Origin: Undibacterium sp. YM2
GTDB lineage: Bacteria; Pseudomonadota; Gammaproteobacteria; Burkholderiales; Burkholderiaceae_D
Assembly: GCF_009937975.1 (NCBI RefSeq)
Contig: NZ_AP018441.1
Coordinates: 5,642,001 to 5,706,000, forward strand
DNA: 64,000 nucleotides
Reading direction: 5' to 3'
Shown here: piece by piece, positions 1 through 64,000 of the stretch
Numbering within the stretch: the first letter of the stretch is position 1
Layout of the letters: the number at the start of each line of letters is the position of its first letter
The notes under the pieces: model-generated
The model's database searches: none
What the model was told of the DNA's origin: nothing
What the model saw: the letters and a program-made list of their open reading frames with translations, nothing else
Made by a program: the position numbers and the translations under genes

Positions 1-2
1 CC

Positions 3-2192
3 CTGAACCAGATACGAATTGATGCCATCAATGCCCACAGCGGCCTGGCCGGTGTGGAGGCAAATGGCCTGGTCATGAACGTAGTCATCCAGACCCAAAA
101 GCACCGTGGCCAGGTCAATCTCAAGCTTGCCGGAGATAAGCTGGATGATGATCTGGCAAAAACCCGGACTGAGCTGAAAAACAGCCTGGCCCAGCTCGAC
201 CAGTTCTTGCTTAATCATGCAGACCTGGGCCTGCAAGGTCCATGGAAAGCCAGTGCCGATGAACTGCAGCAACTGGCTGCGGGCCAGACTGCCGCCAATG
301 TCAAAGACAGTGTCGCCCAGCACAGCCGCCTGATCAGGCAAAGCCTGCAATTCTCTGCCCTGCTCAGTGAAAAAACTGGCTTGCTGACGGATACCCAGAG
401 CGCTAACTTTCTTTTGCTGGATATCTCCCTGCGCAAGTTGCCTGTATGGATAGAGCATGTGGCGCTGTTGCGCGGCCTGGGTGCCAGTTATATCAAGACA
501 GGGACTATGGAGTTCCCGGAAAAAGCGGGCGTAATCTCTCGCCTTGATGCCTTGCAGGCAGCAATGAATGGAGTGACCGATCTCGATGAGGCAATGAAAC
601 GGGCGGGTGTCGATGTCAGCACTGCAGAACAGGCAGCTATCGAAGCAGCCCAGTCCTTTGCCGCACTCGCCAGGAAAAACCTGCTGGCAGAAAGCATCAG
701 TGGTGATGCCAGTGCCTATTTTGCCCAAGGCACGCAAGCCATAGAGAAAACCCTGGCATTACAAACCCAGATGCAGGCCAAACTGGCAGGCATATTAAGA
801 GACCGCAGCAGCCAGATGGACTTGTATCAGAACCTGGTCAGCCTGGGCACGGGGGTAATCGTCATCCTCAGTTGCTATCTGGCGCTGGGGTTTTACCGTG
901 GCTTCATGTCTGCCCTGAACCAGGTCGGGCGCTCTGCCCATGCAGTAGCCGCTGGTGACCTGACCAATCATATACGTATCACCGGCAAGGATGAACTGGC
1001 AAAAACCGGTAACTTGCTCGATAGCATGAATGGCAACTTGTCCAGACTGGTGGCGAATGTGCGCAGCAATGCCAGCATGGTGGCGCAACTCGGTGAGGGC
1101 CTGGCGACCAATATCAATGACCTGACCGTCAGGACTGAGCAACAGGCATCGAGCCTGGAAGAAACATCGGCCAGCGTCGATGACCTCGCCGATACCGTCA
1201 AAAAGAATGCCGACAGCGCCAGGGCGGTCGATAACCTGGCAGCAAATCTGCGCCTGATCACAGAATCGACAGGTGACGACATGCGCGCCGCCGTCGATTC
1301 CATGAATGGCATACACCAGAGCGCCCGCAAGGTGCAGGAAATTGTCAGCCTTATCGATGGCATTTCTTTCCAGACCGATATCCTGGCCCTGAATGCGGCG
1401 GTGGAAGCCTCGCGCGCGGGTGAGCATGGCCGTGGTTTTGCCGTTGTTGCCAGCGAAGTGCGCAGTCTCGCACAACGCAGTGCCGACTCTGCGCGTCAGA
1501 TCAGGCGCCTGATTGATGATTCTGTGCAAAGGGTGGATCAGGGTGTGAACCAGATCAGCAATGTCAACCAGACCCTGAGCGAGATAGTCACCGGCATCCG
1601 TGACCTGGCAAATAACATCAATGCCATCTCTGTAGCATCAAGCGAGCAAAGCAATGGCCTGTCACAAATCTCAGAAGCCTTGCGCCATCTGGATGATATT
1701 ACACAAAGCAATGCGCAGATGGCGGAGCAGGCCAAACATGCTTCCATCAGTCTGGAAGAGAGAGCGCAGGCACTCACCAGGTCCGTCTCTGCCTTCAAAC
1801 TGCTGCAAGGGACGGCAGATGAAGCTTATGCCCTGGTCAAAAAAGCTGTACCTCTTTACCATTCCAGGGGCAGACCTGCCCTGCAAATCATCACAGCCGA
1901 TGCTGAAAAGCAGTATGCAGACCGCGACATGTATGTGTTTGCCTTTGACCGTAATGGTCAATATCTGGCTTTTGCAGGTAATGCCGCCAAACTCAAGGTC
2001 AACCTGTTTCATGTCGATGGCCTGGATGGCCGCAAGCTTGTCAGTGATGCATTTTCCCTCCCCGCAACTGGCGGCTGGGTCAGTTACACCATTGTCAATC
2101 CCGTCTCCAAAAAGACGGAAGCAAAGATCTCTTATATAGAGGCAGTAGAGGATAATCTGGTGCTTGGCTGTGGCGTGTATCAGGTTGAGTAA
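3..2192 (+). CDS. Methyl-accepting chemotaxis protein, 5'-truncated by window edge
   Basis: The frame is open to the first bases of the window, so the true start lies upstream; a GTG at 54 is only an internal codon. Visible order, counted from that GTG: a helical ligand-binding region, a membrane segment at about residues 260-282, HAMP at about 283-335, then the signalling coiled coil with its hairpin tip near 430-475 (FQTDILALNAAVEASRAGEH). After the signalling domain comes a further ~125-residue domain (about 585-712) resembling a single Cache domain, so this receptor probably has a cytoplasmic C-terminal sensor as well as a periplasmic one. It should signal to CheA/CheW. The first membrane helix is not in the window. 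Ligand unknown. Confidence 0.93.
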   Translation: MNQIRIDAINAHSGLAGVEANGLVMNVVIQTQKHRGQVNLKLAGDKLDDDLAKTRTELKNSLAQLDQFLLNHADLGLQGPWKASADELQQLAAGQTAANVKDSVAQHSRLIRQSLQFSALLSEKTGLLTDTQSANFLLLDISLRKLPVWIEHVALLRGLGASYIKTGTMEFPEKAGVISRLDALQAAMNGVTDLDEAMKRAGVDVSTAEQAAIEAAQSFAALARKNLLAESISGDASAYFAQGTQAIEKTLALQTQMQAKLAGILRDRSSQMDLYQNLVSLGTGVIVILSCYLALGFYRGFMSALNQVGRSAHAVAAGDLTNHIRITGKDELAKTGNLLDSMNGNLSRLVANVRSNASMVAQLGEGLATNINDLTVRTEQQASSLEETSASVDDLADTVKKNADSARAVDNLAANLRLITESTGDDMRAAVDSMNGIHQSARKVQEIVSLIDGISFQTDILALNAAVEASRAGEHGRGFAVVASEVRSLAQRSADSARQIRRLIDDSVQRVDQGVNQISNVNQTLSEIVTGIRDLANNINAISVASSEQSNGLSQISEALRHLDDITQSNAQMAEQAKHASISLEERAQALTRSVSAFKLLQGTADEAYALVKKAVPLYHSRGRPALQIITADAEKQYADRDMYVFAFDRNGQYLAFAGNAAKLKVNLFHVDGLDGRKLVSDAFSLPATGGWVSYTIVNPVSKKTEAKISYIEAVEDNLVLGCGVYQVE

Positions 2193-2238
2193 TGCATGGA
2201 ATGCCATGACCTGTGCTGTCTGAGGCTATAATCGCAGC

Positions 2239-3099
2239 ATGAAACTCAAATTCACCAAAATGCATGGCGCCGGTAATGATTTTGTCGTTATCGATGCGAT
2301 TAACCAGCACATCAATTTCACTCCTGCCCAGTGGCGGCTGATTGCTGACCGCCGCTTTGGCATAGGAGCAGACCAGATCCTGGTGGTAGAACGACCAGAA
2401 AGCCAGGACGTCGATTTTCGCTACCGTATCTATAACGCCGATGGTGGCGAGGTCGAACAATGTGGCAATGGCTCGCGCGCTTTTGTGCAGTTTGTCATCG
2501 AAAAAGGCCTGACCGACAAATCGACCATACGTGTGCAGACCATGTCCGGCATCATAGAGCCGCGCATGGGGGCAGATGGCAAAATCACGGTCAATATGGG
2601 CGCCCCCATACTGGAAGCAGCGCAGGTGCCATTCAATGCCGAAGGTCTGGAGTCCAGGCCTGAAGGACATGACAGCTTGTGGCCACTGGACATCAATGGC
2701 AAACAGGTCTGGATCTCTGCCGTTTCCATGGGTAATCCGCATGCAGTGCAGGTGGTAGCCTCGGTCGATGACTTCCCGGTCGCTGTCGATGGCCCGCTGA
2801 TAGAGCACCATCCCCGCTTCCCACGCCGCGTCAATGCTGGCTTCATGGAGGTTGTGGATCGCCAGCACATACGCCTGCGCGTGTTTGAACGCGGTGCCGG
2901 AGAAACCCTGGCTTGTGGTACCGGTGCCTGTGCCGCTGCTGTAGCTGGCCTGCGCCGGGGCTTGCTGGATAGCCCGGTACGTGTCAGCATGCGCGGTGGT
3001 GAACTTTCCATCGCCTGGGAGGGTGAAGGCCAGCCAGTATTCCTCAGCGGTCCGGCAGTGACCGTCTTTGAAGGCGAAATTAATTTAACAGAAACATAA
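2239..3099 (+). CDS. dapF: Diaminopimelate epimerase
   Basis: Converts LL- to meso-diaminopimelate for lysine and peptidoglycan synthesis in the cytoplasm. The 286-residue product has normal length, begins with the family signature MHGAGNDF and carries both catalytic cysteines of this cofactor-independent racemase: Cys75 in CGNGSR and Cys226 in ACGTGAC. The stop codon shares one base with the start of the next gene (TAATG), implying translational coupling. The order dapF, DUF484 gene, xerC is a long-standing proteobacterial arrangement. Confidence 0.98.
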
Positions 3100-3758
3100 T
3101 GAATTCCACTGATATCGCCACCTACCTGATACAGCATCCGCATTTTTTTGAAGAACATGCAGAATTGCTGGGTTCCATCAAACTGACCAGCCCTGTCATG
3201 GGTCGCGCCATTTCCTTGCAGGAAAGGCAAATGGAAGTCGTACGCGAAAAATATCGCAGTCTGGAATTGCGCATGGCAGATTTGCTGCGCATCGCCGAAG
3301 AAAACCATGACATCAGCCAAAAGTTCCAGAGCTGGACGCGCGCTCTGCTGCTGGCCCGCAATGACGTCGATTTACCCCATGTACTGACCCAGGGTTTGCA
3401 GGATATTTTCGACCTGCCGCATGCCACCCTGCGCCTGTGGGGTGTGGCTGAGGATTTTGCCCATACCTGGTTTGCCAGCACCACCAGCGATGATGCACAG
3501 TTGTTTGCCAAGGGCCTGACCACGCCTTATTGTGGCAAGAACCATGATTTTGAAGCTGCTGGCTGGATAGAGACAGACCAGCCGGTTGAGTCACTGGCCA
3601 TGCTGCCCCTGCGTTTGTCTGGCAATGGCCCGACTTTTGGTTTGCTGGTACTGGGCTCACCCGACCCCAACCGCTATACCAAGGACATGGCAACGGATTT
3701 CCTTAGCAAGATTGCCGACACCAGCAGCGCTGCGCTGAGCTGCCTGGTGGATATCTAA
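3099..3758 (+). CDS. DUF484 family protein (GAF-like)
   Basis: A 219-residue soluble protein of the DUF484 family, which has a GAF-like fold and no settled biochemical role. Characteristic features are the N-terminal segment with IQHPHFFEEHAELL, a charged helical/coiled stretch around residues 45-75 and a GAF-like C-terminal half. Its start overlaps the dapF stop by one base and xerC begins 7 bases after its stop, so the three genes are probably one transcript. In other proteobacteria it sits in the same place between dapF and xerC. Family assignment is firm; function unknown. Confidence 0.93.
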   Translation: MNSTDIATYLIQHPHFFEEHAELLGSIKLTSPVMGRAISLQERQMEVVREKYRSLELRMADLLRIAEENHDISQKFQSWTRALLLARNDVDLPHVLTQGLQDIFDLPHATLRLWGVAEDFAHTWFASTTSDDAQLFAKGLTTPYCGKNHDFEAAGWIETDQPVESLAMLPLRLSGNGPTFGLLVLGSPDPNRYTKDMATDFLSKIADTSSAALSCLVDI

Positions 3759-3765
3759 GCATGAC

Positions 3766-4695
3766 ATGAATACGCAAGACGATTATCTGAGTCTTTATCT
3801 GGAAGTCTTGCGTAGTCAAAGACAATTATCGCAACACACGCTGGACAGTTACCTGCTGGATTTACGCGAGCTTATCAAACTCGCTGACCAGGCCGGGAAA
3901 ACCGACCTGGCCAGCCTGACTACCCATCATATACGCCGCTTCGCTGCCCAAATGCATGCGGGTGGGCAAAACGCCCGCAGCATTGCACGCAAACTGTCGA
4001 GCTGGCGCGGCTTTTACCGCTGGCTGACAGAAGAACGCGATCTGGCCGCCAACCCGGTTGAAGGCGTGCGCGCTCCCAAGAAAAGCAAACCTCTGCCCAA
4101 AGCCCTGGGGGCAGATGATGCGGTGCGCCTGGTGGCCCACAAGGGCGGTGACCAGCCTACCGCACGCGCCAACCGTGCGATGTTCGAACTCTTGTATTCC
4201 AGTGGTTTACGGGTATCTGAGCTGGCCAGCCTGGATGTCGCGGCTGTCACAGAATCAGGCTATAGCTCGGCGGGCTGGGTAGATATGCAGGAAGCCGAAG
4301 TCCGCGTCACCGGCAAAGGCGGCAAGCAACGCATAGTCCCGGTAGGCAAACCCGCGCTGGATGCATTGCATGACTGGCTGGCGATACGCGCAAGCCTGGT
4401 CAAGGCTGACCCGCACCCGCTGTTTTTAACAGAACGCGGCACCCGCATTTCCACTCGCCTGATACAACTGCGCCTGAAAGCACATGCGCAAAGCCTGGAT
4501 ATCCCGGCGAATGTGCATCCACACATGTTGCGGCACTCATTTGCCTCACATGTCTTGCAATCTTCCGGTGATTTGCGCGCCGTCCAGGAAATGCTGGGCC
4601 ACAGCTCTATCGCAGCAACCCAGGTGTATACTTCTCTGGATTTCCAGCATCTGGCCAAGGTCTACGACCAGACGCATCCACGTGCCAAGAAATAA
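3766..4695 (+). CDS. xerC: Tyrosine site-specific recombinase XerC
   Basis: Resolves chromosome dimers at dif together with XerD, under FtsK control. The 309-residue protein has an N-terminal SAM-like core-binding domain (about 1-100) and a catalytic domain with every active-site residue: Arg149 (SSGLRVSEL), Lys184 (VTGKGGKQR), His253 and Arg256 (HPHMLRHSF), His279 (LGHSS) and nucleophile Tyr288. The position after dapF and DUF484 marks it as the housekeeping XerC rather than a phage integrase. It is convergent with the next gene across only 12 bases, with no obvious terminator. Confidence 0.97.
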   Translation: MNTQDDYLSLYLEVLRSQRQLSQHTLDSYLLDLRELIKLADQAGKTDLASLTTHHIRRFAAQMHAGGQNARSIARKLSSWRGFYRWLTEERDLAANPVEGVRAPKKSKPLPKALGADDAVRLVAHKGGDQPTARANRAMFELLYSSGLRVSELASLDVAAVTESGYSSAGWVDMQEAEVRVTGKGGKQRIVPVGKPALDALHDWLAIRASLVKADPHPLFLTERGTRISTRLIQLRLKAHAQSLDIPANVHPHMLRHSFASHVLQSSGDLRAVQEMLGHSSIAATQVYTSLDFQHLAKVYDQTHPRAKK

Positions 4696-4707
4696 GCGGT
4701 AATTAGC

Positions 4708-5769
4708 TTAACGTAACACCATTTCTACACGCCTGTTTTTGGCACGGCCAGCATCTGCAGCATTGGAAGCACGCGGTGCCAGTGGGCCTACGCCTTTGGC
4801 AATCAGACGCGCATCGGCAATGCCATAGCCTTTGAGAGCATCGACCACCGCCTGAGCGCGCTTGCCTGACAGCGTCATATTGTAGTCAAGCACACCCTGG
4901 GTGTCGGTATGGCCGACGATATACACGGCAGCGCTATTGGCTTTCAGGTATTTAGCCATCTCATCAAGCTGGAGTTTGGATTCTGGTTTGATGACGGCTT
5001 TGTCGGTATCAAAATACAGGCCATAGAAACTGACTGCACCATTTGCGGCCAGTTCCTTGCTGATGGCGTCGGCATCAACGGTGACTATATTCTGTTCCAT
5101 GGCTTTTGGTTCCAGCACTTCTACCAGCACAGTAACCCTGTCATTGAGGCTTTCACTCAGGTCCCCCATGCTGCCACCAGAATTGAGTGCAGCATACACC
5201 CCTACATAAGTCGTCGCTGCACCAGTTCCCTTTTGCAGCAGTGCATAACGGATGTCCTTGGCGCCATCGAAAACGCCCTGAACATAGCGATTCCGATTTA
5301 CATCATAACCCTCGCCCTGCACATGGGTACGTTTCTCATTCCAGTTGTATTTCAGGCTCTTGAAGGATGGGCCGCAGCTATCGTTATCACATTGGAATAT
5401 GGGTTTGAAGCCTTTGCTGCTGAGGCTATCACTAAAATTACGGAACACTTCCAGCGAAGACCGTCCTTTGGGAGAAACATAGACAGTACGCGTCAGCGCA
5501 CCCTCAGCTTTTTGTACCTTGGAAAATTTCTTGTTGCTGCTGTAATCTGGCTCCGTCGCCGGGCCAGCCGCAAAGGCAATCTCATCATAGGCTTTTTGCG
5601 TCTGCAGCAAAATACTGGAGCCCTGGTAACGGCCAGTCAGGGGATGGTCCTTGGCATTCGGTGCATCCTTCGTCAAGACTTTTTCATAGGCAGGATTGAC
5701 GGCTGCCAACACCATGGAACTGGCAAACAGGGAAAGGACCAGCAGGGATGACTTCAGCGCATTGTGCAT
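4708..5769 (-). CDS. OmpA-family protein with DUF4892-like N-terminus
   Basis: A 353-residue secreted protein with a signal peptide (cleavage probably after VLA near residue 22). The C-terminal ~110 residues are an OmpA/MotB peptidoglycan-binding domain, with the motifs FDTDKAVIKPES, VGHTDTQG and RAKNRRVEM. The N-terminal part has no beta-barrel signature and resembles DUF4892 proteins. The expected role is a periplasmic or outer-membrane-associated protein tethered to peptidoglycan. The ATG start is preceded by AGGAG about 12 bases upstream. OmpA domain certain; the N-terminal family assignment is moderate. Confidence 0.88.
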   Translation of the reverse strand: MHNALKSSLLVLSLFASSMVLAAVNPAYEKVLTKDAPNAKDHPLTGRYQGSSILLQTQKAYDEIAFAAGPATEPDYSSNKKFSKVQKAEGALTRTVYVSPKGRSSLEVFRNFSDSLSSKGFKPIFQCDNDSCGPSFKSLKYNWNEKRTHVQGEGYDVNRNRYVQGVFDGAKDIRYALLQKGTGAATTYVGVYAALNSGGSMGDLSESLNDRVTVLVEVLEPKAMEQNIVTVDADAISKELAANGAVSFYGLYFDTDKAVIKPESKLQLDEMAKYLKANSAAVYIVGHTDTQGVLDYNMTLSGKRAQAVVDALKGYGIADARLIAKGVGPLAPRASNAADAGRAKNRRVEMVLR

Positions 5770-5891
5770 GATATTCCAGGCTCCTGAGAAATGACATTTT
5801 CAACAATAGCTTGTTAATGTAGCACAGGATTTTTCTGGAAAGTGGGTAGTGATACCTGCCAGCAAACTTAGTTACAAATTCAGCGCCAGGA

Positions 5892-5920
5892 AAAGAAAAA
5901 GCAGCGAATCCGCTGCTTTT
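5892..5920 (-). terminator. Intrinsic terminator after phoX
   Basis: On the minus strand a 10-bp stem (AAAAGCAGCG / CGCTGCTTTT, loop 4) is followed by a T-rich tail. It lies 26 bases beyond the phoX stop codon. Confidence 0.85.
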
Positions 5921-5945
5921 CCTGATTCAACAACAAGACTCTTTT

Positions 5946-7922
5946 TTATGCTTTAGCCAGCTTGACACTGCTGACATCCGCTGTCAGGTAACCGACTGCA
6001 GAAGCGAAACGGTCTTTGTAGTTGGCGCGTACCAGTGGGTCCAGCGTCGGTTTGACGATGGAATGGATCGCCAGCCAGTCACCTGCGTGCTGGAAGTTGC
6101 TTGTGATATAAGTCCAGCCATTCAGGTCATCGACAACTGACAAACCAGTTGCTTCAGCGCCCGAAGGCATGGAGGCAACACGTGACAACTTCTTGGTATC
6201 GACGTTATAAGCCCAAAGGAAGTTATTCACGTGGTAGCTGCTGTCTTCACCGATAAACAAAGTACGCAGTTTTTCTGAGAACTTCAGATTGTCAGGTGCA
6301 CCGATCTTGTCTGGATTAGCCAGGTTACCCAAGGCATCGGCAGCGATATCCTCACCGATCAGCAGGGTCTTGGTCACGGTTGGTACCCATTCACTATTGA
6401 TGGCAGTGCCAGCCGTATCTTTCTGACCGCCAGCCAGGGTGTGCGCCAATACTGCACCGGCATTTACGGCTTTTTCCAGTGTCACGCCAAACGCTTCATT
6501 CCAGGCGGCATTGCCACGTACCATGGAGCTTTGCATGTTTTGCAAAGCTGAGTAAGCGATCTTGTCCTTGGCATTGACTGTCGTGCCTTCAAGCTTGGTC
6601 AGGGCCATGCTGCCACCCATGTAAGCTGCGTAGCGGTGGGTTTCCAGGAAGGCTGCTGCTTTTTCCATGCCTGGTTTGATCTTGATCCACTGCACTTTGC
6701 CACTGTAGTAAATCTTGGTGAAGCTCGCATCTTTAGGATCGGCTGTTGCCACTTCCATGATGTCGGCAGGCTTCAGGGTGTTGGCCATGGCTTCGATTTC
6801 TGCACTGGTGGCAGAGCCGAGCTTGATCCAGGTCAGAGCAGCACCAGCAGCAGCTGGGTCGATAGAGAAACCGGCACCGATTTTGGCAACATACAGGGAA
6901 CCGGAAGACAGGTCTTTTTCTTTGTCGGCCACGAAAATGAAGATGGCACCGTTAGTCGCATCATCACCCATCAGTGCAGTACGGTTGTCAGGCATGACTT
7001 GTACCAGTTCATGCGACAGGCGGCCCATGCAGTAATGTTTTTTCGCTGTGCCAGTACCGTCAGGATTGACAGTGATTTCTGGCATGTGACCATAGTGGTA
7101 AGGATTAGCCTTATTCTCGTCACCAAACAAGTTCGCGCTATAGGCCTTGAACTGGGTATTGGTGGAAATCGTGAATGCGTCCGGCTCATATTCTTCACTC
7201 GACAGATGAGTGCCCCATGGGGACAAGCTCGCACCGCAAGTGATCCACAGGCCGTTGACCTTGGACATATCGACATTGTGATATTTCACAAGGGACAGTT
7301 TGCCGGTAGCCTGGTCTTGATCCAGTGTCAGTACGGCGATAGGGGAAGGCAGTTTGCCGTACATGTCGGTCGTACCATCTTGTGCCCAGGTGGTGTATTC
7401 AAACTGCACGACAGCGAATACTGCCTTGCCCTTGATACCTGTGACTGTCGGGTTTGCTACTGACAGCAGCGATGTACCATCAGGAGAGTCAGAGAAGAAC
7501 TGGCGTTCTTTGCCTGGCACTGTTTTGTCGATGATAGGTTTGTTATTGATATCGTAGTAGCCGCCCGCCAGGATAGTGCCGCCGCTGCCATTTGGCACCA
7601 GGTCGCCAGTCAGGAAGAAAGGCTGGTAAGCCAGTTTGAAAGTTTGCGAACTGTTGTCGCTGAAATTGACGCTCAGTGTCGAACCCACAGTCGTGGTCGC
7701 CATTGCTGCTGCGTTTGCCAGAGATGGTGCTGGCATCGCAGTAAATTCTGCACCAACAAAATTCGCTGCGACTGGCGTTACCGTCGCAGGAGTTGCTGCT
7801 GTCGAGCTACCGCCACATGCACTCAGCAATGAGGCCGTGGAAAATGCGCCCAGCGGCAGCAAAGGAGCGCCAGCGAGGAATTTAAGTGCCTGACGGCGAC
7901 CGGCTTGAGGTTGATCTGACAT
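5946..7922 (-). CDS. phoX: PhoX-type alkaline phosphatase (DUF839), Tat-exported
   Basis: A 658-residue PhoX-family protein: secreted calcium/iron-dependent phosphatases that release phosphate from organic esters. The N-terminus has a twin-arginine signal (GRRQALKFLAG) running into LLSACGG, so it may be a Tat-exported lipoprotein or be cleaved nearby. I chose ATG at 7922 rather than a TTG at 7952 because GGAA lies upstream and it places the Arg pair close to the start. The protein is full length. A Pho box and -10 lie about 120 bases upstream, so phosphate-starvation control by PhoB is expected. Exact substrate unknown. Confidence 0.92.
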   Translation of the reverse strand: MSDQPQAGRRQALKFLAGAPLLPLGAFSTASLLSACGGSSTAATPATVTPVAANFVGAEFTAMPAPSLANAAAMATTTVGSTLSVNFSDNSSQTFKLAYQPFFLTGDLVPNGSGGTILAGGYYDINNKPIIDKTVPGKERQFFSDSPDGTSLLSVANPTVTGIKGKAVFAVVQFEYTTWAQDGTTDMYGKLPSPIAVLTLDQDQATGKLSLVKYHNVDMSKVNGLWITCGASLSPWGTHLSSEEYEPDAFTISTNTQFKAYSANLFGDENKANPYHYGHMPEITVNPDGTGTAKKHYCMGRLSHELVQVMPDNRTALMGDDATNGAIFIFVADKEKDLSSGSLYVAKIGAGFSIDPAAAGAALTWIKLGSATSAEIEAMANTLKPADIMEVATADPKDASFTKIYYSGKVQWIKIKPGMEKAAAFLETHRYAAYMGGSMALTKLEGTTVNAKDKIAYSALQNMQSSMVRGNAAWNEAFGVTLEKAVNAGAVLAHTLAGGQKDTAGTAINSEWVPTVTKTLLIGEDIAADALGNLANPDKIGAPDNLKFSEKLRTLFIGEDSSYHVNNFLWAYNVDTKKLSRVASMPSGAEATGLSVVDDLNGWTYITSNFQHAGDWLAIHSIVKPTLDPLVRANYKDRFASAVGYLTADVSSVKLAKA

Positions 7923-8041
7923 GATTCGAATTCCAAAAGTTGATTGCGACAAAATGAGCCAACCGGAGACTACTGGTCACCAATTGCGCGCCTGAATTTG
8001 CGATTAAAACCTTGCTATGGGTATGGGCAAGTTCGGGCAGG

Positions 8042-8075
8042 AGTATAAGAAGTGAATATGACAGGCAAGTGAAAC
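8042..8075 (-). promoter_or_regulatory. Pho box and -10 element of phoX
   Basis: Read on the minus strand: GTTTCAC-TTGC-CTGTCAT (8075 down to 8058) is a pair of 7-base PhoB half-sites at the normal 11-base period, the second perfect and the first 5/7. Ten bases further on is TATACT (8047-8042), the spacing expected for a PhoB-dependent promoter in which the Pho box replaces the -35. The implied leader is about 115 bases. Confidence 0.7.
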
Positions 8076-8194
8076 GCGGGATTTTTTCTTTACAACACTT
8101 GCGCCAGGCACCCAAATCGCTTGCTACTCCTGGCCGGAAAATTCTTTGCACAAATCCCGCGCTGCTCTCTTCCGGCATCGCTGGCCAACACTTT

Positions 8195-8235
8195 TGCAAC
8201 TGAATTGCATTTTTGAGGCATAATAAGCATATATA
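8195..8235 (+). promoter_or_regulatory. Palindromic operator over zur promoter
   Basis: TGCAAC-TGAA-TTGCAT (8195-8210) is an inverted repeat whose right arm TTGCAT can serve as the -35. CATATA/TATATA at 8228-8235 can serve as the -10. The same 12 fixed bases recur at 10674-10689 ahead of the ZnuD-like operon. This fits an autoregulated Zur-type repressor site; the regulator assignment is inferred. Confidence 0.6.
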
Positions 8236-8336
8236 GAAGGCAGACGAGAGACGGTGTGTGGACTTTACTTAGACAGTAATTAGACCGTACTTAAACCGTA
8301 AGCAGCACGTTCTTGTCCCTGCCAGCAAACGATGGA

Positions 8337-8843
8337 ATGACTATGAAATCACCCTCTACCAGAGCCAAACCGGCAACAACTGCCCATCATCATGGCGCAG
8401 CCTCGACACTGTTGTCGGGGGCTGGCGTGCGCGTAACCGATGCGCGCCTGAATGTCTTGTCTGAACTCTTGTCCAGCCACCGCGCACTGTCGCATCTGGA
8501 AGTGCAGGATGCCTTGCCCGACATGGACAGGGTCACCCTGTACCGCGCACTGGATTGCCTGACCGATGCCGGGCTGGCACATAAAATTTCTGGCGATGAC
8601 AGGGTATTCCGCTACAGCACGGGTAGTGAGACTGCGGGCAACAAGGACCATCCAGCCCAGCATCAGCACGGACATTTCAAATGCACCCGTTGTGCCAGAG
8701 TATTTTGTCTGGATGATGCCAAACAGCCGCCAGGCTTGCGCGAGCAATTGCAGGCAACCTTGCAGACGACCCTGGGGCGCGGCTTTCAAAGTCACGATAT
8801 AGAGCTGACCATCAAAGGCTGGTGCGCCGACTGCGCCAAATAG
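8337..8843 (+). CDS. zur: Fur-family metalloregulator, probably Zur
   Basis: A Fur-superfamily repressor of 168 residues from ATG 8337 (a TTG at 8313 and another ATG at 8343 are alternatives). An N-terminal winged helix (TDARLNVLSELL; DRVTLYRALDCL) is followed by a dimerisation domain with a His-rich approach (HQHGHFKC) and two CxxC pairs, Cys116/119 and Cys163/166, that would hold the structural zinc. I call it Zur rather than Fur from context: a COG0523 GTPase follows at 53 bases, and a ZnuD-like receptor lies downstream under an identical palindrome. The sequence alone does not decide the metal. Confidence 0.8.
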   Translation: MTMKSPSTRAKPATTAHHHGAASTLLSGAGVRVTDARLNVLSELLSSHRALSHLEVQDALPDMDRVTLYRALDCLTDAGLAHKISGDDRVFRYSTGSETAGNKDHPAQHQHGHFKCTRCARVFCLDDAKQPPGLREQLQATLQTTLGRGFQSHDIELTIKGWCADCAK

Positions 8844-8896
8844 GCGAGCTTACGTAAATCTGTAGATCAACTATATTGAAGTATTAGAGAAAAATC

Positions 8897-9985
8897 ATGG
8901 CACTAATCCCTACCACTATCCTGACCGGCTTTCTGGGTGCAGGTAAAACCACGCTGCTGAACCGTATCCTGCAGGAAGATCACGGATACAAGATTGCCGT
9001 CATCGAGAATGAATTTGGCCAGGAAAACATAGACAATGAAATCCTGGTTCAGGACAGCAATGAGCAGATCGTGGAAATGAATAATGGTTGCGTCTGCTGC
9101 ACGGTGCGCGGTGACCTGATCGTTGCGCTGAGCAAGCTGATACAGCAAAAGAATGAAGGCAAACTGAGTTTTGACCGCGTCATCATAGAAACCACAGGCC
9201 TGGCCAACCCTGGCCCGGTAGCACAGACTTTTTTTGTCGATGAAGAAGTCGGCACCTATTACATGCTTGATGCGGTGGTCACGGTGGTTGATGCCCGCCA
9301 TGGCATGCAGCAACTCGATGAACATGAAGAAGCCCAGCGCCAGGTTGGCTTTGCCGACAAAATCCTGTTATCGAAAACTGATCTGGTTGATGGCGGAACA
9401 GTGGCTGCACTGCGCGCCCGTCTGACCCGCATGAACCCGCGTGCACCGATTACCGTTGTCGACTTTGGCAAGATCGCCATCAGCGAAGTGCTGGACCTGA
9501 AGGGCTTCAACCTGAATGCCAAGCTGGATCTCGACCCCGACTTCCTGCGTGCTGAAGAAGCAGAACATGAGCACGATCATGAAGCTTGCGATGCAGATTG
9601 CACGCATGAACACCATCATCATAAAGAACATACTGAGCACGGTGACCATGCCCCGCAGGTACATAACCACCATCACGCCCATCATTCTGACGATATCGCC
9701 GCCTTTGTGTTCAAGAGCACGCGCCCTTTCAATACGGGGCAGCTTGATGAATTCCTCGGTGGTCTGGTGCAAGTCTTTGGCCCACGCATGTTGCGCTATA
9801 AAGGTGTATTACTGATGGAAGGCGCAGACCGCAAGGTCATTTTCCAGGGGGTGCATCAAATCATGGGGACCGATGTGGGTGCCAAGTGGGGAGAAAACGA
9901 ATTACGTGAAAGCAAGATGGTATTTATTGGCAAAAATCTACCTAAAGACATATTTATTCAAGGTTTGGAGCATTGTTTGGTATAA
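8897..9985 (+). CDS. CobW/COG0523 GTPase, probable zinc metallochaperone
   Basis: A 362-residue G3E-family GTPase. Walker A is GFLGAGKTT (11-19), the metal-binding CxCC motif is CVCC (65-68), and SKTD (159-162) is the guanine-specificity motif. A C-terminal CobW_C domain follows a histidine-rich linker (about 224-263). COG0523 proteins of the ZigA/YeiR/ZNG1 type move zinc to client enzymes and are commonly Zur-controlled. It lies 53 bases downstream of the Fur/Zur gene with no separate strong promoter seen, so the two are probably co-transcribed. Vitamin B12-related CobW function is unlikely: no cobalamin genes are nearby. Confidence 0.9.
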   Translation: MALIPTTILTGFLGAGKTTLLNRILQEDHGYKIAVIENEFGQENIDNEILVQDSNEQIVEMNNGCVCCTVRGDLIVALSKLIQQKNEGKLSFDRVIIETTGLANPGPVAQTFFVDEEVGTYYMLDAVVTVVDARHGMQQLDEHEEAQRQVGFADKILLSKTDLVDGGTVAALRARLTRMNPRAPITVVDFGKIAISEVLDLKGFNLNAKLDLDPDFLRAEEAEHEHDHEACDADCTHEHHHHKEHTEHGDHAPQVHNHHHAHHSDDIAAFVFKSTRPFNTGQLDEFLGGLVQVFGPRMLRYKGVLLMEGADRKVIFQGVHQIMGTDVGAKWGENELRESKMVFIGKNLPKDIFIQGLEHCLV

Positions 9986-10061
9986 ACTAGCGGGCTATTG
10001 AAGTCAGACCTTGTCTGTCGTGCAAGTGGCATTCATGCAAATGTCATTTACTTTATCAATA

Positions 10062-10115
10062 AGGGGAGGATAATTGTCTGGGGCAAACTTGTTTCAGATT
10101 TGTTCTATGTATTAA
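10062..10115 (+). other. Possible 13-codon leader ORF before dksA
   Basis: A strong Shine-Dalgarno-like run (GGGGAGGA, 10063-10070) precedes TTG at 10074, which opens a 13-codon frame ending at TAA 10113-10115. The frame is the same as dksA, whose GTG start at 10140 has no good ribosome site of its own. It could be a leader peptide with reinitiation or simple coincidence. Confidence 0.3.
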
Positions 10116-10139
10116 CCCGTCGTATCGAAAGTTAGCGAA

Positions 10140-10595
10140 GTGGCAACTAAATCATCTAAATCGACTGCTACAGTCAGCGCACCCGAAGCTCTGCTCACCG
10201 AGGAAGAAATCCTCAAGATGGGCGAGAAGGACTATATGAACGCTGCACAACTGGCATTTTTCAAGGCCCGTTTGCAGCAGCTTGAGAAGGATTTATTGAA
10301 GAACGCCGACGAAACCACCGAGCATCTTCGTGAAACCGTATTAGTACCAGACCCGGCAGACCGTGCCACGATAGAGGAAGAACATGCGCTGGAATTGCGC
10401 ACCCGCGATCGTGAACGCAAGCTGCTGAAAAAAGTACAGCAATCCATCAATAGTATTGATGAAGGCGATTACGGCTGGTGCGAAGAAACCGGTGAACCAA
10501 TTGGCGTACCACGCCTGCTGGCGCGTCCAACAGCGACCCTGTCTCTGGAAGCACAGCAAAGACGTGAAATGAAACAAAAGCTGTACGGTGACTGA
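10140..10595 (+). CDS. dksA: RNA polymerase-binding transcription factor DksA (zinc-finger-less)
   Basis: Binds the RNA polymerase secondary channel and, with ppGpp, redirects transcription in the stringent response. At 151 residues it matches E. coli DksA in length and numbering. The coiled-coil tip keeps Asp71, Asp74 and Ala76 (DPADRA). Of the four zinc-finger cysteines only Cys114 remains: positions 117, 135 and 138 are Thr, Ser and Ala, so zinc binding in the classic way is not expected. The start is GTG, forced by an in-frame stop 24 bases upstream, with a weak ribosome site. It sits inside a zinc-related gene group and ends at a clear terminator. Confidence 0.96.
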   Translation: MATKSSKSTATVSAPEALLTEEEILKMGEKDYMNAAQLAFFKARLQQLEKDLLKNADETTEHLRETVLVPDPADRATIEEEHALELRTRDRERKLLKKVQQSINSIDEGDYGWCEETGEPIGVPRLLARPTATLSLEAQQRREMKQKLYGD

Positions 10596-10629
10596 GCTTT
10601 AGCATCAATCTCCAGCGCTTCTGATTCGC

Positions 10630-10661
10630 AAAAGCGTGCGGTGGCAACTGCGCGCTTTTTT
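10630..10661 (+). terminator. Intrinsic terminator after dksA
   Basis: A 10-bp stem AAAAGCGTGC / GCGCGCTTTT (one G-T wobble, 10-base loop) is followed by continuing T residues, 35 bases after the dksA stop. Confidence 0.85.
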
Positions 10662-10673
10662 ATTGGAATTGAA

Positions 10674-10713
10674 TGCAACCATGTTGCATGCGATTGAACT
10701 TTTATCAGATAAT
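10674..10713 (+). promoter_or_regulatory. Palindromic operator and promoter of the ZnuD-like operon
   Basis: The inverted repeat ATGCAAC-CAT-GTTGCAT (10673-10689) contains TGCAAC-N4-TTGCAT, identical in its fixed bases to the site before zur. TTGCAT (10684-10689) as -35 and GATAAT (10708-10713) as -10 are 18 bases apart, a good sigma-70 promoter that a bound repressor would block. Confidence 0.65.
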
Positions 10714-10844
10714 TGTTTCCAAGCCATGCAAGACCGTGCCATCCGGCTGTCATAATGCGGGTGTATTGTCGGTTTTTTGCTACAGATATTGATTAATTTT
10801 TGACCTGAATTTGACCCGGTATTTACTGGAAATGTAATCCCAAG

Positions 10845-11243
10845 ATGTTACGCCCCACCCAGAACAGTATGAAAAACAGCAAACGATGGTTGCTGTGTGT
10901 TCTGCTGCCTGCGCTGTTATTTACGCAATGGCTGGGGCTGGCACATCGTATCTCGCATGCGGGCGGTGCCAGCAGCCAGGTAGTTACTGGTGTCTTGCCA
11001 CAAACTGCACAACTGGGGACCTTCCTTTTCCAGTCCGGCAGCCAGGATGAGAATGGCAACACCCTGCACTCCTGCGCCTTGTACGATGCCGTCAGTGCCG
11101 CTGAATTCCTGCAACATATACCAGATGCCATAGAGCTGCTGGCTGGTAAGGCTGTCCTTGGCCCCAGCCCTGCGATGCTGAGCTGGCATGCCCTGCTCCA
11201 AGTCTCTTTTTCTTCGCGCGCCCCGCCTTCCCTGTTTGCCTGA
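10845..11243 (+). CDS. Small secreted protein, DUF2946-like
   Basis: A 132-residue protein (or 124 from the ATG at 10869, which is the better signal-peptide start: KNSKRWLLCVLLPALLFTQW). It has an export signal, a His motif (LGLAHRISH), a central HSCALYDA motif and a short C-terminal RAPP tail. These features recall DUF2946-type periplasmic proteins found next to metal-related TonB receptors. It lies between the palindromic promoter and the ZnuD-like gene, 110 bases upstream of the latter, so it is probably co-transcribed with it. A His/Cys metal-handling role is inference. Confidence 0.65.
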   Translation: MLRPTQNSMKNSKRWLLCVLLPALLFTQWLGLAHRISHAGGASSQVVTGVLPQTAQLGTFLFQSGSQDENGNTLHSCALYDAVSAAEFLQHIPDAIELLAGKAVLGPSPAMLSWHALLQVSFSSRAPPSLFA

Positions 11244-11353
11244 CCAGCGCCAGAACGGACTGAACTGTGCATCTGGCTATCCGGTTTTCCAGATGCTTTT
11301 GGCGTCTGGAATATCGCTGCTCTTTGTTTTTTATATCGCAAACAGGAAATAAC

Positions 11354-13393
11354 ATGGTTTTTCAACGCACTCTGATCACCAGCGCAGTGCTGGCACTTTT
11401 GACGCCTGTACTGACACCCGCCTCTCAGGCATATGCCCAGACAAGCCCCACCAGCGACTCCGCATCTGGCACCATCAATACAGTTACCGTCACTTCCAAC
11501 CCGATCAGCTCTGACGAGAATATGCAAGTGCTCACTCCAGCCAAGATATTGTCAGGCCCAGAGCTCAGGGCCAAGGTTGGCACTTCACTCGGAGACACCC
11601 TGGGGGCTGAACTCGGCGTATCTGCATCCGGGTTTGGTGCCGGTGCCTCCCGCCCCATCATCCGTGGCCTGGAAGGCCCACGTGTCAAGATCCTGCAAAA
11701 TGGCATGGGTGTGGCTGACGTATCGAGCTTGTCGAATGATCATGCGGTCGCCAGCGAAAGCGCGACTGCCCAGCAGATAGAAGTCTTGCGCGGCCCTGCT
11801 GCCTTGCTGTACGGCAGTGGTGCGATTGGTGGCCTGGTGAATGTCATCGACAACCGCATACCAACTATCCTGAACAGGAAAATGACAGGTGAAGGCGAAG
11901 TTCGCTTCGGCAGTGTCAATTCGGAAAAGAGCCTGTCATTCTCGCTGGATGGTTCCAGCGGCGTGATCGGCCTGCATGCAGACGGTGCCAGCCGTGAAAC
12001 GGGCAACTATAAAATACCGGGCAATATCTCTTTGAGCGACCCGGGCTCAGGCAGTGGCCGAGTGCCATCCAGCTTCACCCGTGAATCTTCACTGGCTTTG
12101 GGTGCGTCTGTCATACAGTCCTGGGGTTATGTCGGTGCCGCAGTCCAAACCCTGAATGACCATTACGGCATACCAACGGCAGAACGCTCCTTCATCGACT
12201 TGAAGCAAAACCGCCTCGACATTGATGGTTTGCTCAATTCGCCATTGAGCGGTTTCGATACGCTCAAATACAAATTTAGTGCCACCGACTATAAGCACAC
12301 AGAAAAAGCCGAGGACGGCACACCCGTCACCGACTTCAAGAACCAGATGCTGGAAAGCCGCATTTTGCTGTCCCACCCATCCTGGGCGGGCTGGCAGGGT
12401 AGCTGGGGCCTGCAGACTGAGCAGGTGAAATTCTCTGCCTTGTCTGCCACGACTGGCCGCGCCGATACGGTGCCAAGTACCAAGTCCAATTCAGTTGCCC
12501 TGTTCTTTGTCGAGCAAAAGCAGATTGCCGATGTCATGGCCAGCACAGGTATGCGCTTTGAAAATGTGAAGCGCACACCGGATGCAAGTACAGGCCTGAA
12601 GGCGCGTGAATTCAATTTATTCTCGGCTTCTGTTGGTGGCTTGTGGCAATTCGACAAATCTTATGGTGCGGGCCTGAGCCTGTCATGGGCGCAACGTGCC
12701 CCGGCGACAGAAGAATTGTATTCCGCCGGGCCACATGAATCGACTGCCACTTTTGATATCGGCAACGCCGACATGAAAAAAGAGGCCTCGCGCAATCTGG
12801 AGTTCAGCATACAAAAAACCCATGGCGTGCTGCGCTGGAAGATCAATGCCTTCCTGAACAAGGTCAATAATTACATCTATGGCCATACCAATGGCATCAA
12901 GGTGGATGAAGCAGGCATCCCTGATGCTGACGCAGAATTTACCTTGCGCAACTGGTCGCAGGCATCTGCCACCATACGTGGCGGTGAAGCCGAGATCAGT
13001 TACAACTTGCTGGGCGAAGGCTGGTCGGGCCGCGCTTTTGCCGATTATTCGCGTGGCAGCCTCGACAATATGGGCAACCTGCCATTACAACCAGCTACAC
13101 GTGCCGGTTTTGATCTCGGTTACCGCACTGGTGCATGGCGTGCTGGCGTGGATGTCCTGCATGCCTTGCGTCAGGACAGGTTGGCCAGTTTTGAAGGTTT
13201 TGTTACACCGGCGTATACCAAGGTCGATGCCAGTCTGACTTATACCCATCCTTACCAGAATATGCAGCTGACCTGGTTTCTGATGGCGAAGAATTTGCTG
13301 AACCAGGATATCCGTCTTTCTACTTCAGTTTTGAAAGAAACCCTGCCTCAGCCCGGCAGAAATGTGCTGGCGGGACTGCGTGTCAGCTTTTAA
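11354..13393 (+). CDS. znuD: TonB-dependent receptor, ZnuD-like (zinc uptake)
   Basis: A 679-residue outer-membrane receptor. ATG 11354 was chosen because AGGAAA lies just upstream and a signal peptide follows (cleavage after AYA near residue 31). The plug domain carries RPIIRGLEGPRVKILQNG, then a segment with SNDHA and an IEVLRGPAALLYGSGAIGG stretch. This is very close to the plug of neisserial ZnuD, which imports zinc using TonB energy. The rest is a 22-strand barrel ending in the aromatic residue of VSF, as needed for assembly. Operator sharing with the zur promoter supports zinc as substrate; haem has also been reported for ZnuD. Confidence 0.85.
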   Translation: MVFQRTLITSAVLALLTPVLTPASQAYAQTSPTSDSASGTINTVTVTSNPISSDENMQVLTPAKILSGPELRAKVGTSLGDTLGAELGVSASGFGAGASRPIIRGLEGPRVKILQNGMGVADVSSLSNDHAVASESATAQQIEVLRGPAALLYGSGAIGGLVNVIDNRIPTILNRKMTGEGEVRFGSVNSEKSLSFSLDGSSGVIGLHADGASRETGNYKIPGNISLSDPGSGSGRVPSSFTRESSLALGASVIQSWGYVGAAVQTLNDHYGIPTAERSFIDLKQNRLDIDGLLNSPLSGFDTLKYKFSATDYKHTEKAEDGTPVTDFKNQMLESRILLSHPSWAGWQGSWGLQTEQVKFSALSATTGRADTVPSTKSNSVALFFVEQKQIADVMASTGMRFENVKRTPDASTGLKAREFNLFSASVGGLWQFDKSYGAGLSLSWAQRAPATEELYSAGPHESTATFDIGNADMKKEASRNLEFSIQKTHGVLRWKINAFLNKVNNYIYGHTNGIKVDEAGIPDADAEFTLRNWSQASATIRGGEAEISYNLLGEGWSGRAFADYSRGSLDNMGNLPLQPATRAGFDLGYRTGAWRAGVDVLHALRQDRLASFEGFVTPAYTKVDASLTYTHPYQNMQLTWFLMAKNLLNQDIRLSTSVLKETLPQPGRNVLAGLRVSF

Positions 13394-13476
13394 TGTTAAA
13401 AAATCAGCTAAGAATTGCAAGAAAAATGTAAGCAGATGTAATTGACGTTTAGGTTATTAATTCATAAGCTGTAGGT

Positions 13477-13527
13477 ATGGGAGGCGGCATCCGCCCCCAT
13501 TTCCTGCAAAAAAGCTGCTTTTTTGCA
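13477..13527 (+). terminator. Tandem hairpins after the ZnuD-like gene
   Basis: A GC-rich hairpin (GGCGG-CAT-CCGCC, 13483-13495) is followed by a near-perfect A/T-rich inverted repeat (TGCAAAAAAGC, 1-base centre, GCTTTTTTGCA, 13505-13527). Together they probably terminate the operon, although neither has a classic free T tail. Confidence 0.4.
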
Positions 13528-13689
13528 AGGTTTTCACCGATCTTGCGTAGCAATTAAAAGAACATTTGAAGAAAAACTGCCTGGAGTAGTTGAGCCCAGT
13601 CAACCATTGGAACGGAAATCAGAATATACTAAGCACTCGTCAAATTCGCTACCGGGTGGTCAGCGCTTCTATTCTTATTTGGGAACAAA

Positions 13690-15081
13690 GTGGGGATTTT
13701 TTCTCTTTTCGGTAAAAAAGGTGTCAAGCAAGAAGATCGCTCCACCGAGAAATCTTCTTCGAGAAAGACGCGCTCCAAGAATGGTAATACCGTCATTGGC
13801 GGTTTCCAGGACAGTGAGGTCTTTAGCAATTCGATTATTGCTCAGCGCCATATCGCCCGTGCTACCGAGAGAAAAATTGACGCCATAGAATTTGAAATGT
13901 CGCGTGACATCGTCAAGACCCGTCCGCCGACCATCACCAAAACCGATTTGGGTGCCCCCACCCAGCCGCTGGAAAGAAAAGCGCCGCCGGTAGAATTCCA
14001 GACCACGTTGCCGATGATGATGCCTACAGATTATCTGTTAGGGCAAAACTCGGAAATGTCGGCCTCTGCCCTCGCCTACAGCGAAACCGTGCCGGTACTC
14101 GAAGAAGCAGCCATCCTGTTTGCCAGTGGCCAGAATGAAGTCGCTGAACAGATGCTGGCGTCTGCCGTCCATAACCATGAACTCGGTGGTGCCACCGAAA
14201 TCGGCTGGCAAATGCTGTTTGACCTGTACCGCATCACGAACGACCAGCACAAGTTTGAAAGCCTGTCGCTTGATTACGCCAACAAGTTTGAGACCTCGCC
14301 CCCTTTGTGGCCCGAGAACCAGGCTGGCAATGACAATGATGCCGAGTCACAGGGCGATACCACGGTAGCAAATGTCAGCTTCCCGGCCAAGCTCGATAGC
14401 AGCACCATCAAATCACTGGAAAAACTGCAGATAGCGGCAGGCAAGAGCAAAAGCCTGCGCCTGGACTTTTCCCGCGTCAAGGAAGTCGATCCCATAGGTT
14501 GCGGCCTGTTATTGCGCGCACTCAAGGGTTTGAAAAAATCCGGCCATGATTTGTTGCTGGTGGGTGCCAAAGACCTGGCAGATAAAATCCGCAGCATCTT
14601 GCTGGTAGGCCGCCGCGATGAGACCGAAGCGCCATGGCTGTTATTGCTGGAAATTTTGCAATTGCTGCATTTCGAGCAAGCCTTCGAAGAAGTCAGTATG
14701 GATTACTGTATTACTTTTGAAGTGTCGCCGCCTTCGTTTGAAGCACCAAAGAATAATATCACCAGTGCCCTGCCTGAAACCCCGGCACAGGAAGAAGCAT
14801 CCGACCGCTACATGATGCCAAAAGTGGTTGAAGGCAAAACAGAATTCCTGATTTCCAATATTGCCATGCAGGCAGAACAGCACAACCCGCTGATCCTTGA
14901 TTGCACCCGTCTGGAACGTGTGGAATTTGGTGCCTCTGCGCAATTATTGAATGGCCTGGCACCTATCGCCAGCAAAGCCGGCATGAATATACGCTTTGAA
15001 GGCGTCAATTACTTGGTCATGATGCTGTTCAATGCCATGGGCCTGAAAAACATCGCCAGCATTATCCCCCGCAAGCACTAA
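13690..15081 (+). CDS. Double STAS-domain protein of unknown function
   Basis: A 463-residue cytoplasmic protein starting at GTG (GGGA upstream). The first ~120 residues are charged and low in complexity. A middle part has MlaB/SpoIIAA-like STAS features (SLRLDFSRVKEVDPIGCGLL, about 255-340) and a second STAS-like unit ends the protein (LILDCTRLERVEFGASAQLL). STAS domains bind nucleotides or partner proteins and act in signalling and lipid transport, but no partner kinase or transporter lies nearby. It is placed between the zinc genes and hslVU. Domain recognition is moderate; the role is not known to me. Confidence 0.75.
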   Translation: MGIFSLFGKKGVKQEDRSTEKSSSRKTRSKNGNTVIGGFQDSEVFSNSIIAQRHIARATERKIDAIEFEMSRDIVKTRPPTITKTDLGAPTQPLERKAPPVEFQTTLPMMMPTDYLLGQNSEMSASALAYSETVPVLEEAAILFASGQNEVAEQMLASAVHNHELGGATEIGWQMLFDLYRITNDQHKFESLSLDYANKFETSPPLWPENQAGNDNDAESQGDTTVANVSFPAKLDSSTIKSLEKLQIAAGKSKSLRLDFSRVKEVDPIGCGLLLRALKGLKKSGHDLLLVGAKDLADKIRSILLVGRRDETEAPWLLLLEILQLLHFEQAFEEVSMDYCITFEVSPPSFEAPKNNITSALPETPAQEEASDRYMMPKVVEGKTEFLISNIAMQAEQHNPLILDCTRLERVEFGASAQLLNGLAPIASKAGMNIRFEGVNYLVMMLFNAMGLKNIASIIPRKH

Positions 15082-15142
15082 ACTTTAGCAAGGTGGCCTT
15101 TTGTCATCATTCTGATGGTGATATGTACCCGCTTTGTTCACG

Positions 15143-15170
15143 CTTGCAATTCAGAAAAAACACCCCATTT
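15143..15170 (+). promoter_or_regulatory. Sigma-32 heat-shock promoter of hslVU
   Basis: CTTGCAA (15143-15149), a 13-base spacer, then CCCCATTT (15163-15170) match the RpoH consensus (CTTGAAA, 11-14 bases, CCCCATnT) at all but one position. It lies about 90 bases before hslV. Confidence 0.85.
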
Positions 15171-15258
15171 TCTACAAATCAGGCAATCTGGCCTGCTTAT
15201 ACTGCCCGTTCATGACCCATGTTCGCGTGCAGGAATGGCACTATTTTTTGAGGTTCAT

Positions 15259-15795
15259 ATGGAACAATTTCACGGCACCACGATTTTGACGGTGCGACGC
15301 GGCAACCTGGTTGCCCTGGGCGGCGACGGTCAGGTAACGCTGGGCAATATCGTCATGAAGGGCACTGCCCGCAAGGTGCGCAAGCTGTACCACAACAAGG
15401 TGCTGGCTGGTTTTGCTGGCGGCACGGCAGACGCTTTCACCCTGATAGAACGTTTTGAATCCAAGCTGGAAAAACACCAGGGCCACCTGATGCGCGCATC
15501 GGTAGAACTGGCCAAGGACTGGCGTACCGACCGCATGCTGCGCCGCCTGGAAGCCATGTTGCTGGTAGCTGACAAGGATACGACACTGGTGATTACCGGT
15601 AATGGTGATGTGCTGGAACCTAACCAGGGCATAGGTGCGATAGGCTCGGGCGGCACCTTTGCCCAGTCCGCTGCGATTGCCCTGTTTGAGAATACCGACC
15701 TGTCGCCTGTTGATATCGTCAAAAAATCCCTGACTATTGCTGGCGAGTTGTGCATATATACCAACTTGTCGCACACCATAGAAACACTGGAATGA
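15259..15795 (+). CDS. hslV: ATP-dependent protease subunit HslV
   Basis: The proteolytic, proteasome-beta-like component of the HslUV (ClpQY) protease, which forms a double hexamer in the cytoplasm. From ATG 15259 (GAGG upstream) it is 178 residues. The catalytic N-terminal threonine is Thr7 in HGTTILTV, exposed by self-removal of the first six residues. Further family motifs are GDGQVTLGN and [12 protein letters not shown]. The ATG is preferred to an upstream in-frame start at 15115 because that would bury the pro-sequence and overlap the heat-shock promoter. hslU follows at 13 bases. Confidence 0.98.
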
Positions 15796-15808
15796 ATTGG
15801 AATATGCA

Positions 15809-17146
15809 ATGAACATGACCCCGCAAGAGATCGTCTCTGAACTTGACAAGCATGTGGTTGGCCAGTCCAAGGCCAAGCGCGCCGTTGCGATTGCCCTGCG
15901 TAACCGCTGGCGCCGTCAACAGGTGCAAGAGCCACTGCGCCATGAAATCACACCCAAGAATATCCTGATGATAGGCCCTACAGGCGTAGGTAAAACCGAG
16001 ATTGCCCGTCGCCTGGCCAAACTGGCGGATGCACCCTTCATCAAGATAGAAGCGACCAAATTCACTGAAGTTGGTTATGTAGGCCGTGATGTCGATACCA
16101 TCATCCGCGACCTCGTCGATATCGGCATCAAGCAAACCCGCGAGACAGCTACCCGCAAAGTACGTGCCCGTGCTGAAGATGCAGCAGAAGACCGCGTACT
16201 CGATATCCTTTTGCCACCAGCGCGCGACTTTGGTTTCCATCCTAGTGAAACCGAGGCGGCACCGGCTGACAATACAACGCGCCAGACTTTCCGCAAGCGC
16301 CTGCGTGAAGGTGCACTCGATGACAAGGAAATTGAAATCGAAGTGGCTGAAGGCGTGACCCATATGGAAATCATGGCACCGCCGGGCATGGAAGAAATGA
16401 CCGAACAGATCAAGACCATGTTCTCCGGCATGGGCAATGGCCGCAAGAAGTCGCGCAAGCTCAAAATCAAGGAAGCGATGAAGCTGCTGATAGAAGAAGA
16501 AGCAGGCAAGCTCGTCAATGAAGAAGAACTGAAGCAGGATGCGATTCGCAATGTAGAGCAGAACGGCATCGTCTTTCTCGATGAAATCGACAAGATCGCT
16601 TCACGCTCAGAAACTGGCGGCGCAGAAGTCTCACGCGCTGGCGTGCAGCGTGACTTGCTGCCACTGGTAGAAGGTACGACCGTCAATACCAAGTATGGCA
16701 TGGTCAAGACTGACCATATCCTGTTCATTGCGTCTGGTGCCTTCCATCTGGCCAAGCCGTCTGATCTGATACCTGAGTTGCAGGGCCGTTTCCCTATCCG
16801 CGTGGAACTGGAATCTTTGTCCATCGCTGATTTTGAACGTATCCTGACAGGCACCGATGCCTGCCTGACACGTCAATACCAAGCCTTGCTGGCAACCGAA
16901 GACGTGCAGATAGACTTCACGCCTGAAGGCGTTGAGCGCCTGGCTGGCATCGCTTATTCAGTCAATGAAACAACAGAAAATATCGGTGCCCGCCGTCTGT
17001 ATACCGTCATGGAAAAGCTGCTGGAAGAAATTTCTTTCGATGCTCACCAGAATAGTGGCAAGACAGTCACCATCGATGCTGCCTACGTCAATGAACGTCT
17101 GGAGGCCTTGTCGGTGAATGAAGATCTGTCACGCTACGTGCTGTAA
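15809..17146 (+). CDS. hslU: HslUV protease ATPase subunit HslU
   Basis: The AAA+ unfoldase that feeds substrates to HslV. At 445 residues it has normal length, with Walker [10 protein letters not shown] (56-64), the inserted I-domain (about 110-235), Walker [12 protein letters not shown] and a C-terminal sensor-2 region ([17 protein letters not shown]). It ends in LSRYVL, the tail that docks into HslV. ATG 15809 was chosen over a TTG at 15797; GGA precedes it. It forms a heat-shock operon with hslV. Confidence 0.98.
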
Positions 17147-17178
17147 TTTGAATTTACATTTGCAATCCGGGATTCAAG

Positions 17179-17370
17179 ATGGCTAACAAGGCGCTGGCGA
17201 CAAGACAACGCATGCAGTTTCGCGTTGAGCCGTCTCAAATCCCGGCCAAAGGCAGGGCTAATCAGGCAAGGAAAGTCTTGCCTGATTACCTGATTGCGAA
17301 AAGAAAACCCAAGCCCCTATCTTCACCTGCTACTGCCGCCAAAAAAACGGACAGTCAGGAAGAAAATTAA
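17179..17370 (+). CDS. Small basic hypothetical protein
   Basis: A 63-residue Lys/Arg-rich ORF with ATG 17179 preceded by GGGA. It occupies the gap between hslU and the methionine sulfoxide reductase gene without overlapping either. The C-terminal third is rich in Pro, Lys and Ala and probably disordered. No family recognised. The fit in the gap and the ribosome site support a real gene, but at this length chance cannot be excluded. Confidence 0.4.
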   Translation: MANKALATRQRMQFRVEPSQIPAKGRANQARKVLPDYLIAKRKPKPLSSPATAAKKTDSQEEN

Positions 17371-17389
17371 ACACTCTTCAGGAACGCCC

Positions 17390-17899
17390 ATGTTTGATAC
17401 CCCTGCCGCCAGCGATAAACCCGATTACCCCATGCTGGCGCGCCAGTTGGCCAGCGTACTTGAGGGTGAACGCAATCTGATCACCAATGCAGCGCAGTTT
17501 TCTGCCTTCATCTACAGCAGCATCAGTGACTTGAACTGGGCAGGTTTTTACCTGTGCGCGCCAGCCAGCAAGCCGGATGCAGAATTCCCCAATGATTTAC
17601 TGCTAGGCCCCTTCCAGGGCAAGGTTGCCTGCACCCGCATCCCTTTCAAACGTGGAGTATGCGGAACGGCGGCAGCAGAACGACGTACCGTGCTGGTAGA
17701 AGACGTGCATGCATTCCCCGGTCACATCGCCTGTGATTCAGCATCCAACTCTGAAATAGTCATCCCTTTGATCAAGGATGGTGAGATTTATGGCGTGTTT
17801 GATATCGACAGCCCGCGCCTGAAACGCTTCGATGCAGAAGACCAGTTGGGTCTGGAGAACCTGCTCGCCATCTTTACAGCAGCGACAGATTTAAGATAA
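17390..17899 (+). CDS. msrC: Free methionine-(R)-sulfoxide reductase (GAF domain)
   Basis: Reduces free methionine-R-sulfoxide, repairing oxidised methionine in the cytoplasm with thioredoxin. The 169-residue GAF-domain protein has the three conserved cysteines, Cys81 (VACTRIPF), Cys91 (GVCGTAAA) and Cys115 (HIACDSASNSE). These correspond to the catalytic set of the E. coli enzyme, with the same 10- and 24-residue spacing. ATG 17390 fits the family start; an upstream in-frame start would overlap the small ORF before it. Confidence 0.92.
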   Translation: MFDTPAASDKPDYPMLARQLASVLEGERNLITNAAQFSAFIYSSISDLNWAGFYLCAPASKPDAEFPNDLLLGPFQGKVACTRIPFKRGVCGTAAAERRTVLVEDVHAFPGHIACDSASNSEIVIPLIKDGEIYGVFDIDSPRLKRFDAEDQLGLENLLAIFTAATDLR

Positions 17900-17950
17900 T
17901 AGCAATACCAGTGCCCTGAGGAATCAGCCAGAATGTGGCAAAGGGCAGAC

Positions 17951-17978
17951 AAAGACCATGCTAGCCATGGTCTTTTTT
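17951..17978 (+). terminator. Intrinsic terminator after msrC
   Basis: Stem AAAGACCATG / CATGGTCTTT with a 5-base loop, followed by a T run (17973-17978). Confidence 0.9.
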
Positions 17979-18087
17979 GTTAAGCTATGTCAAAACTGCC
18001 TAATTCCTGTCTTTGCCCGGTCTTTGTCGCTCTACACTGAGTTTATTGAAACTGAGCAAAACTCAGAAGACCCAGGGAGATGGCATC

Positions 18088-18300
18088 ATGGCAGGGTGCA
18101 GACGCCGGAAAATGCTACACATGCACAAGCAGCCTTTGCGCAGGCGTGATGTGATGACGCGCTTCATGGTCGATCTCGGCATCCATTATCTTGAAGTACT
18201 GGGGCTGGCCAAGGCCGTGCACTTTTTGCGCAGGCACCATGTGCCTGAAACTGTCATCACCCGCGTCCTGCATTCGCCCGCGTACCGGCGGCGCTATTAA
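18088..18300 (+). CDS. Small conserved-looking hypothetical protein
   Basis: A 70-residue ORF. ATG 18088 is preceded by GGGAGA at good spacing, which favours it over an in-frame ATG at 18013. The product is basic at both ends (PLRRRD near the start, AYRRRY at the end) with a compact helical core (LGIHYLEVLGLAKAVHFLRR). It follows the msrC terminator, so it should have its own promoter, and it converges on gpsA. I do not recognise the family. Confidence 0.6.
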   Translation: MAGCRRRKMLHMHKQPLRRRDVMTRFMVDLGIHYLEVLGLAKAVHFLRRHHVPETVITRVLHSPAYRRRY

Positions 18301-18318
18301 GCTGTTCTAATACGTTCC

Positions 18319-19323
18319 CTAATGTGTTTCCTGTTTTGCATCTCTGGCCAGCAAGCGGCCGATCATCTCTTGCAATGAAATCCCGTCAAACAGTACGCCA
18401 GCTACGGCATCGGTAATTGGCATCTGTATGCCCAGACCTTGTGCCAGCGAACGTACTGCCTGTGCACAACGCACGCCTTCAGCGACGTGACCCAGTTCCT
18501 GTACGATGATATCCAGGGATTTACCCTGTGCCAGCGCCAGCCCTACCTTGCGGTTACGGGATAAATCACCGGTACAGGTCAAGATCAAATCACCTACGCC
18601 AGTCAGCCCCATCAGAGTTTCTGAACGGCCACCAAGGGCAACACCAAGGCGGCTGATTTCTGCCAAACCGCGGGTAATCAGGGCAGCCCGCGCATTCAGG
18701 CCCAAGCCCAGGCCATCGGCCACACCAGTCGCAATCGCCAGGATATTTTTGACTGCACCACCGACTTCCACGCCAACCACATCATCACTGGAATAGACCC
18801 GCATGGCATTCACATGAAGGGCTTGTACCACCAACTGACTGAGGTCTTTCGACTTGGAAGCGATCGTCAATGCACAGGGCAGGCCCTTGGCGACTTCTTG
18901 CGCAAATGAAGGGCCAGACAAGGCACCGAAAGCCACGCCCTGTCCCAGTACCTGTTCTGCCACCTGATGCGGCAAGAGTTGCGTGGATTCTTCAAAACCC
19001 TTGCATAGCCAGATAATGTTTTTTGGCTGGTAAGCCCGGCAAGCTTCCAGCGTAGGACGCAAGCCAGAGACTGAGGTGGCAATCACCAGCAAGCCATCAG
19101 CATCAGCGCCAGCGGCATGTGCCATGGCAGCGGCAAAGTCTGCGGTCACCTGCAAGTTATCAGGAAAAGGGAAGCCACTTAAATAATCACTATTTTGCCT
19201 GTCTGTCTGCATGGCAGACATTGCAGCCTGATTACGCCCCCACAGCAAAACATTGTTTTTTGCAGCAAAGGCAATTGCCATGGCCGTGCCCCAGGCACCT
19301 GCGCCCAATACGCTGATATTCAT
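18319..19323 (-). CDS. gpsA: NAD(P)-dependent glycerol-3-phosphate dehydrogenase
   Basis: Reduces dihydroxyacetone phosphate to sn-glycerol-3-phosphate for phospholipid synthesis. The 334-residue enzyme begins with the nucleotide-binding motif GAGAWGTAMA. It carries the family blocks GPSFAQEVAKGLP, the catalytic-lysine region VGGAVKNILAIATGVADG (Lys in AVKN) and the substrate-binding stretch LTGVGDLILTCT. The secB-gpsA neighbourhood is usual in betaproteobacteria, although here an SH3 gene and a terminator intervene. Confidence 0.97.
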   Translation of the reverse strand: MNISVLGAGAWGTAMAIAFAAKNNVLLWGRNQAAMSAMQTDRQNSDYLSGFPFPDNLQVTADFAAAMAHAAGADADGLLVIATSVSGLRPTLEACRAYQPKNIIWLCKGFEESTQLLPHQVAEQVLGQGVAFGALSGPSFAQEVAKGLPCALTIASKSKDLSQLVVQALHVNAMRVYSSDDVVGVEVGGAVKNILAIATGVADGLGLGLNARAALITRGLAEISRLGVALGGRSETLMGLTGVGDLILTCTGDLSRNRKVGLALAQGKSLDIIVQELGHVAEGVRCAQAVRSLAQGLGIQMPITDAVAGVLFDGISLQEMIGRLLARDAKQETH

Positions 19324-19367
19324 GCTTGTCCCTGACTCCTGCTTATTTTAATAACCGGGGCAGATGT

Positions 19368-19397
19368 AAAAAAAGGACAGCAGGCTGTCCTTTTTTG
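19368..19397 (-). terminator. Terminator between SH3 gene and gpsA
   Basis: A 12-bp inverted repeat, AAAAAAGGACAG / CTGTCCTTTTTT with a 4-base loop. T-rich on either strand, so it can work in both directions; on the minus strand it ends the SH3-gene transcript. Confidence 0.85.
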
Positions 19398-19440
19398 CAA
19401 ACTGTCATCTGCCTATATATTCAGCCCGGGCACTATAGCA

Positions 19441-19890
19441 CTATAGACCCCAGACTTCATTGATTTTGACAAAGCCTAACTGGCCGTCACGGTGTTTCAC
19501 CTTGACCCAGCCACCAGCAGCAGGCTCGGCCATTTCCAGCAAGACATGCTTGTCGGCACTAAAGACCAGCGGGGCAGATTCGTCTGCTGCTGCCCTGATC
19601 TTGGCATTCGCGGCCCGCACTACCAGGCTGCGGCGGGTGATCAAATCCTTGGATTCAACCCAGCTCATTTCACCGCTGACATCTCTTACCTTGCTCCATG
19701 CGCCAGAAGTAAATACCACTTCCAGCGGCATGCCACGCGGGGCCACTGCCAGTTTCGCACCTTTGGCAGACGGGGCATCGTACAGGATGACTGGCGAAGC
19801 GCCAACGGAACGGAATTCCAAAGCCTGCGCCGCACTACTCGCAAGCAGTGTCAATAACAGCAAAGGCAAAGGCGTCAGCAGGCGTCGCAT
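19441..19890 (-). CDS. Secreted SH3b-domain protein
   Basis: A 149-residue exported protein with a signal peptide (RRLLTPLPLLLLTLLASSAAQA, cleaved near residue 23) and two bacterial SH3-like units (about 27-80 and 85-148). The pattern W(S)KVRD...GEMSWVES and [15 protein letters not shown] is typical. Such domains bind cell-wall peptides or mediate periplasmic contacts. It lies between secB and gpsA on the same strand, 61 bases from secB, and ends at a terminator. The exact role is unknown. Confidence 0.85.
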   Translation of the reverse strand: MRRLLTPLPLLLLTLLASSAAQALEFRSVGASPVILYDAPSAKGAKLAVAPRGMPLEVVFTSGAWSKVRDVSGEMSWVESKDLITRRSLVVRAANAKIRAAADESAPLVFSADKHVLLEMAEPAAGGWVKVKHRDGQLGFVKINEVWGL

Positions 19891-19951
19891 GGATATCTTT
19901 CATCAGGCCGACCTGGCTATAACCAGATCAGGCCCGTAATAATGAAGCAAA

Positions 19952-20428
19952 TTACTGAATAGTCGTAGGCGCTTCAGTATTGGCATTTGCCTGTTCAGCA
20001 GCCAGAGTCAGACGTTGCGCGTAGAACGCTTCGAAATTGATTTCTGACAAATGGATAGGAGGGAAGCCAGCACGTGTGATCGCATCTGCTACGTTGGAAC
20101 GCAGGTACGGATAAACGATATTAGGGCAGCCGATACCCAGCAGAGGATCGAGTTGATCTTCAGGGATATTGCGCGCTTCGAAAATACCAGCTTGCTTGCC
20201 TTCAACCAGGAAAGCGACTTTTTCGCCGACTTTTGCAGTAACAGTCACTGTGACTGTGGCTTCATAGATGCCATCAGCCAGTTTTTCAGAGCCTACGTCG
20301 ACAGAAACTTCGATGCCTGGGGCTTCTTGTTCCAGGAAAATAGCTGGGGAATTTGGCTGTTCAAGCGACAAATCTTTCAGATAAACGCGTTGAATTTGGA
20401 ATACGGGCTGCAGATTTTCGTCAGACAT
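19952..20428 (-). CDS. secB: Protein-export chaperone SecB
   Basis: A tetrameric cytoplasmic chaperone that keeps preproteins unfolded and delivers them to SecA. The 158-residue protein contains the family core [13 protein letters not shown], the SecA-contact acidic region, [24 protein letters not shown] and [16 protein letters not shown]. It lies downstream of grxC on the same strand, the standard grxC-secB-gpsA order. Confidence 0.98.
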
Positions 20429-20543
20429 GTGAAACTTTCTAAAATTCTAAAAGATTAATAATGAACAGCGAGTCTGGCAGATAGGGCCGTTTCCAGCCAT
20501 TTCAAGATCGCAGCGCTCTATTGTAGCAAGTAGTCTGCAAAAA

Positions 20544-20560
20544 CAGCAATTTTGCTGCAA
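20544..20560 (-). terminator. Weak hairpin between grxC and secB
   Basis: CAGCAA-TT-TTGCTG is a short inverted repeat followed on the minus strand by TTTTTG. It might attenuate read-through from grxC into secB. Confidence 0.3.
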
Positions 20561-20591
20561 AACCCGTAGAAAATCCGGCAAAAACCTGCTT

Positions 20592-20858
20592 TTAATCAAC
20601 CGGATTCAGCAAAGGATCAAGTTTACCCGCCCTGTCGAGTGCAGACAGGTCATCAAAGCCGCCCACATGGGTCTCATCTACATAGATTTGCGGCACGGTA
20701 CGGCGACCGGTCTTCTTCATCATCGCTTCGCGCACACCGGGTTCCAGATCAACGCGGATTTTTTCTATTTCCTCGACACCCTTGGATTTCAACAGGCGTT
20801 CTGCCATCGTGCAATAGGGGCACACGGCGGTGGTATACATGACTACATGGGCTTTCAT
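20592..20858 (-). CDS. grxC: Glutaredoxin 3
   Basis: A small thiol-disulfide oxidoreductase that uses glutathione to reduce protein and substrate disulfides. Its 88 residues carry the dithiol active site CPYC (Cys13, Cys16), the cis-proline segment RRTVPQIYVD and the glutathione-contact GGFDD motif. The start has CAGGAGAG upstream. It lies 14 bases after the rhodanese gene and so is probably co-transcribed with it. Confidence 0.97.
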   Translation of the reverse strand: MKAHVVMYTTAVCPYCTMAERLLKSKGVEEIEKIRVDLEPGVREAMMKKTGRRTVPQIYVDETHVGGFDDLSALDRAGKLDPLLNPVD

Positions 20859-20872
20859 GATGCTCTCCTGCT

Positions 20873-21280
20873 TTACTTTACTGTTGGCAAGCCTTGCGAC
20901 TTCCAGGAATCTATACCACCGTCAAGGCTGAACACCTGGGTAAAACCGGCTTTGCTGAGCAAACCAGCGGCACTGGACGAGCGCACACCTGAAGCACACA
21001 CAGTAATAACCACATTGCTTTTTGATTTTTCTATCTCTTTCAGACGGTCATTCAGTTCTGGCAGTGGGATATGTTTGGCATTTGGCAAATGTCCGGCAGC
21101 AAATTCCTCGGCGCTGCGCACATCCAGCACCAGGGTCTTGCCCTGATTCATGTATTGTGTGGCTTGAAAATGCGACACCTTGGCACCACGTCTTTGTAAA
21201 GCAGGTATTAACAATGCACCGCCGCTGATCAGGGCAAGGGCTAACCACACATAATTGTAGTTGGTAAGAATGAAATTCAC
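20873..21280 (-). CDS. Membrane-anchored rhodanese-like protein
   Basis: A 135-residue protein with an N-terminal membrane helix (WLALALISGGALLIPAL) and one rhodanese domain. The active-site loop has its cysteine in VCASGVRSSSAA, so sulfur transfer is possible. Other motifs are LDVRSAEEFAAGHLPNA and LDGGIDSW. The start is GTG 21280 with TGGA upstream. This YibN-like gene regularly precedes grxC and secB in proteobacteria. The sulfur acceptor is unknown. Confidence 0.92.
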   Translation of the reverse strand: MNFILTNYNYVWLALALISGGALLIPALQRRGAKVSHFQATQYMNQGKTLVLDVRSAEEFAAGHLPNAKHIPLPELNDRLKEIEKSKSNVVITVCASGVRSSSAAGLLSKAGFTQVFSLDGGIDSWKSQGLPTVK

Positions 21281-21377
21281 AGGATTCCAGTAGTAAAAAT
21301 GGTTATCAGAAGCGCGTCATTATAAAATAGATGCCGCAATCGCATACTAAATCACTCATCCCTACTTCTCGCACACT

Positions 21378-22124
21378 ATGTACAAAATCGTTTTAATGCG
21401 CCACGGCGAATCTACCTGGAATCTGGACAACCGTTTTACCGGCTGGACTGATGTCGATCTGACAGCAAAAGGCGTGGCCGAAGCCACCCAGGCTGGCAAG
21501 CTATTGAAAGAAGCCGGTTTTACTTTTGACCTGGCCTATACCTCGGTATTGAAACGTGCCATCCGTACCCTGTGGGGCACACTCGATGAAATGGACTTGA
21601 TGTGGTTACCAGTGATCCATGACTGGCGTCTGAATGAACGTCATTACGGCGCGCTGCAAGGCTTGAACAAGGCAGAGACTGCAGCCAAATATGGCGACGA
21701 GCAAGTGCTGGTATGGCGCCGCAGCTACGATACGCCACCTCTGCCACTGGCAGAAGATGATGACCGCACGTCCTTCAATGACCCGCGCTATGCTGGCCTG
21801 GAGCGCAGCCAGATCCCGCTGACAGAATGCCTGAAAAACACGGTTGCCCGCGTCATGCCAGCCTGGGACGACAGCATTGCACCAGCCATACGCGCTGGCA
21901 AACGCATCCTGATCTCTGCCCATGGCAACAGCCTGCGCGCCCTGATCAAGATGCTAGACGGTATCAGCGACGACGATATCGTCAACCTGAATATCCCGAA
22001 TGGCCAGCCACTGGTGTATGAGCTTGATGCCGACCTGAAACCAATTAAACATTATTATCTGGGTGACCAGGAAGCCATCGCCGCGGCCTTGCAAGCTGTG
22101 GCCAGCCAGGGCAAGTCCAAATAA
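21378..22124 (+). CDS. gpmA: 2,3-bisphosphoglycerate-dependent phosphoglycerate mutase
   Basis: Interconverts 3- and 2-phosphoglycerate in glycolysis and gluconeogenesis. The 248-residue enzyme has the phosphohistidine motif RHGEST (His9), the substrate loop [12 protein letters not shown], the [10 protein letters not shown] block and the second catalytic histidine in [17 protein letters not shown]-like -10 sits at 21321-21326. It heads a run with envC and ctpA, a recurring betaproteobacterial order. Confidence 0.98.
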
Positions 22125-22134
22125 TAAGTATTGA

Positions 22135-23478
22135 ATGCCATTTAACACCAAGTCTTCACCGCTTTTAATAGCAAGTTTGCTGTGCCTGGCTCTGGCAGGC
22201 ACAGCATCGTCTGCCATGGCCGCCAGCAATGCCCGCGCCCAGCAGAAAAACAAGGCAGAAGCAGACCGGGCCGAGTTGCAAAACCGCCTGAAGTCCTTGA
22301 AAAACGATATAAATAAAACCGAGACTGCCAAGGACAATGCCAGCGATGCCCTGGCTGAATCAGAAAAATCCATCTCTGAAGCCAACCGTTCGCTGCGCGA
22401 CCTGCAGGCAGAACAAGCCCAGACTGAGGCCAAAGTCAAACAACTGACAGAGCAGCAGCAGGCCCTAGCTGATAAAGTTGAAAAACAAAAAACACAACTC
22501 TCGAATTTTTTACGCCGCCAGTACATGCGCGGCGACAGTGACCGCATCAAATTGCTGCTGTCGGGCGACAACCCCAACCGCATCAACCGCGAACTGCAGT
22601 ACATGAGTTACGTCTCGCAGACCCAGGCCAAACTGATAGATGGTTTGCGCATCAGCCTGCTGGCTGTGGAAAAAAATGCCGAAGAAGCGAAAGAAGCCAA
22701 GGCAGAACTTGATGAAATAGCAGACGAAGAAAAAAGTCACAAGCTGGCGCTGGAAAAAGAGAAAAAACGACATGCCACATTGGTAAGTCAGTTGGCAGAA
22801 AAATTATATGTACAAAAAAAACAGGCTGATAGTCTCGAAAAAGATGAACAAAGACTCTCCAATCTGGTCTCACAATTAAATAAACTGATTGAAGAGCAAG
22901 CCAAGGCAGATGCAGCCAAAGCGGCATTGGAAGAAAAACAACGGCAGGAAAGAATTGCAGCAGCACAGAAAGAAAGAGCAAGACAGGCGGCACAGGGCAA
23001 GAAACCAGCGAAAATCACCAATCCTAATGCGATTGATGATGACGAACCGCCCAGGCAGGCCAAGGTGGCGACCCCACCAGCAGGTGAATTTGACAAGCTG
23101 AAAGGGCAATTACGCTTGCCGGTGAAAGGTGAAATTCTTGCCCGGTTTGGCAGCAAACGCGCTGATGGTCCCAGCTGGAAAGGCATGTTCATCAAGGCGA
23201 ATGAAGGTGCAGAAATCAAGACCATCGCCCCCGGCAAAGTTATTTTTGCTGACTGGTGGAAGGGGTATGGAAATATGGTGATTGTTGATCATGGCGGCAG
23301 TTACTGGAGCCTGTATGGCAATAATCAGGCAGTATTGAAGCATGTCGGCGATGTGGTAAAAACCGGGGATGTCATTGCCAGTGCCGGAAACAGCGGCGGT
23401 AATGAAGAATCAGGTTTATACTTTGAAGTACGTCATCAAGGACGTGTATTTGATCCTCTCAACTGGATCTCTAAATAG
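22135..23478 (+). CDS. envC: Murein hydrolase activator EnvC (LytM/M23 domain)
   Basis: A periplasmic protein that activates septal amidases during daughter-cell separation. The 447 residues comprise a signal peptide (cleaved after AMA near residue 28), a long coiled coil (about 35-260), a basic linker and a C-terminal LytM domain. That domain is degenerate in the zinc ligands, as in EnvC generally (GYGNMVIVDHGGSYWSLYG; LYFEVRHQGR), so the protein should act as an activator rather than a peptidase. It lies 10 bases after gpmA and 14 before ctpA. Confidence 0.93.
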   Translation: MPFNTKSSPLLIASLLCLALAGTASSAMAASNARAQQKNKAEADRAELQNRLKSLKNDINKTETAKDNASDALAESEKSISEANRSLRDLQAEQAQTEAKVKQLTEQQQALADKVEKQKTQLSNFLRRQYMRGDSDRIKLLLSGDNPNRINRELQYMSYVSQTQAKLIDGLRISLLAVEKNAEEAKEAKAELDEIADEEKSHKLALEKEKKRHATLVSQLAEKLYVQKKQADSLEKDEQRLSNLVSQLNKLIEEQAKADAAKAALEEKQRQERIAAAQKERARQAAQGKKPAKITNPNAIDDDEPPRQAKVATPPAGEFDKLKGQLRLPVKGEILARFGSKRADGPSWKGMFIKANEGAEIKTIAPGKVIFADWWKGYGNMVIVDHGGSYWSLYGNNQAVLKHVGDVVKTGDVIASAGNSGGNEESGLYFEVRHQGRVFDPLNWISK

Positions 23479-23492
23479 GCATTAGGTGAATC

Positions 23493-25013
23493 ATGGGCAG
23501 CAAATTCAAGAATTTCGGTTTAATTGGACTCGGCATGATTGCGGGCGTGGCAGTTTCCATGCAGTTTTCTGCAGTGGCACAAAAAGGCACTGCTGAAACA
23601 CTCCCTTTCGACGAGCTAAAAGACCTGACTAACGTATTCGGATTGATCAAATCTGCCTATGTCGAGCCAGTCGAAGACAAAAAACTGATCAAGGATGCCA
23701 TCTCCGGCATGGTCGGTTCACTAGACCCGCATTCAGTCTATCTGGACAAGAAAGCCTACAAGGAACTGAATGAAAGCACACAGGGCAAATTTGTCGGCCT
23801 GGGCATAGAAGTCGGCATGGAAGACGGCTATGTGAAAATCATTTCCCCAATTGAGGATTCTCCTGCCTATCGCGCGAATCTGAAATCCGGCGACTTGATT
23901 ACCAAGCTCGATTCTGAACCGGTCAAAGGCCTGACGCTGGATGAAGCCGTCAAGAAAATGCGCGGTGAACCGCATACCAAGATTACGCTGACGATTTACC
24001 GCAAGAGCGAAGAAAAACCCATCGTCGTCACGATTACCCGTGAACTGATCAAACAGCAAAGCGTCAAGGCAAAAATCGTCGAGCCTGGCTATGCATGGAT
24101 CAGGGTTTCCCAGTTCCAGGTACCCACCACCGACGACATGTCCAAGAAAATCCAGGGCCTGTATGCACAAGACCCGAATTTGAAGGGACTGGTACTCGAT
24201 TTGCGCAATGACCCGGGTGGTGTGCTCGACAGCGCCATCGGCGTGTCAGCCGCCTTCCTGCCCAAGGAAGTGCCGGTGGTCTCCACCAATGGCCAGATGG
24301 CAGATCAAAAAGTAACTTATTTTGCCCGCCGTCAGGACTACGACAGGGCAACACTGAGCGACCCTCTGAGCAAATTGCCGGAAGCCGTCAAAAAAGTACC
24401 TATGGTCGTGCTGATCAACACCGGCTCTGCATCTGCCTCAGAAATCGTGGCGGGTGCCTTGCAAGACTATAAACGTGCAACCATCCTGGGCACGCAAAGT
24501 TTTGGCAAGGGATCGGTACAGTCCATCATCCGCTTCCCGTTCAATAGCAGCAATCCAGACTTTGCCGTCAAATTGACCACGGCACGTTACTACACACCGA
24601 ATGGCCGCTCTATCCAGGCCAAAGGCATAGTCCCAGACCTGAACGTCGAAGAAACAGCAGATGGCGATGGTTTCAATGGCTTGCGTGCGCGTGAAGCTGA
24701 CTTGCAAAAACATCTGACGAATGACAAGGAAAAAGAAGTCGCCCGTCCTAAGGTCGATGAAGCCGAAGAAGAGCAACGCCTGATCGCGCTGGCGAAAAAG
24801 AGCAAGCCTCTGGAATACGGCGGTGCCGAAGACTTCCAGCTGGCCCAGGCCCTGAACCACCTGAAAGGTTTGCCAGTCAAGGTCACTGAAGCCAAGGTCA
24901 TCGATAAAGAAGGCAAGGAAGGCAAAGACAGCAGCAAGGAAGCTGACAAGCCAGCCAAAACTGACAAAGCCGACCACAAGACCGAGCACAAAACAGATAG
25001 CAAGAAAAAATAA
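23493..25013 (+). CDS. ctpA: Carboxy-terminal processing protease (S41)
   Basis: A periplasmic serine protease that trims or degrades envelope proteins. Of 506 residues, a signal/anchor segment (about 8-29) is followed by a PDZ domain (about 95-170) and the S41 catalytic core. The Ser is in GSASASE (312-316) and the Lys is Lys339 (SFGKGSVQ), with the DLRNDPGG motif upstream. The final ~45 residues are a Lys/Asp-rich disordered tail. Being next to envC is typical, and CtpA is known elsewhere to control peptidoglycan hydrolases. A strong terminator follows. Confidence 0.96.
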   Translation: MGSKFKNFGLIGLGMIAGVAVSMQFSAVAQKGTAETLPFDELKDLTNVFGLIKSAYVEPVEDKKLIKDAISGMVGSLDPHSVYLDKKAYKELNESTQGKFVGLGIEVGMEDGYVKIISPIEDSPAYRANLKSGDLITKLDSEPVKGLTLDEAVKKMRGEPHTKITLTIYRKSEEKPIVVTITRELIKQQSVKAKIVEPGYAWIRVSQFQVPTTDDMSKKIQGLYAQDPNLKGLVLDLRNDPGGVLDSAIGVSAAFLPKEVPVVSTNGQMADQKVTYFARRQDYDRATLSDPLSKLPEAVKKVPMVVLINTGSASASEIVAGALQDYKRATILGTQSFGKGSVQSIIRFPFNSSNPDFAVKLTTARYYTPNGRSIQAKGIVPDLNVEETADGDGFNGLRAREADLQKHLTNDKEKEVARPKVDEAEEEQRLIALAKKSKPLEYGGAEDFQLAQALNHLKGLPVKVTEAKVIDKEGKEGKDSSKEADKPAKTDKADHKTEHKTDSKKK

Positions 25014-25033
25014 ACCCTAAAATTAACCTTCAT

Positions 25034-25067
25034 AAAAAGGCCGCTTACTCCAACAGCGGCCTTTTTT
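25034..25067 (+). terminator. Intrinsic terminator after ctpA
   Basis: A 12-bp stem AAAAAGGCCGCT / AGCGGCCTTTTT with a 9-base loop, then further T. It ends just before moeB begins. Confidence 0.93.
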
Positions 25068-25073
25068 ACGACG

Positions 25074-25832
25074 ATGAACGATCAGCAACTCTTACGCTAT
25101 TCCCGTCACATCTTGCTGGACCAGATAGGTATAGAGGGTCAGCAAAAAATCACGGAAGCACATGCACTCATCATCGGTGCCGGTGGCCTGGGTTCACCTG
25201 CTGCCCTTTACCTGGCCAGCGCCGGTGTGGGTACGATCACCCTGGTCGATAATGACAGTGTCGATCTGACCAATCTGCAAAGACAGATCATGCACACCAC
25301 GGCAGCCGTGGGCATGGCCAAGGTCAGTTCAGGCAAGCACACGCTGGAAGCGATCAACCCTGAAATACGCATCATTGCCTTGCAGGAGCGGGCTGCCGAT
25401 GCACGCCTGGAAGAACTGGTCAGCCAGGTCAGCATCGTGCTCGACTGCTGTGACAATTTCGCTACCCGCCATGCCGTGAATGCTGCCTGTGTCAAATTTG
25501 GAGTACCGCTGGTATCTGGTGCAGCGATCAGTTTTGATGGCCAGATCAGCGTGTTTGATAGCCGCGATGAAGAATCTCCTTGCTATGCCTGCCTGTTCCC
25601 ACCCGACCAGCCTTTTGAAGAAGTGCTGTGTTCCAGCATGGGCGTGTTTTCACCGCTGGTGGGCATCATAGGCAGCATGCAGGCCGCAGAAGCCCTGAAA
25701 GTCATCATGGGCATAGGCCAGGCACTGTCAGGCCGCCTGCTGTTGCTGGATGCCTTGCGCATGGAATGGAATAGCATAGGCATCAGCAAAAATAGCCAAT
25801 GCTCTGTTTGCGGACAAACTCATCCAGGCTAA
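25074..25832 (+). CDS. moeB: MoeB/ThiF-family E1-like adenylyltransferase
   Basis: Adenylates the C-terminal glycine of a ubiquitin-like sulfur carrier (MoaD or ThiS) for molybdopterin or thiamine synthesis. The 252 residues have the ATP-binding GAGGLGSP (35-42), the catalytic Arg/Asn region TNLQRQIMH, Asp-rich DCCDNFATR and two zinc CxxC pairs (Cys170/173 and Cys243/246). A cysteine at 186 (EVLCSSMG) is a candidate for acyl/persulfide chemistry. No other cofactor genes are nearby, so MoeB versus ThiF is not settled by context. Confidence 0.93.
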   Translation: MNDQQLLRYSRHILLDQIGIEGQQKITEAHALIIGAGGLGSPAALYLASAGVGTITLVDNDSVDLTNLQRQIMHTTAAVGMAKVSSGKHTLEAINPEIRIIALQERAADARLEELVSQVSIVLDCCDNFATRHAVNAACVKFGVPLVSGAAISFDGQISVFDSRDEESPCYACLFPPDQPFEEVLCSSMGVFSPLVGIIGSMQAAEALKVIMGIGQALSGRLLLLDALRMEWNSIGISKNSQCSVCGQTHPG

Positions 25833-25901
25833 ATCTGTACTTTACAACTGCAGCTTAAAACTACACCTCACAACTACACTTCAAAATTCATCAAGGACTA
25901 T

Positions 25902-26546
25902 ATGTATACTCTTTACTATTGCCCTGGCACCGCCAGCATGGTCGTTCATCTGGCACTACTGGAAATTGGCGCTGCCCATGAATTGAAACTCGTCGATGTA
26001 GAAAAAAACCAGCAAAAAGATCCCGATTATCTGCGTCTGAATCCAAATGGTGTCGTGCCTACCCTGGTCATCGATAACCGCCCTTATCTGGAATCCGCCG
26101 CCTTGTTGATGCTGCTGGCAGAGCGCCACCCGGAAGCTGGCCTTGCACCCGCCGCTGGCACCGTTGAACGCGATCTGTGGCGGCAGTGGATCATCTTCAT
26201 CAGCGGCAGCCTGCAATCGGCATTCCGTGCCTGGTTTTATCCGGCTGAACTGGGTTTTACCGAGCATAGTGAAGCCAGCAAAGCGGCCTTGCAAAAACGT
26301 ATCGCAGCCATCTGGGACCAGCTTGACCTGCACCTGAGCAAGAATGGCCCCTATCTGCTCGGCGAGACTTTTTCCGGCGCAGATTTGCAATTGACCATGC
26401 TGATGCGCTGGTCACGCAATATGCCACGTCCGGCAACGCAATGGCCAGCCTTGAACAAACTCGCGCAACTGATCATCGCCCGCCCTAGCTGGCAAAAGAT
26501 GGTGCGCATCGAAGGCCTGGAAACCTGGCCTAAAACCAGTAATTAA
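25902..26546 (+). CDS. Glutathione S-transferase family protein
   Basis: A 214-residue two-domain GST: a thioredoxin-like N-terminal half with the glutathione-site block LNPNGVVPTLVIDNRPYLESAALLM (Pro and Glu-Ser contact residues), and an all-helical C-terminal half with GETFSGADLQLTMLM. Substrate unknown. AAGGA precedes the ATG. It is followed at 9 bases by the spermidine-synthase-like gene, suggesting a two-gene unit. Confidence 0.93.
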   Translation: MYTLYYCPGTASMVVHLALLEIGAAHELKLVDVEKNQQKDPDYLRLNPNGVVPTLVIDNRPYLESAALLMLLAERHPEAGLAPAAGTVERDLWRQWIIFISGSLQSAFRAWFYPAELGFTEHSEASKAALQKRIAAIWDQLDLHLSKNGPYLLGETFSGADLQLTMLMRWSRNMPRPATQWPALNKLAQLIIARPSWQKMVRIEGLETWPKTSN

Positions 26547-26555
26547 TTCCTCCGC

Positions 26556-27350
26556 ATGCAAAAGACTGCTCTTAATCTGTACAAGGCGACTCAGGCAGCG
26601 ACCATGGACTTGCCCGAGGTCACCATCGCCGAGCACCTTGGTGTACGCACCCTGCATCTGTCTTCTGATGCGATACAGGGTGCCATGCGCATGGCCGTGC
26701 CTGACCAGATAGAGCTGGAATATGTGCAGCAAATGATGATGTGGATGCTGTTCAAATATAAACCGCAGCACGTTGTGCAACTGGGCCTGGGTGCAGCCGC
26801 GCTGACCAAGTTCTGTTACCGCAATTTTCCACAGGCCAGGGTCACTGCGATAGAACTGAACCCCAAGGTCATCGCCACCTGCCACCAGCATTTCAAACTA
26901 CCGGTCAACGATGAACGCCTGCAAGTGCTGTGCATGAATGCGCTGGACTATGTCAACAACAGCGCCAACCACGGCCAGGCTGATGTCTTGCAAATTGATT
27001 TGTATGATGCCGCTGCCGAAGCCCCGGCACTCGGCAGCGCCGCGTTCTACCAGGCCTGTGCCAATTGCCTCAGCGATGATGGCATGCTGACCGTGAACCT
27101 GTTTGGCAATCCACAAAATTACCGCGCCAACTGCAATGCCAATATTGCTGCCTTGCAAGAGGCTTTTGATGCCGTGGTCTGGCTGCCACTGGTGCACGAT
27201 GCCAACACGGTGGCCATCGCCTTCAAACAAGCCCCGTCAGTCGATTTTGAAGACTTGTATGAACGCGCAACGGCAATACGCCTGGCCTGTAAATTACCGG
27301 CTGCAAAATGGGTGAATGGTTTGAAGGCCTGGATGGCGGAACACACCTAA
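26556..27350 (+). CDS. Spermidine synthase-like protein
   Basis: A 264-residue class I methyltransferase-fold protein of the spermidine synthase superfamily. It has a Rossmann glycine motif (VVQLGLGAAALTKF), an acidic ribose-binding residue in AIELNPKV and the aspartate stretch VLQIDLYDA. True spermidine synthases have a GGGDG motif and conserved aminopropyl-acceptor residues that I do not see clearly. It may therefore be one of the many paralogues with a different, unknown activity. Its stop overlaps the stop of the convergent VWA gene. Confidence 0.82.
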   Translation: MQKTALNLYKATQAATMDLPEVTIAEHLGVRTLHLSSDAIQGAMRMAVPDQIELEYVQQMMMWMLFKYKPQHVVQLGLGAAALTKFCYRNFPQARVTAIELNPKVIATCHQHFKLPVNDERLQVLCMNALDYVNNSANHGQADVLQIDLYDAAAEAPALGSAAFYQACANCLSDDGMLTVNLFGNPQNYRANCNANIAALQEAFDAVVWLPLVHDANTVAIAFKQAPSVDFEDLYERATAIRLACKLPAAKWVNGLKAWMAEHT

Positions 27351-28552
27351 GCCGCTCGCGTAGTAACTATGCCCGCCTCTGCCGCCCATTGCTCCAGGTT
27401 CTGGCGTTTGATGGCGGCTGCCATCAGGTCAGGGAATAAATCCGGCGTGCAGGCAAAGCAATGCGCCCCCATGGCCGTCAGTGTGGCGGCGTTGTGGTGG
27501 TCATAGGATGGTGCGCCATTATCATCAAGTGCCAGCAGGCAAATCACGCTGACGCCATTGCGTATCATGCTGGCTGCCCTTTGCAGCATTTCCTTGTTAT
27601 TGCCGCCTTCATACAAATCACTGATGAGGACGAAGATGGTTTCCCTTGGTCTTTGCACCAGCCCCTGACAATAAGCCAGTGCCCGGTTGATATCGGTACC
27701 GCCACCGAGTTGCGTGCCAAATAAAACCTCTACCGGGTCACTCAATAAATGGCTTAAATCCATGACCACGGTATCGAATACCACGACAGAAGTGCTGACT
27801 GATTTGATACTGGCCAGCACCGCACCAAACACACTGGCATACACGACCGAGGGTGCCATGGAACCGCTCTGGTCTATGCACAGGACGATATCGCGCAAGG
27901 ACTGGCCCTTGCGGCCAAAACCTATGCGCGTCTCAGGGATGATGGTCTGGTAGTCATGCTGGTAATGCCTGAGATTGGCCTTGATGGTACGCATCCAGTC
28001 TATCTCGTTGTGGCGTGGCCTCAGGTTACGTACCGCACGCTGCAGACTGCCGGCCACGGCCTGGCGCAATGGCGTGCCCAGCTTTTTCTCCAGTTCCTGC
28101 ACCACCTTGGCAACCACCTGGCGCGCAGTCGCCTTGGTTTTGTTGGGCATGACACGGTTCAGGCTCAGCAGGGTGGCGACCAGATGCACATCCGCCTCTA
28201 CGGCCTGCAACATTTCTGGCTCCAGCAGCATTTGCTGCAAACCCAGGCGATCCAATGCATCCCGCTGCATGACTTGCACGACAGAAGAAGGGAAATAATC
28301 ACGGATATCTCCCAGCCAGCGTGCGACGCTGGGCGCGGATGAACCCAGGCCAGCACGCTTGCCTGACTGTTGCTCATTCGGCTCATAAAGAGCGTTTAAA
28401 GCACGGTCTATGGCCAGGTCTTGCTGCGACAGGTCTGAGCCAGCTTGCTCAGCCTCGCTGCCCAGTACCAGTCGCCAGCGACGCAGGTTTTCTGCTGAAC
28501 TTACTGTTGCATTTTCTATTAAATTTTCTGTTAACTTCGGCTCATTACTCAT
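27347..28552 (-). CDS. VWA/MIDAS protein of a MoxR-VWA operon
   Basis: A 401-residue protein whose C-terminal half is a von Willebrand A domain with an intact metal site: DQSGS (227-231), the threonine in GGGTDINRAL and the aspartate in LISDLYEGG. The first 200 residues are helical and unassigned. VWA proteins paired with MoxR ATPases act as adaptors or substrates in chaperone-like assembly or metal insertion. It is the last gene of a five-gene operon and overlaps the DUF5682 gene by ATGA. No signal peptide, so cytoplasmic. Confidence 0.92.
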   Translation of the reverse strand: MSNEPKLTENLIENATVSSAENLRRWRLVLGSEAEQAGSDLSQQDLAIDRALNALYEPNEQQSGKRAGLGSSAPSVARWLGDIRDYFPSSVVQVMQRDALDRLGLQQMLLEPEMLQAVEADVHLVATLLSLNRVMPNKTKATARQVVAKVVQELEKKLGTPLRQAVAGSLQRAVRNLRPRHNEIDWMRTIKANLRHYQHDYQTIIPETRIGFGRKGQSLRDIVLCIDQSGSMAPSVVYASVFGAVLASIKSVSTSVVVFDTVVMDLSHLLSDPVEVLFGTQLGGGTDINRALAYCQGLVQRPRETIFVLISDLYEGGNNKEMLQRAASMIRNGVSVICLLALDDNGAPSYDHHNAATLTAMGAHCFACTPDLFPDLMAAAIKRQNLEQWAAEAGIVTTRAA

Positions 28553-30858
28553 GCATTTGCTCCCGGCTGATCATCATGCAAAGTCTTGCCTAATATAGCC
28601 TGTAATACCGGTATCACCAGTCTTGCCCTGCTCTGGTCAAGCGCAGTGTCGGTATGTAGCGTCACTGCTGCTGCGCCCTTGCTGGCGACAGCGCGCTCAC
28701 CGAGTTGATAGCGCTCGGGTCCGGCAAAACTGGAGAAGGTACGGCGCAGCAAGGGCAAGAGTTCAATAAAGGTTTCTGCACCAAGACTGGCCATCCAGGA
28801 ATTGATCAACTGCCATAGCATGTCATTGTGTATCAGCAAGGCACCGCTGCCTTGCAAGAAGCCTTCTATCCAGTGCGCAGTCAGCAGAGGCGTCTGCGCA
28901 TGGGAACAATGTACCGCCAGTTGCTGGCCAGCCTGCTCTTCGCTCCACTGCCCTTGCTCAGTCAGTATGCGGGCACAGCGTCCAGCGATCAGGCCATGTG
29001 AACTCTCCTGCCTTGCAGTCTGTACCAGCGAGGCAAACCAGTTGTTCAGGTAATCCTCATTCTGCAGCATGCGCACAGCCTGGTCGGCGGCGATGAGGTC
29101 CTTGACCATTTGTGCTGCAGGTTCATCAGCCAGGCCTCTGGCACCAACTGGCAGGGCAATACAGATGCGGCTCAGCAGCTTGCTGACTACCAGTTCCATT
29201 GCCGCTGTATCGGTATTACGTACATTGCCATAACGCATGGCATTCGCCAGCGCTGGCAATGCCGCCAGCATATAGCCAAGATCAGGAGTCAGGGCACTGA
29301 CCTCCTCTAGCCTGCGCATGACGTCATGCAGGGCCATGCCGAGATTGGCGAGCAATACCCGTTCTACCAGTTTGGTCAGTTCCGGCAAAGTCTGTGCCCG
29401 TCTTGCCATGTCGATGACATAGGCACTGGCTGCAGTTTCCAGCGTGCTGCCCCAGATATTCGCTTCTATGAGCTTGATCGCAAAATCAGGTTGCCATTCC
29501 AGCCGCCATGCTTCATGAAAGGTGCCGGTTTTGCCGCGCAAGTGCTGGCGCTTGCCCCAGTCTATGCCCAGCAGGGAAAGACGGTAGAGCAGATTACTTT
29601 TTTCCAGATGCGCCGCTTCGCGCAAATCCAGTTCAAGATCAGTGCTGTCTGCACGCACTGCCATGCGGAATTTCTTTTGCAGCAAGGCGACGTTTTGCGG
29701 CAGCGGCAAGTTCGGTGCATCTGCAGGCACGGCACCGAGCCTGTCATTGAGTAGCAACTCCCTGCGTATCAGGCGCAGCGGTGCATCACTGTCATAACAA
29801 AACACGGCACGCGTGGCTTCCATGATTTCATCAAGGCCAGGACGATGACGGTCACGCAGTGCTGCCAGCGTATCTGCCAGGCGTGTGGCCTCAATAATAT
29901 GGGCCGATGAGGCATCAAGATCATGCTTGCGCAGCAAATTCGCCACGTCACTCAACCAGAATAAAACCGCCTGCTCTGGCTGATGCCATAAATGATGATA
30001 CCAGCCAGGTGCCTCGACACCTGCACCATAGCCACTGGCAAATGCCAGCCTGCCATAGCTCCAAGGTGTCCAGGTGGCAGCAACTTTTACCTTGTCCAGC
30101 CCCTTGAGGATGTCAGCATCGTGTTTCGCGGTCGGCATCCTGGCCAGTGCAGGCACATGATACGCGCCACAAACAACGGCAATTTTTTGATAACCGGCTT
30201 TTTCCGCCTGACGCAGCATTTGCCGCATATAGGCTTCACGACGTACTTCAAGTTGATCCTGAAGTTGATCAGATGCCTGCGTGATTTCTGTACGCACGAC
30301 TGTCATCATCTCAGCAATTGCGGCAAACAAATCCAGGCTGTCTGTGCGCTGCTCTACCAGATGATCCCACCAGGTTTCTGTATCGGCAAAGCCAGCAGCC
30401 TGTGCCAGTACCAACAAAGGATCGGCGCGCACCAGGCGAGCCTGCAGATCCAGCTCCTGAACGGACGCTACTTCTGCATTCTCTTCTTCATTCTCATCTT
30501 CTTCGCCTTCATCTTCCTCTGAAGCCTCGCTTTTTTCTGCAGGCAGCAGACGGAATGCCTGCGGCAAGTCACAGAACTGCACAGGGATATTCCCGGCCAC
30601 GGCAAATTGCAATGCCTGCCATTCTGGCGAAAATGCGGCAAAAGGGTAATACACGGCATTTTGTGGTGCATCCGGCACATACAGTAAGAGCGCAACTGGC
30701 GGCTGCATTTCTGCACCGGCAACAAAGGGAATCAGATCATTCGCCTCCGGCGGGCCTTCTATCAGGATGCAATCCGGCTGCAGGGCGTGCAAAGCCTCTT
30801 TCAGGCTGCGTGCGCAACCCGGGCCATGATGGCGGATACCAAACAGGTGTGTGCTCAT
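28549..30858 (-). CDS. DUF5682 protein (TraB/ChaN-like fold)
   Basis: A 769-residue cytoplasmic protein matching DUF5682. The N-terminal block FGIRHHGPGC, the LIEGPPEAND motif and AVVCGAYHVPAL resemble the conserved His/Glu motifs of the TraB/ChaN/EreA group, which includes hydrolases and metal-binding proteins. Between them lies a very acidic insert (about 112-135, mostly Glu and Asp). The C-terminal ~400 residues are helical. It starts 54 bases after the MoxR stop (GGTGG upstream) and overlaps the VWA start by four bases. Biochemical activity is not known. Confidence 0.85.
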   Translation of the reverse strand: MSTHLFGIRHHGPGCARSLKEALHALQPDCILIEGPPEANDLIPFVAGAEMQPPVALLLYVPDAPQNAVYYPFAAFSPEWQALQFAVAGNIPVQFCDLPQAFRLLPAEKSEASEEDEGEEDENEEENAEVASVQELDLQARLVRADPLLVLAQAAGFADTETWWDHLVEQRTDSLDLFAAIAEMMTVVRTEITQASDQLQDQLEVRREAYMRQMLRQAEKAGYQKIAVVCGAYHVPALARMPTAKHDADILKGLDKVKVAATWTPWSYGRLAFASGYGAGVEAPGWYHHLWHQPEQAVLFWLSDVANLLRKHDLDASSAHIIEATRLADTLAALRDRHRPGLDEIMEATRAVFCYDSDAPLRLIRRELLLNDRLGAVPADAPNLPLPQNVALLQKKFRMAVRADSTDLELDLREAAHLEKSNLLYRLSLLGIDWGKRQHLRGKTGTFHEAWRLEWQPDFAIKLIEANIWGSTLETAASAYVIDMARRAQTLPELTKLVERVLLANLGMALHDVMRRLEEVSALTPDLGYMLAALPALANAMRYGNVRNTDTAAMELVVSKLLSRICIALPVGARGLADEPAAQMVKDLIAADQAVRMLQNEDYLNNWFASLVQTARQESSHGLIAGRCARILTEQGQWSEEQAGQQLAVHCSHAQTPLLTAHWIEGFLQGSGALLIHNDMLWQLINSWMASLGAETFIELLPLLRRTFSSFAGPERYQLGERAVASKGAAAVTLHTDTALDQSRARLVIPVLQAILGKTLHDDQPGANA

Positions 30859-30912
30859 CGTTAAGCACCACCCATGCTGATATTGCTATACGTATTCTTG
30901 ATACTCATTTTC

Positions 30913-32004
30913 TTAATGCATGACATCGCGGCAGGCACGATACAGGTCTTTCCAGCCTTCGCGCTCCTTGACCACGGTTTCCAGATATTCCAGCATGACG
31001 ATCTTGTCCTGCACCGGGTCTTTGACTATCGCGCCTACCATACTGGCTGCGATATCCGCGCCGCGCAAAGTGCCGTCACCAAAATGTGCTGCCAGTGACA
31101 TGCCATTGGCGATTACGGATATTGCCTCTGCCGCACTCAAGCTGCCGCTGGAATTTTTGAGCTTGGTCTTGCCATCTGCAGTGACGCCATCACGCAGTTC
31201 ACGGAAGATGGTGACTACCCGGCGTATCTCTTCCAGCGCCGGGATCTCGCCCGGTAATTCCAGTGCACGGCCAAGGCTGGCAACGCGGGTGGCGACGATA
31301 TTGACTTCTTCATCTGCTGTGCGTGGCAAGGGCAACACAACGGTATTGAAGCGGCGCTTGAGCGCACTCGACAATTCATTGACACCACGATCCCTGTCAT
31401 TGGCGGTAGCGATAATATTAAAGCCTTTTTGTGCCTGCACTTCTTCATTCAATTCAGAAATCGGCAAGGATTTTTCTGAGAGTATGGTGATCAGGCTATC
31501 CTGCACTTCAGTCGGAATACGCGTTAATTCTTCTACCCTGCCTATCTTGCCATCACGCATGGCACGCATGATGGGGCTAGGCACCACAGCGTCCAACGAT
31601 GGCCCTTTCGATAGCAGGTGGGCGTAATTCCAGCCATAGCGGACAGTCTCTTCACTGGTACCTGCCGTACCCTGTACGATCAGGGTAGAGTCACCGCTGA
31701 TCGCAGCGGACAAATGCTCTGCTACCCAGGATTTTGCCGTACCGGGTACACCGAGCAATAGCAGCGCCCTGTCGGTTGCGAGTGTGGCTACCGCAATTTC
31801 TATGACCCTGGCATTGCCTATGTACTTGGGAGAAATGACGACACCATTATCCAGCGTGCCGCCGAGCAGATAAGTGGCAACAGCCCAGGGCGACAGTTTC
31901 CAGCGTGGTGGCCTCTGGCGCGTATCGACGGCAGCCAGGGCTTCCAGTTCATTCGCGTATTGTTCTTCAGCGTGTTGGCGAAGTATGCTGTCATTAGTAC
32001 TCAT
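30913..32004 (-). CDS. MoxR-family AAA+ ATPase
   Basis: A 363-residue AAA+ protein. Walker A is GVPGTAKS, and the MoxR region after it includes YGWNYAHLLSKGPS and an IPTEVQDSLITILSEK helix. The Walker B acidic pair is EE (RVEELTRIP) instead of the usual DE of DEINRAP. Sensor 1 is FNIIATANDRD and the arginine finger region is SSALKRRFN. MoxR ATPases remodel or load metals into VWA-partnered complexes. It overlaps the DUF5691 gene by ATGA, so production is coupled. It is the motor of this operon. Confidence 0.93.
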   Translation of the reverse strand: MSTNDSILRQHAEEQYANELEALAAVDTRQRPPRWKLSPWAVATYLLGGTLDNGVVISPKYIGNARVIEIAVATLATDRALLLLGVPGTAKSWVAEHLSAAISGDSTLIVQGTAGTSEETVRYGWNYAHLLSKGPSLDAVVPSPIMRAMRDGKIGRVEELTRIPTEVQDSLITILSEKSLPISELNEEVQAQKGFNIIATANDRDRGVNELSSALKRRFNTVVLPLPRTADEEVNIVATRVASLGRALELPGEIPALEEIRRVVTIFRELRDGVTADGKTKLKNSSGSLSAAEAISVIANGMSLAAHFGDGTLRGADIAASMVGAIVKDPVQDKIVMLEYLETVVKEREGWKDLYRACRDVMH

Positions 32005-33608
32005 TGCTGCTCCAGAAAAGTGTGCATCATTTCGCTACGGAAGCGAAGCAATGCGAGAAAATCATCTATTGTGGTTTGCCATTTATCCCAGTGCGGATCC
32101 GCTCGTGGCCAGTCACGTTCATAGTCATGTAATTGCGCTGGATCAATGACCAGCGCCAGAGTATTCAGCACTTGTTTCAGCGACCAGAATTCTGCTGTCA
32201 ACTCATTCAGCTTATTGCGTACATGCGCCACAATCGCAATCGACAGGGCAGCAGGCAATCGCCTCTTTTGTGCTGCCACCTGCTGGAATAATTCCAGTAT
32301 GGTCCACACAGAAAAATTCGATGAAGCCTGAGCTGGTGCCAGCAATTCCATGAAGAATTCATATACAAAACCGGATTGCACATTAGCCAGTATCTTATGG
32401 ACAAAGGGCGACAGAATCGCCCTGTGCTTGCTGTCAGTGTGCATGCTCAGGCGGCTAAATTCCAGACACCAGCCTTCAAACTGCGGTGAGGTATTATCCT
32501 GCATGCCTGGTCTGGCAGACAGGGTTTGCAGTGCTGTCGCCCAGCCAGTCAGCAAGACTTGCTGGTAATCTGTCTTTGCTGCCAATGCGAATAATTGTAC
32601 CGGGCTGAGCTGCCATTTTTCTGACCAGTACAAGGGCGAGACTGCTGCGAGCATGTCCAGCAACCAGCCAGCTTTTTCACCTGTGCCGTGATAAGTGGTG
32701 CTGCCCACACCATCACGCTGCATGGCTTTATCACGTTCGAGTGGCAGGCAGACTACCAGTTCAGTATCACCGGTAATGTCCGGTCTGATGCTCAGCAAAG
32801 TATCCAGTCTGGCGCGCATGCGCAGTTCAAGCAAAGAATCTGGCAGGCTCAATAACAAAGTTTGCGCGGTTGTGCGCACTTCCTTGCGTTTATCGTCGAG
32901 TGCGCGCTCCAGAAATTCCTGATCGGCTACGCTCAAATTTTCTTTCAAACACTGTATCAGGCGTATGCGATGCTCAGGTGGCTCGGTACTCCAGACTTCC
33001 TGCAGCATGGTGAGGCCCAGTTCCGGGTCTTTGCTACGGCTGAGTCGCAATACCTCCAGCCTTTGCTCCACCGTGCCGGTTTCCCATAGCTCATCCTCAA
33101 CCAGCTCTGTATCTGCCTGCCAGTTCCAGGCCGGGTTCTGCCTTGCCAGCCATTTGCCACGCTCGCCCATGACTGCGGCGACATAGGGCCGGAAAACAGG
33201 CTGCGTGCGCCCAAGTTCCAGCATGGCAGGTAAAAATTTGTAGGGCAAATGACAGCCATACTGCCTTGCCAGGCTCAGCCATTCAAAACGCAGTTCGGGA
33301 TAAGTGCCCTGCAATAATAAAGATAATTTTGTTTCTGCCTGTTGCGGGCAAGGCTGGAGTTTTTCATCGGCGGCTATTGCAGTGGCGCGGCTGGTGATTG
33401 CCAAAGTCTGTGCCCCGGCACGCGTCCATAAGTCCAGTGCCGCGATGCGTTCCCACAGATCCGATTCGGGCATATCAGCCTGCTTTGTTGCATCAGCAAA
33501 AACGCTATCCTGCAAGGCGGCAGGCAAGTCATTCTGCGCTTGCGCTCCGGCGCGTGAAGTGCCCAGCAACAGAGATTTTTTTATGCTGGCGGTAAGCATC
33601 GACGTCAT
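32001..33608 (-). CDS. DUF5691 family protein
   Basis: A 535-residue cytoplasmic protein, largely alpha-helical. The stretch RLIQCLKENLSVADQEFLER and what follows resemble HEAT/armadillo repeats, which would suit a scaffold. I place the start at ATG 33608, which overlaps the stop of the SWIM gene as ATGA; a TTG at 33617 is less likely. It matches the DUF5691 proteins that accompany SWIM, MoxR and VWA genes in other bacteria. No catalytic motif seen. Confidence 0.85.
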   Translation of the reverse strand: MTSMLTASIKKSLLLGTSRAGAQAQNDLPAALQDSVFADATKQADMPESDLWERIAALDLWTRAGAQTLAITSRATAIAADEKLQPCPQQAETKLSLLLQGTYPELRFEWLSLARQYGCHLPYKFLPAMLELGRTQPVFRPYVAAVMGERGKWLARQNPAWNWQADTELVEDELWETGTVEQRLEVLRLSRSKDPELGLTMLQEVWSTEPPEHRIRLIQCLKENLSVADQEFLERALDDKRKEVRTTAQTLLLSLPDSLLELRMRARLDTLLSIRPDITGDTELVVCLPLERDKAMQRDGVGSTTYHGTGEKAGWLLDMLAAVSPLYWSEKWQLSPVQLFALAAKTDYQQVLLTGWATALQTLSARPGMQDNTSPQFEGWCLEFSRLSMHTDSKHRAILSPFVHKILANVQSGFVYEFFMELLAPAQASSNFSVWTILELFQQVAAQKRRLPAALSIAIVAHVRNKLNELTAEFWSLKQVLNTLALVIDPAQLHDYERDWPRADPHWDKWQTTIDDFLALLRFRSEMMHTFLEQQ

Positions 33609-34963
33609 AGGAGACAATCACTTTCAAGACTCAAGAATTGCCGATCTGTCTGTACCGAGAGTGGGGTAAAACAATAGCCATCCCATTCACCTACCAATGT
33701 CATGGGCTGACCACCACTGACGGCCTGCAATTGCCATCCATAGGCAAAGTTTTCTGGCAAGTGCAGGGCTTGCTGGTCAGGCAAAATGGCAAGCCCGCGT
33801 TCACCATCCAGTTGCAGGCGTAGCCCGGACAAACTCAGTGGCAGGCGTTCGATAAAGGGATTGGCGGCAATTGCCCTGGCATAGCTTTGCATACCTGCGT
33901 CAAATTGCGTAGCCGGGAATTGATATTCTTTAATGACGCTGACATTGCGCTGATCCTTGATCAAGGCACGCAGAGGAGCTGCCCCCGGATAAAACACCAG
34001 TTCGCCCTCAAATTCACTACCGACGGCGATAGGCCGGTCAAAGCCCTGGGTACCAACGGCATATTGCAAAAACATTGCCCACAGCCCGCTGCTCTTACCG
34101 CATAAATAGGTGATGCGTGTACGCACACGCTCGTCATCACGGGTTTTCTGCGCCACTACCTGCCAGCAATCGACTTGCCCGGCTTGCGCCAGCAAACTAT
34201 CCTGACTCTGGTTCCAGCCCAGCATGCTGCGCACATCTTCCTGCAAATCGGGTGTCAGGCTTTCTATCTTTTGATAAGCCCTGATCAGCAGATAAATGGC
34301 GGCTATTTCACGTGCCAGTTGTTCTTCCCAATCGCTGATGCTGGTTTGAAAAGCCAGCCTGCCTGCGCGTGACAGACGGCCAGCCAACGGTGCCATCTGT
34401 GCATCAACCATACGTGCTGCGATGGCATCCCACTGAGCGGTACCGGCATTACGCAAGCTTGAAAAACCTTCCCTGGCGAGATCTTCCAGCCAGGTCTGCA
34501 ATTCCTGCAAACCACGGGCAACTTTGGCCTCGCGTTTTTCTTCACGCTTTTGCGCCTGCTCTGCCTGCTGTGCAAGTTTTTCAGGCGTCAGGTTTTGCAG
34601 CTTTTCTTCTGCTGTTTCCTGTTTCTTCGTGGCGCGGGCTTCGCGGCTTTGCAACCAGTCCAGGTTCCATTGCGGTGCCGCTGTCGCAGCAAATAATTCT
34701 GCTTTTCCTGAGTACAGCAAAAACAGGCCCAGCCCATGCTTGCAAGGGAATTTACGGCTGGGGCAACTACATTTGAAAGCAGGCTCACGCAAATCTATCT
34801 GGGCGCGATAAGGGGTGGAGCCACTACCCTGGCATTCGCCCCAGACAGCAATGTCGGAATTGCCGAGATTACTCCATTTGGAGGCTGTTGCCAATGCACT
34901 GCCAGCTTTTGCTGAACTGGCATCAGGCGCGAGTGCAAGAATTTGATCGGTACTTAAAGTCAC
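33605..34963 (-). CDS. SWIM zinc-finger protein
   Basis: A 452-residue protein with a SWIM zinc-binding motif CxCx6CxH: Cys65, Cys67, Cys74 and His76 in FKCSCPSRKFPCKHG. SWIM fingers bind DNA or proteins. A Glu/Lys/Gln-rich coiled coil follows (about 115-155), then a helical middle and a mixed C-terminal domain. The start is GTG 34963 with no clear ribosome site, and no ATG lies near. It is the first gene of the five-gene operon. Its promoter should lie in 34964-35172. Confidence 0.88.
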   Translation of the reverse strand: MTLSTDQILALAPDASSAKAGSALATASKWSNLGNSDIAVWGECQGSGSTPYRAQIDLREPAFKCSCPSRKFPCKHGLGLFLLYSGKAELFAATAAPQWNLDWLQSREARATKKQETAEEKLQNLTPEKLAQQAEQAQKREEKREAKVARGLQELQTWLEDLAREGFSSLRNAGTAQWDAIAARMVDAQMAPLAGRLSRAGRLAFQTSISDWEEQLAREIAAIYLLIRAYQKIESLTPDLQEDVRSMLGWNQSQDSLLAQAGQVDCWQVVAQKTRDDERVRTRITYLCGKSSGLWAMFLQYAVGTQGFDRPIAVGSEFEGELVFYPGAAPLRALIKDQRNVSVIKEYQFPATQFDAGMQSYARAIAANPFIERLPLSLSGLRLQLDGERGLAILPDQQALHLPENFAYGWQLQAVSGGQPMTLVGEWDGYCFTPLSVQTDRQFLSLESDCLL

Positions 34964-35172
34964 TTGTTTGAGCGTAACGTTTTACTGTGTAGATTGCTGT
35001 CTTAGTTTCTGACATTCATGATCAGGTCAAAGTGCTTGCAAGGCCCTGACAGGTTCCCGCATCAACAGCACTTTTCTTGGCTCAGCATTTAATCATACTT
35101 TTATGACAAGCGGAAAATTTCAGCTTCTTCTTGCCATTTTTTCTTCACAGTAGAACCGCAATGCACGGAAAC

Positions 35173-35577
35173 TTACCCAGCGTCTGCTTCTTCATGATGA
35201 CAGCAAACACACAACTTGTTGCCATCTGGGTCGCGGAAATAAGCGCCATAGTAATTTGGATGATACTGCGGACGCAAACCCGGTGGTCCTTCGCAAGTGC
35301 CGCCATGTGCCAGTGCTGCGTCGTAGGCACGCTGCACCGTTGCACGCGAGGCAGCCAGCAATGCCACCATCTGGCCATTGCCATGCTGTGCGGCTTCGCC
35401 GTTATAAGGTTTGCCTATGACAAACAAAGGGCGTGGCTGGTCTGCTGACATCCAGCCTGCCCAGGGCTTGCCTGCATCCTTGAATTTCAAGACCAGGCCC
35501 AACTCAGTCATGAGGGGAGAGTAGAACGAAAAAGATTTCTCAAAATCCTGTATACCTGTGAATACATGGGAGATCAT
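35173..35577 (-). CDS. VOC/glyoxalase-fold protein
   Basis: A 134-residue protein of the vicinal-oxygen-chelate superfamily. It opens with MISHVFTGIQDFEKSFSFY and ends with YYGAYFRDPDGNKLCVCCHH, the usual beta-alpha-beta-beta-beta signature. Family members include glyoxalases, dioxygenases and antibiotic-binding proteins; the metal-ligand pattern is not decisive. It lies 27 bases downstream of the DUF2493 gene. The 209 bases after it separate it from the SWIM operon. Confidence 0.88.
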   Translation of the reverse strand: MISHVFTGIQDFEKSFSFYSPLMTELGLVLKFKDAGKPWAGWMSADQPRPLFVIGKPYNGEAAQHGNGQMVALLAASRATVQRAYDAALAHGGTCEGPPGLRPQYHPNYYGAYFRDPDGNKLCVCCHHEEADAG

Positions 35578-35604
35578 GCTACATCCTTTGCGCTTATTGC
35601 GTCA

Positions 35605-35970
35605 TTACTGTGTAAAAATCCTGACCGGTATCTGTGCCTGCTCAGCAAGTGTCACGGCATGTAGTGTACCGCGAGCGCAACCAGGTTTGCCATAGTCGGC
35701 ATGAAAAGCCAGCACCAGGTCTATGCCTGTCGCCAGCATTCTGACATTCAGGCCCTTCCATCCTTCACCAGGAAATGCGCGGTAGTCAGCATTGGTTTTT
35801 TTCATCGCTTCGACTGCAAAACCAAATTCCAGTGCAACTGCTTTGGCGTGCGCATCTATGCCAGGCGTATCACCTGTGACGATGATGGTCGCAGGCGGTA
35901 GCTGAGCCAGTTCGCGGCGGATAGCGGCCTGGCCTTCCCACTGAGTGGCACCTGTAATCAATACTCTCAT
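35605..35970 (-). CDS. DUF2493 / SLOG-type Rossmann protein
   Basis: A 121-residue protein matching DUF2493 (YspA-like, SLOG superfamily): MRVLITGATQW at the start, IIVTGDTPGIDAHAKAVA in the middle, and FPGEGWKGLNVRML plus CARGTLHAVTLAE later. SLOG domains bind nucleotides or nucleotide-derived ligands and are often found in conflict or stress systems. It begins 24 bases after livF on the same strand and is followed by the VOC gene, so it may be carried on the liv transcript. Ligand unknown. Confidence 0.85.
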   Translation of the reverse strand: MRVLITGATQWEGQAAIRRELAQLPPATIIVTGDTPGIDAHAKAVALEFGFAVEAMKKTNADYRAFPGEGWKGLNVRMLATGIDLVLAFHADYGKPGCARGTLHAVTLAEQAQIPVRIFTQ

Positions 35971-35994
35971 ACAGCAAAGTCTAGCACGGCTAGC

Positions 35995-36798
35995 TCAATG
36001 ATTCTTTTTGGCCAGACCCAGGTAGGTATCGATCACGCGCTGGTCATTTGCCAGTTCTGCGGCATCACCTTCGAGCGCAATCTGCCCGGTTTCCAGCACA
36101 TAGGCATAGTCGGCCACCTGCAAGGCGGCGCGGGCATTTTGCTCTACCAGTAGAATCGCAACGCCGGTTTGCTTGAGACGCTGGATAATGTGAAAAATCT
36201 CCTTGACGATCAGTGGTGCAAGGCCAAGGCTAGGTTCATCGAGCATCAGCAATTGCGGCTTGGCCATGAGCGCACGGCCTACTGCCAGCATCTGGCGTTC
36301 ACCGCCTGACAATGTCCCTGCTTCTTGTGTGCGTCTTTCTTTGAGGCGCGGGAACAGATCGAAGACGACATCGAGCTGGTCAGCATAATTTTTTTCACCG
36401 GCCTGGTAGCGGCGATAGCTGCCCAGCAAAAGATTGTCTTCGACCTTCATGCTGGCGAACAGCTCGCGTTTTTCTGGCACCAGTGACATGCCCTGGGCAA
36501 CACGATTTTCTATACTGACGCTGGCGAGGTTTTTATCCGATAAAAGTATCTGACCGCGCATGCTGCCACTGGCAGGCAGGGCACCGGCGATGGCATTGAG
36601 CATCGTCGATTTTCCCGCACCATTCGGGCCGATGACGGTAACGATTTGCCCGACACCGACACGTATATTGGCAGGTTGCAAAGCCTCTACCTTGCCATAG
36701 AATACTTGCAGATCCTTGGTTTGCAATAGGGCCGGTTCAGACAAGGATGTCGTCGCCAGGATGACTGGCGTGGTGTCTGCAGAATTTGTAGTCGTCAT
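35995..36798 (-). CDS. livF: Branched-chain-type ABC transporter ATPase LivF
   Basis: The second cytoplasmic ATPase of a HAAT-family amino-acid/aromatic-acid importer. From ATG 36798 (sharing one base with the preceding stop, TGATG) it is 267 residues. Walker A is GPNGAGKST, the signature is LSGGERQML, Walker B LLMLDEPS, and the LivF-type block is [11 protein letters not shown]. An N-terminal extension of about 25 residues precedes the domain. Its partner ATPase is fused to LivM in the gene before it. Confidence 0.95.
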
Positions 36799-38627
36799 CA
36801 ATCTATCCCACCCAGATAAGCTTCCAGCACAGCCGGATGTTGTTGTACGTCTTGTGGCAAGCCTTCGGCAATCTTGGTGCCGAATTCCATGACCACCAGT
36901 TGATCTGTCAGATTCATGACGAAATCCATGTCATGCTCGACCAGCAGGATACTCATACCCTCTGCACGCAGCTTGCGCAAGAGCTCGGCCAGTTCCTGTT
37001 TTTCCTTATAACGCAAGCCGGCGGCTGGCTCATCTAGTAGCAGCAAACTAGGATCGCAGCACAGTGCCCTGGCGATTTCCAGTATGCGTTGCTGGCCCAG
37101 GGCCAGGCTGCCTGCTTCTTCATTGATCAGATGTGCCAAACCTACCCTTTCCAACTGCCTTTTTGCCTCTGCCAACAGTGAATTTTCTACCTTGCCGTCA
37201 CGGCGCAAGATGCTGGCAATGACTTCCATGACATCACCACCCTTGGCACGCAAATGCGCACCTATCGCGACGTTTTCGAGTACTGTCATGCTGGCCAGCA
37301 AACGCACATGCTGGAAACTGCGGCCTATGCCCAGCTTGACGATTTCACGCGAAGGCAGGTTGGCGATGTCCTGCAATTTGCCATCACGGTAAAAACGCAC
37401 GGCACCACTGGTCAAGGGCAAGACGCCGGTGACCAGGTTGAACATCGTTGATTTGCCTGCACCATTCGGGCCTATCAGGCCAACGATCTGCCCGGCGCTG
37501 ACAGTGAACTGCATGTCATTCACGGCAACCAGGCCGCCAAATTGCTTGCGCGCCTTGTCGATTTCGAGGATGACGGTATCGACTGGCGGTTTGGCACGTA
37601 CTGGCAATATTGCAGCATCTGCAGCGACCTGTATGCCCTTATCTTCTGGCAGCCATTTGGCAAACAGGCGCTTGCTCCAGCTGGCTAAATAAGGCCAGAC
37701 ACCATCACGTGCGCGTTGCAGCAACAAGACCAGCAAGACACCGAACACGATGACTTCAAAATTTCCATTTGCCCCCAGCAATGCAGGCAAGATGCTTTGC
37801 AGTTTGTCTTTCAGCAGCGTCAGCAGGGCTGAGCCCAACAAGGCTCCCCAGACATGACCAGCACCACCCACCACGGCCATGAACAGGTATTCAATACCGG
37901 CATTCAAGCCAAATGGCGTGGGATTGACGGCGCGTTGCAAGTGCGCATACAACCAGCCGGAAACACTGGCCAGCATGGCAGCGATGACGAAGATGATGAC
38001 TTTCATGCGTGCAGTATTGACACCCATGGCTTCTGCCATGACGCCACCACCTTTTAGTGCGCGTATGGCACGGCCAGGACGTGATTGCAGCAGATTTTGT
38101 ACCGCAACTATCGCCAGCAACAATATCACCCAGATCAGGCCAAACATGCTGCGTCCTGTATCGAGTTTAAGTCCCACGATTTCTATGGGAGGTATGCCAT
38201 TCAGGCCATCATATTTGCCGAGGAATTCGAGGTTACCAAACAGGAAGAATAGCGACAGCCCCCAGGCGATAGTCCCCAGTGGCAGATAGTGGCCGGACAG
38301 GCGCATGGTAATCAGGCCTATCGCCAGTGCTGCCACCATGGTCAGCACCAGGCCAGCCAGCAAACCCAGCCACGGCGAATAACCCAGGGCCGTGCTCAGA
38401 TAGGCCGTGGAGTAAGCACCGAGGCCAACAAAAGCTGCCTGGCCAAAAGAGGTCATGCCGCCTACCCCTGTCAGCAAGACCAGGCCCAGCGCGACGATCG
38501 CATACAGGCCTATGTAGTTGGCCAGAGTGATCCAGAATTCAGGTACCGGCACCAGGGGGAACAGCAAGACCAGCGCAAGCAATATCCATTTACCGTGTTT
38601 GATGCCGTTGGTGAGGAGTGCTTTCAT
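36798..38627 (-). CDS. livG: LivM-LivG fusion: ABC permease plus ATPase
   Basis: A 609-residue fusion. Residues about 1-325 are a LivM permease with roughly ten membrane segments and the cytoplasmic-loop motif [19 protein letters not shown]. Residues about 345-609 are a LivG ATPase with Walker [13 protein letters not shown], signature LALGQQR and Walker [12 protein letters not shown]. The linker (about 326-350) is short and hydrophilic. The start shares one base with the livH stop (TAATG). Such fusions occur in betaproteobacterial HAAT systems and fix permease:ATPase stoichiometry. Confidence 0.95.
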
Positions 38628-39676
38628 TATTCTTCATCCTCATCAGTATGTTTGCTGGAGAGTGAACGCCACAGCAAGACCGGGATAATCAGGGTAAATA
38701 CGATAACCTCCTTATAGGCACTGGCCCAGAAAGATGAATACGATTCCAGCAAGCCCACCAGCAAGGCACCGGCGGCGGCAACCGGATAAGACACCAGACC
38801 ACCGACGATGGCACCAACGAAACCTTTGAGGCCGATCAAAAAGCCGCCATCGTAATACACCGTAGTCATCGGTGCGATCAAGACGCCGCACAAGGCGCCC
38901 ATGGCCGCGGCAAGAGTAAATGCCAGACGACCAGCCTGCGTGGTACCTATGCCAACCAGTTGCGCACCCAGACGATTGACGGCAGTAGCACGCAAGGCCT
39001 TGCCGGACAGGCTGCGTTCAAAATAGAAATACAGCGCAGCGATCAACAGAGCAGAGACAGCAATCACCACCAGACTCTGGCCAGATATCTGCATGGCACC
39101 AAGTTCAAAACGGGCATCGCTGAACGCGGTCGTGCGTGAACCTTCAGCACCAAACATCACCAGGCCCATGCCCGTCAGGGCAAAGTGCACACCAACAGAA
39201 ACGATGAGCAAGACCAGAGTGCTGGCTTCTGCAAGCGGTTGATAAGCCAGCCGGTAAATCATGGGGCCCATGGGCACGACTATTACCAGTGCCAATAAGA
39301 CCTGGGCAAACAGCGGCCATTCCTGCGCGTTGACATTGCGTGCGAGCAGCCAGACAGCCAATGGAAACAGCAAGAGCTTGCCGGCAGATAAAGCCAGGGC
39401 CTTGGCATTCACAGGCTGCTTGCTGCGCAGTTGTGCATAAATTTCCTTGCCCAGGCATAGCAAGCCAAAAGCGAGTAACAGGCTGGCAGAATGCGGGAAT
39501 TTGCCAGTCTGTATGGCAGCCAGGCTGAGTGCGCCGAAGGCGACAAATTCACCTTGCGGTATGAAAATAATCCGCGTGACGGAAAACACCAGTACCAGCG
39601 CCAATGCCAGCAAGGCATAGATGGCGCCACTGGTAATACCATCCTGAGCGAGGATGGCGGCAATTGAAAAATCCAT
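38627..39676 (-). CDS. livH: Branched-chain-type ABC permease LivH
   Basis: An inner-membrane permease of the HAAT importer. ATG 39676 (AGG eight bases upstream) gives 349 residues; a TTG at 39718 is unlikely. Several membrane helices and the LivH motifs [20 protein letters not shown] and [16 protein letters not shown] are present. There is an unusual extra hydrophobic region around residues 60-130. A terminator-like hairpin separates it from the binding-protein gene upstream. Confidence 0.94.
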
Positions 39677-39730
39677 GTAAACCTGACTTTCTTGCTTACT
39701 CGTGTGGCATAGCCTCAAATTATGGGCCGA

Positions 39731-39755
39731 ACAAAAAGGGAGCCGCAGCTCCCTT
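39731..39755 (-). terminator. Attenuating terminator between livK and livH
   Basis: On the minus strand the stem AAGGGAGC / GCTCCCTT with a 4-base loop is followed by TTTTTGT, 19 bases after the livK stop. Partial termination here would give more binding protein than transporter. Confidence 0.75.
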
Positions 39756-39773
39756 GATTACTTCATCAATACA

Positions 39774-40937
39774 TCAGTTAGCCTGACCGATCAATTTCCA
39801 TTTGCCATTGACGATTTGCACCATGACGCGGGAACGCTGGTCGAAACCCAGATGGTCAGTGTCCGTCATATTGACGATGCCATGCGAGACCGGCAGATTG
39901 ACAGTATTTTCCAGCGCGGTACGCAAGGCAGCGCGGAATTCCTTGCTGCCTGGCTGGGCTTTTTTCAAAGCCACAGTCGCGGCGGATTCCAGCAACAGAC
40001 TGGCATCCCAGGCATGACCACCAAAGGTGGAGACAGAACCTGCGCCATATTCTTTTTCATACGCTTTGACATAGCGCATGGCAGATTTCTTGACTGGATT
40101 ATCGTTAGGCAATTGCTCAGCCACCAGCAAGGGGCCCGCTGGTAACCAGGTGCCTTCGCAATCCTTGCCGCAGACGCGCAGGAAATCATTATTTGCAACG
40201 CCGTGGGTCTGGTAAATCTTGCCCTTGTAGCCGCGTTCTTTCAAGGTCTTTTGTGGCAGGGCCGCTGGCGTACCGGCACCGGCAATCAAGACTGCATCAG
40301 GATTGGTTGCCAGGATTTTGAGGATCTGGCCTGTGACTGAAGTATCACTGCGGGCAAAGCGCTCATTGGCAACCACTTTGAGCTTGCGCAATTCAGCAAT
40401 CTTGGAAAATTCTTTGTACCAGCCTTCGCCATAGGCATCGGCAAAGCCAATAAATGCAACAGTCTTGACGCCGGCATCGTTCATGTGGCCGGTGATCGCC
40501 GTGGACATATGCGAATCATTTTGCGGCGTTTTGAATACCCAGTAACGCTTGGAATCAATAGGTGAAATAATCGCCGAAGATGCCGCCATCGAGATCATTG
40601 GCGTTTCATTTTCTGCTGCCACATCGACCATGGCCAGGGAATTAGGCGTGATGGTAGAACCGATGAGGATATCGACCTTGTCTTCGGCTATCAACTTGCG
40701 GGCATTTTTGACAGCGGTCGTGGTATCAGAGGCGTCATCCAGTACGATGTATTCCACCTTCTTGCCGGCGATTTCCTTGGGTAGCAGGGCAAAGGTATTT
40801 TTTTCAGGGATGCCCAGAGAAGCTGCGGGGCCGGTGGCCGACACATTGACGCCAACCTTGATCTGCGCATAAGCATTTGTTGCCAGTACCAGCGATAACA
40901 TGGCGGGCAAGGCCGCCAGTAAAAACCGTTTCTTCAT
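39774..40937 (-). CDS. ABC transporter substrate-binding protein (LivK-like)
   Basis: A 387-residue periplasmic binding protein with a cleaved signal peptide (ends NAYA, about residue 24) and the type I fold of LivJ/LivK (IKVGVNVSATGPAASLG; PMISMAASSAI; FIGFADAYGEGW). The related proteins bind branched-chain amino acids, amides or aromatic acids; the sequence does not tell me which. CAGGAG precedes the ATG. A TetR-type palindrome lies about 75 bases upstream, suggesting catabolite-inducible expression. Confidence 0.92.
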   Translation of the reverse strand: MKKRFLLAALPAMLSLVLATNAYAQIKVGVNVSATGPAASLGIPEKNTFALLPKEIAGKKVEYIVLDDASDTTTAVKNARKLIAEDKVDILIGSTITPNSLAMVDVAAENETPMISMAASSAIISPIDSKRYWVFKTPQNDSHMSTAITGHMNDAGVKTVAFIGFADAYGEGWYKEFSKIAELRKLKVVANERFARSDTSVTGQILKILATNPDAVLIAGAGTPAALPQKTLKERGYKGKIYQTHGVANNDFLRVCGKDCEGTWLPAGPLLVAEQLPNDNPVKKSAMRYVKAYEKEYGAGSVSTFGGHAWDASLLLESAATVALKKAQPGSKEFRAALRTALENTVNLPVSHGIVNMTDTDHLGFDQRSRVMVQIVNGKWKLIGQAN

Positions 40938-41009
40938 GGGTAGTCTCCTGTTTTGCGATTATCTGCAATATTAATCAATACCAAACAATATGAATAAGTA
41001 TGCAATTTG

Positions 41010-41025
41010 CCGACCGCTTGGTCGG
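41010..41025 (-). promoter_or_regulatory. TetR-type palindrome upstream of liv operon
   Basis: CCGACC-GCTT-GGTCGG is a perfect 6-bp inverted repeat with a 4-base centre. On the minus strand it overlaps a possible -35 (TCGGCA) placed 17 bases before TATTGT. The form is that of TetR-family operators controlling acyl-CoA or phenylacetate pathways. The regulator is not in this neighbourhood. Confidence 0.55.
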
Positions 41026-41185
41026 TTAATTTTTTTCCAGTGTAACCTTTCCTTCGTGCAGGCACAATATTTAAGCTGGATCAATTTTCCAGGTCCAAAT
41101 CTGTGAGCGGAATTTATCTTTATACTTCAGATAGGCAAGTCATGTCAGCTTTCTTGCCTGCAGAGCAAGTCTTGCATGCACTTAG

Positions 41186-43066
41186 TTAATCCATTTTAAT
41201 CAATTCAACAACAAAAGCACCGCGCAGGGAATTGCACAACATGATTTGTTCGGCAGCCAGCAGGTCTGCCATCGTCAGGACTTGCTCTGCCAGTTGATAA
41301 CGCCTGTCTTCCAGCAATATCGCCCGCATGATACCGGGCAAGACACCATCTTCGAGTGGCGGTGTCAGCCATTTGCCATTAAGCTTCAGCAAGACTGTGC
41401 TGCGCCCGCCTTCGGTCAAATGCCCTTTTTCGTTAAAAAACAACATATCAAATGCACCCTGTTGCTCTGCTGCCTGCCAGGCCTGGTCATATTGCTGGCG
41501 CAAGCTACTCTTATGGCGCAGGAACAGATTGCGGCTATCACTGGCAGTTGCCGCCAACATGACTTTGGGCTGCTCTGGCATGCTGGTCAGCAGCGCAGTC
41601 CGTACATCCAGTTCGCAATCCGGCTTCAGTGCCAGGCGTAATCTGTGCGGCAGGCTGGCGGGCAGGGCATCACATGCTTGCTGCAATTTTTCACTGATTT
41701 GCTGCTGGTTCCAGGCAAAGCCAAAATACTGTGCCGATGCCTGCAGGCGCTGCAAATGCCGTGATTGATGGCGACAGCCTTCTTCCAGCGTTGCATGCAT
41801 GGTTTCAAACAGTTCAAACTGGGGTGGCAAACCGGTCAGGAAACGCGCCTTCAAATGGCATTCTGCATATTCGTCCTGGGCCACACTGTCATACACGATA
41901 CCAGCGCCTACCCCCAGTACACCACGGCGCAAGACTGGCTCTGCATTATTAACAGGGGCTTGCAGTTGCAGAGTGCGTATAGGTACAGACAGGCAAAAAT
42001 CGCCCAATGCGCCTGGCTGTGCTGGCGGATCGAACCAACCTATGGCACCGGTATACAGACCACGCGGCTCTGTCTCCAGTTCACGGATGATCTGCATGGT
42101 GCGGTGCTTGGGTGCCCCGGTAATCGAGCCACAGGGGAACAGGGCCGTCAGTATCTGTTCCAGATTCAGGTTTTGCTGCAAATCGGCTTCGACAGTAGAA
42201 GTCATTTGCAGCACGCTGGAAAAGCGCTTGACCTCAAATAATTTGGGTACCCTGACGGTGCCGGTTTTGGCGATGCGCCCGAGGTCGTTACGCAGCAAAT
42301 CAACGATCATGAGATTTTCTGCGCGGTTCTTGCTGTCGGCAGCAAGTTCTGCCGCCAGGCGCTGGTCTTGCTCTGTATCGCCAGTTGCCGCTGCCGTACC
42401 TTTCATGGGGCGAGCCAGCAATTTACCCTGTTGCTGGCGTACGAATAATTCTGGTGACAGCGAAACGACTGCCTCGCCATCAGGCAGGCAGATCAGCGCG
42501 CCGTAAGGCACGGGCTGGCGCTGGCGCAAGCGGCTGTAGAGTACGGCGGGCGGGCCATAGCTGTCAAAATGCAGACGGTATGTGTAGTTGACCTGGTAAG
42601 TGTCACCGGCAGCGATATATTCCCTGACCCTGGCTATGCCTTCTTCAAACTGGCTGGCATCGACACTAGGCTGTATACCTGCGATTCCGGCAATGGTGTG
42701 TGGCGCTTCCTGGGCCTGCAAAAAAGCAGTGACTTGCTGGCTATCCAGAATATGACATTGCCGGAACAGGAGTATGCGTGACACAGCCACTGCTGCGTGT
42801 CCGTCATGCTCAGCAATACCCTGCAATTGCGCACCGCTTTCATACGACAACAATGCCAGCGCAAAACTGCCCTGTTGCAAAGCCTGCTCTGCATCACGCC
42901 ATAAGGCCGGCCACTGTTGCGCCGTGTTGCATGTCAGTACGACCTGCAAGTCATGGTAATAGCGCGATTGTGCCTGCTCCGAGTGAGCGTCATCAAGCAG
43001 GGCAAAGCATTCCCCAGGCTGAGGGAGAGGAAATGGCAGGACAGGATTGTTGGAAAAATCTGACAC
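41186..43066 (-). CDS. pabB: Aminodeoxychorismate synthase I / lyase fusion (PabB-PabC)
   Basis: A bifunctional enzyme of p-aminobenzoate and folate synthesis. Residues about 1-375 are chorismate-binding PabB (PMKGTAAATGD, ENLMIVDLLRNDLGRIA, FPCGSITGAPKHRTMQII). Residues about 390-626 are PabC, a fold-type IV PLP lyase (FETMHATLEEG; LTEGGRSTVLL; LPGIMRAILLED). At 626 residues it is full length for this fusion. The start is GTG 43066, with only a weak ribosome site. The glutamine amidotransferase PabA is not in the window. Confidence 0.94.
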   Translation of the reverse strand: MSDFSNNPVLPFPLPQPGECFALLDDAHSEQAQSRYYHDLQVVLTCNTAQQWPALWRDAEQALQQGSFALALLSYESGAQLQGIAEHDGHAAVAVSRILLFRQCHILDSQQVTAFLQAQEAPHTIAGIAGIQPSVDASQFEEGIARVREYIAAGDTYQVNYTYRLHFDSYGPPAVLYSRLRQRQPVPYGALICLPDGEAVVSLSPELFVRQQQGKLLARPMKGTAAATGDTEQDQRLAAELAADSKNRAENLMIVDLLRNDLGRIAKTGTVRVPKLFEVKRFSSVLQMTSTVEADLQQNLNLEQILTALFPCGSITGAPKHRTMQIIRELETEPRGLYTGAIGWFDPPAQPGALGDFCLSVPIRTLQLQAPVNNAEPVLRRGVLGVGAGIVYDSVAQDEYAECHLKARFLTGLPPQFELFETMHATLEEGCRHQSRHLQRLQASAQYFGFAWNQQQISEKLQQACDALPASLPHRLRLALKPDCELDVRTALLTSMPEQPKVMLAATASDSRNLFLRHKSSLRQQYDQAWQAAEQQGAFDMLFFNEKGHLTEGGRSTVLLKLNGKWLTPPLEDGVLPGIMRAILLEDRRYQLAEQVLTMADLLAAEQIMLCNSLRGAFVVELIKMD

Positions 43067-43293
43067 GCGGATTCAAGCTAACATAAAGATGTGCCGCAGT
43101 TTACCCGCAGATGCCTGCATCTGCATAAAGCGATGCACGAAGACGCCAATCAAGACAGAAGTATAGTGCCATGGCACTTTTTTATGACATGATTCTGGCA
43201 CATAGGTATAGTCGCTGGTATTCACTACAGCCAATATTTTCCACAGGGCAATTCGCAATTTTTCTCATGCATAACACTTATTTCAGGCTACCA

Positions 43294-44577
43294 ATGGCAA
43301 AACGCATCTTTCGCAAGAATTTGCAGGCAATCGCCCTGGCGATGCTGGCTGCCCTGATCTTGGGATTGATACTGTCTGCTTATCTTTTGCAAAGAAACCT
43401 GCGTGCAGAAGCCCTGTATAAATCTGACACTCTTGCCAGCAATATGGCAGACGCGATGATCGCCAATGATATGCGGCAATTGCAAAGTCTGTTGCTGAAT
43501 GCCACCAATACGCCAGACATGCAGACTGCTAATGTCTATGACAGCCATGGCCAGCCCATACTGGCCTGGAACCCGCAGGGCCAGTTGATCAAGACCAGTG
43601 GTGTAGAAGCCACGACCTTGCTGCGGCGGCATGTGGTGGAATATCACCTGGGCAATTTCAGTGCCATTAGCCCGGTGCTGAGTGGCACCACGGTGATAGG
43701 TCAGGTGCAGTTGCAAATCAGTACCTGGCCGCTGTACCAGCACATCCTGTTGTTCTTGCTGATCGCCGGTTTCCTGTTTGTGTTTACCACTGTGTTGGCA
43801 GCTTACTGGCTAACAAACAATCAATTGCGCTCCATGCAACCCATCATGGAATTAAGCGTGATAGCAGAAAAAGTGGCAACACTGGGCGATTACAGCCTGC
43901 GCGCACCGCAAGACCCCGAGCATGAACTGGGCAGCCTGAACATGCATTTCAATCTCATGCTGGCAAGGATGGAAGCCTGGGAAAACGATATGCAAAGCGA
44001 AGCCAAGGAAAGGCGCGAAGCAGACAGCCGCCTGGCCATTTTGAACAACCATGACAGCCTGACCAAGCTGCCGAACCGCCACTATTTCCACCGGCTGCTC
44101 AGCAACTGCCTCGAAGATGCAGTTGCCAATGAAGAAATGGCAGCCCTGATGTTTATCGACCTCGACCACTTCAAGGGTCTCAGCGAAAGTTTTGGCTATG
44201 ATGCCGGTGACCTGATTCTGGCGACCATGGCCAACCGCCTGTGCGGTGTCTTGCGCAGTACGGATACCCTATGCCGTGTCGATGGCGATGAATTTGCCGC
44301 CATTATGCCCAATGTGGGTAGTCTGGAAGTGGTAGAACAACTGGCAGACCGGCTGGTCAAGGCCATCAACCAGCCCATGACCTTGCGCGGCCAGCAAATA
44401 TTGCTGAGCGCCAGTGTGGGCGTAGCCTGCTGTCCCCTGCATGCCAAAGAGCAGCGGCTATTTTTGCATCATGCTGATATTGCACTGAAAGCCGCCAAGG
44501 CCGCTGGCCGCAATACCTGGCGTCTGTATAGCAAAGACTTGCCCAAGACTTCTCAGGCAGTGCAACTCAGCATCTGA
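43294..44577 (+). CDS. Membrane GGDEF-domain protein with altered active site
   Basis: From ATG 43294 (AGG upstream) 427 residues: membrane helix 11-33, a ~115-residue periplasmic sensor (about 36-148), helix 150-172, HAMP (about 175-230) and GGDEF domain (about 245-415). The signature reads VDGDEF (329-334), with Asp in place of the first glycine. The guanine-binding Asn of the usual FKxIND is Ser297 (FKGLSES). Metal-binding Asp290 and the later Asp of AGD remain. Diguanylate cyclase activity may be weak or lost; the protein could bind nucleotides or partners instead. Confidence 0.9.
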   Translation: MAKRIFRKNLQAIALAMLAALILGLILSAYLLQRNLRAEALYKSDTLASNMADAMIANDMRQLQSLLLNATNTPDMQTANVYDSHGQPILAWNPQGQLIKTSGVEATTLLRRHVVEYHLGNFSAISPVLSGTTVIGQVQLQISTWPLYQHILLFLLIAGFLFVFTTVLAAYWLTNNQLRSMQPIMELSVIAEKVATLGDYSLRAPQDPEHELGSLNMHFNLMLARMEAWENDMQSEAKERREADSRLAILNNHDSLTKLPNRHYFHRLLSNCLEDAVANEEMAALMFIDLDHFKGLSESFGYDAGDLILATMANRLCGVLRSTDTLCRVDGDEFAAIMPNVGSLEVVEQLADRLVKAINQPMTLRGQQILLSASVGVACCPLHAKEQRLFLHHADIALKAAKAAGRNTWRLYSKDLPKTSQAVQLSI

Positions 44578-44613
44578 TGCTCATCCAATGCTGCGTTGAT
44601 GCTGATCGGATGC

Positions 44614-45057
44614 TCAATACGCGATATGCAGACGACGGTATAAAAAGCTGAGAACAAACAAGGGGCCTATCAGCAAATAGCGCAGGTCATCAAAGAAAGA
44701 TGGTTTCTTGCCCTCTATCTTGTGGCCGATGAACTGGCCTATCCAGGCGACAACAAAAATACCGAGTGAAATTTGCCACATCAGGTGTTGTGGCAATTGC
44801 GAGAGTATCCACAGCATAGTGCCCGACATTCCCAGCATGCCTACGGCAAACGGCACCGAGAGTGTCGTGTAGTAAATCAGCGAAATAACAGTAACAGCAA
44901 GTGCCGCCATAGGATGGACTGCCCAGATCAGGCCAAGGAAGGACAGCACGATGACGGGCACACAGACAAAGTGGATCAGTTCATTGGTGGGGTTCAGGTG
45001 GCTTTCGCTGTATTTCGCCAGCAATTGCTCTATCTGTCTGGAATTGGCTTGTTGCAT
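44614..45057 (-). CDS. DUF962/Mpo1-like membrane protein
   Basis: A 147-residue membrane protein with about four helices and the Mpo1 family pattern: SESHLNPTNELIHFVCVP near the start, then FIGHKIEGKKPSFFDDLRYLLIGP. The spaced histidines (H20, H29 and the one in GHKIEGKKP) are the iron ligands in yeast Mpo1, a 2-hydroxy fatty acid dioxygenase. A similar lipid role is plausible. GGGAGA precedes the ATG. Confidence 0.9.
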   Translation of the reverse strand: MQQANSRQIEQLLAKYSESHLNPTNELIHFVCVPVIVLSFLGLIWAVHPMAALAVTVISLIYYTTLSVPFAVGMLGMSGTMLWILSQLPQHLMWQISLGIFVVAWIGQFIGHKIEGKKPSFFDDLRYLLIGPLFVLSFLYRRLHIAY

Positions 45058-45097
45058 GAGGGTCTCCCGGATATTGTTATACCCTCAGAGTAATCCA

Positions 45098-45871
45098 TCA
45101 AATGGCATCCTGCTTGAACGCAATCGCCATCCTATGCAATTCTGAGGGGGCCACCCCCATCATGCTGCGAAAGGTGCGACTCATGTGTGCCAGGTCGGCA
45201 AAGCCGGAGGCATGGGCAGCCGCCGTCATATTATTACCCTGTGCAACTGCCGCCACTGCATCCACCATGCGCGACCATAGCAGGTAGCGCGACAGCGACA
45301 TACCGGTTTGCTGACGGAACAAGTGAGTGAAACGGCTTTCTGACAGGTGCACAAGCCTGGCCAGGTTCTCGCCATTACAATCTGCCCCATGACTGGCAGC
45401 AATCGCATCCAGTGCGGTCAGGATGCGGCTATCGAGTGAGGCACTGGTCTGGCTTTGTGGCAAGGCACAGGCTTGCCAGATTTGCCGTATATGCTGTGCT
45501 GCTTCCATGTCCAGTGACTGATGACGGTTGTCCGAAAGACTGGTGGCCAGTGCCTGAAACTCAGGCCACGTACCGAATGCAGCCCGCAAATCAGTTCCAC
45601 TTAACTTCACCGCCTCCGGCATTTCCAGGAACAGATGCGCCAGCATGCCGCCATCGCTGTCTATCTGGTGAGCATCATGCGGTGCAAAACTGGCGCTGCG
45701 TGTTTCTGTCCAGTCATGGTCTGCCTGCAGGCGGGCGCGGAACGGACGCTCCAGGCCGTAAGTGAGTTGCAGCGCAAAATGGGTATGCAGGGACGAATCT
45801 ATGCCTGGTGAAATCACCAGGGCGGCACCACGCCATAAAAATAAACGTCCGGGTTGCTGGGGCAGCTTCAT
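45098..45871 (-). CDS. AraC-family transcriptional regulator
   Basis: A 257-residue regulator with a cupin-like N-terminal effector region and a C-terminal pair of helix-turn-helix motifs (LARLVHLSESRFTHLFRQQT; AAHASGFADLAHMSRTFRSM). Target and effector are unknown. The neighbouring Mpo1-like gene on the same strand starts 40 bases downstream of its stop, so they may be linked. AraC regulators of this length usually activate a nearby or divergent gene; slmA is on the same strand upstream. Confidence 0.92.
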   Translation of the reverse strand: MKLPQQPGRLFLWRGAALVISPGIDSSLHTHFALQLTYGLERPFRARLQADHDWTETRSASFAPHDAHQIDSDGGMLAHLFLEMPEAVKLSGTDLRAAFGTWPEFQALATSLSDNRHQSLDMEAAQHIRQIWQACALPQSQTSASLDSRILTALDAIAASHGADCNGENLARLVHLSESRFTHLFRQQTGMSLSRYLLWSRMVDAVAAVAQGNNMTAAAHASGFADLAHMSRTFRSMMGVAPSELHRMAIAFKQDAI

Positions 45872-45952
45872 CAGTGGCTGTCAAAATCCTGTGTGGTTAA
45901 AACACGGACTATGATGCGTCAGCCAGCGATGAAGTGCAATCGGGTCGGAAGA

Positions 45953-46528
45953 TTAGCGCAACAGCAAGGCTACATGCATGGCCGCCTGCTCGGTTGGCAG
46001 CAATTTGAAACCGGTCTTGGCAAAGCGCAACCAGCGGCCCATGACAAAGCTGCACAAGAGGCTAGCACGTGCCTGCGCCTCTTCTTCGGCAAAATGGCCC
46101 TGGCTGGCTGCCAGGCGCAAAGACTGGCGGAAAGCCATTTCCAGTCTTTCTGCCAGTTGGTTCATGCGCAATTGCAGGCGTTCATCTTCATTGACCAGGG
46201 CGTCACCAATCAGCACGCGGGTCATGCCAGGATTGCGCTCGGCAAAATTGAGCAGCATCATGATGATGGACTGGGCTTGAACCATGCCATCTTCCTGGCT
46301 TTCATTGATCTGGTTGATGAGGCCAAAGATGGAAGACTCGATGAATTCAATCAGCCCCTCAAACATCTGCGCCTTGCTGGCGAAATGACGGTACAGCGCG
46401 GCCTCAGACACAGCCACCTTGGCCGCCAGCGCAGCGGTCGTGACCTTTTCACCTTTGGGATGCTCAAGCATCGCCGCCAGCGTCTGGAGTATCTGTAATT
46501 TACGTTCGCCGGGTTTGGTGCTGGCCAT
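45953..46528 (-). CDS. slmA: Nucleoid occlusion factor SlmA
   Basis: A TetR-fold DNA-binding protein that blocks FtsZ ring assembly over the nucleoid. ATG 46528 gives 191 residues; a TTG at 46537 is less likely. The N-terminal helix-turn-helix has VSEAALYRHFASKAQMFEGLI, and the C-terminal part keeps the SlmA pattern (DALVNEDERLQLRMNQLAERLE; FVMGRWLRFAKTGFK). Placement beside a HAD nucleotidase and argB is the standard betaproteobacterial context and separates it from ordinary TetR repressors. Confidence 0.95.
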   Translation of the reverse strand: MASTKPGERKLQILQTLAAMLEHPKGEKVTTAALAAKVAVSEAALYRHFASKAQMFEGLIEFIESSIFGLINQINESQEDGMVQAQSIIMMLLNFAERNPGMTRVLIGDALVNEDERLQLRMNQLAERLEMAFRQSLRLAASQGHFAEEEAQARASLLCSFVMGRWLRFAKTGFKLLPTEQAAMHVALLLR

Positions 46529-46649
46529 AGGTGTCAAATAAGTGAATTCAAAAAAGGAGAGCAGGCAATTCAGCCGCGCCGGGGCGAGATTCTAAAGACC
46601 AGCCGCCCAGTACGCAATCCCCCTTCACATTTTGCTACACTGCCTGGGC

Positions 46650-47348
46650 TCAGGCGCGCAGGCGATGGATGTGGCGGGCGAGTTGTATGACGGATTTTAT
46701 TTTGACGTCGGCACAGGCGGCAGCTCTTTTACGCTGATGGACAGGAGTATAGCCTGTGACCCAGGCGGTGCGCAGACCTTCTTGCTTTGCAGCAAGCAAA
46801 TTCTCTACACTATCTTCCACCAGGATACAGTCTCTTGCCTGTTTGCCATAAGTCGCCAGTAACTTGCGCAAATAGGAACGCGAAGGCTTGGGTTGCAATT
46901 GCCCATGCACGCGCATGGCCTCAACCGGGATATGTGCATCAAAATGTTTATGCAAACCCATGTGCCTGAGTACCCGGCCCGAATACACACGCGGCGCATT
47001 GGTCAGCAAAATCTTTTTACCGGGCAGACGGCTCAACAGTTTTTTCAAACCGCGTTCATACCTGATCATCGCACTGAGGTCATCAAAATGATGCACCTCT
47101 TGCAAAAACTCATCTGCCCTGACGCCATGGTGCCTGACCATGCCGAGCATGGTGACGCCATAGCGCGCATAGTATTGCTGACGGATGGCATTCACCCGCT
47201 CGGCATCTGCCGGCTTGCCATCTTCCCCCAGTACCCGCGCCAGGAAGGCATTCATGTTCTGGCTGATGACAGGGAAAATCGCATGTGAAGCATTGTGCAG
47301 CGTATTGTCCAGATCAAACAGCCACAAGGGCTCGGGGCGCCTACGCAT
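46650..47348 (-). CDS. HAD-family pyrimidine 5'-nucleotidase
   Basis: A 232-residue haloacid-dehalogenase-type phosphatase. Motif I is LFDLDNTLH (nucleophile Asp), motif II is the KKILLTNAP region, a Lys lies at KPSRSYLRK, and motif IV is CILVEDSVENL. It is similar to the bacterial pyrimidine 5'-nucleotidases of the Sdt1 type, which dephosphorylate UMP/CMP or modified nucleotides. It lies between argB and slmA, as in relatives. Exact substrate not determined by sequence. Confidence 0.9.
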   Translation of the reverse strand: MRRRPEPLWLFDLDNTLHNASHAIFPVISQNMNAFLARVLGEDGKPADAERVNAIRQQYYARYGVTMLGMVRHHGVRADEFLQEVHHFDDLSAMIRYERGLKKLLSRLPGKKILLTNAPRVYSGRVLRHMGLHKHFDAHIPVEAMRVHGQLQPKPSRSYLRKLLATYGKQARDCILVEDSVENLLAAKQEGLRTAWVTGYTPVHQRKRAAACADVKIKSVIQLARHIHRLRA

Positions 47349-47381
47349 GAGGCAGGCGCTCCACCAGCTGATATTGATTCA

Positions 47382-48314
47382 TCAATGGCTGCGTATCATG
47401 GTACCGAAGGCTTGTTCGGTCAACACTTCCAGCAACAGGGAATGTTCTATGCGGCCATCGATGATATGCACGGTATTCACGCCAGACTTGGCAGCATCGA
47501 GTGCGGATGAAATTTTTGGCAACATGCCGCCGGAGATGGTGCCGTCAGCGAACATTTCATCAATCTCGCGCGCCGACAAATCGGTCACCAGATTGCCTTG
47601 CTTATCGAGCACGCCAGGGATGTTGGTCATCATGATGAGCTTTTCAGCCTTCAGGATTTCGGCAATCTTGCCTGCGACCAGATCGGCATTGATGTTGTAA
47701 GCCTGACCATCTTCACCAAAGCCTATAGGAGAAATGATAGGGATGAAGGCATCATCCTGCAGGGCTTTGACAACCGCCGGGTTGATGGCATCAATTTCAC
47801 CCACGTAACCGATGTCAAGCATGGCACCCGGATTTTCACGGTCAGGCATCATCATCTTGCGGGCGCGAATCAGGCCGCCGTCTTTACCGGTCAGACCTAC
47901 TGCCTGGCCACCGTAGTGGTTTATCAGCATGACGATATCCTGCTGGACTTCACCACCGAGTACCCATTCAACGACTTCCATGGTTTCTTCATCGGTGATG
48001 CGCATGCCCTGGATGAAAGTACCCTGCTTGCCCATTTTCTTGAGCGCATTATCAATTTGCGGGCCGCCGCCGTGCACCACGACCGGGTTCATGCCTACCA
48101 GTTTGAGCAAAATGACATCACGGGCAAAGCCGTGCTTCAGGCGTTCTTCTGTCATGGCATTGCCACCGTATTTGACGACGATGGTTTTGCCATGGAATTT
48201 ACGGATGTAAGGCAGGGCTTCCGCCAGAATTTCCGCCTTGATGGCTGGTTCCACGCCTGCCAACCGGTCTTCCGGTGCAAGTTCTTCTGTCGTGTTTGCG
48301 TTCAAATCGCTCAT
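47382..48314 (-). CDS. argB: Acetylglutamate kinase
   Basis: Phosphorylates N-acetylglutamate in the second step of arginine synthesis. Of 310 residues, the first ~25 form an N-terminal extension. The catalytic core then has the ATP-binding VVKYGGNAM (Lys), [13 protein letters not shown] (substrate Gly loop), the Asn-bearing [16 protein letters not shown] and the nucleotide region [26 protein letters not shown]. Other arginine genes are absent here, so control is likely by a separate ArgR-type or constitutive promoter. Confidence 0.97.
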
Positions 48315-48414
48315 AATGACGGTATATCCTGAAGGTATGATAGTGGGTTATTTCATCAAGCCTGAATTTTACAGGATTTGAGCCCAAAGCTTTTCCAATT
48401 CAGTCAGCAGACTT

Positions 48415-48999
48415 ATGACATCGATTACAGATTTACATCAACAACTGGAAAACCTGCGCCCTGGCCTGTATCGCTTTGCACAATTGCAACTGCGCAATGA
48501 GTGTGCTGCGGAAGATGCCGTGCAGGAAACCTTGCTGGCCGTACTGGAAAAACCGGACAGTTTTGCCGGTAATTCTTCGCTGCGCACCTATGTGACAGGC
48601 ATTTTGAAATTCAAGATCATCGATCACCTGCGTTCACTGAAAAAAGAAAAGCCGCTGGAAATCAAGGATGATGAATCTGAAGACGATTTGATAGACAGTT
48701 TATTTAATGCCAACGGCCACGTGATAGGTATGCCGACCGCCTGGGGTGCGCCTGAAGCAACATTACAACAAAAAGATTTTTTTCGCGTGCTGGAAGTCTG
48801 CCTGGAAAACCTGCCTGCCAAAACTGCCCGTGTTTTCATGATGCGTGAGTGGCTGGAACTGGAAACCGAAGAAATTTGTAAGGAATTGGAGTTGAGTACG
48901 TCTAATCTATGGGTGGTGCTCTATCGTGCGCGATTACGCCTGCGTGAATGCCTGGACCTGAACTGGTTTGGCAGGGTGTCATCAGGAGAAAAAATATGA
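48415..48999 (+). CDS. ECF-type sigma-70 factor
   Basis: A 194-residue group IV sigma factor. Region 2 is RNECAAEDAVQETLLAVLEKP and beyond (core binding and -10 recognition), the linker is long and acidic (about 75-95), and region 4 is LENLPAKTARVFMMREWLELE with the helix-turn-helix. Its stop overlaps the next gene as ATGA. That gene encodes a zinc-binding protein with a HxxxCxxC motif typical of anti-sigma factors, so the pair is probably a sigma/anti-sigma module. Stimulus unknown. Confidence 0.94.
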   Translation: MTSITDLHQQLENLRPGLYRFAQLQLRNECAAEDAVQETLLAVLEKPDSFAGNSSLRTYVTGILKFKIIDHLRSLKKEKPLEIKDDESEDDLIDSLFNANGHVIGMPTAWGAPEATLQQKDFFRVLEVCLENLPAKTARVFMMREWLELETEEICKELELSTSNLWVVLYRARLRLRECLDLNWFGRVSSGEKI

Positions 49000-49226
49000 G
49001 TGTCTTTATTGTTTGCAAACAAGCACATCAGCTTATTTCTGAGGGTTTGGACCGTCCGCTCAGCCTGTCTGAGCGCACCCAGTTAAAAATGCACCTGGCG
49101 ATTTGCCGTGCCTGCACCGGCTTTGACGGGCAAATGTCATTCTTGCGCAAGGCAATGAAAAAGACTGCCAGTGAAGGCTTGCCAGCAGAGACCGATAATG
49201 CGGATGGCAAAGGTAGCGCGACATGA
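48996..49226 (+). CDS. Zinc-binding anti-sigma factor (zf-HC2)
   Basis: A 76-residue soluble protein, ATG 48996 with AGGAG upstream, overlapping the sigma gene by four bases. It has Cys7 and His11 and the core HxxxCxxC at 33-40 (HLAICRAC), the pattern of ZAS anti-sigma domains. There is no membrane segment, so it would act in the cytoplasm, possibly as a thiol- or zinc-sensing switch. It also overlaps the next gene by ATGA. Confidence 0.88.
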   Translation: MSVFIVCKQAHQLISEGLDRPLSLSERTQLKMHLAICRACTGFDGQMSFLRKAMKKTASEGLPAETDNADGKGSAT

Positions 49227-49444
49227 GTGTGTGTCCCCGCTGCCAGGCCGTGTTTACTTGTGCGATGGCAGATAATACTGGCCAAGCCTGCTGGTGCACT
49301 GCCCTGCCACCGATTGCCTTTAAAAAACTGCCAGATGGTGTATTGAAGATGGATGCGAGTTGCTTTTGCCCGCATTGCCTGCCACAGTGGAAGGCAGAAC
49401 GCGAAGCCGAATACCAGCGTGACAACGTGCAGCCTGAGGCTTAG
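49223..49444 (+). CDS. Cysteine-rich CWC-family protein
   Basis: A 73-residue protein with eight cysteines (4, 7, 13, 23, 25, 47, 49, 52), arranged as CPRC, CWC and CFCPHC. This matches the Cys_rich_CWC family of small putative zinc-binding proteins. Its start overlaps the anti-sigma stop as ATGA, so three genes form one translationally coupled unit. Function not known; a role with the sigma/anti-sigma pair is inference. Confidence 0.85.
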   Translation: MSVCPRCQAVFTCAMADNTGQACWCTALPPIAFKKLPDGVLKMDASCFCPHCLPQWKAEREAEYQRDNVQPEA

Positions 49445-49525
49445 GCAACAATGCATGGACAAGCCATCCGCAACGCCAATTTGACAATTCAGTTACCATA
49501 GACTTTTTACATCCCGGTTTTCAGC

Positions 49526-50233
49526 ATGTCTAACGATACGCCCTTAGCTTACAAAGCTGTCAATATTCCCGTCTCGCAGCGCATACGTGAACGCATCACG
49601 GCCAGCAAGACGCGTTTTCACGCGAATGACAATATCGCCCGTTTCATTGAAGCAGGCGAGATGGATGAATTGCAGGCAGAAGTCGAAGAAAAACTGCGTG
49701 CCGTGCTGGAAAGCCTGGTCATCGATACCGAGAGTGACCATAACACCCAGGATACTGGCCGCCGCGTCGCCAAGATGTTCATACAGGAAGTCTTCAAGGG
49801 CCGCTATGTGCCCATGCCTGCGGTCACTGAATTCCCGAATGCCTCGCACCTGAACGAATTGATGATCATCGGTCCTATAACGGTACGTAGCGCCTGCTCA
49901 CATCATCTGTGCCCGATTATTGGCAAGGTCTGGATAGGTGTCATGCCGAATGAACATTCGAACCTGATCGGTCTGTCGAAATATGCGCGCATTGCTGAAT
50001 GGGTCATGAGCCGTCCGCAGATACAGGAAGAAGCGGTCGTGCAACTGGCCGATACCCTGCAAGAAAAAATGCAGCCAGATGGTCTGGCAGTCGTCATGGA
50101 AGCTGACCACTTTTGCATGCATTGGCGTGGCGTGAAAGACATGGATGCTGCCATGATTAATAGTGTGATGCACGGCTCCTTTTTGAAGGATGCAAACCTG
50201 CGCCGTGAATTCTTATCCCTGATCAAACGCTAA
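49526..50233 (+). CDS. folE: GTP cyclohydrolase I
   Basis: Converts GTP to dihydroneopterin triphosphate, the first step of folate and tetrahydrobiopterin synthesis. The 235-residue enzyme contains the zinc ligands Cys124, His127 and Cys197 (RSACSHHLCPI; ADHFCMHWRGV), catalytic His126 and the allosteric-family block IGLSKYARIAEWVMSRPQIQE. The N-terminal ~45 residues are an extension. A TTGACA lies at 49481-49486, but no good -10 goes with it. Confidence 0.96.
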   Translation: MSNDTPLAYKAVNIPVSQRIRERITASKTRFHANDNIARFIEAGEMDELQAEVEEKLRAVLESLVIDTESDHNTQDTGRRVAKMFIQEVFKGRYVPMPAVTEFPNASHLNELMIIGPITVRSACSHHLCPIIGKVWIGVMPNEHSNLIGLSKYARIAEWVMSRPQIQEEAVVQLADTLQEKMQPDGLAVVMEADHFCMHWRGVKDMDAAMINSVMHGSFLKDANLRREFLSLIKR

Positions 50234-50245
50234 CCAGGACTTGCC

Positions 50246-50671
50246 ATGCTAGTACGCTTACTTTACGCCAGCCGCGTCGTCGATGAAAAAATGTGCGACA
50301 TCGTGCAATCCGTCGTCAGCCAGTCCCGTCAGCATAATCCGCAGCACGGCATCACCGGTGTGCTCTGCCATAGCGACCAGGTCTTCATGCAGGTGCTGGA
50401 AGGTGGCCGCGAAGCAGTGAATACCCTGTACAGCCACATTTTGCGTGACGAGCGTCATACTGACGTGATACTGCTTGATTATGAAGAAATACTGGAGCGC
50501 CGCTATGCAGGCTGGACCATGGGCCAGGCGAATATGAGCAAGATCAATCCTTCAATTTTGCTGAAATATTCACCCTTGCCGGTACTGGACCCGCACCGCA
50601 TGTCAGGCAAGATATTGCTGGCCCTGATCGATGAACTGATGGCGACTGCGTCTATCGTTGGACGCACTTGA
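50246..50671 (+). CDS. BLUF-domain blue-light photoreceptor
   Basis: A 141-residue short BLUF protein that should bind FAD and respond to blue light. The photochemical residues are all there: Tyr7 (RLLYASR), Asn31 (HNPQHGITG), Gln49 (FMQVLEG) and Trp90 (YAGWTMG). There is no fused output domain, so it would signal through a partner. It starts 12 bases after folE and is probably co-transcribed with it. Confidence 0.93.
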   Translation: MLVRLLYASRVVDEKMCDIVQSVVSQSRQHNPQHGITGVLCHSDQVFMQVLEGGREAVNTLYSHILRDERHTDVILLDYEEILERRYAGWTMGQANMSKINPSILLKYSPLPVLDPHRMSGKILLALIDELMATASIVGRT

Positions 50672-50694
50672 AACAACCGTTTGCCACCGTCAGT

Positions 50695-51204
50695 TTATTC
50701 GTGGTGAAGGCGTCGCTCAGGTTCATGCCTGTGCAAAAACTTTGTGAGGGAATCGGGCGGAGAACTGATACCCATGTCTTCCAGAATCTGCCCCACGCAA
50801 CCACGGTGATAACCACCGTGGGTAATCACATGCAGCAACATCTCTTCGCATGACATGGTGCCCTTGTCGCCGTCAGTAAAGCTAAATTGCAGGCGCTGTT
50901 TCAGACGCTCTGTGCTGAGCCCGGATACAAAATCGAGGTACCAGTTATCGGTCGCACTGACGATCTCGCGCAATGCAGATAAGTCCGGTATTGTTTCGGA
51001 ATTAGTCGATGTAAAACCAGCAGCCCCCGTTCCGCTCAGATGCCCCTTGAATATTCTGTCCACGACATTGACATGATCCAGCGTGTGCAGCATGGCCTGG
51101 AATTGATCGGGGTGTCGCTGCGCATCAAATCTGGCAAGGGCAGCGTGCATCTCTGCATTGGCCCAGGCCTTGTAACTGAAGAGTGAAACCAGAATACTAT
51201 CCAT
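50695..51204 (-). CDS. DinB-family protein
   Basis: A 169-residue four-helix-bundle protein of the DinB/YfiT group. The three metal-binding histidines are in HTLDHVN and HVITHGGYHRG. Many relatives use bacillithiol, mycothiol or glutathione as cosubstrate; the role here is unknown. It converges on the BLUF gene with 23 bases between stops. The start ATG 51204 has GGAG upstream. Confidence 0.9.
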   Translation of the reverse strand: MDSILVSLFSYKAWANAEMHAALARFDAQRHPDQFQAMLHTLDHVNVVDRIFKGHLSGTGAAGFTSTNSETIPDLSALREIVSATDNWYLDFVSGLSTERLKQRLQFSFTDGDKGTMSCEEMLLHVITHGGYHRGCVGQILEDMGISSPPDSLTKFLHRHEPERRLHHE

Positions 51205-51238
51205 AGCCGCGGATCTCCTTTGTTCTAATCACTAGTTA

Positions 51239-51835
51239 CTACACTGATGCAACCGCAAGCTGTGCTACCAGGCCGCCATCAGATTCGGCCACCTGCATTA
51301 ATTCTGCCGCATGGAAACCGAAGATATTGGCAATGGCTGGGCCGGGGAAATGCTCCATGCTCTGGTTATATTGCACCACGCAATCGTTGTAGGCCTGACG
51401 GGCGAAGATGAGCTTGTTTTCAGCATCATTCAATTCCGTGCTCAGTCTCTGCATGTTTTCATTGGCTTGCAAATCGGGGCAGGTTTCGGCAATCGCGAAC
51501 ATCCTGCCTAATGTCACGGTCAATCTGTCTTCCGTCGCAGCCAGATGCAGTATCGCAATGCCAACCAGGGGATGGAGGCAAGCCATGGCATTGGCCGACA
51601 CAGCTTCATTGAGCGCGGTGATGATGGCCTCCAGCGCTTCGCGCTCATGCTTCATATAGCCTTTGGCAATCTCCACCAGATTGGGTATCAGTTCATAGCG
51701 GCGCTTGAACTGTATATCCATTTGTGAAAATGCATATTTAATGCGCCTGCGTGAACTCAGCAGGCGTTTTTGTATGCCCAGCACCCAGAATGCCAGTATT
51801 GCGAAGATGACCGCCAACACGATCATTGCAATCAT
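51239..51835 (-). CDS. LemA-family membrane protein
   Basis: A 198-residue protein with an N-terminal membrane helix (MIVLAVIFAILAFWVLGI) and the LemA helical bundle. Motifs are QFKRRYELIPNLVEIAKGYMKHE, the Asn of LSTELNDAENKLIFARQAYNDCVVQYN and a final hydrophobic FPGPAIANIFGF. LemA proteins are predicted to lie with the N-terminus out and most of the chain in the cytoplasm; function unsettled. A GGAGA ribosome site precedes ATG 51835. Confidence 0.92.
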   Translation of the reverse strand: MIAMIVLAVIFAILAFWVLGIQKRLLSSRRRIKYAFSQMDIQFKRRYELIPNLVEIAKGYMKHEREALEAIITALNEAVSANAMACLHPLVGIAILHLAATEDRLTVTLGRMFAIAETCPDLQANENMQRLSTELNDAENKLIFARQAYNDCVVQYNQSMEHFPGPAIANIFGFHAAELMQVAESDGGLVAQLAVASV

Positions 51836-51846
51836 GATGTCTCCAG

Positions 51847-51880
51847 AAAAAACAAGACCGGCAAAATATCAAGCCGGTCA
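51847..51880 (-). terminator. Intrinsic terminator after the BON lipoprotein gene
   Basis: On the minus strand GACCGGC / GCCGGTC (10-base loop) is followed by TTGTTTTTT, just after the stop at 51888. Confidence 0.88.
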
Positions 51881-51887
51881 TGCTGGT

Positions 51888-53139
<1,252 letters not shown>

Positions 53140-53269
53140 TTAGTATGATTGCGTCAGATTATACGGCAGGCAAGGCATTAGTGGACTGTAACAGTGAAAG
53201 CAGAGTGCCTGTCACGTGCGCGTCCTCACTTCAACTTTCACTAGTCCAGTCCCCTATCCTGTCATTTCC

Positions 53270-53668
53270 TCAGGCGACGATAATATTTTTTAGCCAGTTG
53301 ATCTGCTCACCATCTATGGCCACCAGATCAAAACGACAAGCTGGCTGGGTCTTTTTTGCTAACAAATAGACCTGCGCAGCATGCACCATGCGCCTTTGCT
53401 TGGCTGGTGTGACGCTGGCAACGGCACCACCAAACTGCATGGAACTACGTTTTCTGACTTCGACAAAGACCAGCACAGCACCGTCCTGCATGATGAGATC
53501 GATTTCTCCGCCCTTACAAAGAAAATTTTGTTGTATCAGTTTCAAGCCCGCTTTTTGCAAATACAGCAGTGCCAGGCTTTCTGCCTCGTCACCGGTACGG
53601 CGGCGGCTGGTACGCTGGTCAGCTCCCGATTTGCTATCTGGCGTTTCTGCAGTCTTTGCGAGTCTCAT
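53270..53668 (-). CDS. yraN: YraN family protein (UPF0102)
   Basis: A 132-residue protein with the restriction-endonuclease-like core: GDEAESLALLYLQKAG, then NFLCKGGEIDLIMQD and VFVEVRKRSS, giving the E...D...ExK nuclease pattern. Members are predicted nucleases of unknown target. It is divergent from rsmI across 59 bases, as in many proteobacteria. Confidence 0.93.
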   Translation of the reverse strand: MRLAKTAETPDSKSGADQRTSRRRTGDEAESLALLYLQKAGLKLIQQNFLCKGGEIDLIMQDGAVLVFVEVRKRSSMQFGGAVASVTPAKQRRMVHAAQVYLLAKKTQPACRFDLVAIDGEQINWLKNIIVA

Positions 53669-53727
53669 TGGCGTACAATCTCGGCTAATTCATTTGCTTA
53701 ATTTGCATACTACGTAAAGGAACAGGC

Positions 53728-54642
53728 ATGAGCACCACCGACAAGGCACTGTTCACGAGTGCGACTGTGATCGAGGCAGTCACCCGGCAAAATTATCCGG
53801 CAGCGACCTTATATGTAGTCGCCACCCCCATAGGGAATGTCGCTGATATCTCCCTGCGCGCCTTGCACTTGCTGTCGCTGGCAGATGCGATTGCCTGCGA
53901 AGATACCCGCAATACTGCCCAATTGCTATCGCGCTATGGTATCAGCAAACCCCTGATCGCAGCTCACCAGCATAATGAGCGCGAAGTGGCAGAGAAAATA
54001 CTGGCATGCCTGCAGGCAGGCGAGCGTATTGCACTGGTGTCTGACGCTGGTACACCCGGTGTATCCGACCCGGGAGCCAAGATCGTGGACGCAGTCAAAC
54101 TGGCAGGTTTGCCAGTTACACCTTTGCCGGGTGCGTCGGCTGCCATCAGCGCCCTGTCAGCCAGTGGCCTTATCAATGACCGTTTTTATTTTGTTGGCTT
54201 CCTGCCAGCCAAGGCCGGACAACGTGACAGTATCTTGCGGGAAGTGCAAGCCATACCCGCCAGCCTGATTTTTTATGAAGCGCCGCACCGTATCATCGAA
54301 GCGGTCGCCGCCATGCGGACAGTATTTGGTGACGATCGCCGTATCGTGCTGGCGCGTGAAGTCAGCAAACTGTTTGAAGAAATCCACCGTTGCAGCCTGG
54401 CAGAAGCAGAAAGCTGGCTGGCGGCTGACAGCCACAGGGAAAAAGGCGAATACGTGATACTCATCGAAGCCGCACCCGCTGCCGCCGATGATCAGGAACT
54501 GGAAGCACGCCGGGTCTTGCAAATCTTGCTGGAAGAATGCTCAGTCAAGCAGGCAGCGAGTCTGGCAGCGCAACTGACAGGGCAAAAGAAAAATGCCCTC
54601 TACCAAATGGCGCTGGAAATGAAACAGGCAGAAGCAGAATAA
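53728..54642 (+). CDS. rsmI: 16S rRNA (cytidine-1402 2'-O)-methyltransferase
   Basis: Methylates the ribose of C1402 in the decoding centre with SAM. The 304-residue tetrapyrrole-methylase-fold protein has LYVVATPIGNVADISLRAL, ACEDTRNTAQLL, VSDAGTPGVSDPG and PLPGASAAISALSASGL. AAGGAA precedes ATG 53728. The N-terminal ~28 residues extend beyond the usual start, so a later start is possible but none has a better ribosome site. Confidence 0.97.
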   Translation: MSTTDKALFTSATVIEAVTRQNYPAATLYVVATPIGNVADISLRALHLLSLADAIACEDTRNTAQLLSRYGISKPLIAAHQHNEREVAEKILACLQAGERIALVSDAGTPGVSDPGAKIVDAVKLAGLPVTPLPGASAAISALSASGLINDRFYFVGFLPAKAGQRDSILREVQAIPASLIFYEAPHRIIEAVAAMRTVFGDDRRIVLAREVSKLFEEIHRCSLAEAESWLAADSHREKGEYVILIEAAPAAADDQELEARRVLQILLEECSVKQAASLAAQLTGQKKNALYQMALEMKQAEAE

Positions 54643-54665
54643 GCCTTGGTGATTGCAACAATTCA

Positions 54666-55838
54666 CTAGCGCTGCACGACCAGGGGTTTGCCTACACCAA
54701 GATCGCCAGCCTGGGCGATTGCTGCGGCAGCCTCTGTACGATTGGCAAAGGGGCCACTGACCAGGCGGTACAAGCTACCTTGCTGGACAATATCAAAACC
54801 TGGCAACTGACTGGTCGCCCTGCCTTTGAGATGGTTCATGATGGCTTCTGCATTCGCGCGTATCGCATAAGCGCCAAATTGTATGTAGTAGCCAGGAGTT
54901 GCCGACGCTGTGGTATTGCCTGCTGAATTAGCTGATGCATTAGCTGATGTACTGACCGTGCCGGTAGCAGCCACAGGCGGGGTAAATTTTTCTACTGGCT
55001 TGCTGTCCTGGGATGCCAGCAATTCTTCCATACTCATGGTCGCAGCAGGATTGGTCCGGACGACGGGCAATTCCCTGGCTGGCACGGGTGTGGTAACCGC
55101 GACTGCTGCGTCCTGCCTCGCGACTTGCACAGGCTGGGCAGCTTGAGGAGCTTGATTTTTGCGGTTCTCTGCCATTCTCTCTATGTCAGCAGGTAGCAGG
55201 CGCTCAACTTCGATCTGGCTGCTGCCCTTGCCTATCACATCAAGCTTCAGGGCTGCGGTGTAAGACAGGTCAATAATGCGGCTGGCATGAAAGGGCCCGC
55301 GGTCATTGATGCGGACGATGATTTGCTTGCCGTTGCTGATATTCGTGACCCGCGCATAAGAAGGTATAGGCAGGATGGGGTGGGCTGCAGTGATCTTGTA
55401 CATGTCATACAGTTCACCGGATGAAGTCTTTTGCCCGTGGAATTTTTTGCCATACCAGCTGCCAACGCCACGCTGCACAAATGGCGTGGTGCTGTCTGCT
55501 ATCGGGGTATAGGTTTTGCCAAATACCACATAGGGCTTGTTACCTGAGCGCGAATAATTCTCCAGTGTAGGGATGGGGTCCACTGTATTTTCCAGGCCCT
55601 CGGGTATATTGTCACCGGGGCCGTCATCCTTGTAATAAGCACCCTTGCCAGAATTTGCCTTGGGCAAGGCCGCTGTCTGGGACGGGCTGGTTTTTGTACC
55701 ACCTGCAGGACGCGGGCTATCAGCAGTAACAACGTTACTCTTAGGTGCACTGCCACATGCCACCAGTAATACTGCGCTGGCTGCCAGTAGAGGCAGGCGA
55801 CAGTCGCGGAGAGGCATGGCAGACATGCGCAATGTCAT
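54666..55838 (-). CDS. rlpA: Septal-ring lytic transglycosylase RlpA
   Basis: A 390-residue outer-membrane lipoprotein (LLVACGS lipobox near residue 28) that cleaves denuded glycan strands during division and elongation. The double-psi beta-barrel domain (about 120-215) contains VGSWYGKKFHGQKTSSGE and INDRGPFHASRIIDLSY with the catalytic Glu and Asp. A disordered Ala/Thr/Asn-rich linker leads to a C-terminal SPOR domain (about 310-390). The start overlaps the rodA stop as ATGA. It ends the rod-shape operon. Confidence 0.95.
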   Translation of the reverse strand: MTLRMSAMPLRDCRLPLLAASAVLLVACGSAPKSNVVTADSPRPAGGTKTSPSQTAALPKANSGKGAYYKDDGPGDNIPEGLENTVDPIPTLENYSRSGNKPYVVFGKTYTPIADSTTPFVQRGVGSWYGKKFHGQKTSSGELYDMYKITAAHPILPIPSYARVTNISNGKQIIVRINDRGPFHASRIIDLSYTAALKLDVIGKGSSQIEVERLLPADIERMAENRKNQAPQAAQPVQVARQDAAVAVTTPVPARELPVVRTNPAATMSMEELLASQDSKPVEKFTPPVAATGTVSTSANASANSAGNTTASATPGYYIQFGAYAIRANAEAIMNHLKGRATSQLPGFDIVQQGSLYRLVSGPFANRTEAAAAIAQAGDLGVGKPLVVQR

Positions 55839-56947
55839 GTCTGCACCAGTTTTCGGTTACGCTGTACGCTCATCATTATCCCTAATCCCATACCCAGCGT
55901 CACCAGTGCGGTGCCGCCATAACTCATGAAAGGCAAAGGTACCCCAACAACGGGGACTATGCCTATGACCATGCCCATATTCACGAAGGCATAGGTAAAG
56001 AATATCATAGTCACGGCACCGGCCATCAAACGTGAGAACAGCGTGGGCGCATTGGCAGCAATCACCAGACAGCGCAGTATCAATAGAAAGTAAAGGGTAA
56101 CCAGGATCACATTGCCGACAAAACCAAATTCTTCAGAGAACACGGCAAAGATAAAATCCGTCGTATGTTCGGGAATGAATTCCAGATGGGCCTGTGTCCC
56201 TTTCATATAACCCTTGCCATGCAAGCCGCCGGAGCCAACCGCGATAGTCGATTGTATGATGTGGAAGCCCTTGCCCAGGGGATCACGGTTAGGGTCCAGC
56301 ATGGTCAGTACCCGGTCGCGCTGGTAGTCATGCAACAGGTATGGCCAGACGATGGTGGGGATAATAATGGCAGCCCCGGTGATCAGGGAAATCAGGAATT
56401 TCCAGGACAGACCCGCCAAAAAAACGACGGTAAAACCAGCCGCAGTAACCAGCATGGCAGTACCCAGATCAGGCTGCTTGGCAATCAGTGCTGCGGGTAT
56501 GCCAAGAATCACGGCGCCAATCACAAAATCGCGCCAGCGCAAGGCACCTTCACGCTTCTGGAAATACCAGGCCAGCATGAGTGGCGTGGCAATTTTCATC
56601 ATCTCTGAGGGTTGCATGTCTATACCCACATGCAGCCAGCGGCGTGAACCTTTTTTGACCAGGCCAAACAGGGCAACGGCAATCAGCAAAGCCACCCCAA
56701 AGGTGTAAATCGGTATGGCAAAGCGCATCAGGGTCTGCGGCGGGATATTCGCCATGACCCACATGATGAAGAAAGACACCATGATATTCCTGATCTGGCC
56801 TTCAACCCGGCCAGGAAAGTCCATGCCCGCAGAATACAGGGTCATGATACCTATCGACATGATCAGGAATACCAGTATTGCCAGGGTCGCATCAAAGACA
56901 AAGATGTGCGAGCGGATAAAATGCCAGTTAATACTATTCTTTTGCAT
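55835..56947 (-). CDS. rodA: Rod-shape SEDS glycosyltransferase RodA
   Basis: Polymerises glycan strands of the lateral wall together with PBP2. ATG 56947 (AAGGA six bases upstream) gives 370 residues; a TTG at 56953 overlapping the mrdA stop is less likely. About ten membrane helices are present. The SEDS motifs are ISIVWPYLLHDYQRDRVLTMLDP-like (catalytic Asp region) and PVVGVPLPFMSYGGT near the end. It follows mrdA (PBP2) directly. Confidence 0.97.
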   Translation of the reverse strand: MQKNSINWHFIRSHIFVFDATLAILVFLIMSIGIMTLYSAGMDFPGRVEGQIRNIMVSFFIMWVMANIPPQTLMRFAIPIYTFGVALLIAVALFGLVKKGSRRWLHVGIDMQPSEMMKIATPLMLAWYFQKREGALRWRDFVIGAVILGIPAALIAKQPDLGTAMLVTAAGFTVVFLAGLSWKFLISLITGAAIIIPTIVWPYLLHDYQRDRVLTMLDPNRDPLGKGFHIIQSTIAVGSGGLHGKGYMKGTQAHLEFIPEHTTDFIFAVFSEEFGFVGNVILVTLYFLLILRCLVIAANAPTLFSRLMAGAVTMIFFTYAFVNMGMVIGIVPVVGVPLPFMSYGGTALVTLGMGLGIMMSVQRNRKLVQT

Positions 56948-56949
56948 TT

Positions 56950-58953
56950 TCAATCCTTATTGCCTGTAGTTTCGCCACCAGGCTTGGGACCTGGATCAGG
57001 CTCAGCCGGTGCCTTGACTTCAGCATCAGAGCGGTACAGGGTCATGTCGCTTTGCGGCTTGGGTTGTGGTGGTACCTGATCCTTGCTGCCCTTGTCTTGC
57101 GGACGCTTGCCCAGCAAGTAATAGTCAAGTGCCTTGCGCACTATGGGCGCAGCCGCCTCTGCACCAAAGCCGCCGTTCTCTACAATAATGGCGATCGCTA
57201 TTTTGGGACGGTCAGCCGGAGCGAAGGCAGTATACAGGGAGTGATCAAGATGGCGCGCAGCCATGTTCTTGGCATTATATTTTTCGCCTTTTTTAATACC
57301 CACCACCTGTGCTGTACCTGTCTTGCCACCAGAAACATATTCAGTTCCCTGGAACACTCTGGCAGAAGTACCCTCTTTGGTGACGCCGACCATGGCATTT
57401 TTGATGAAATCGATGTTTTCCTGTTTAAGGGGAATGCGGGCCGTCTCTTTGGGGACAGTCAACACCCTTTGCCTGGTTTGTGGGTCTTCTGTCATTTTGA
57501 CCAGATGCGGTTTCATGATGATGCCGTTATTTGCCAGTGTCGCCATGGCATGCGCCATCTGCAAAGGAGTGAAAGTATTTTGTCCCTGACCAATCCCCAG
57601 AGAAATCGTGTCACCCAGTACCCAGCGCTGTTGTGCCGGTTTTTTCTTGAAGGCTTCGCGCTTCCAGGCAGTCGAAGGTAACAGACCGGATCGTTCATGC
57701 TCCAGGTCGATACCGGTGATTTGGCCAAAGCCGAAAGGTTTCATGAAATCATGCATGACATCTACCGTCAGGTCATTGGCCAGCATGTAGTAATACGTAT
57801 CGCAGGACTGCACGATGGAACGGTACATATCGACCATGCCATGCCCGCCCGCTTTATCGTCCTTGAAGGTATGGTTACCAAAAGTGAAGTAGCCAGGGTC
57901 AGCAATTGCCTGCGAGGTGGTGCGCTTGCCCAGCTCCAGTGCGGCCAGTGCCATGAATGGTTTGTAGGTAGAGCCTGGCGGATAGGCTCCTGTCAATGGC
58001 CGGTTCAACAAGGGTTTGTCTTCGGACGTATTGAGCTCATTCCAGCTTTGCTGGTCTATGCCCTCGACAAACAGGTTGGGATCATAGGTAGGTTTGGATA
58101 CAAAGGCCAGCACGTCACCCGTCTCAGGTTCGATAGCGACCAGCGCACCACGCCTGTCGCCAAAAGCTTCTTCTATGACTTTTTGCAGTTCTATATCGAC
58201 TGACAGGATCAGGTTCTTGCCTGAAGTTGGCGGGGTACGGGACAACACACGCACCGCCCGGCCACCTGCGGCGACCTCCACCTCTTCAAAGCCTGTGCTG
58301 CCATGCAAGACTTTTTCGTAGCTTTTTTCCAGGCCTTCCTTGCCTATGTAGTCGGTGCCATTGTAATTGGCCGCATCTTCCATTTCATCAATGATCTCGG
58401 CATCCTTGGGACTGATACGGCCTATGTAGCCAATCACGTGCGAAGCAGAATCACCTTGGGGATATTGACGGAACAAGCGGGCCTGGATATCGACACCAGG
58501 AAAACGGAAACGCTGGGCCGTGAATCTGGCGACCTCATCGTCCGTAAGCCGGGTACGGATAGGCAGACTTTCAAAACTTTTGGAGTCTTCCAGCAACTTG
58601 CGAAAACGCTTGCGATGCTTGGGCTGTATATCCACCAGCACCGCCAGCTCATCAATCAGAACATCCATGTCCTTGCTGATTTTTGAGGGCGTGATTTCCA
58701 GCGTATAGGCAGAATAATTACGTGCCAGGACGACGCCATTCCGGTCCGTGATCAGCCCACGGTTAGGAACAACCGGGACGATGTCTATGCGGTTTTCATC
58801 TGCCAGCAGGGCATAATCATTATGCTTGATGATTTGCAGCCAGACAAAGCGCGTAATCAGTGCGGCAAAACACAGAAATACGAATACGCCGATGAATATC
58901 AGGCGCATGCGGAAATAATGCAGTTCGCGTTCCGTATTTTTAAGTTCTGTCAT
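56950..58953 (-). CDS. mrdA: Penicillin-binding protein 2 (transpeptidase)
   Basis: The elongasome transpeptidase. Of 667 residues: short cytoplasmic tail, membrane helix (about 17-40), pedestal domain (about 60-240) and transpeptidase domain with Ser328 and Lys331 (PPGSTYKPF), an SxN-type motif (QSCDTYYY region) and KTG in SGGKTGTAQ. The C-terminus is Lys/Pro-rich. The region just upstream has no Shine-Dalgarno sequence and carries 9-base tandem repeats. Confidence 0.97.
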   Translation of the reverse strand: MTELKNTERELHYFRMRLIFIGVFVFLCFAALITRFVWLQIIKHNDYALLADENRIDIVPVVPNRGLITDRNGVVLARNYSAYTLEITPSKISKDMDVLIDELAVLVDIQPKHRKRFRKLLEDSKSFESLPIRTRLTDDEVARFTAQRFRFPGVDIQARLFRQYPQGDSASHVIGYIGRISPKDAEIIDEMEDAANYNGTDYIGKEGLEKSYEKVLHGSTGFEEVEVAAGGRAVRVLSRTPPTSGKNLILSVDIELQKVIEEAFGDRRGALVAIEPETGDVLAFVSKPTYDPNLFVEGIDQQSWNELNTSEDKPLLNRPLTGAYPPGSTYKPFMALAALELGKRTTSQAIADPGYFTFGNHTFKDDKAGGHGMVDMYRSIVQSCDTYYYMLANDLTVDVMHDFMKPFGFGQITGIDLEHERSGLLPSTAWKREAFKKKPAQQRWVLGDTISLGIGQGQNTFTPLQMAHAMATLANNGIIMKPHLVKMTEDPQTRQRVLTVPKETARIPLKQENIDFIKNAMVGVTKEGTSARVFQGTEYVSGGKTGTAQVVGIKKGEKYNAKNMAARHLDHSLYTAFAPADRPKIAIAIIVENGGFGAEAAAPIVRKALDYYLLGKRPQDKGSKDQVPPQPKPQSDMTLYRSDAEVKAPAEPDPGPKPGGETTGNKD

Positions 58954-58963
58954 AGTGAAAAAA

Positions 58964-59017
58964 GTGAAGCAGGTGGAGCAGATAGAGCAGATGAAGCAGA
59001 CTAATCAGGTCAAACAG
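58964..59017. repeat. 9-base tandem repeat between mreD and mrdA
   Basis: Plus strand: four successive 9-mers gtgaagcag, gtggagcag, atagagcag and atgaagcag (58964-58999), then two degenerate copies (actaatcag, gtcaaacag). On the mRNA strand these are pyrimidine-rich and lie immediately before the mrdA start. Confidence 0.85.
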
Positions 59018-59044
59018 CAGACAGCAATCAGAAATACAGCAGAC

Positions 59045-59563
59045 TCAGATAGGACGGGTGTGGTCTTTATCTTTGGCGCGTCTTTGAGGTGCCAGCAAGA
59101 GCAAAGTTGCAAACGGCCACAACACAGTCGTCACCAGGCTGACGGTAAAATAAGCCCAACCCGGAAAATGCGCATCCGGTGCCACCAGCATGCGTACGGC
59201 AAGCTGCACCAGTTGGGCAAACAAAAACAGGGGAAACACATGCAGGGTTTGTGTCAGTGGATGAAACCAGAGCACGCGCCTGTGTATCATGATGGCAAAA
59301 TACGATAACAGGGTATAAGCCAGCGCGTTTTCACCCATGTAGATGGAGTCATGCACATCCATCAGCAACCCCATGGCGAATGCCACCCCTATGCCAACCT
59401 TGCGCGGCTGATGTATGGTCCAGAATACCAATACCAGGGCAACAAAATCAGGTACACCTATCCAGCCGCCCCATGGCAAGAAATTAAAGAAGAAAGCGAT
59501 GGCGAAACTGATGGCGATAAATAGCGGATTGACCGGCAATAAGATGTAGTGCGGGCTATTCAT
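59045..59563 (-). CDS. mreD: Rod-shape-determining protein MreD
   Basis: A 172-residue inner-membrane protein with about five to six helices that works with MreB, MreC, RodA and PBP2 in elongation. It shows the family layout: LLPVNPLFIAISFAIAFFFNFLPWG at the start and GLLMDVHDSIYMGENALAYTLLSYFA in the middle. Its start overlaps the mreC stop as ATGA. A 91-base spacer with tandem repeats separates it from mrdA. Confidence 0.96.
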   Translation of the reverse strand: MNSPHYILLPVNPLFIAISFAIAFFFNFLPWGGWIGVPDFVALVLVFWTIHQPRKVGIGVAFAMGLLMDVHDSIYMGENALAYTLLSYFAIMIHRRVLWFHPLTQTLHVFPLFLFAQLVQLAVRMLVAPDAHFPGWAYFTVSLVTTVLWPFATLLLLAPQRRAKDKDHTRPI

Positions 59564-60636
59564 GTTTTGGGCTCCTTTGCAGTTGCAGGTGCATCCTTGG
59601 CTGCTGCGTCTTTAGGTGGCGCATCCTTGGCTGCCGCATCTTTGGCTGGAGTTTCTTTCACAACGCCGTCCTTGACCGGCAAATCTTTCATGGGCTGATC
59701 GACAGGCTTGGTATCAGATGTAGGTGCTGCCGCATCACGGGTTACCTTGCGATTGATTTTCTCTTTCTTGGCACGCACATCTTCGGTATCAGGACGCGAC
59801 AAATTATCTGCAGATACCAGCAAGACCAGTAACTGCTTGTTGCGGTCTATGCCCGCAGTTGGCACACACAAGATGCTTTCAAAGGTGGTGTTGGCCTTGT
59901 TCTCGACCTGTACCACCTTGGCAACTGCCAGACCAGGCGGGTAGATACCATCAATGCCAGAAGTCACCAGTTGATCGCCATTCTGGATATCGGCATTGGT
60001 GGTCAGGCGCATGTCCAGGTAGCTGGACTGGCCACGGCCATAGGCCACGCTGCGCAAGCCATTACGCAGGATTTGTACAGGGATGGCCTGGTTTTTATCG
60101 GTCAGCAAGGTCACTTCTGCCGTCAGCGGAAAAACCCGGGTCACCTGACCGACTACACCCTTGTCATCAATCACTGGCTGGGACAAGGTCAGGCCATGCT
60201 TGATGCCACGGTCTATGATGACCTTGCGGCTGGCAGGATCACGGGCATCGTAGATGATCTCTGCCATGACAGACTTGACCTGCAGACGCTCACGCGCATC
60301 CAGCAACTTGCGCAGATGGGTGTTTTCAGCCATCAACTGCCCGGTCTGCTGCAGGGTATCGGCATTCTGGGTTTGCTGGCGCTTGAGTTGCGTATTTTCT
60401 TTTTCCAGCGTCGTGACTGACACAAAATAATCAGAAACACGCTTGACAGTATCACGCGGCATGACGGCGACCATCTGTACCGGATACAGCACACTGCCGA
60501 GGATTTGCCTGACCAGGGTCAGGGACTTCAGACGGGAATCAACAACTAACAGAAAGATCGCCAGTACGGCAAAGAAAACCACTCTGACGCGCGCAGAGGC
60601 GCCTTGCTTGAAGAGTGGTGGCGGGCTGTAATCCAT
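59560..60636 (-). CDS. mreC: Rod-shape-determining protein MreC
   Basis: A periplasmic scaffold of the elongasome, anchored by one helix (about 19-38). Of 358 residues, a coiled coil (about 65-105) precedes two beta-barrel domains. The last ~75 residues are an unusual Lys/Asp/Ala/Pro-rich tail with a repeated KDAAAKDAP unit. Motifs: PVIDDKGVVGQVTRVFPLTAEVTLLTD and SGIDGIYPPGLAVAKV. mreB is upstream, separated by 172 bases that contain a large hairpin. Confidence 0.96.
   Translation of the reverse strand: MDYSPPPLFKQGASARVRVVFFAVLAIFLLVVDSRLKSLTLVRQILGSVLYPVQMVAVMPRDTVKRVSDYFVSVTTLEKENTQLKRQQTQNADTLQQTGQLMAENTHLRKLLDARERLQVKSVMAEIIYDARDPASRKVIIDRGIKHGLTLSQPVIDDKGVVGQVTRVFPLTAEVTLLTDKNQAIPVQILRNGLRSVAYGRGQSSYLDMRLTTNADIQNGDQLVTSGIDGIYPPGLAVAKVVQVENKANTTFESILCVPTAGIDRNKQLLVLLVSADNLSRPDTEDVRAKKEKINRKVTRDAAAPTSDTKPVDQPMKDLPVKDGVVKETPAKDAAAKDAPPKDAAAKDAPATAKEPKT
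59584..59643 (-). repeat. Two 30-base repeats in mreC 3' end
   Basis: Adjacent copies (59614-59643 and 59584-59613) each encode KDAAAKDAP plus Pro or Ala. About 23 of the bases nearest the start of each copy are almost identical. Confidence 0.8.
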
Positions 60637-60746
60637 ACTTTACCGGTGTTTCTCAATGAACAGCGCAACAAGCATTTTAATGTGCAATCAAATCAGCTGT
60701 GCTTCCTGTGCATCAGTAGCCAGGAAGATGCAGCTTCATCAAATAC

Positions 60747-60783
60747 GGGAAGTGCAGCCAACACCTGGGCTGGCGCACTTCCC
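60747..60783 (-). other. Long hairpin between mreB and mreC
   Basis: GGGAAGTGC (60747-60755) and GCACTTCCC (60775-60783) form a 9-bp stem, with an inner AGCC/GGCT pairing. There is no T tail on the minus strand, so it is more likely an mRNA processing or stability element than an intrinsic terminator. Confidence 0.55.
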
Positions 60784-60808
60784 ACGATAGTGCGGTGCCT
60801 TACTCTTG

Positions 60809-62130
<1,322 letters not shown>

Positions 62131-62433
62131 ATGTCGCTGACACTTGAAGATGTGAAAAGAATTGCCAATTTGGCAAAATTAGAAACCTCCGCCGAGGAGG
62201 AAGTCTCTACCCTGGAGAAATTGAACGGCATTTTCTCTCTGGTAGAGCAGTTAAAAGCAGTGGATACCACCGGTGTAGCGCCACTGAGCCACCCTATCGC
62301 CGCCCTGCTGCCAGAAATGGCTTTGCGCCTGCGTGAAGACGTGGTGAGCGAAAGCAATCATCGCGAAGATTATCAAAAGCCAGCGCCAGCGACCCAGGAT
62401 GGCCTTTACCTCGTACCCCAGGTTATTGAATAA
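62131..62433 (+). CDS. gatC: Asp/Glu-tRNA amidotransferase subunit C
   Basis: The small subunit of the GatCAB complex that turns Glu-tRNA(Gln) or Asp-tRNA(Asn) into the amidated form. The 100-residue protein has the family pattern [42 protein letters not shown] and LREDVVSES. It wraps GatA and stabilises the GatA-GatB contact. gatA follows at 14 bases. Confidence 0.97.
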
Positions 62434-62447
62434 GCAATAGAGTCCTC

Positions 62448-63902
62448 ATGCATACTAAAACAATTTCGCAATTATCCGCCCTGCTGCAAAGCAAGCAGGT
62501 ATCCGCCACCGAACTTGCCCAGCACTACCTGAACCGTATTGCTGCCAGTGACCTGAATGCCTTCCTGCATGTGAATCCTGAATGGACCTTGCAACAGGCT
62601 GCCGCAGCCGATGCACGCCTGGCCAGTGGTGATGCCGGTGTGTTGACGGGCGTGCCTATCGCCCATAAAGATATTTTCGTGACACGCGACTGGCGCTCTA
62701 CAGCAGGCTCACGCATGCTGGAAAATTATGTCAGCCCTTTCGACGCCACCGTGGTTGAGCTGTTCAACAAGGCTGGTACCGTCACCTTGGGCAAATTGAA
62801 TTGCGATGAATTCGCCATGGGTTCATCGAATGAAAATTCCTATTTTGGCGCCGTGAAAAACCCCTGGGACAAGACTGCCGTACCTGGTGGCTCTTCTGGC
62901 GGTTCAGCAGCGGCGATTGCAGCGCGTCTGGCACCGGCAGTGACCGCTACTGACACTGGTGGCTCTATCCGTCAACCGGCATCGTTTTGCGGCGTCACCG
63001 GTATCAAGCCAACATATGGCAGCGTATCGCGTTACGGCATGATCGCATTTGCGTCTTCACTGGACCAGGGCGGCCCTATCGCCCAGACTGCAGAAGATTG
63101 CGGTATTTTGCTGAATGCGATGACAGGTTTTGATGAGAAGGATTCGACTTCTCTCGAACGCAAGAAAGAAGATTTCAACCGTGACCTGAACAAATCTTTG
63201 CAAGGTCTGCGCATAGGTGTGCCCAAGGAATTTTTCTCTGCTGGTCTGGCTGCCGACGTAGAACAAGCCGTACGTGCTGCGCTGGCTGAATATGAAAAGC
63301 TGGGTGCGACACTGGTAGAAATTTCCCTGCCAAAAACCGAGTTGTCCATCCCTGTGTATTATGTGATTGCACCGGCAGAAGCCTCCTCCAATCTGAGCCG
63401 TTTTGACGGTGTACGTTATGGTTATCGTGCAGCAGAGTACAAAGACTTGAATGAGATGTACAAGAAGTCGCGAGCCGAAGGTTTTGGTGCTGAAGTCAAG
63501 CGCCGTATTCTGGTTGGTGCCTATGTACTGTCACACGGTTACTACGATGCCTATTATTTGCAGGCACAAAGAATCCGCCGTCTGATCGCCCAGGACTTTG
63601 CAGCAGCTTTCGAGAAATGCGATGTCATCATGGGGCCGGTGGCACCAACCGTGGCATGGGACCTGGGCTCGAAAGCGGATGATCCTGTAGCCAACTATCT
63701 GGCGGATATTTTCACCCTCTCGACCAGCCTGGCAGGCTTGCCTGGCATGTCCATCCCTTGTGGTTTTGGCCAAGGTGAAAAGAATGCGAAGCGCCCGGTA
63801 GGTTTGCAAATCATCGGCAATTATTATGATGAAGCGAAATTGCTGAATGTGGCCCACCAGTTCCAGCAAGCGACAGACTGGCATACACGCGCACCGGCAT
63901 GA
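62448..63902 (+). CDS. gatA: Asp/Glu-tRNA amidotransferase subunit A
   Basis: The glutaminase subunit of GatCAB, which releases ammonia from glutamine for tRNA amidation. The 484-residue amidase-signature protein has the triad Lys74 (IAHKDIF), cis-Ser149 ([11 protein letters not shown]) and nucleophile Ser173 ([10 protein letters not shown]). The length is standard. gatB normally follows, but only 98 bases of window remain and they hold no start of it that I recognise. Confidence 0.98.
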
Positions 63903-64000
63903 GCATCTCTTCTTCCTGACAAGGAATGAGAGATCATGGACATGGAATTGATGTGCTGCTTTCGATAAAAAAGCAGAGGCAATAAACAAAGATATAACGA
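63903..64000. other. Downstream of gatA to window end
   Basis: 98 bases after gatA. I see no gatB start here and only very short frames, so gatB, if present, begins beyond the window. Confidence 0.6.

Follow-up and report, generated by a model that had tools for sequence, protein, structure and literature searches.

The SWIM-DUF5691-MoxR-DUF5682-VWA operon of Undibacterium sp. YM2, a variant of the YehL-type MoxR-VWA system

The closest described relative of the operon discussed here is the yehL-yehM-yehP-yehQ set of Escherichia coli K-12, which encodes homologous MoxR, DUF5682 and VWA proteins with a SWIM protein (YehQ) next in line. In the available text of PMC3893208, YehL is listed as a subfamily of MoxR ATPases. 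Among the papers listed in the literature searches there was no functional study of yehL, yehM, yehP or yehQ and none that names DUF5691 or DUF5682. MoxR and VWA proteins are likewise combined with a third large protein in the ternary MoxR-vWA conflict systems (Kaur et al. 2020, PMC7159879), and the same pairing is found in NorQ-NorD, which acts in iron insertion into the nitric oxide reductase cNOR. Neither SWIM, DUF5682, DUF5691 nor YehL occurs in the main text of PMC7159879. The Pfam hits of the five proteins described below include no VMAP, iSTAND, beta-propeller or effector name, although not all of these may have Pfam models, and the bpMoxR profile, which covers one subtype of the ternary systems, gave 24.4 bits with the MoxR protein, below the cut-off of 27.

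The window, a stretch of 64,000 nucleotides of the Undibacterium sp. YM2 genome (NZ_AP018441.1, positions 5,642,001 to 5,706,000), carries five genes packed as one set on its minus strand, between 27347 and 34963, in the order SWIM-DUF5691-MoxR-DUF5682-VWA (Table 1). The genes, domains, ATGA overlaps at three of the four junctions and 54-base gap at the fourth had been predicted from the sequence, and all were borne out by the open reading frames, the Pfam matches and direct reading of the junctions. The junction with the gap is the least frequently overlapping one across the operon family. At the distal end, the VWA stop overlaps by 4 bases with the end of a converging spermidine-synthase-like gene (26556-27350). 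The ORF lister stretches the DUF5691 start to a TTG at 33617. Rfam gave no match at gathering scores in 26000-37000, and a promoter scan of 27000-35700 returned no minus-strand site and two plus-strand ones, fewer than in shuffled sequences.

Table 1. Features of the five-gene operon, in window coordinates
Feature	Position	Strand	Details
SWIM zinc-finger gene, first of operon	33605-34963	-	GTG start, 452 aa
SWIM motif CSCPSRKFPCKH (CxCx6CxH), residues 65-76	34736-34771	-	42-protein alignment
ATGA overlap SWIM/DUF5691	33605-33608	-	sequence
DUF5691 gene	32001-33608	-	ATG start, 535 aa; Pfam E 1.9e-109
ATGA overlap DUF5691/MoxR	32001-32004	-	sequence
MoxR AAA+ ATPase gene, YehL type	30913-32004	-	363 aa; Pfam AAA_5 E 2.9e-38
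Walker A GVPGTAKS, residues 85-92	31729-31752	-	alignment
Walker B acidic pair Glu-Glu, residues 158-159	31528-31533	-	alignment
54-base gap MoxR/DUF5682	30859-30912	-	sequence; junction survey
DUF5682 gene	28549-30858	-	769 aa; Pfam E 4e-259
First GxxH motif, G7-I-R-H10-H11	30826-30840	-	alignment
E34 of LIEGP	30757-30759	-	kept in 81/81 type A, 8/8 type B
Second GxxH motif, G231-A-Y-H234	30157-30168	-	G231 and H234 in 81/81 type A, 8/8 type B
ATGA overlap DUF5682/VWA	28549-28552	-	sequence
VWA (CoxE-like) gene, last of operon	27347-28552	-	401 aa; Pfam VWA_CoxE E 1e-49
MIDAS DQSGS, residues 227-231	27860-27874	-	alignment
MIDAS T286	27695-27697	-	completes site with D312
MIDAS D312	27617-27619	-	completes site with T286
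Accessory stretch, approximate limits	27347-35172	.	operon and upstream region

Sequence comparison showed that the MoxR-DUF5682-VWA core matches yehL-yehM-yehP, with 42% identity between MoxR and YehL (E 2e-78), 30% over 533 residues between DUF5682 and YehM (E 2e-43), and 34% between the VWA protein and YehP (E 2e-71). Because of this match, we regard the window operon as a SWIM-DUF5691 variant of the YehL-type MoxR-VWA system and not as a new class. The E. coli operon (type B) differs from the window-type loci (type A) in that it has no DUF5691 match, proteins with DUF4132 and WGR domains being encoded upstream in the adaptor place, and in that its SWIM gene is the last instead of the first. 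Similarity of the SWIM protein to YehQ, by sequence and profile comparison, is confined to the SWIM motif. Homology of DUF5691 to DUF4132/YehI was considered and rejected (local profile comparison, probability 0.4%). Across loci the MoxR-DUF5682 core, mostly with VWA, is constant while the remaining genes vary; in two of the type A loci VWA is followed by a DUF4132 gene. The original prediction of an uncharacterised system does not hold in that form: the core is that of yehLMP and YehL is already a named subfamily, although for these genes too the literature searched gives no function. With yehM matched in 5284 of the 5426 E. coli genomes searched, the further statement that no housekeeping function explains the operon is unsafe.

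The assignment of the ATPase to the YehL subfamily agrees with its VWA partner in the same operon and with a sequence nearer to YehL than to the remaining branches of MoxR: its core shares 45% identity with YehL (E 6e-70) and reaches E 0.02 with RavA, and comparison with AAA_5 proteins of the same genome, taken from five of its 26 AAA_5 places, gave E 2e-5, 0.01 and 2 for the three usable rows, one of them possibly a wrong ORF. In a MoxR tree, type B and the divergent copy of genome G650 form a branch apart from type A (support 99/100); the node that unites these three to the exclusion of all other rows has low support (86/72), in a bootstrap that had yet to converge. The Walker A residues G85, P87, G88, T89 and K91 are conserved in 73 of 74 type A rows, with a gap in the remaining one, and in 6/6 type B rows. 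The usual acidic pair of Walker B is Asp-Glu. Here it is Glu-Glu, in the same proportions of type A (73/74, again with one gap) and type B rows (6/6) as well as in the G650 copy. Among solved structures, NorQ aligns with the greater part of the MoxR domain (residues 50-246, E 1.7e-8); the match to Midasin has the better score (E 6e-12) but is limited to residues 143-240. In the VWA protein the predicted intact MIDAS was confirmed, with D227-x-S229-x-S231, T286 and D312 all present in the window protein and conserved in 72 of 73 type A rows (with a gap in the remaining one) and 3/3 type B rows.

That the five genes form a real unit is clear from their conserved order. Of 80 related named loci, spread over several phyla, 66 contain all five, always in the same order on one strand; the 80 are the best-scoring of at least 573 tblastn-confirmed DUF5682 stretches and so close relatives, not a random sample. 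Two phyla were surveyed, and in both DUF5691 was above the cut-off only in genomes with DUF5682 (6/6 and 8/8), three of which carry the two in unlinked positions, and SWIM and DUF5691 are fused in three loci. A chance neighbourhood of unrelated genes, for which nothing speaks beyond weak annotation of the single genes, is refuted by the conserved order and is further opposed by the unlinked co-inheritance and the fusions; we consider it practically negligible. The predicted co-inheritance of the five families was therefore found, and order and co-inheritance together support the reading as one ATP-driven unit. In locus L046, a cytosine methylase gene and one further gene are located within the operon.

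DUF5682 is a large family (of 7993 scored database candidates, 7967 reached E 0.001). The model of the window protein (mean pLDDT 85.6) has an alpha/beta head of about residues 1-280, in which invariant His, Glu and Asp residues lie close to strand ends, followed by a long helical body. The TraB/Tiki/ChaN/EreA superfamily is characterised by a pair of GxxH motifs together with a conserved glutamate. This set was found in 81/81 type A rows: besides the residues given in Table 1, R9, H10 and H11 are kept in 81/81 type A and 8/8 type B rows, and G7 in 81/81 and 4/8. The G650 protein has the second GxxH motif only. Profile and fold comparisons gave weaker signals. In hhalign, TraB reached P 0.0037 and EreA 0.09, as compared to 0.11-0.75 for six controls. 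Of 40 members, one matched ChaN, without significance (E 0.23), and no match was obtained at Pfam level. Chain DQ is a putative TraB-family subunit; when a congener's TraB protein served as query, no such chain came up by sequence. Foldseek returned no hits at E 0.001 or better for the DUF5682 and SWIM models. Unlike superfamily members, DUF5682 has some 500 extra, mostly helical residues. The predicted TraB/ChaN likeness is supported by the motifs, and weakly by profile and fold: the N-terminal domain looks TraB/Tiki/EreA-like, with a putative active site in the head, and DUF5682 is the probable client or effector of the system. In PHROGs, DUF5682 and VWA match phrog_30700 and phrog_31592, families with no assigned function.

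The SWIM domain of the first protein was found by Pfam at E 9.5e-5 (22.3 bits, cut-off 19.6), and C65, C67 and P68-H76 of its motif are invariant in the 42 aligned proteins. In a Hymenobacter plasmid copy, K71 of the motif is replaced by V. The AlphaFold2 model (mean pLDDT 90.9) shows a SWIM head (about 1-113), long helices and a C-terminal OB-like beta region (about 256-440). Since this region is OB-like, a trigger involving nucleic acid is suggested; structure matches of the model lend weak fold support to a nucleic-acid-binding adaptor, and to that extent to the sensing role originally proposed. In the likeliest mechanism, SWIM-DUF5691 would serve as sensor or adaptor, with nucleic acid as a possible ligand.

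We propose, with a probability of roughly 0.55, that the five genes specify a remodelling machine of the YehL-type MoxR-VWA kind, with a dedicated DUF5682 client and a SWIM-DUF5691 adaptor. MoxR would build an ATPase ring, presumably a hexamer, and VWA would serve as its co-chaperone, gripping the client via the MIDAS. The client would be DUF5682, probably a metal-dependent hydrolase that MoxR-VWA may activate, remodel or load with metal, while SWIM and DUF5691 would act as one adaptor unit deciding when or on what the machine acts. A more detailed and rather speculative version is a widespread, ATP-powered licensing switch, in which a SWIM-OB nucleic-acid sensor joined to the fast-evolving DUF5691 would recognise a trigger and hand DUF5682, as a putative new metallohydrolase of TraB/Tiki type, to the MoxR-VWA ring with its Glu-Glu Walker B, which would arm it; the adaptor would be exchangeable (SWIM-DUF5691, DUF4132/WGR plus an independent SWIM protein, or other), so that one effector core, that of E. 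coli included, might serve several sensors. The comparison thereby yields a specific claim, that MoxR-VWA acts on DUF5682 with an interchangeable adaptor, and would give this family a possible place beside the TraB/Tiki superfamily. As the core corresponds to an orphan operon in E. coli K-12, a function found for type A or type B would explain genes present in nearly every E. coli genome.

By analogy with the systems of Kaur et al., SWIM-DUF5691 might instead sense invading nucleic acid or protein of phages or plasmids, upon which MoxR-VWA would fire DUF5682 as a toxic hydrolase. The window copy belongs to the accessory gene content: in congeners G313 and G340 the spermidine-synthase-like and glyoxalase (35173-35577) genes adjoin, leaving the site empty. 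The cleanness of this empty site favours a conflict role, as does sparse carriage, with DUF5682 in 8 of 43 genomes of the genus, 13 of 145 of the family (one below the cut-off) and 12 of 299 of the phylum, own genome counted. Matches occur in 31 of 72,556 plasmid records, some chromosome-sized; of four copies inspected, those of Methylosinus, Hymenobacter and Iodobacter lie near recombinase, IS, toxin-antitoxin, nuclease or restriction genes and that of Rhizobium has no such neighbours. The methylase gene in L046 also fits, and of the 14 genes compared DUF5691 stands highest in Ka/Ks (0.22), but all 14 values are below 1. Against such a role, none of the five operon proteins matched PADLOC at E 0.01 or better, no known toxic domain is present, and yehM is nearly universal in E. 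coli. The phage collection gave a single match, an unannotated 'Bacteriophage sp.' faecal record that is doubtful as phage, and a viral-contig scan with the window protein, which detects close relatives only, found none. A defence island around the window was rejected: by Pfam the ten flanking genes (M23 and S41 peptidases, ThiF, GST, spermidine-synthase-like, glyoxalase, SLOG-type, branched-chain amino-acid transporter) are metabolic, peptidase and transport genes, with no defence genes among them. Among the ten larger ORFs of the window, PADLOC placed mad3 and mad8 on the transporter ATPase, which we read as plain ABC matches, and LmuB (20.6 bits) on 54-2192. The conflict reading of the original prediction stays an analogy, possible but rather unlikely.

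It is doubtful that the machine inserts a metal or cofactor into a metabolic enzyme, as CoxD-CoxE does for CO dehydrogenase and as NorQD drives metal insertion according to the available text of PMC13036017. The CoxE type of the VWA protein and the NorQ match over most of the MoxR domain are in line with such a role. So is the position of the type B operon of E. coli, which adjoins yehF, yehH (a pseudogene), yehI and yehK upstream; the yehF/H/I region bears the name MolR, which may point to a link with molybdenum (molybdate). NorQ-NorD, however, serves a metabolic metalloenzyme, and no metabolic neighbour recurs among the 25 ranked neighbour clusters of loci L002-L094 reaching most loci outside L003-L024 (clusters confined to L003-L024 are unranked), the largest being response-regulator-like with 8 loci; the constant enzyme-like partner is DUF5682, which may itself be the client. 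We likewise find it improbable that the operon encodes a general stress or quality-control chaperone with many clients and DUF5682 as scaffold instead of enzyme. Residues 423-729 resemble helical-repeat scaffolds, a match common for helical models, the conservation of yehM in E. coli would suit a general role, and a MoxR protein of another subfamily gave E. coli stress resistance (available text of PMC11432383), but the invariant His/Glu/Asp set of the head exceeds the needs of a scaffold and the distribution is sporadic in the surveys made. The remodelling machine with DUF5682 as its client remains our preferred reading. An RtcB gene lies near five of the loci.

The five genes on the minus strand, which follow one another in the order SWIM, DUF5691, MoxR, DUF5682 and VWA (type A), are a genuine, conserved and functionally uncharacterised machine. 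The predicted boundaries, three ATGA overlaps and 54-base gap are borne out by the sequence, and Pfam supports the domain calls for all five proteins. The original prediction of an uncharacterised system stands as far as function is concerned; the operon is not a new class, however, being a variant of the YehL-type MoxR-VWA systems. The stop of the VWA gene shares four bases with the end of a converging spermidine-synthase-like gene. The Walker B variant of the window MoxR (see table) recurs in all ungapped YehL-type MoxR rows, including types A, B (the Escherichia coli arrangement, see below) and the copy in genome G650.

Coordinates of the operon and of features at related loci
Feature	Locus	Position	Remark
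Five-gene operon, minus strand	window	34963-27347	type A
Walker B of MoxR	window	31528-31533	Glu-Glu, not Asp-Glu
Small SLOG-family (YspA-type) protein	window	35605-35970	glyoxalase gene on one side, transporter genes on the other
LmuB, weak PADLOC match	window	54-2192	20.6 bits, E 2.6e-5
C-5 cytosine DNA methylase gene and overlapping unidentified gene	L046, Allochromatium warmingii	7829-9846	within the operon, behind MoxR and ahead of DUF5682; may be a restriction-modification pair
SWIM-DUF5691 fusion, 1009 residues	L209, Hymenobacter plasmid	4186-7215	DUF5691 at residues 499-1000
Unknown gene	L209, Hymenobacter plasmid	8365-8976	between MoxR and DUF5682
First gene as annotated	L206, Rhizobium plasmid	5521-6498	SWIM motif just upstream of annotated start, none within
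DUF4132 (YehI-like) gene	L061, Bacteroidota, type A	13450-16404	directly behind VWA
DUF4132 (YehI-like) gene	L077, Bacteroidota, type A	13356-16361	directly behind VWA
VWA-MoxR-DUF5682	L239, genome G650	5390-11449	DUF5682 divergent, 952 residues

Named genomes were scanned with an alignment of DUF5682, which gave at least 573 confirmed stretches; the best 80 were kept, and by record title these belong to Pseudomonadota, Planctomycetota, Acidobacteriota, Verrucomicrobiota, Bacteroidota, Chloroflexota, Cyanobacteria and a few others. All five genes are present in 66 of these 80 best loci, with identical order and strand in all 66. Ten of the 14 incomplete loci are close to the end of their contig (L035, L041, L044, L047, L051, L057, L058, L064, L072, L074; L041 also has no VWA gene downstream), which leaves L033, L037, L052 and L076 as real exceptions; the genome of L033 does carry DUF5691, but on a different contig. 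With the in-frame start closest to the preceding stop taken as the start, overlaps are frequent at three junctions (39, 38 and 46 of 64) and rare between MoxR and DUF5682 (8 of 64), where extra genes are also found in L032, L038, L046, L054 and L060. SWIM and DUF5691 form a single reading frame in L031 and L059, and are also fused in the Hymenobacter plasmid protein, which has the SWIM motif CSCPSRVFPCKH at its start, although Pfam gives no SWIM match for it. The five genes are a real, conserved unit. RtcB-type RNA ligase genes occur in the 10-kb flanks of five operons (L007, L048, L049, L054, L082) according to blastp clustering, with a Pfam check that covered L049; the loci L048 and L082 resemble each other.

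The survey for co-occurrence called for by the original prediction showed that DUF5691 above the cut-off is confined to genomes with DUF5682 in two phyla. Among 299 Pseudomonadota genomes DUF5682 occurs in 12 and DUF5691 in six, all within the 12, a count that leaves out two further DUF5691 genomes below the cut-off; in the other six DUF5682 is by score solely of the E. coli type. In the phylum of an Oscillatoriales record (194 genomes) the numbers above the cut-off are nine and eight, again with all eight within the nine; genomes below the cut-off, eight for DUF5691 and one for DUF5682, are not counted. Hypergeometric p values, uncorrected for ancestry, are 1e-9 and 2e-13, or 2e-8 and 5e-12 once the two genomes that had been selected as carriers of the genes are taken out. 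DUF5682 and DUF5691 are at unlinked loci in three of the eight genomes from the phylum of the Oscillatoriales record, a co-inheritance that linkage does not account for. Pairwise distances (65 rows, without the two fused loci) correlate at 0.83-0.92 for all ten gene pairs, against a permutation maximum of 0.17; in partial correlations, which are rough values, MoxR-VWA stands out and DUF5682 falls between motor and adaptor.

In E. coli K-12, yehL (MoxR), yehM (DUF5682), yehP (VWA) and yehQ (SWIM) are consecutive, preceded by yehF (WGR), the yehH pseudogene, yehI (DUF4132) and yehK. The window proteins are 42% (YehL), 30% (YehM) and 34% (YehP) identical to their counterparts, and accordingly two main types, A and B, can be told apart. 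The window MoxR is much closer to YehL, named as a MoxR subfamily in PMC3893208, than to RavA. The point of widest use is that the core can readily be tested in E. coli K-12. Besides E. coli, seven type B copies were compared: MoxR-DUF5682 is found in all seven, VWA in five, a YehQ-like protein in four and YehI-like proteins in six; in five of these six the YehI-like genes precede MoxR, and in L110 they follow DUF5682. DUF4132 was assigned by Pfam in L104, L105, L106, L109 and L110 and by blastp match only in L107; in L108, at a contig end, just the start of a WGR gene is visible. The types are not cleanly exclusive: DUF4132, which is characteristic of type B, is also present at the type A loci L061 and L077, and the flank of the type A locus L036 contains a WGR gene. 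Homology between DUF5691 and DUF4132 was not detected. G650 has a third arrangement, preceded by two genes for neither of which Pfam gives a match. Two genomes of the family, G445 and G470, have three DUF5682 copies apiece, of which the scores place one in type A and two in type B.

For NorQ-NorD, a finger of the VWA protein is described as entering the ring and a linker as being twisted, making metal insertion possible (PMC13036017), and for MoxR-vWA systems in general the scheme is peptide capture and ATP-driven remodelling (PMC7159879). By analogy, MoxR-VWA would remodel DUF5682, and SWIM-DUF5691 would supply specificity. DUF5682 is the candidate client because it is the constant, enzyme-like partner across the three arrangements, the main reason being that the core is shared while the partners change. 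Between the window and congener G319, Ka/Ks is below 1 throughout: 0.22 for DUF5691, the highest of 14 genes compared (two further flanking genes being left out), 0.125 for DUF5682, 0.048 for SWIM, 0.044 for VWA and 0.008 for MoxR. The identity gradient among the five proteins is alike against six more distant loci, L017 and L175 being apparently the same sequence.

For the purpose of the machine, the ranked rival candidates are a role in conflict defence, in metal maturation or in stress control. A purely mobile or defensive view fails for type B, since of 5426 E. coli genomes 5284 match yehM, 5166 of them with a cover of at least 80%. The gene yehM is near-universal in E. coli, whereas the window operon is accessory. 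DUF5682 occurs in eight of 43 genomes of the genus, counting that of the window; the scores make four of these type A and three type B, and the last is a fragment. In the family it occurs in 13 of 145, one of them below the cut-off. G319 has the operon at the identical site; in congeners G313 and G340 the two flanking genes are adjacent, with some 35 bases between aligned ends, and in G323 and G326, which also lack the operon, the gap is filled by about 0.7 kb and 2 kb of different sequence. The type A copies of G338 and G306 are elsewhere, with no window flanking gene nearby and the spermidine-synthase-like orthologue on another contig. Four of 31 matching plasmid records were inspected, three of type A and one of type B; VWA is missing from the gene table of the Methylosinus plasmid, which is incomplete, and the annotation of the first gene on the Rhizobium plasmid is probably too short. 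A faecal 'Bacteriophage sp.' record (L210, MT835988.1), which may be bacterial DNA, encodes a DUF5682 relative with 27% identity. In E. coli strain HNSQ2209 (H22) the annotation splits yehM in two, and an IS5 transposase gene lies within the matched stretch.
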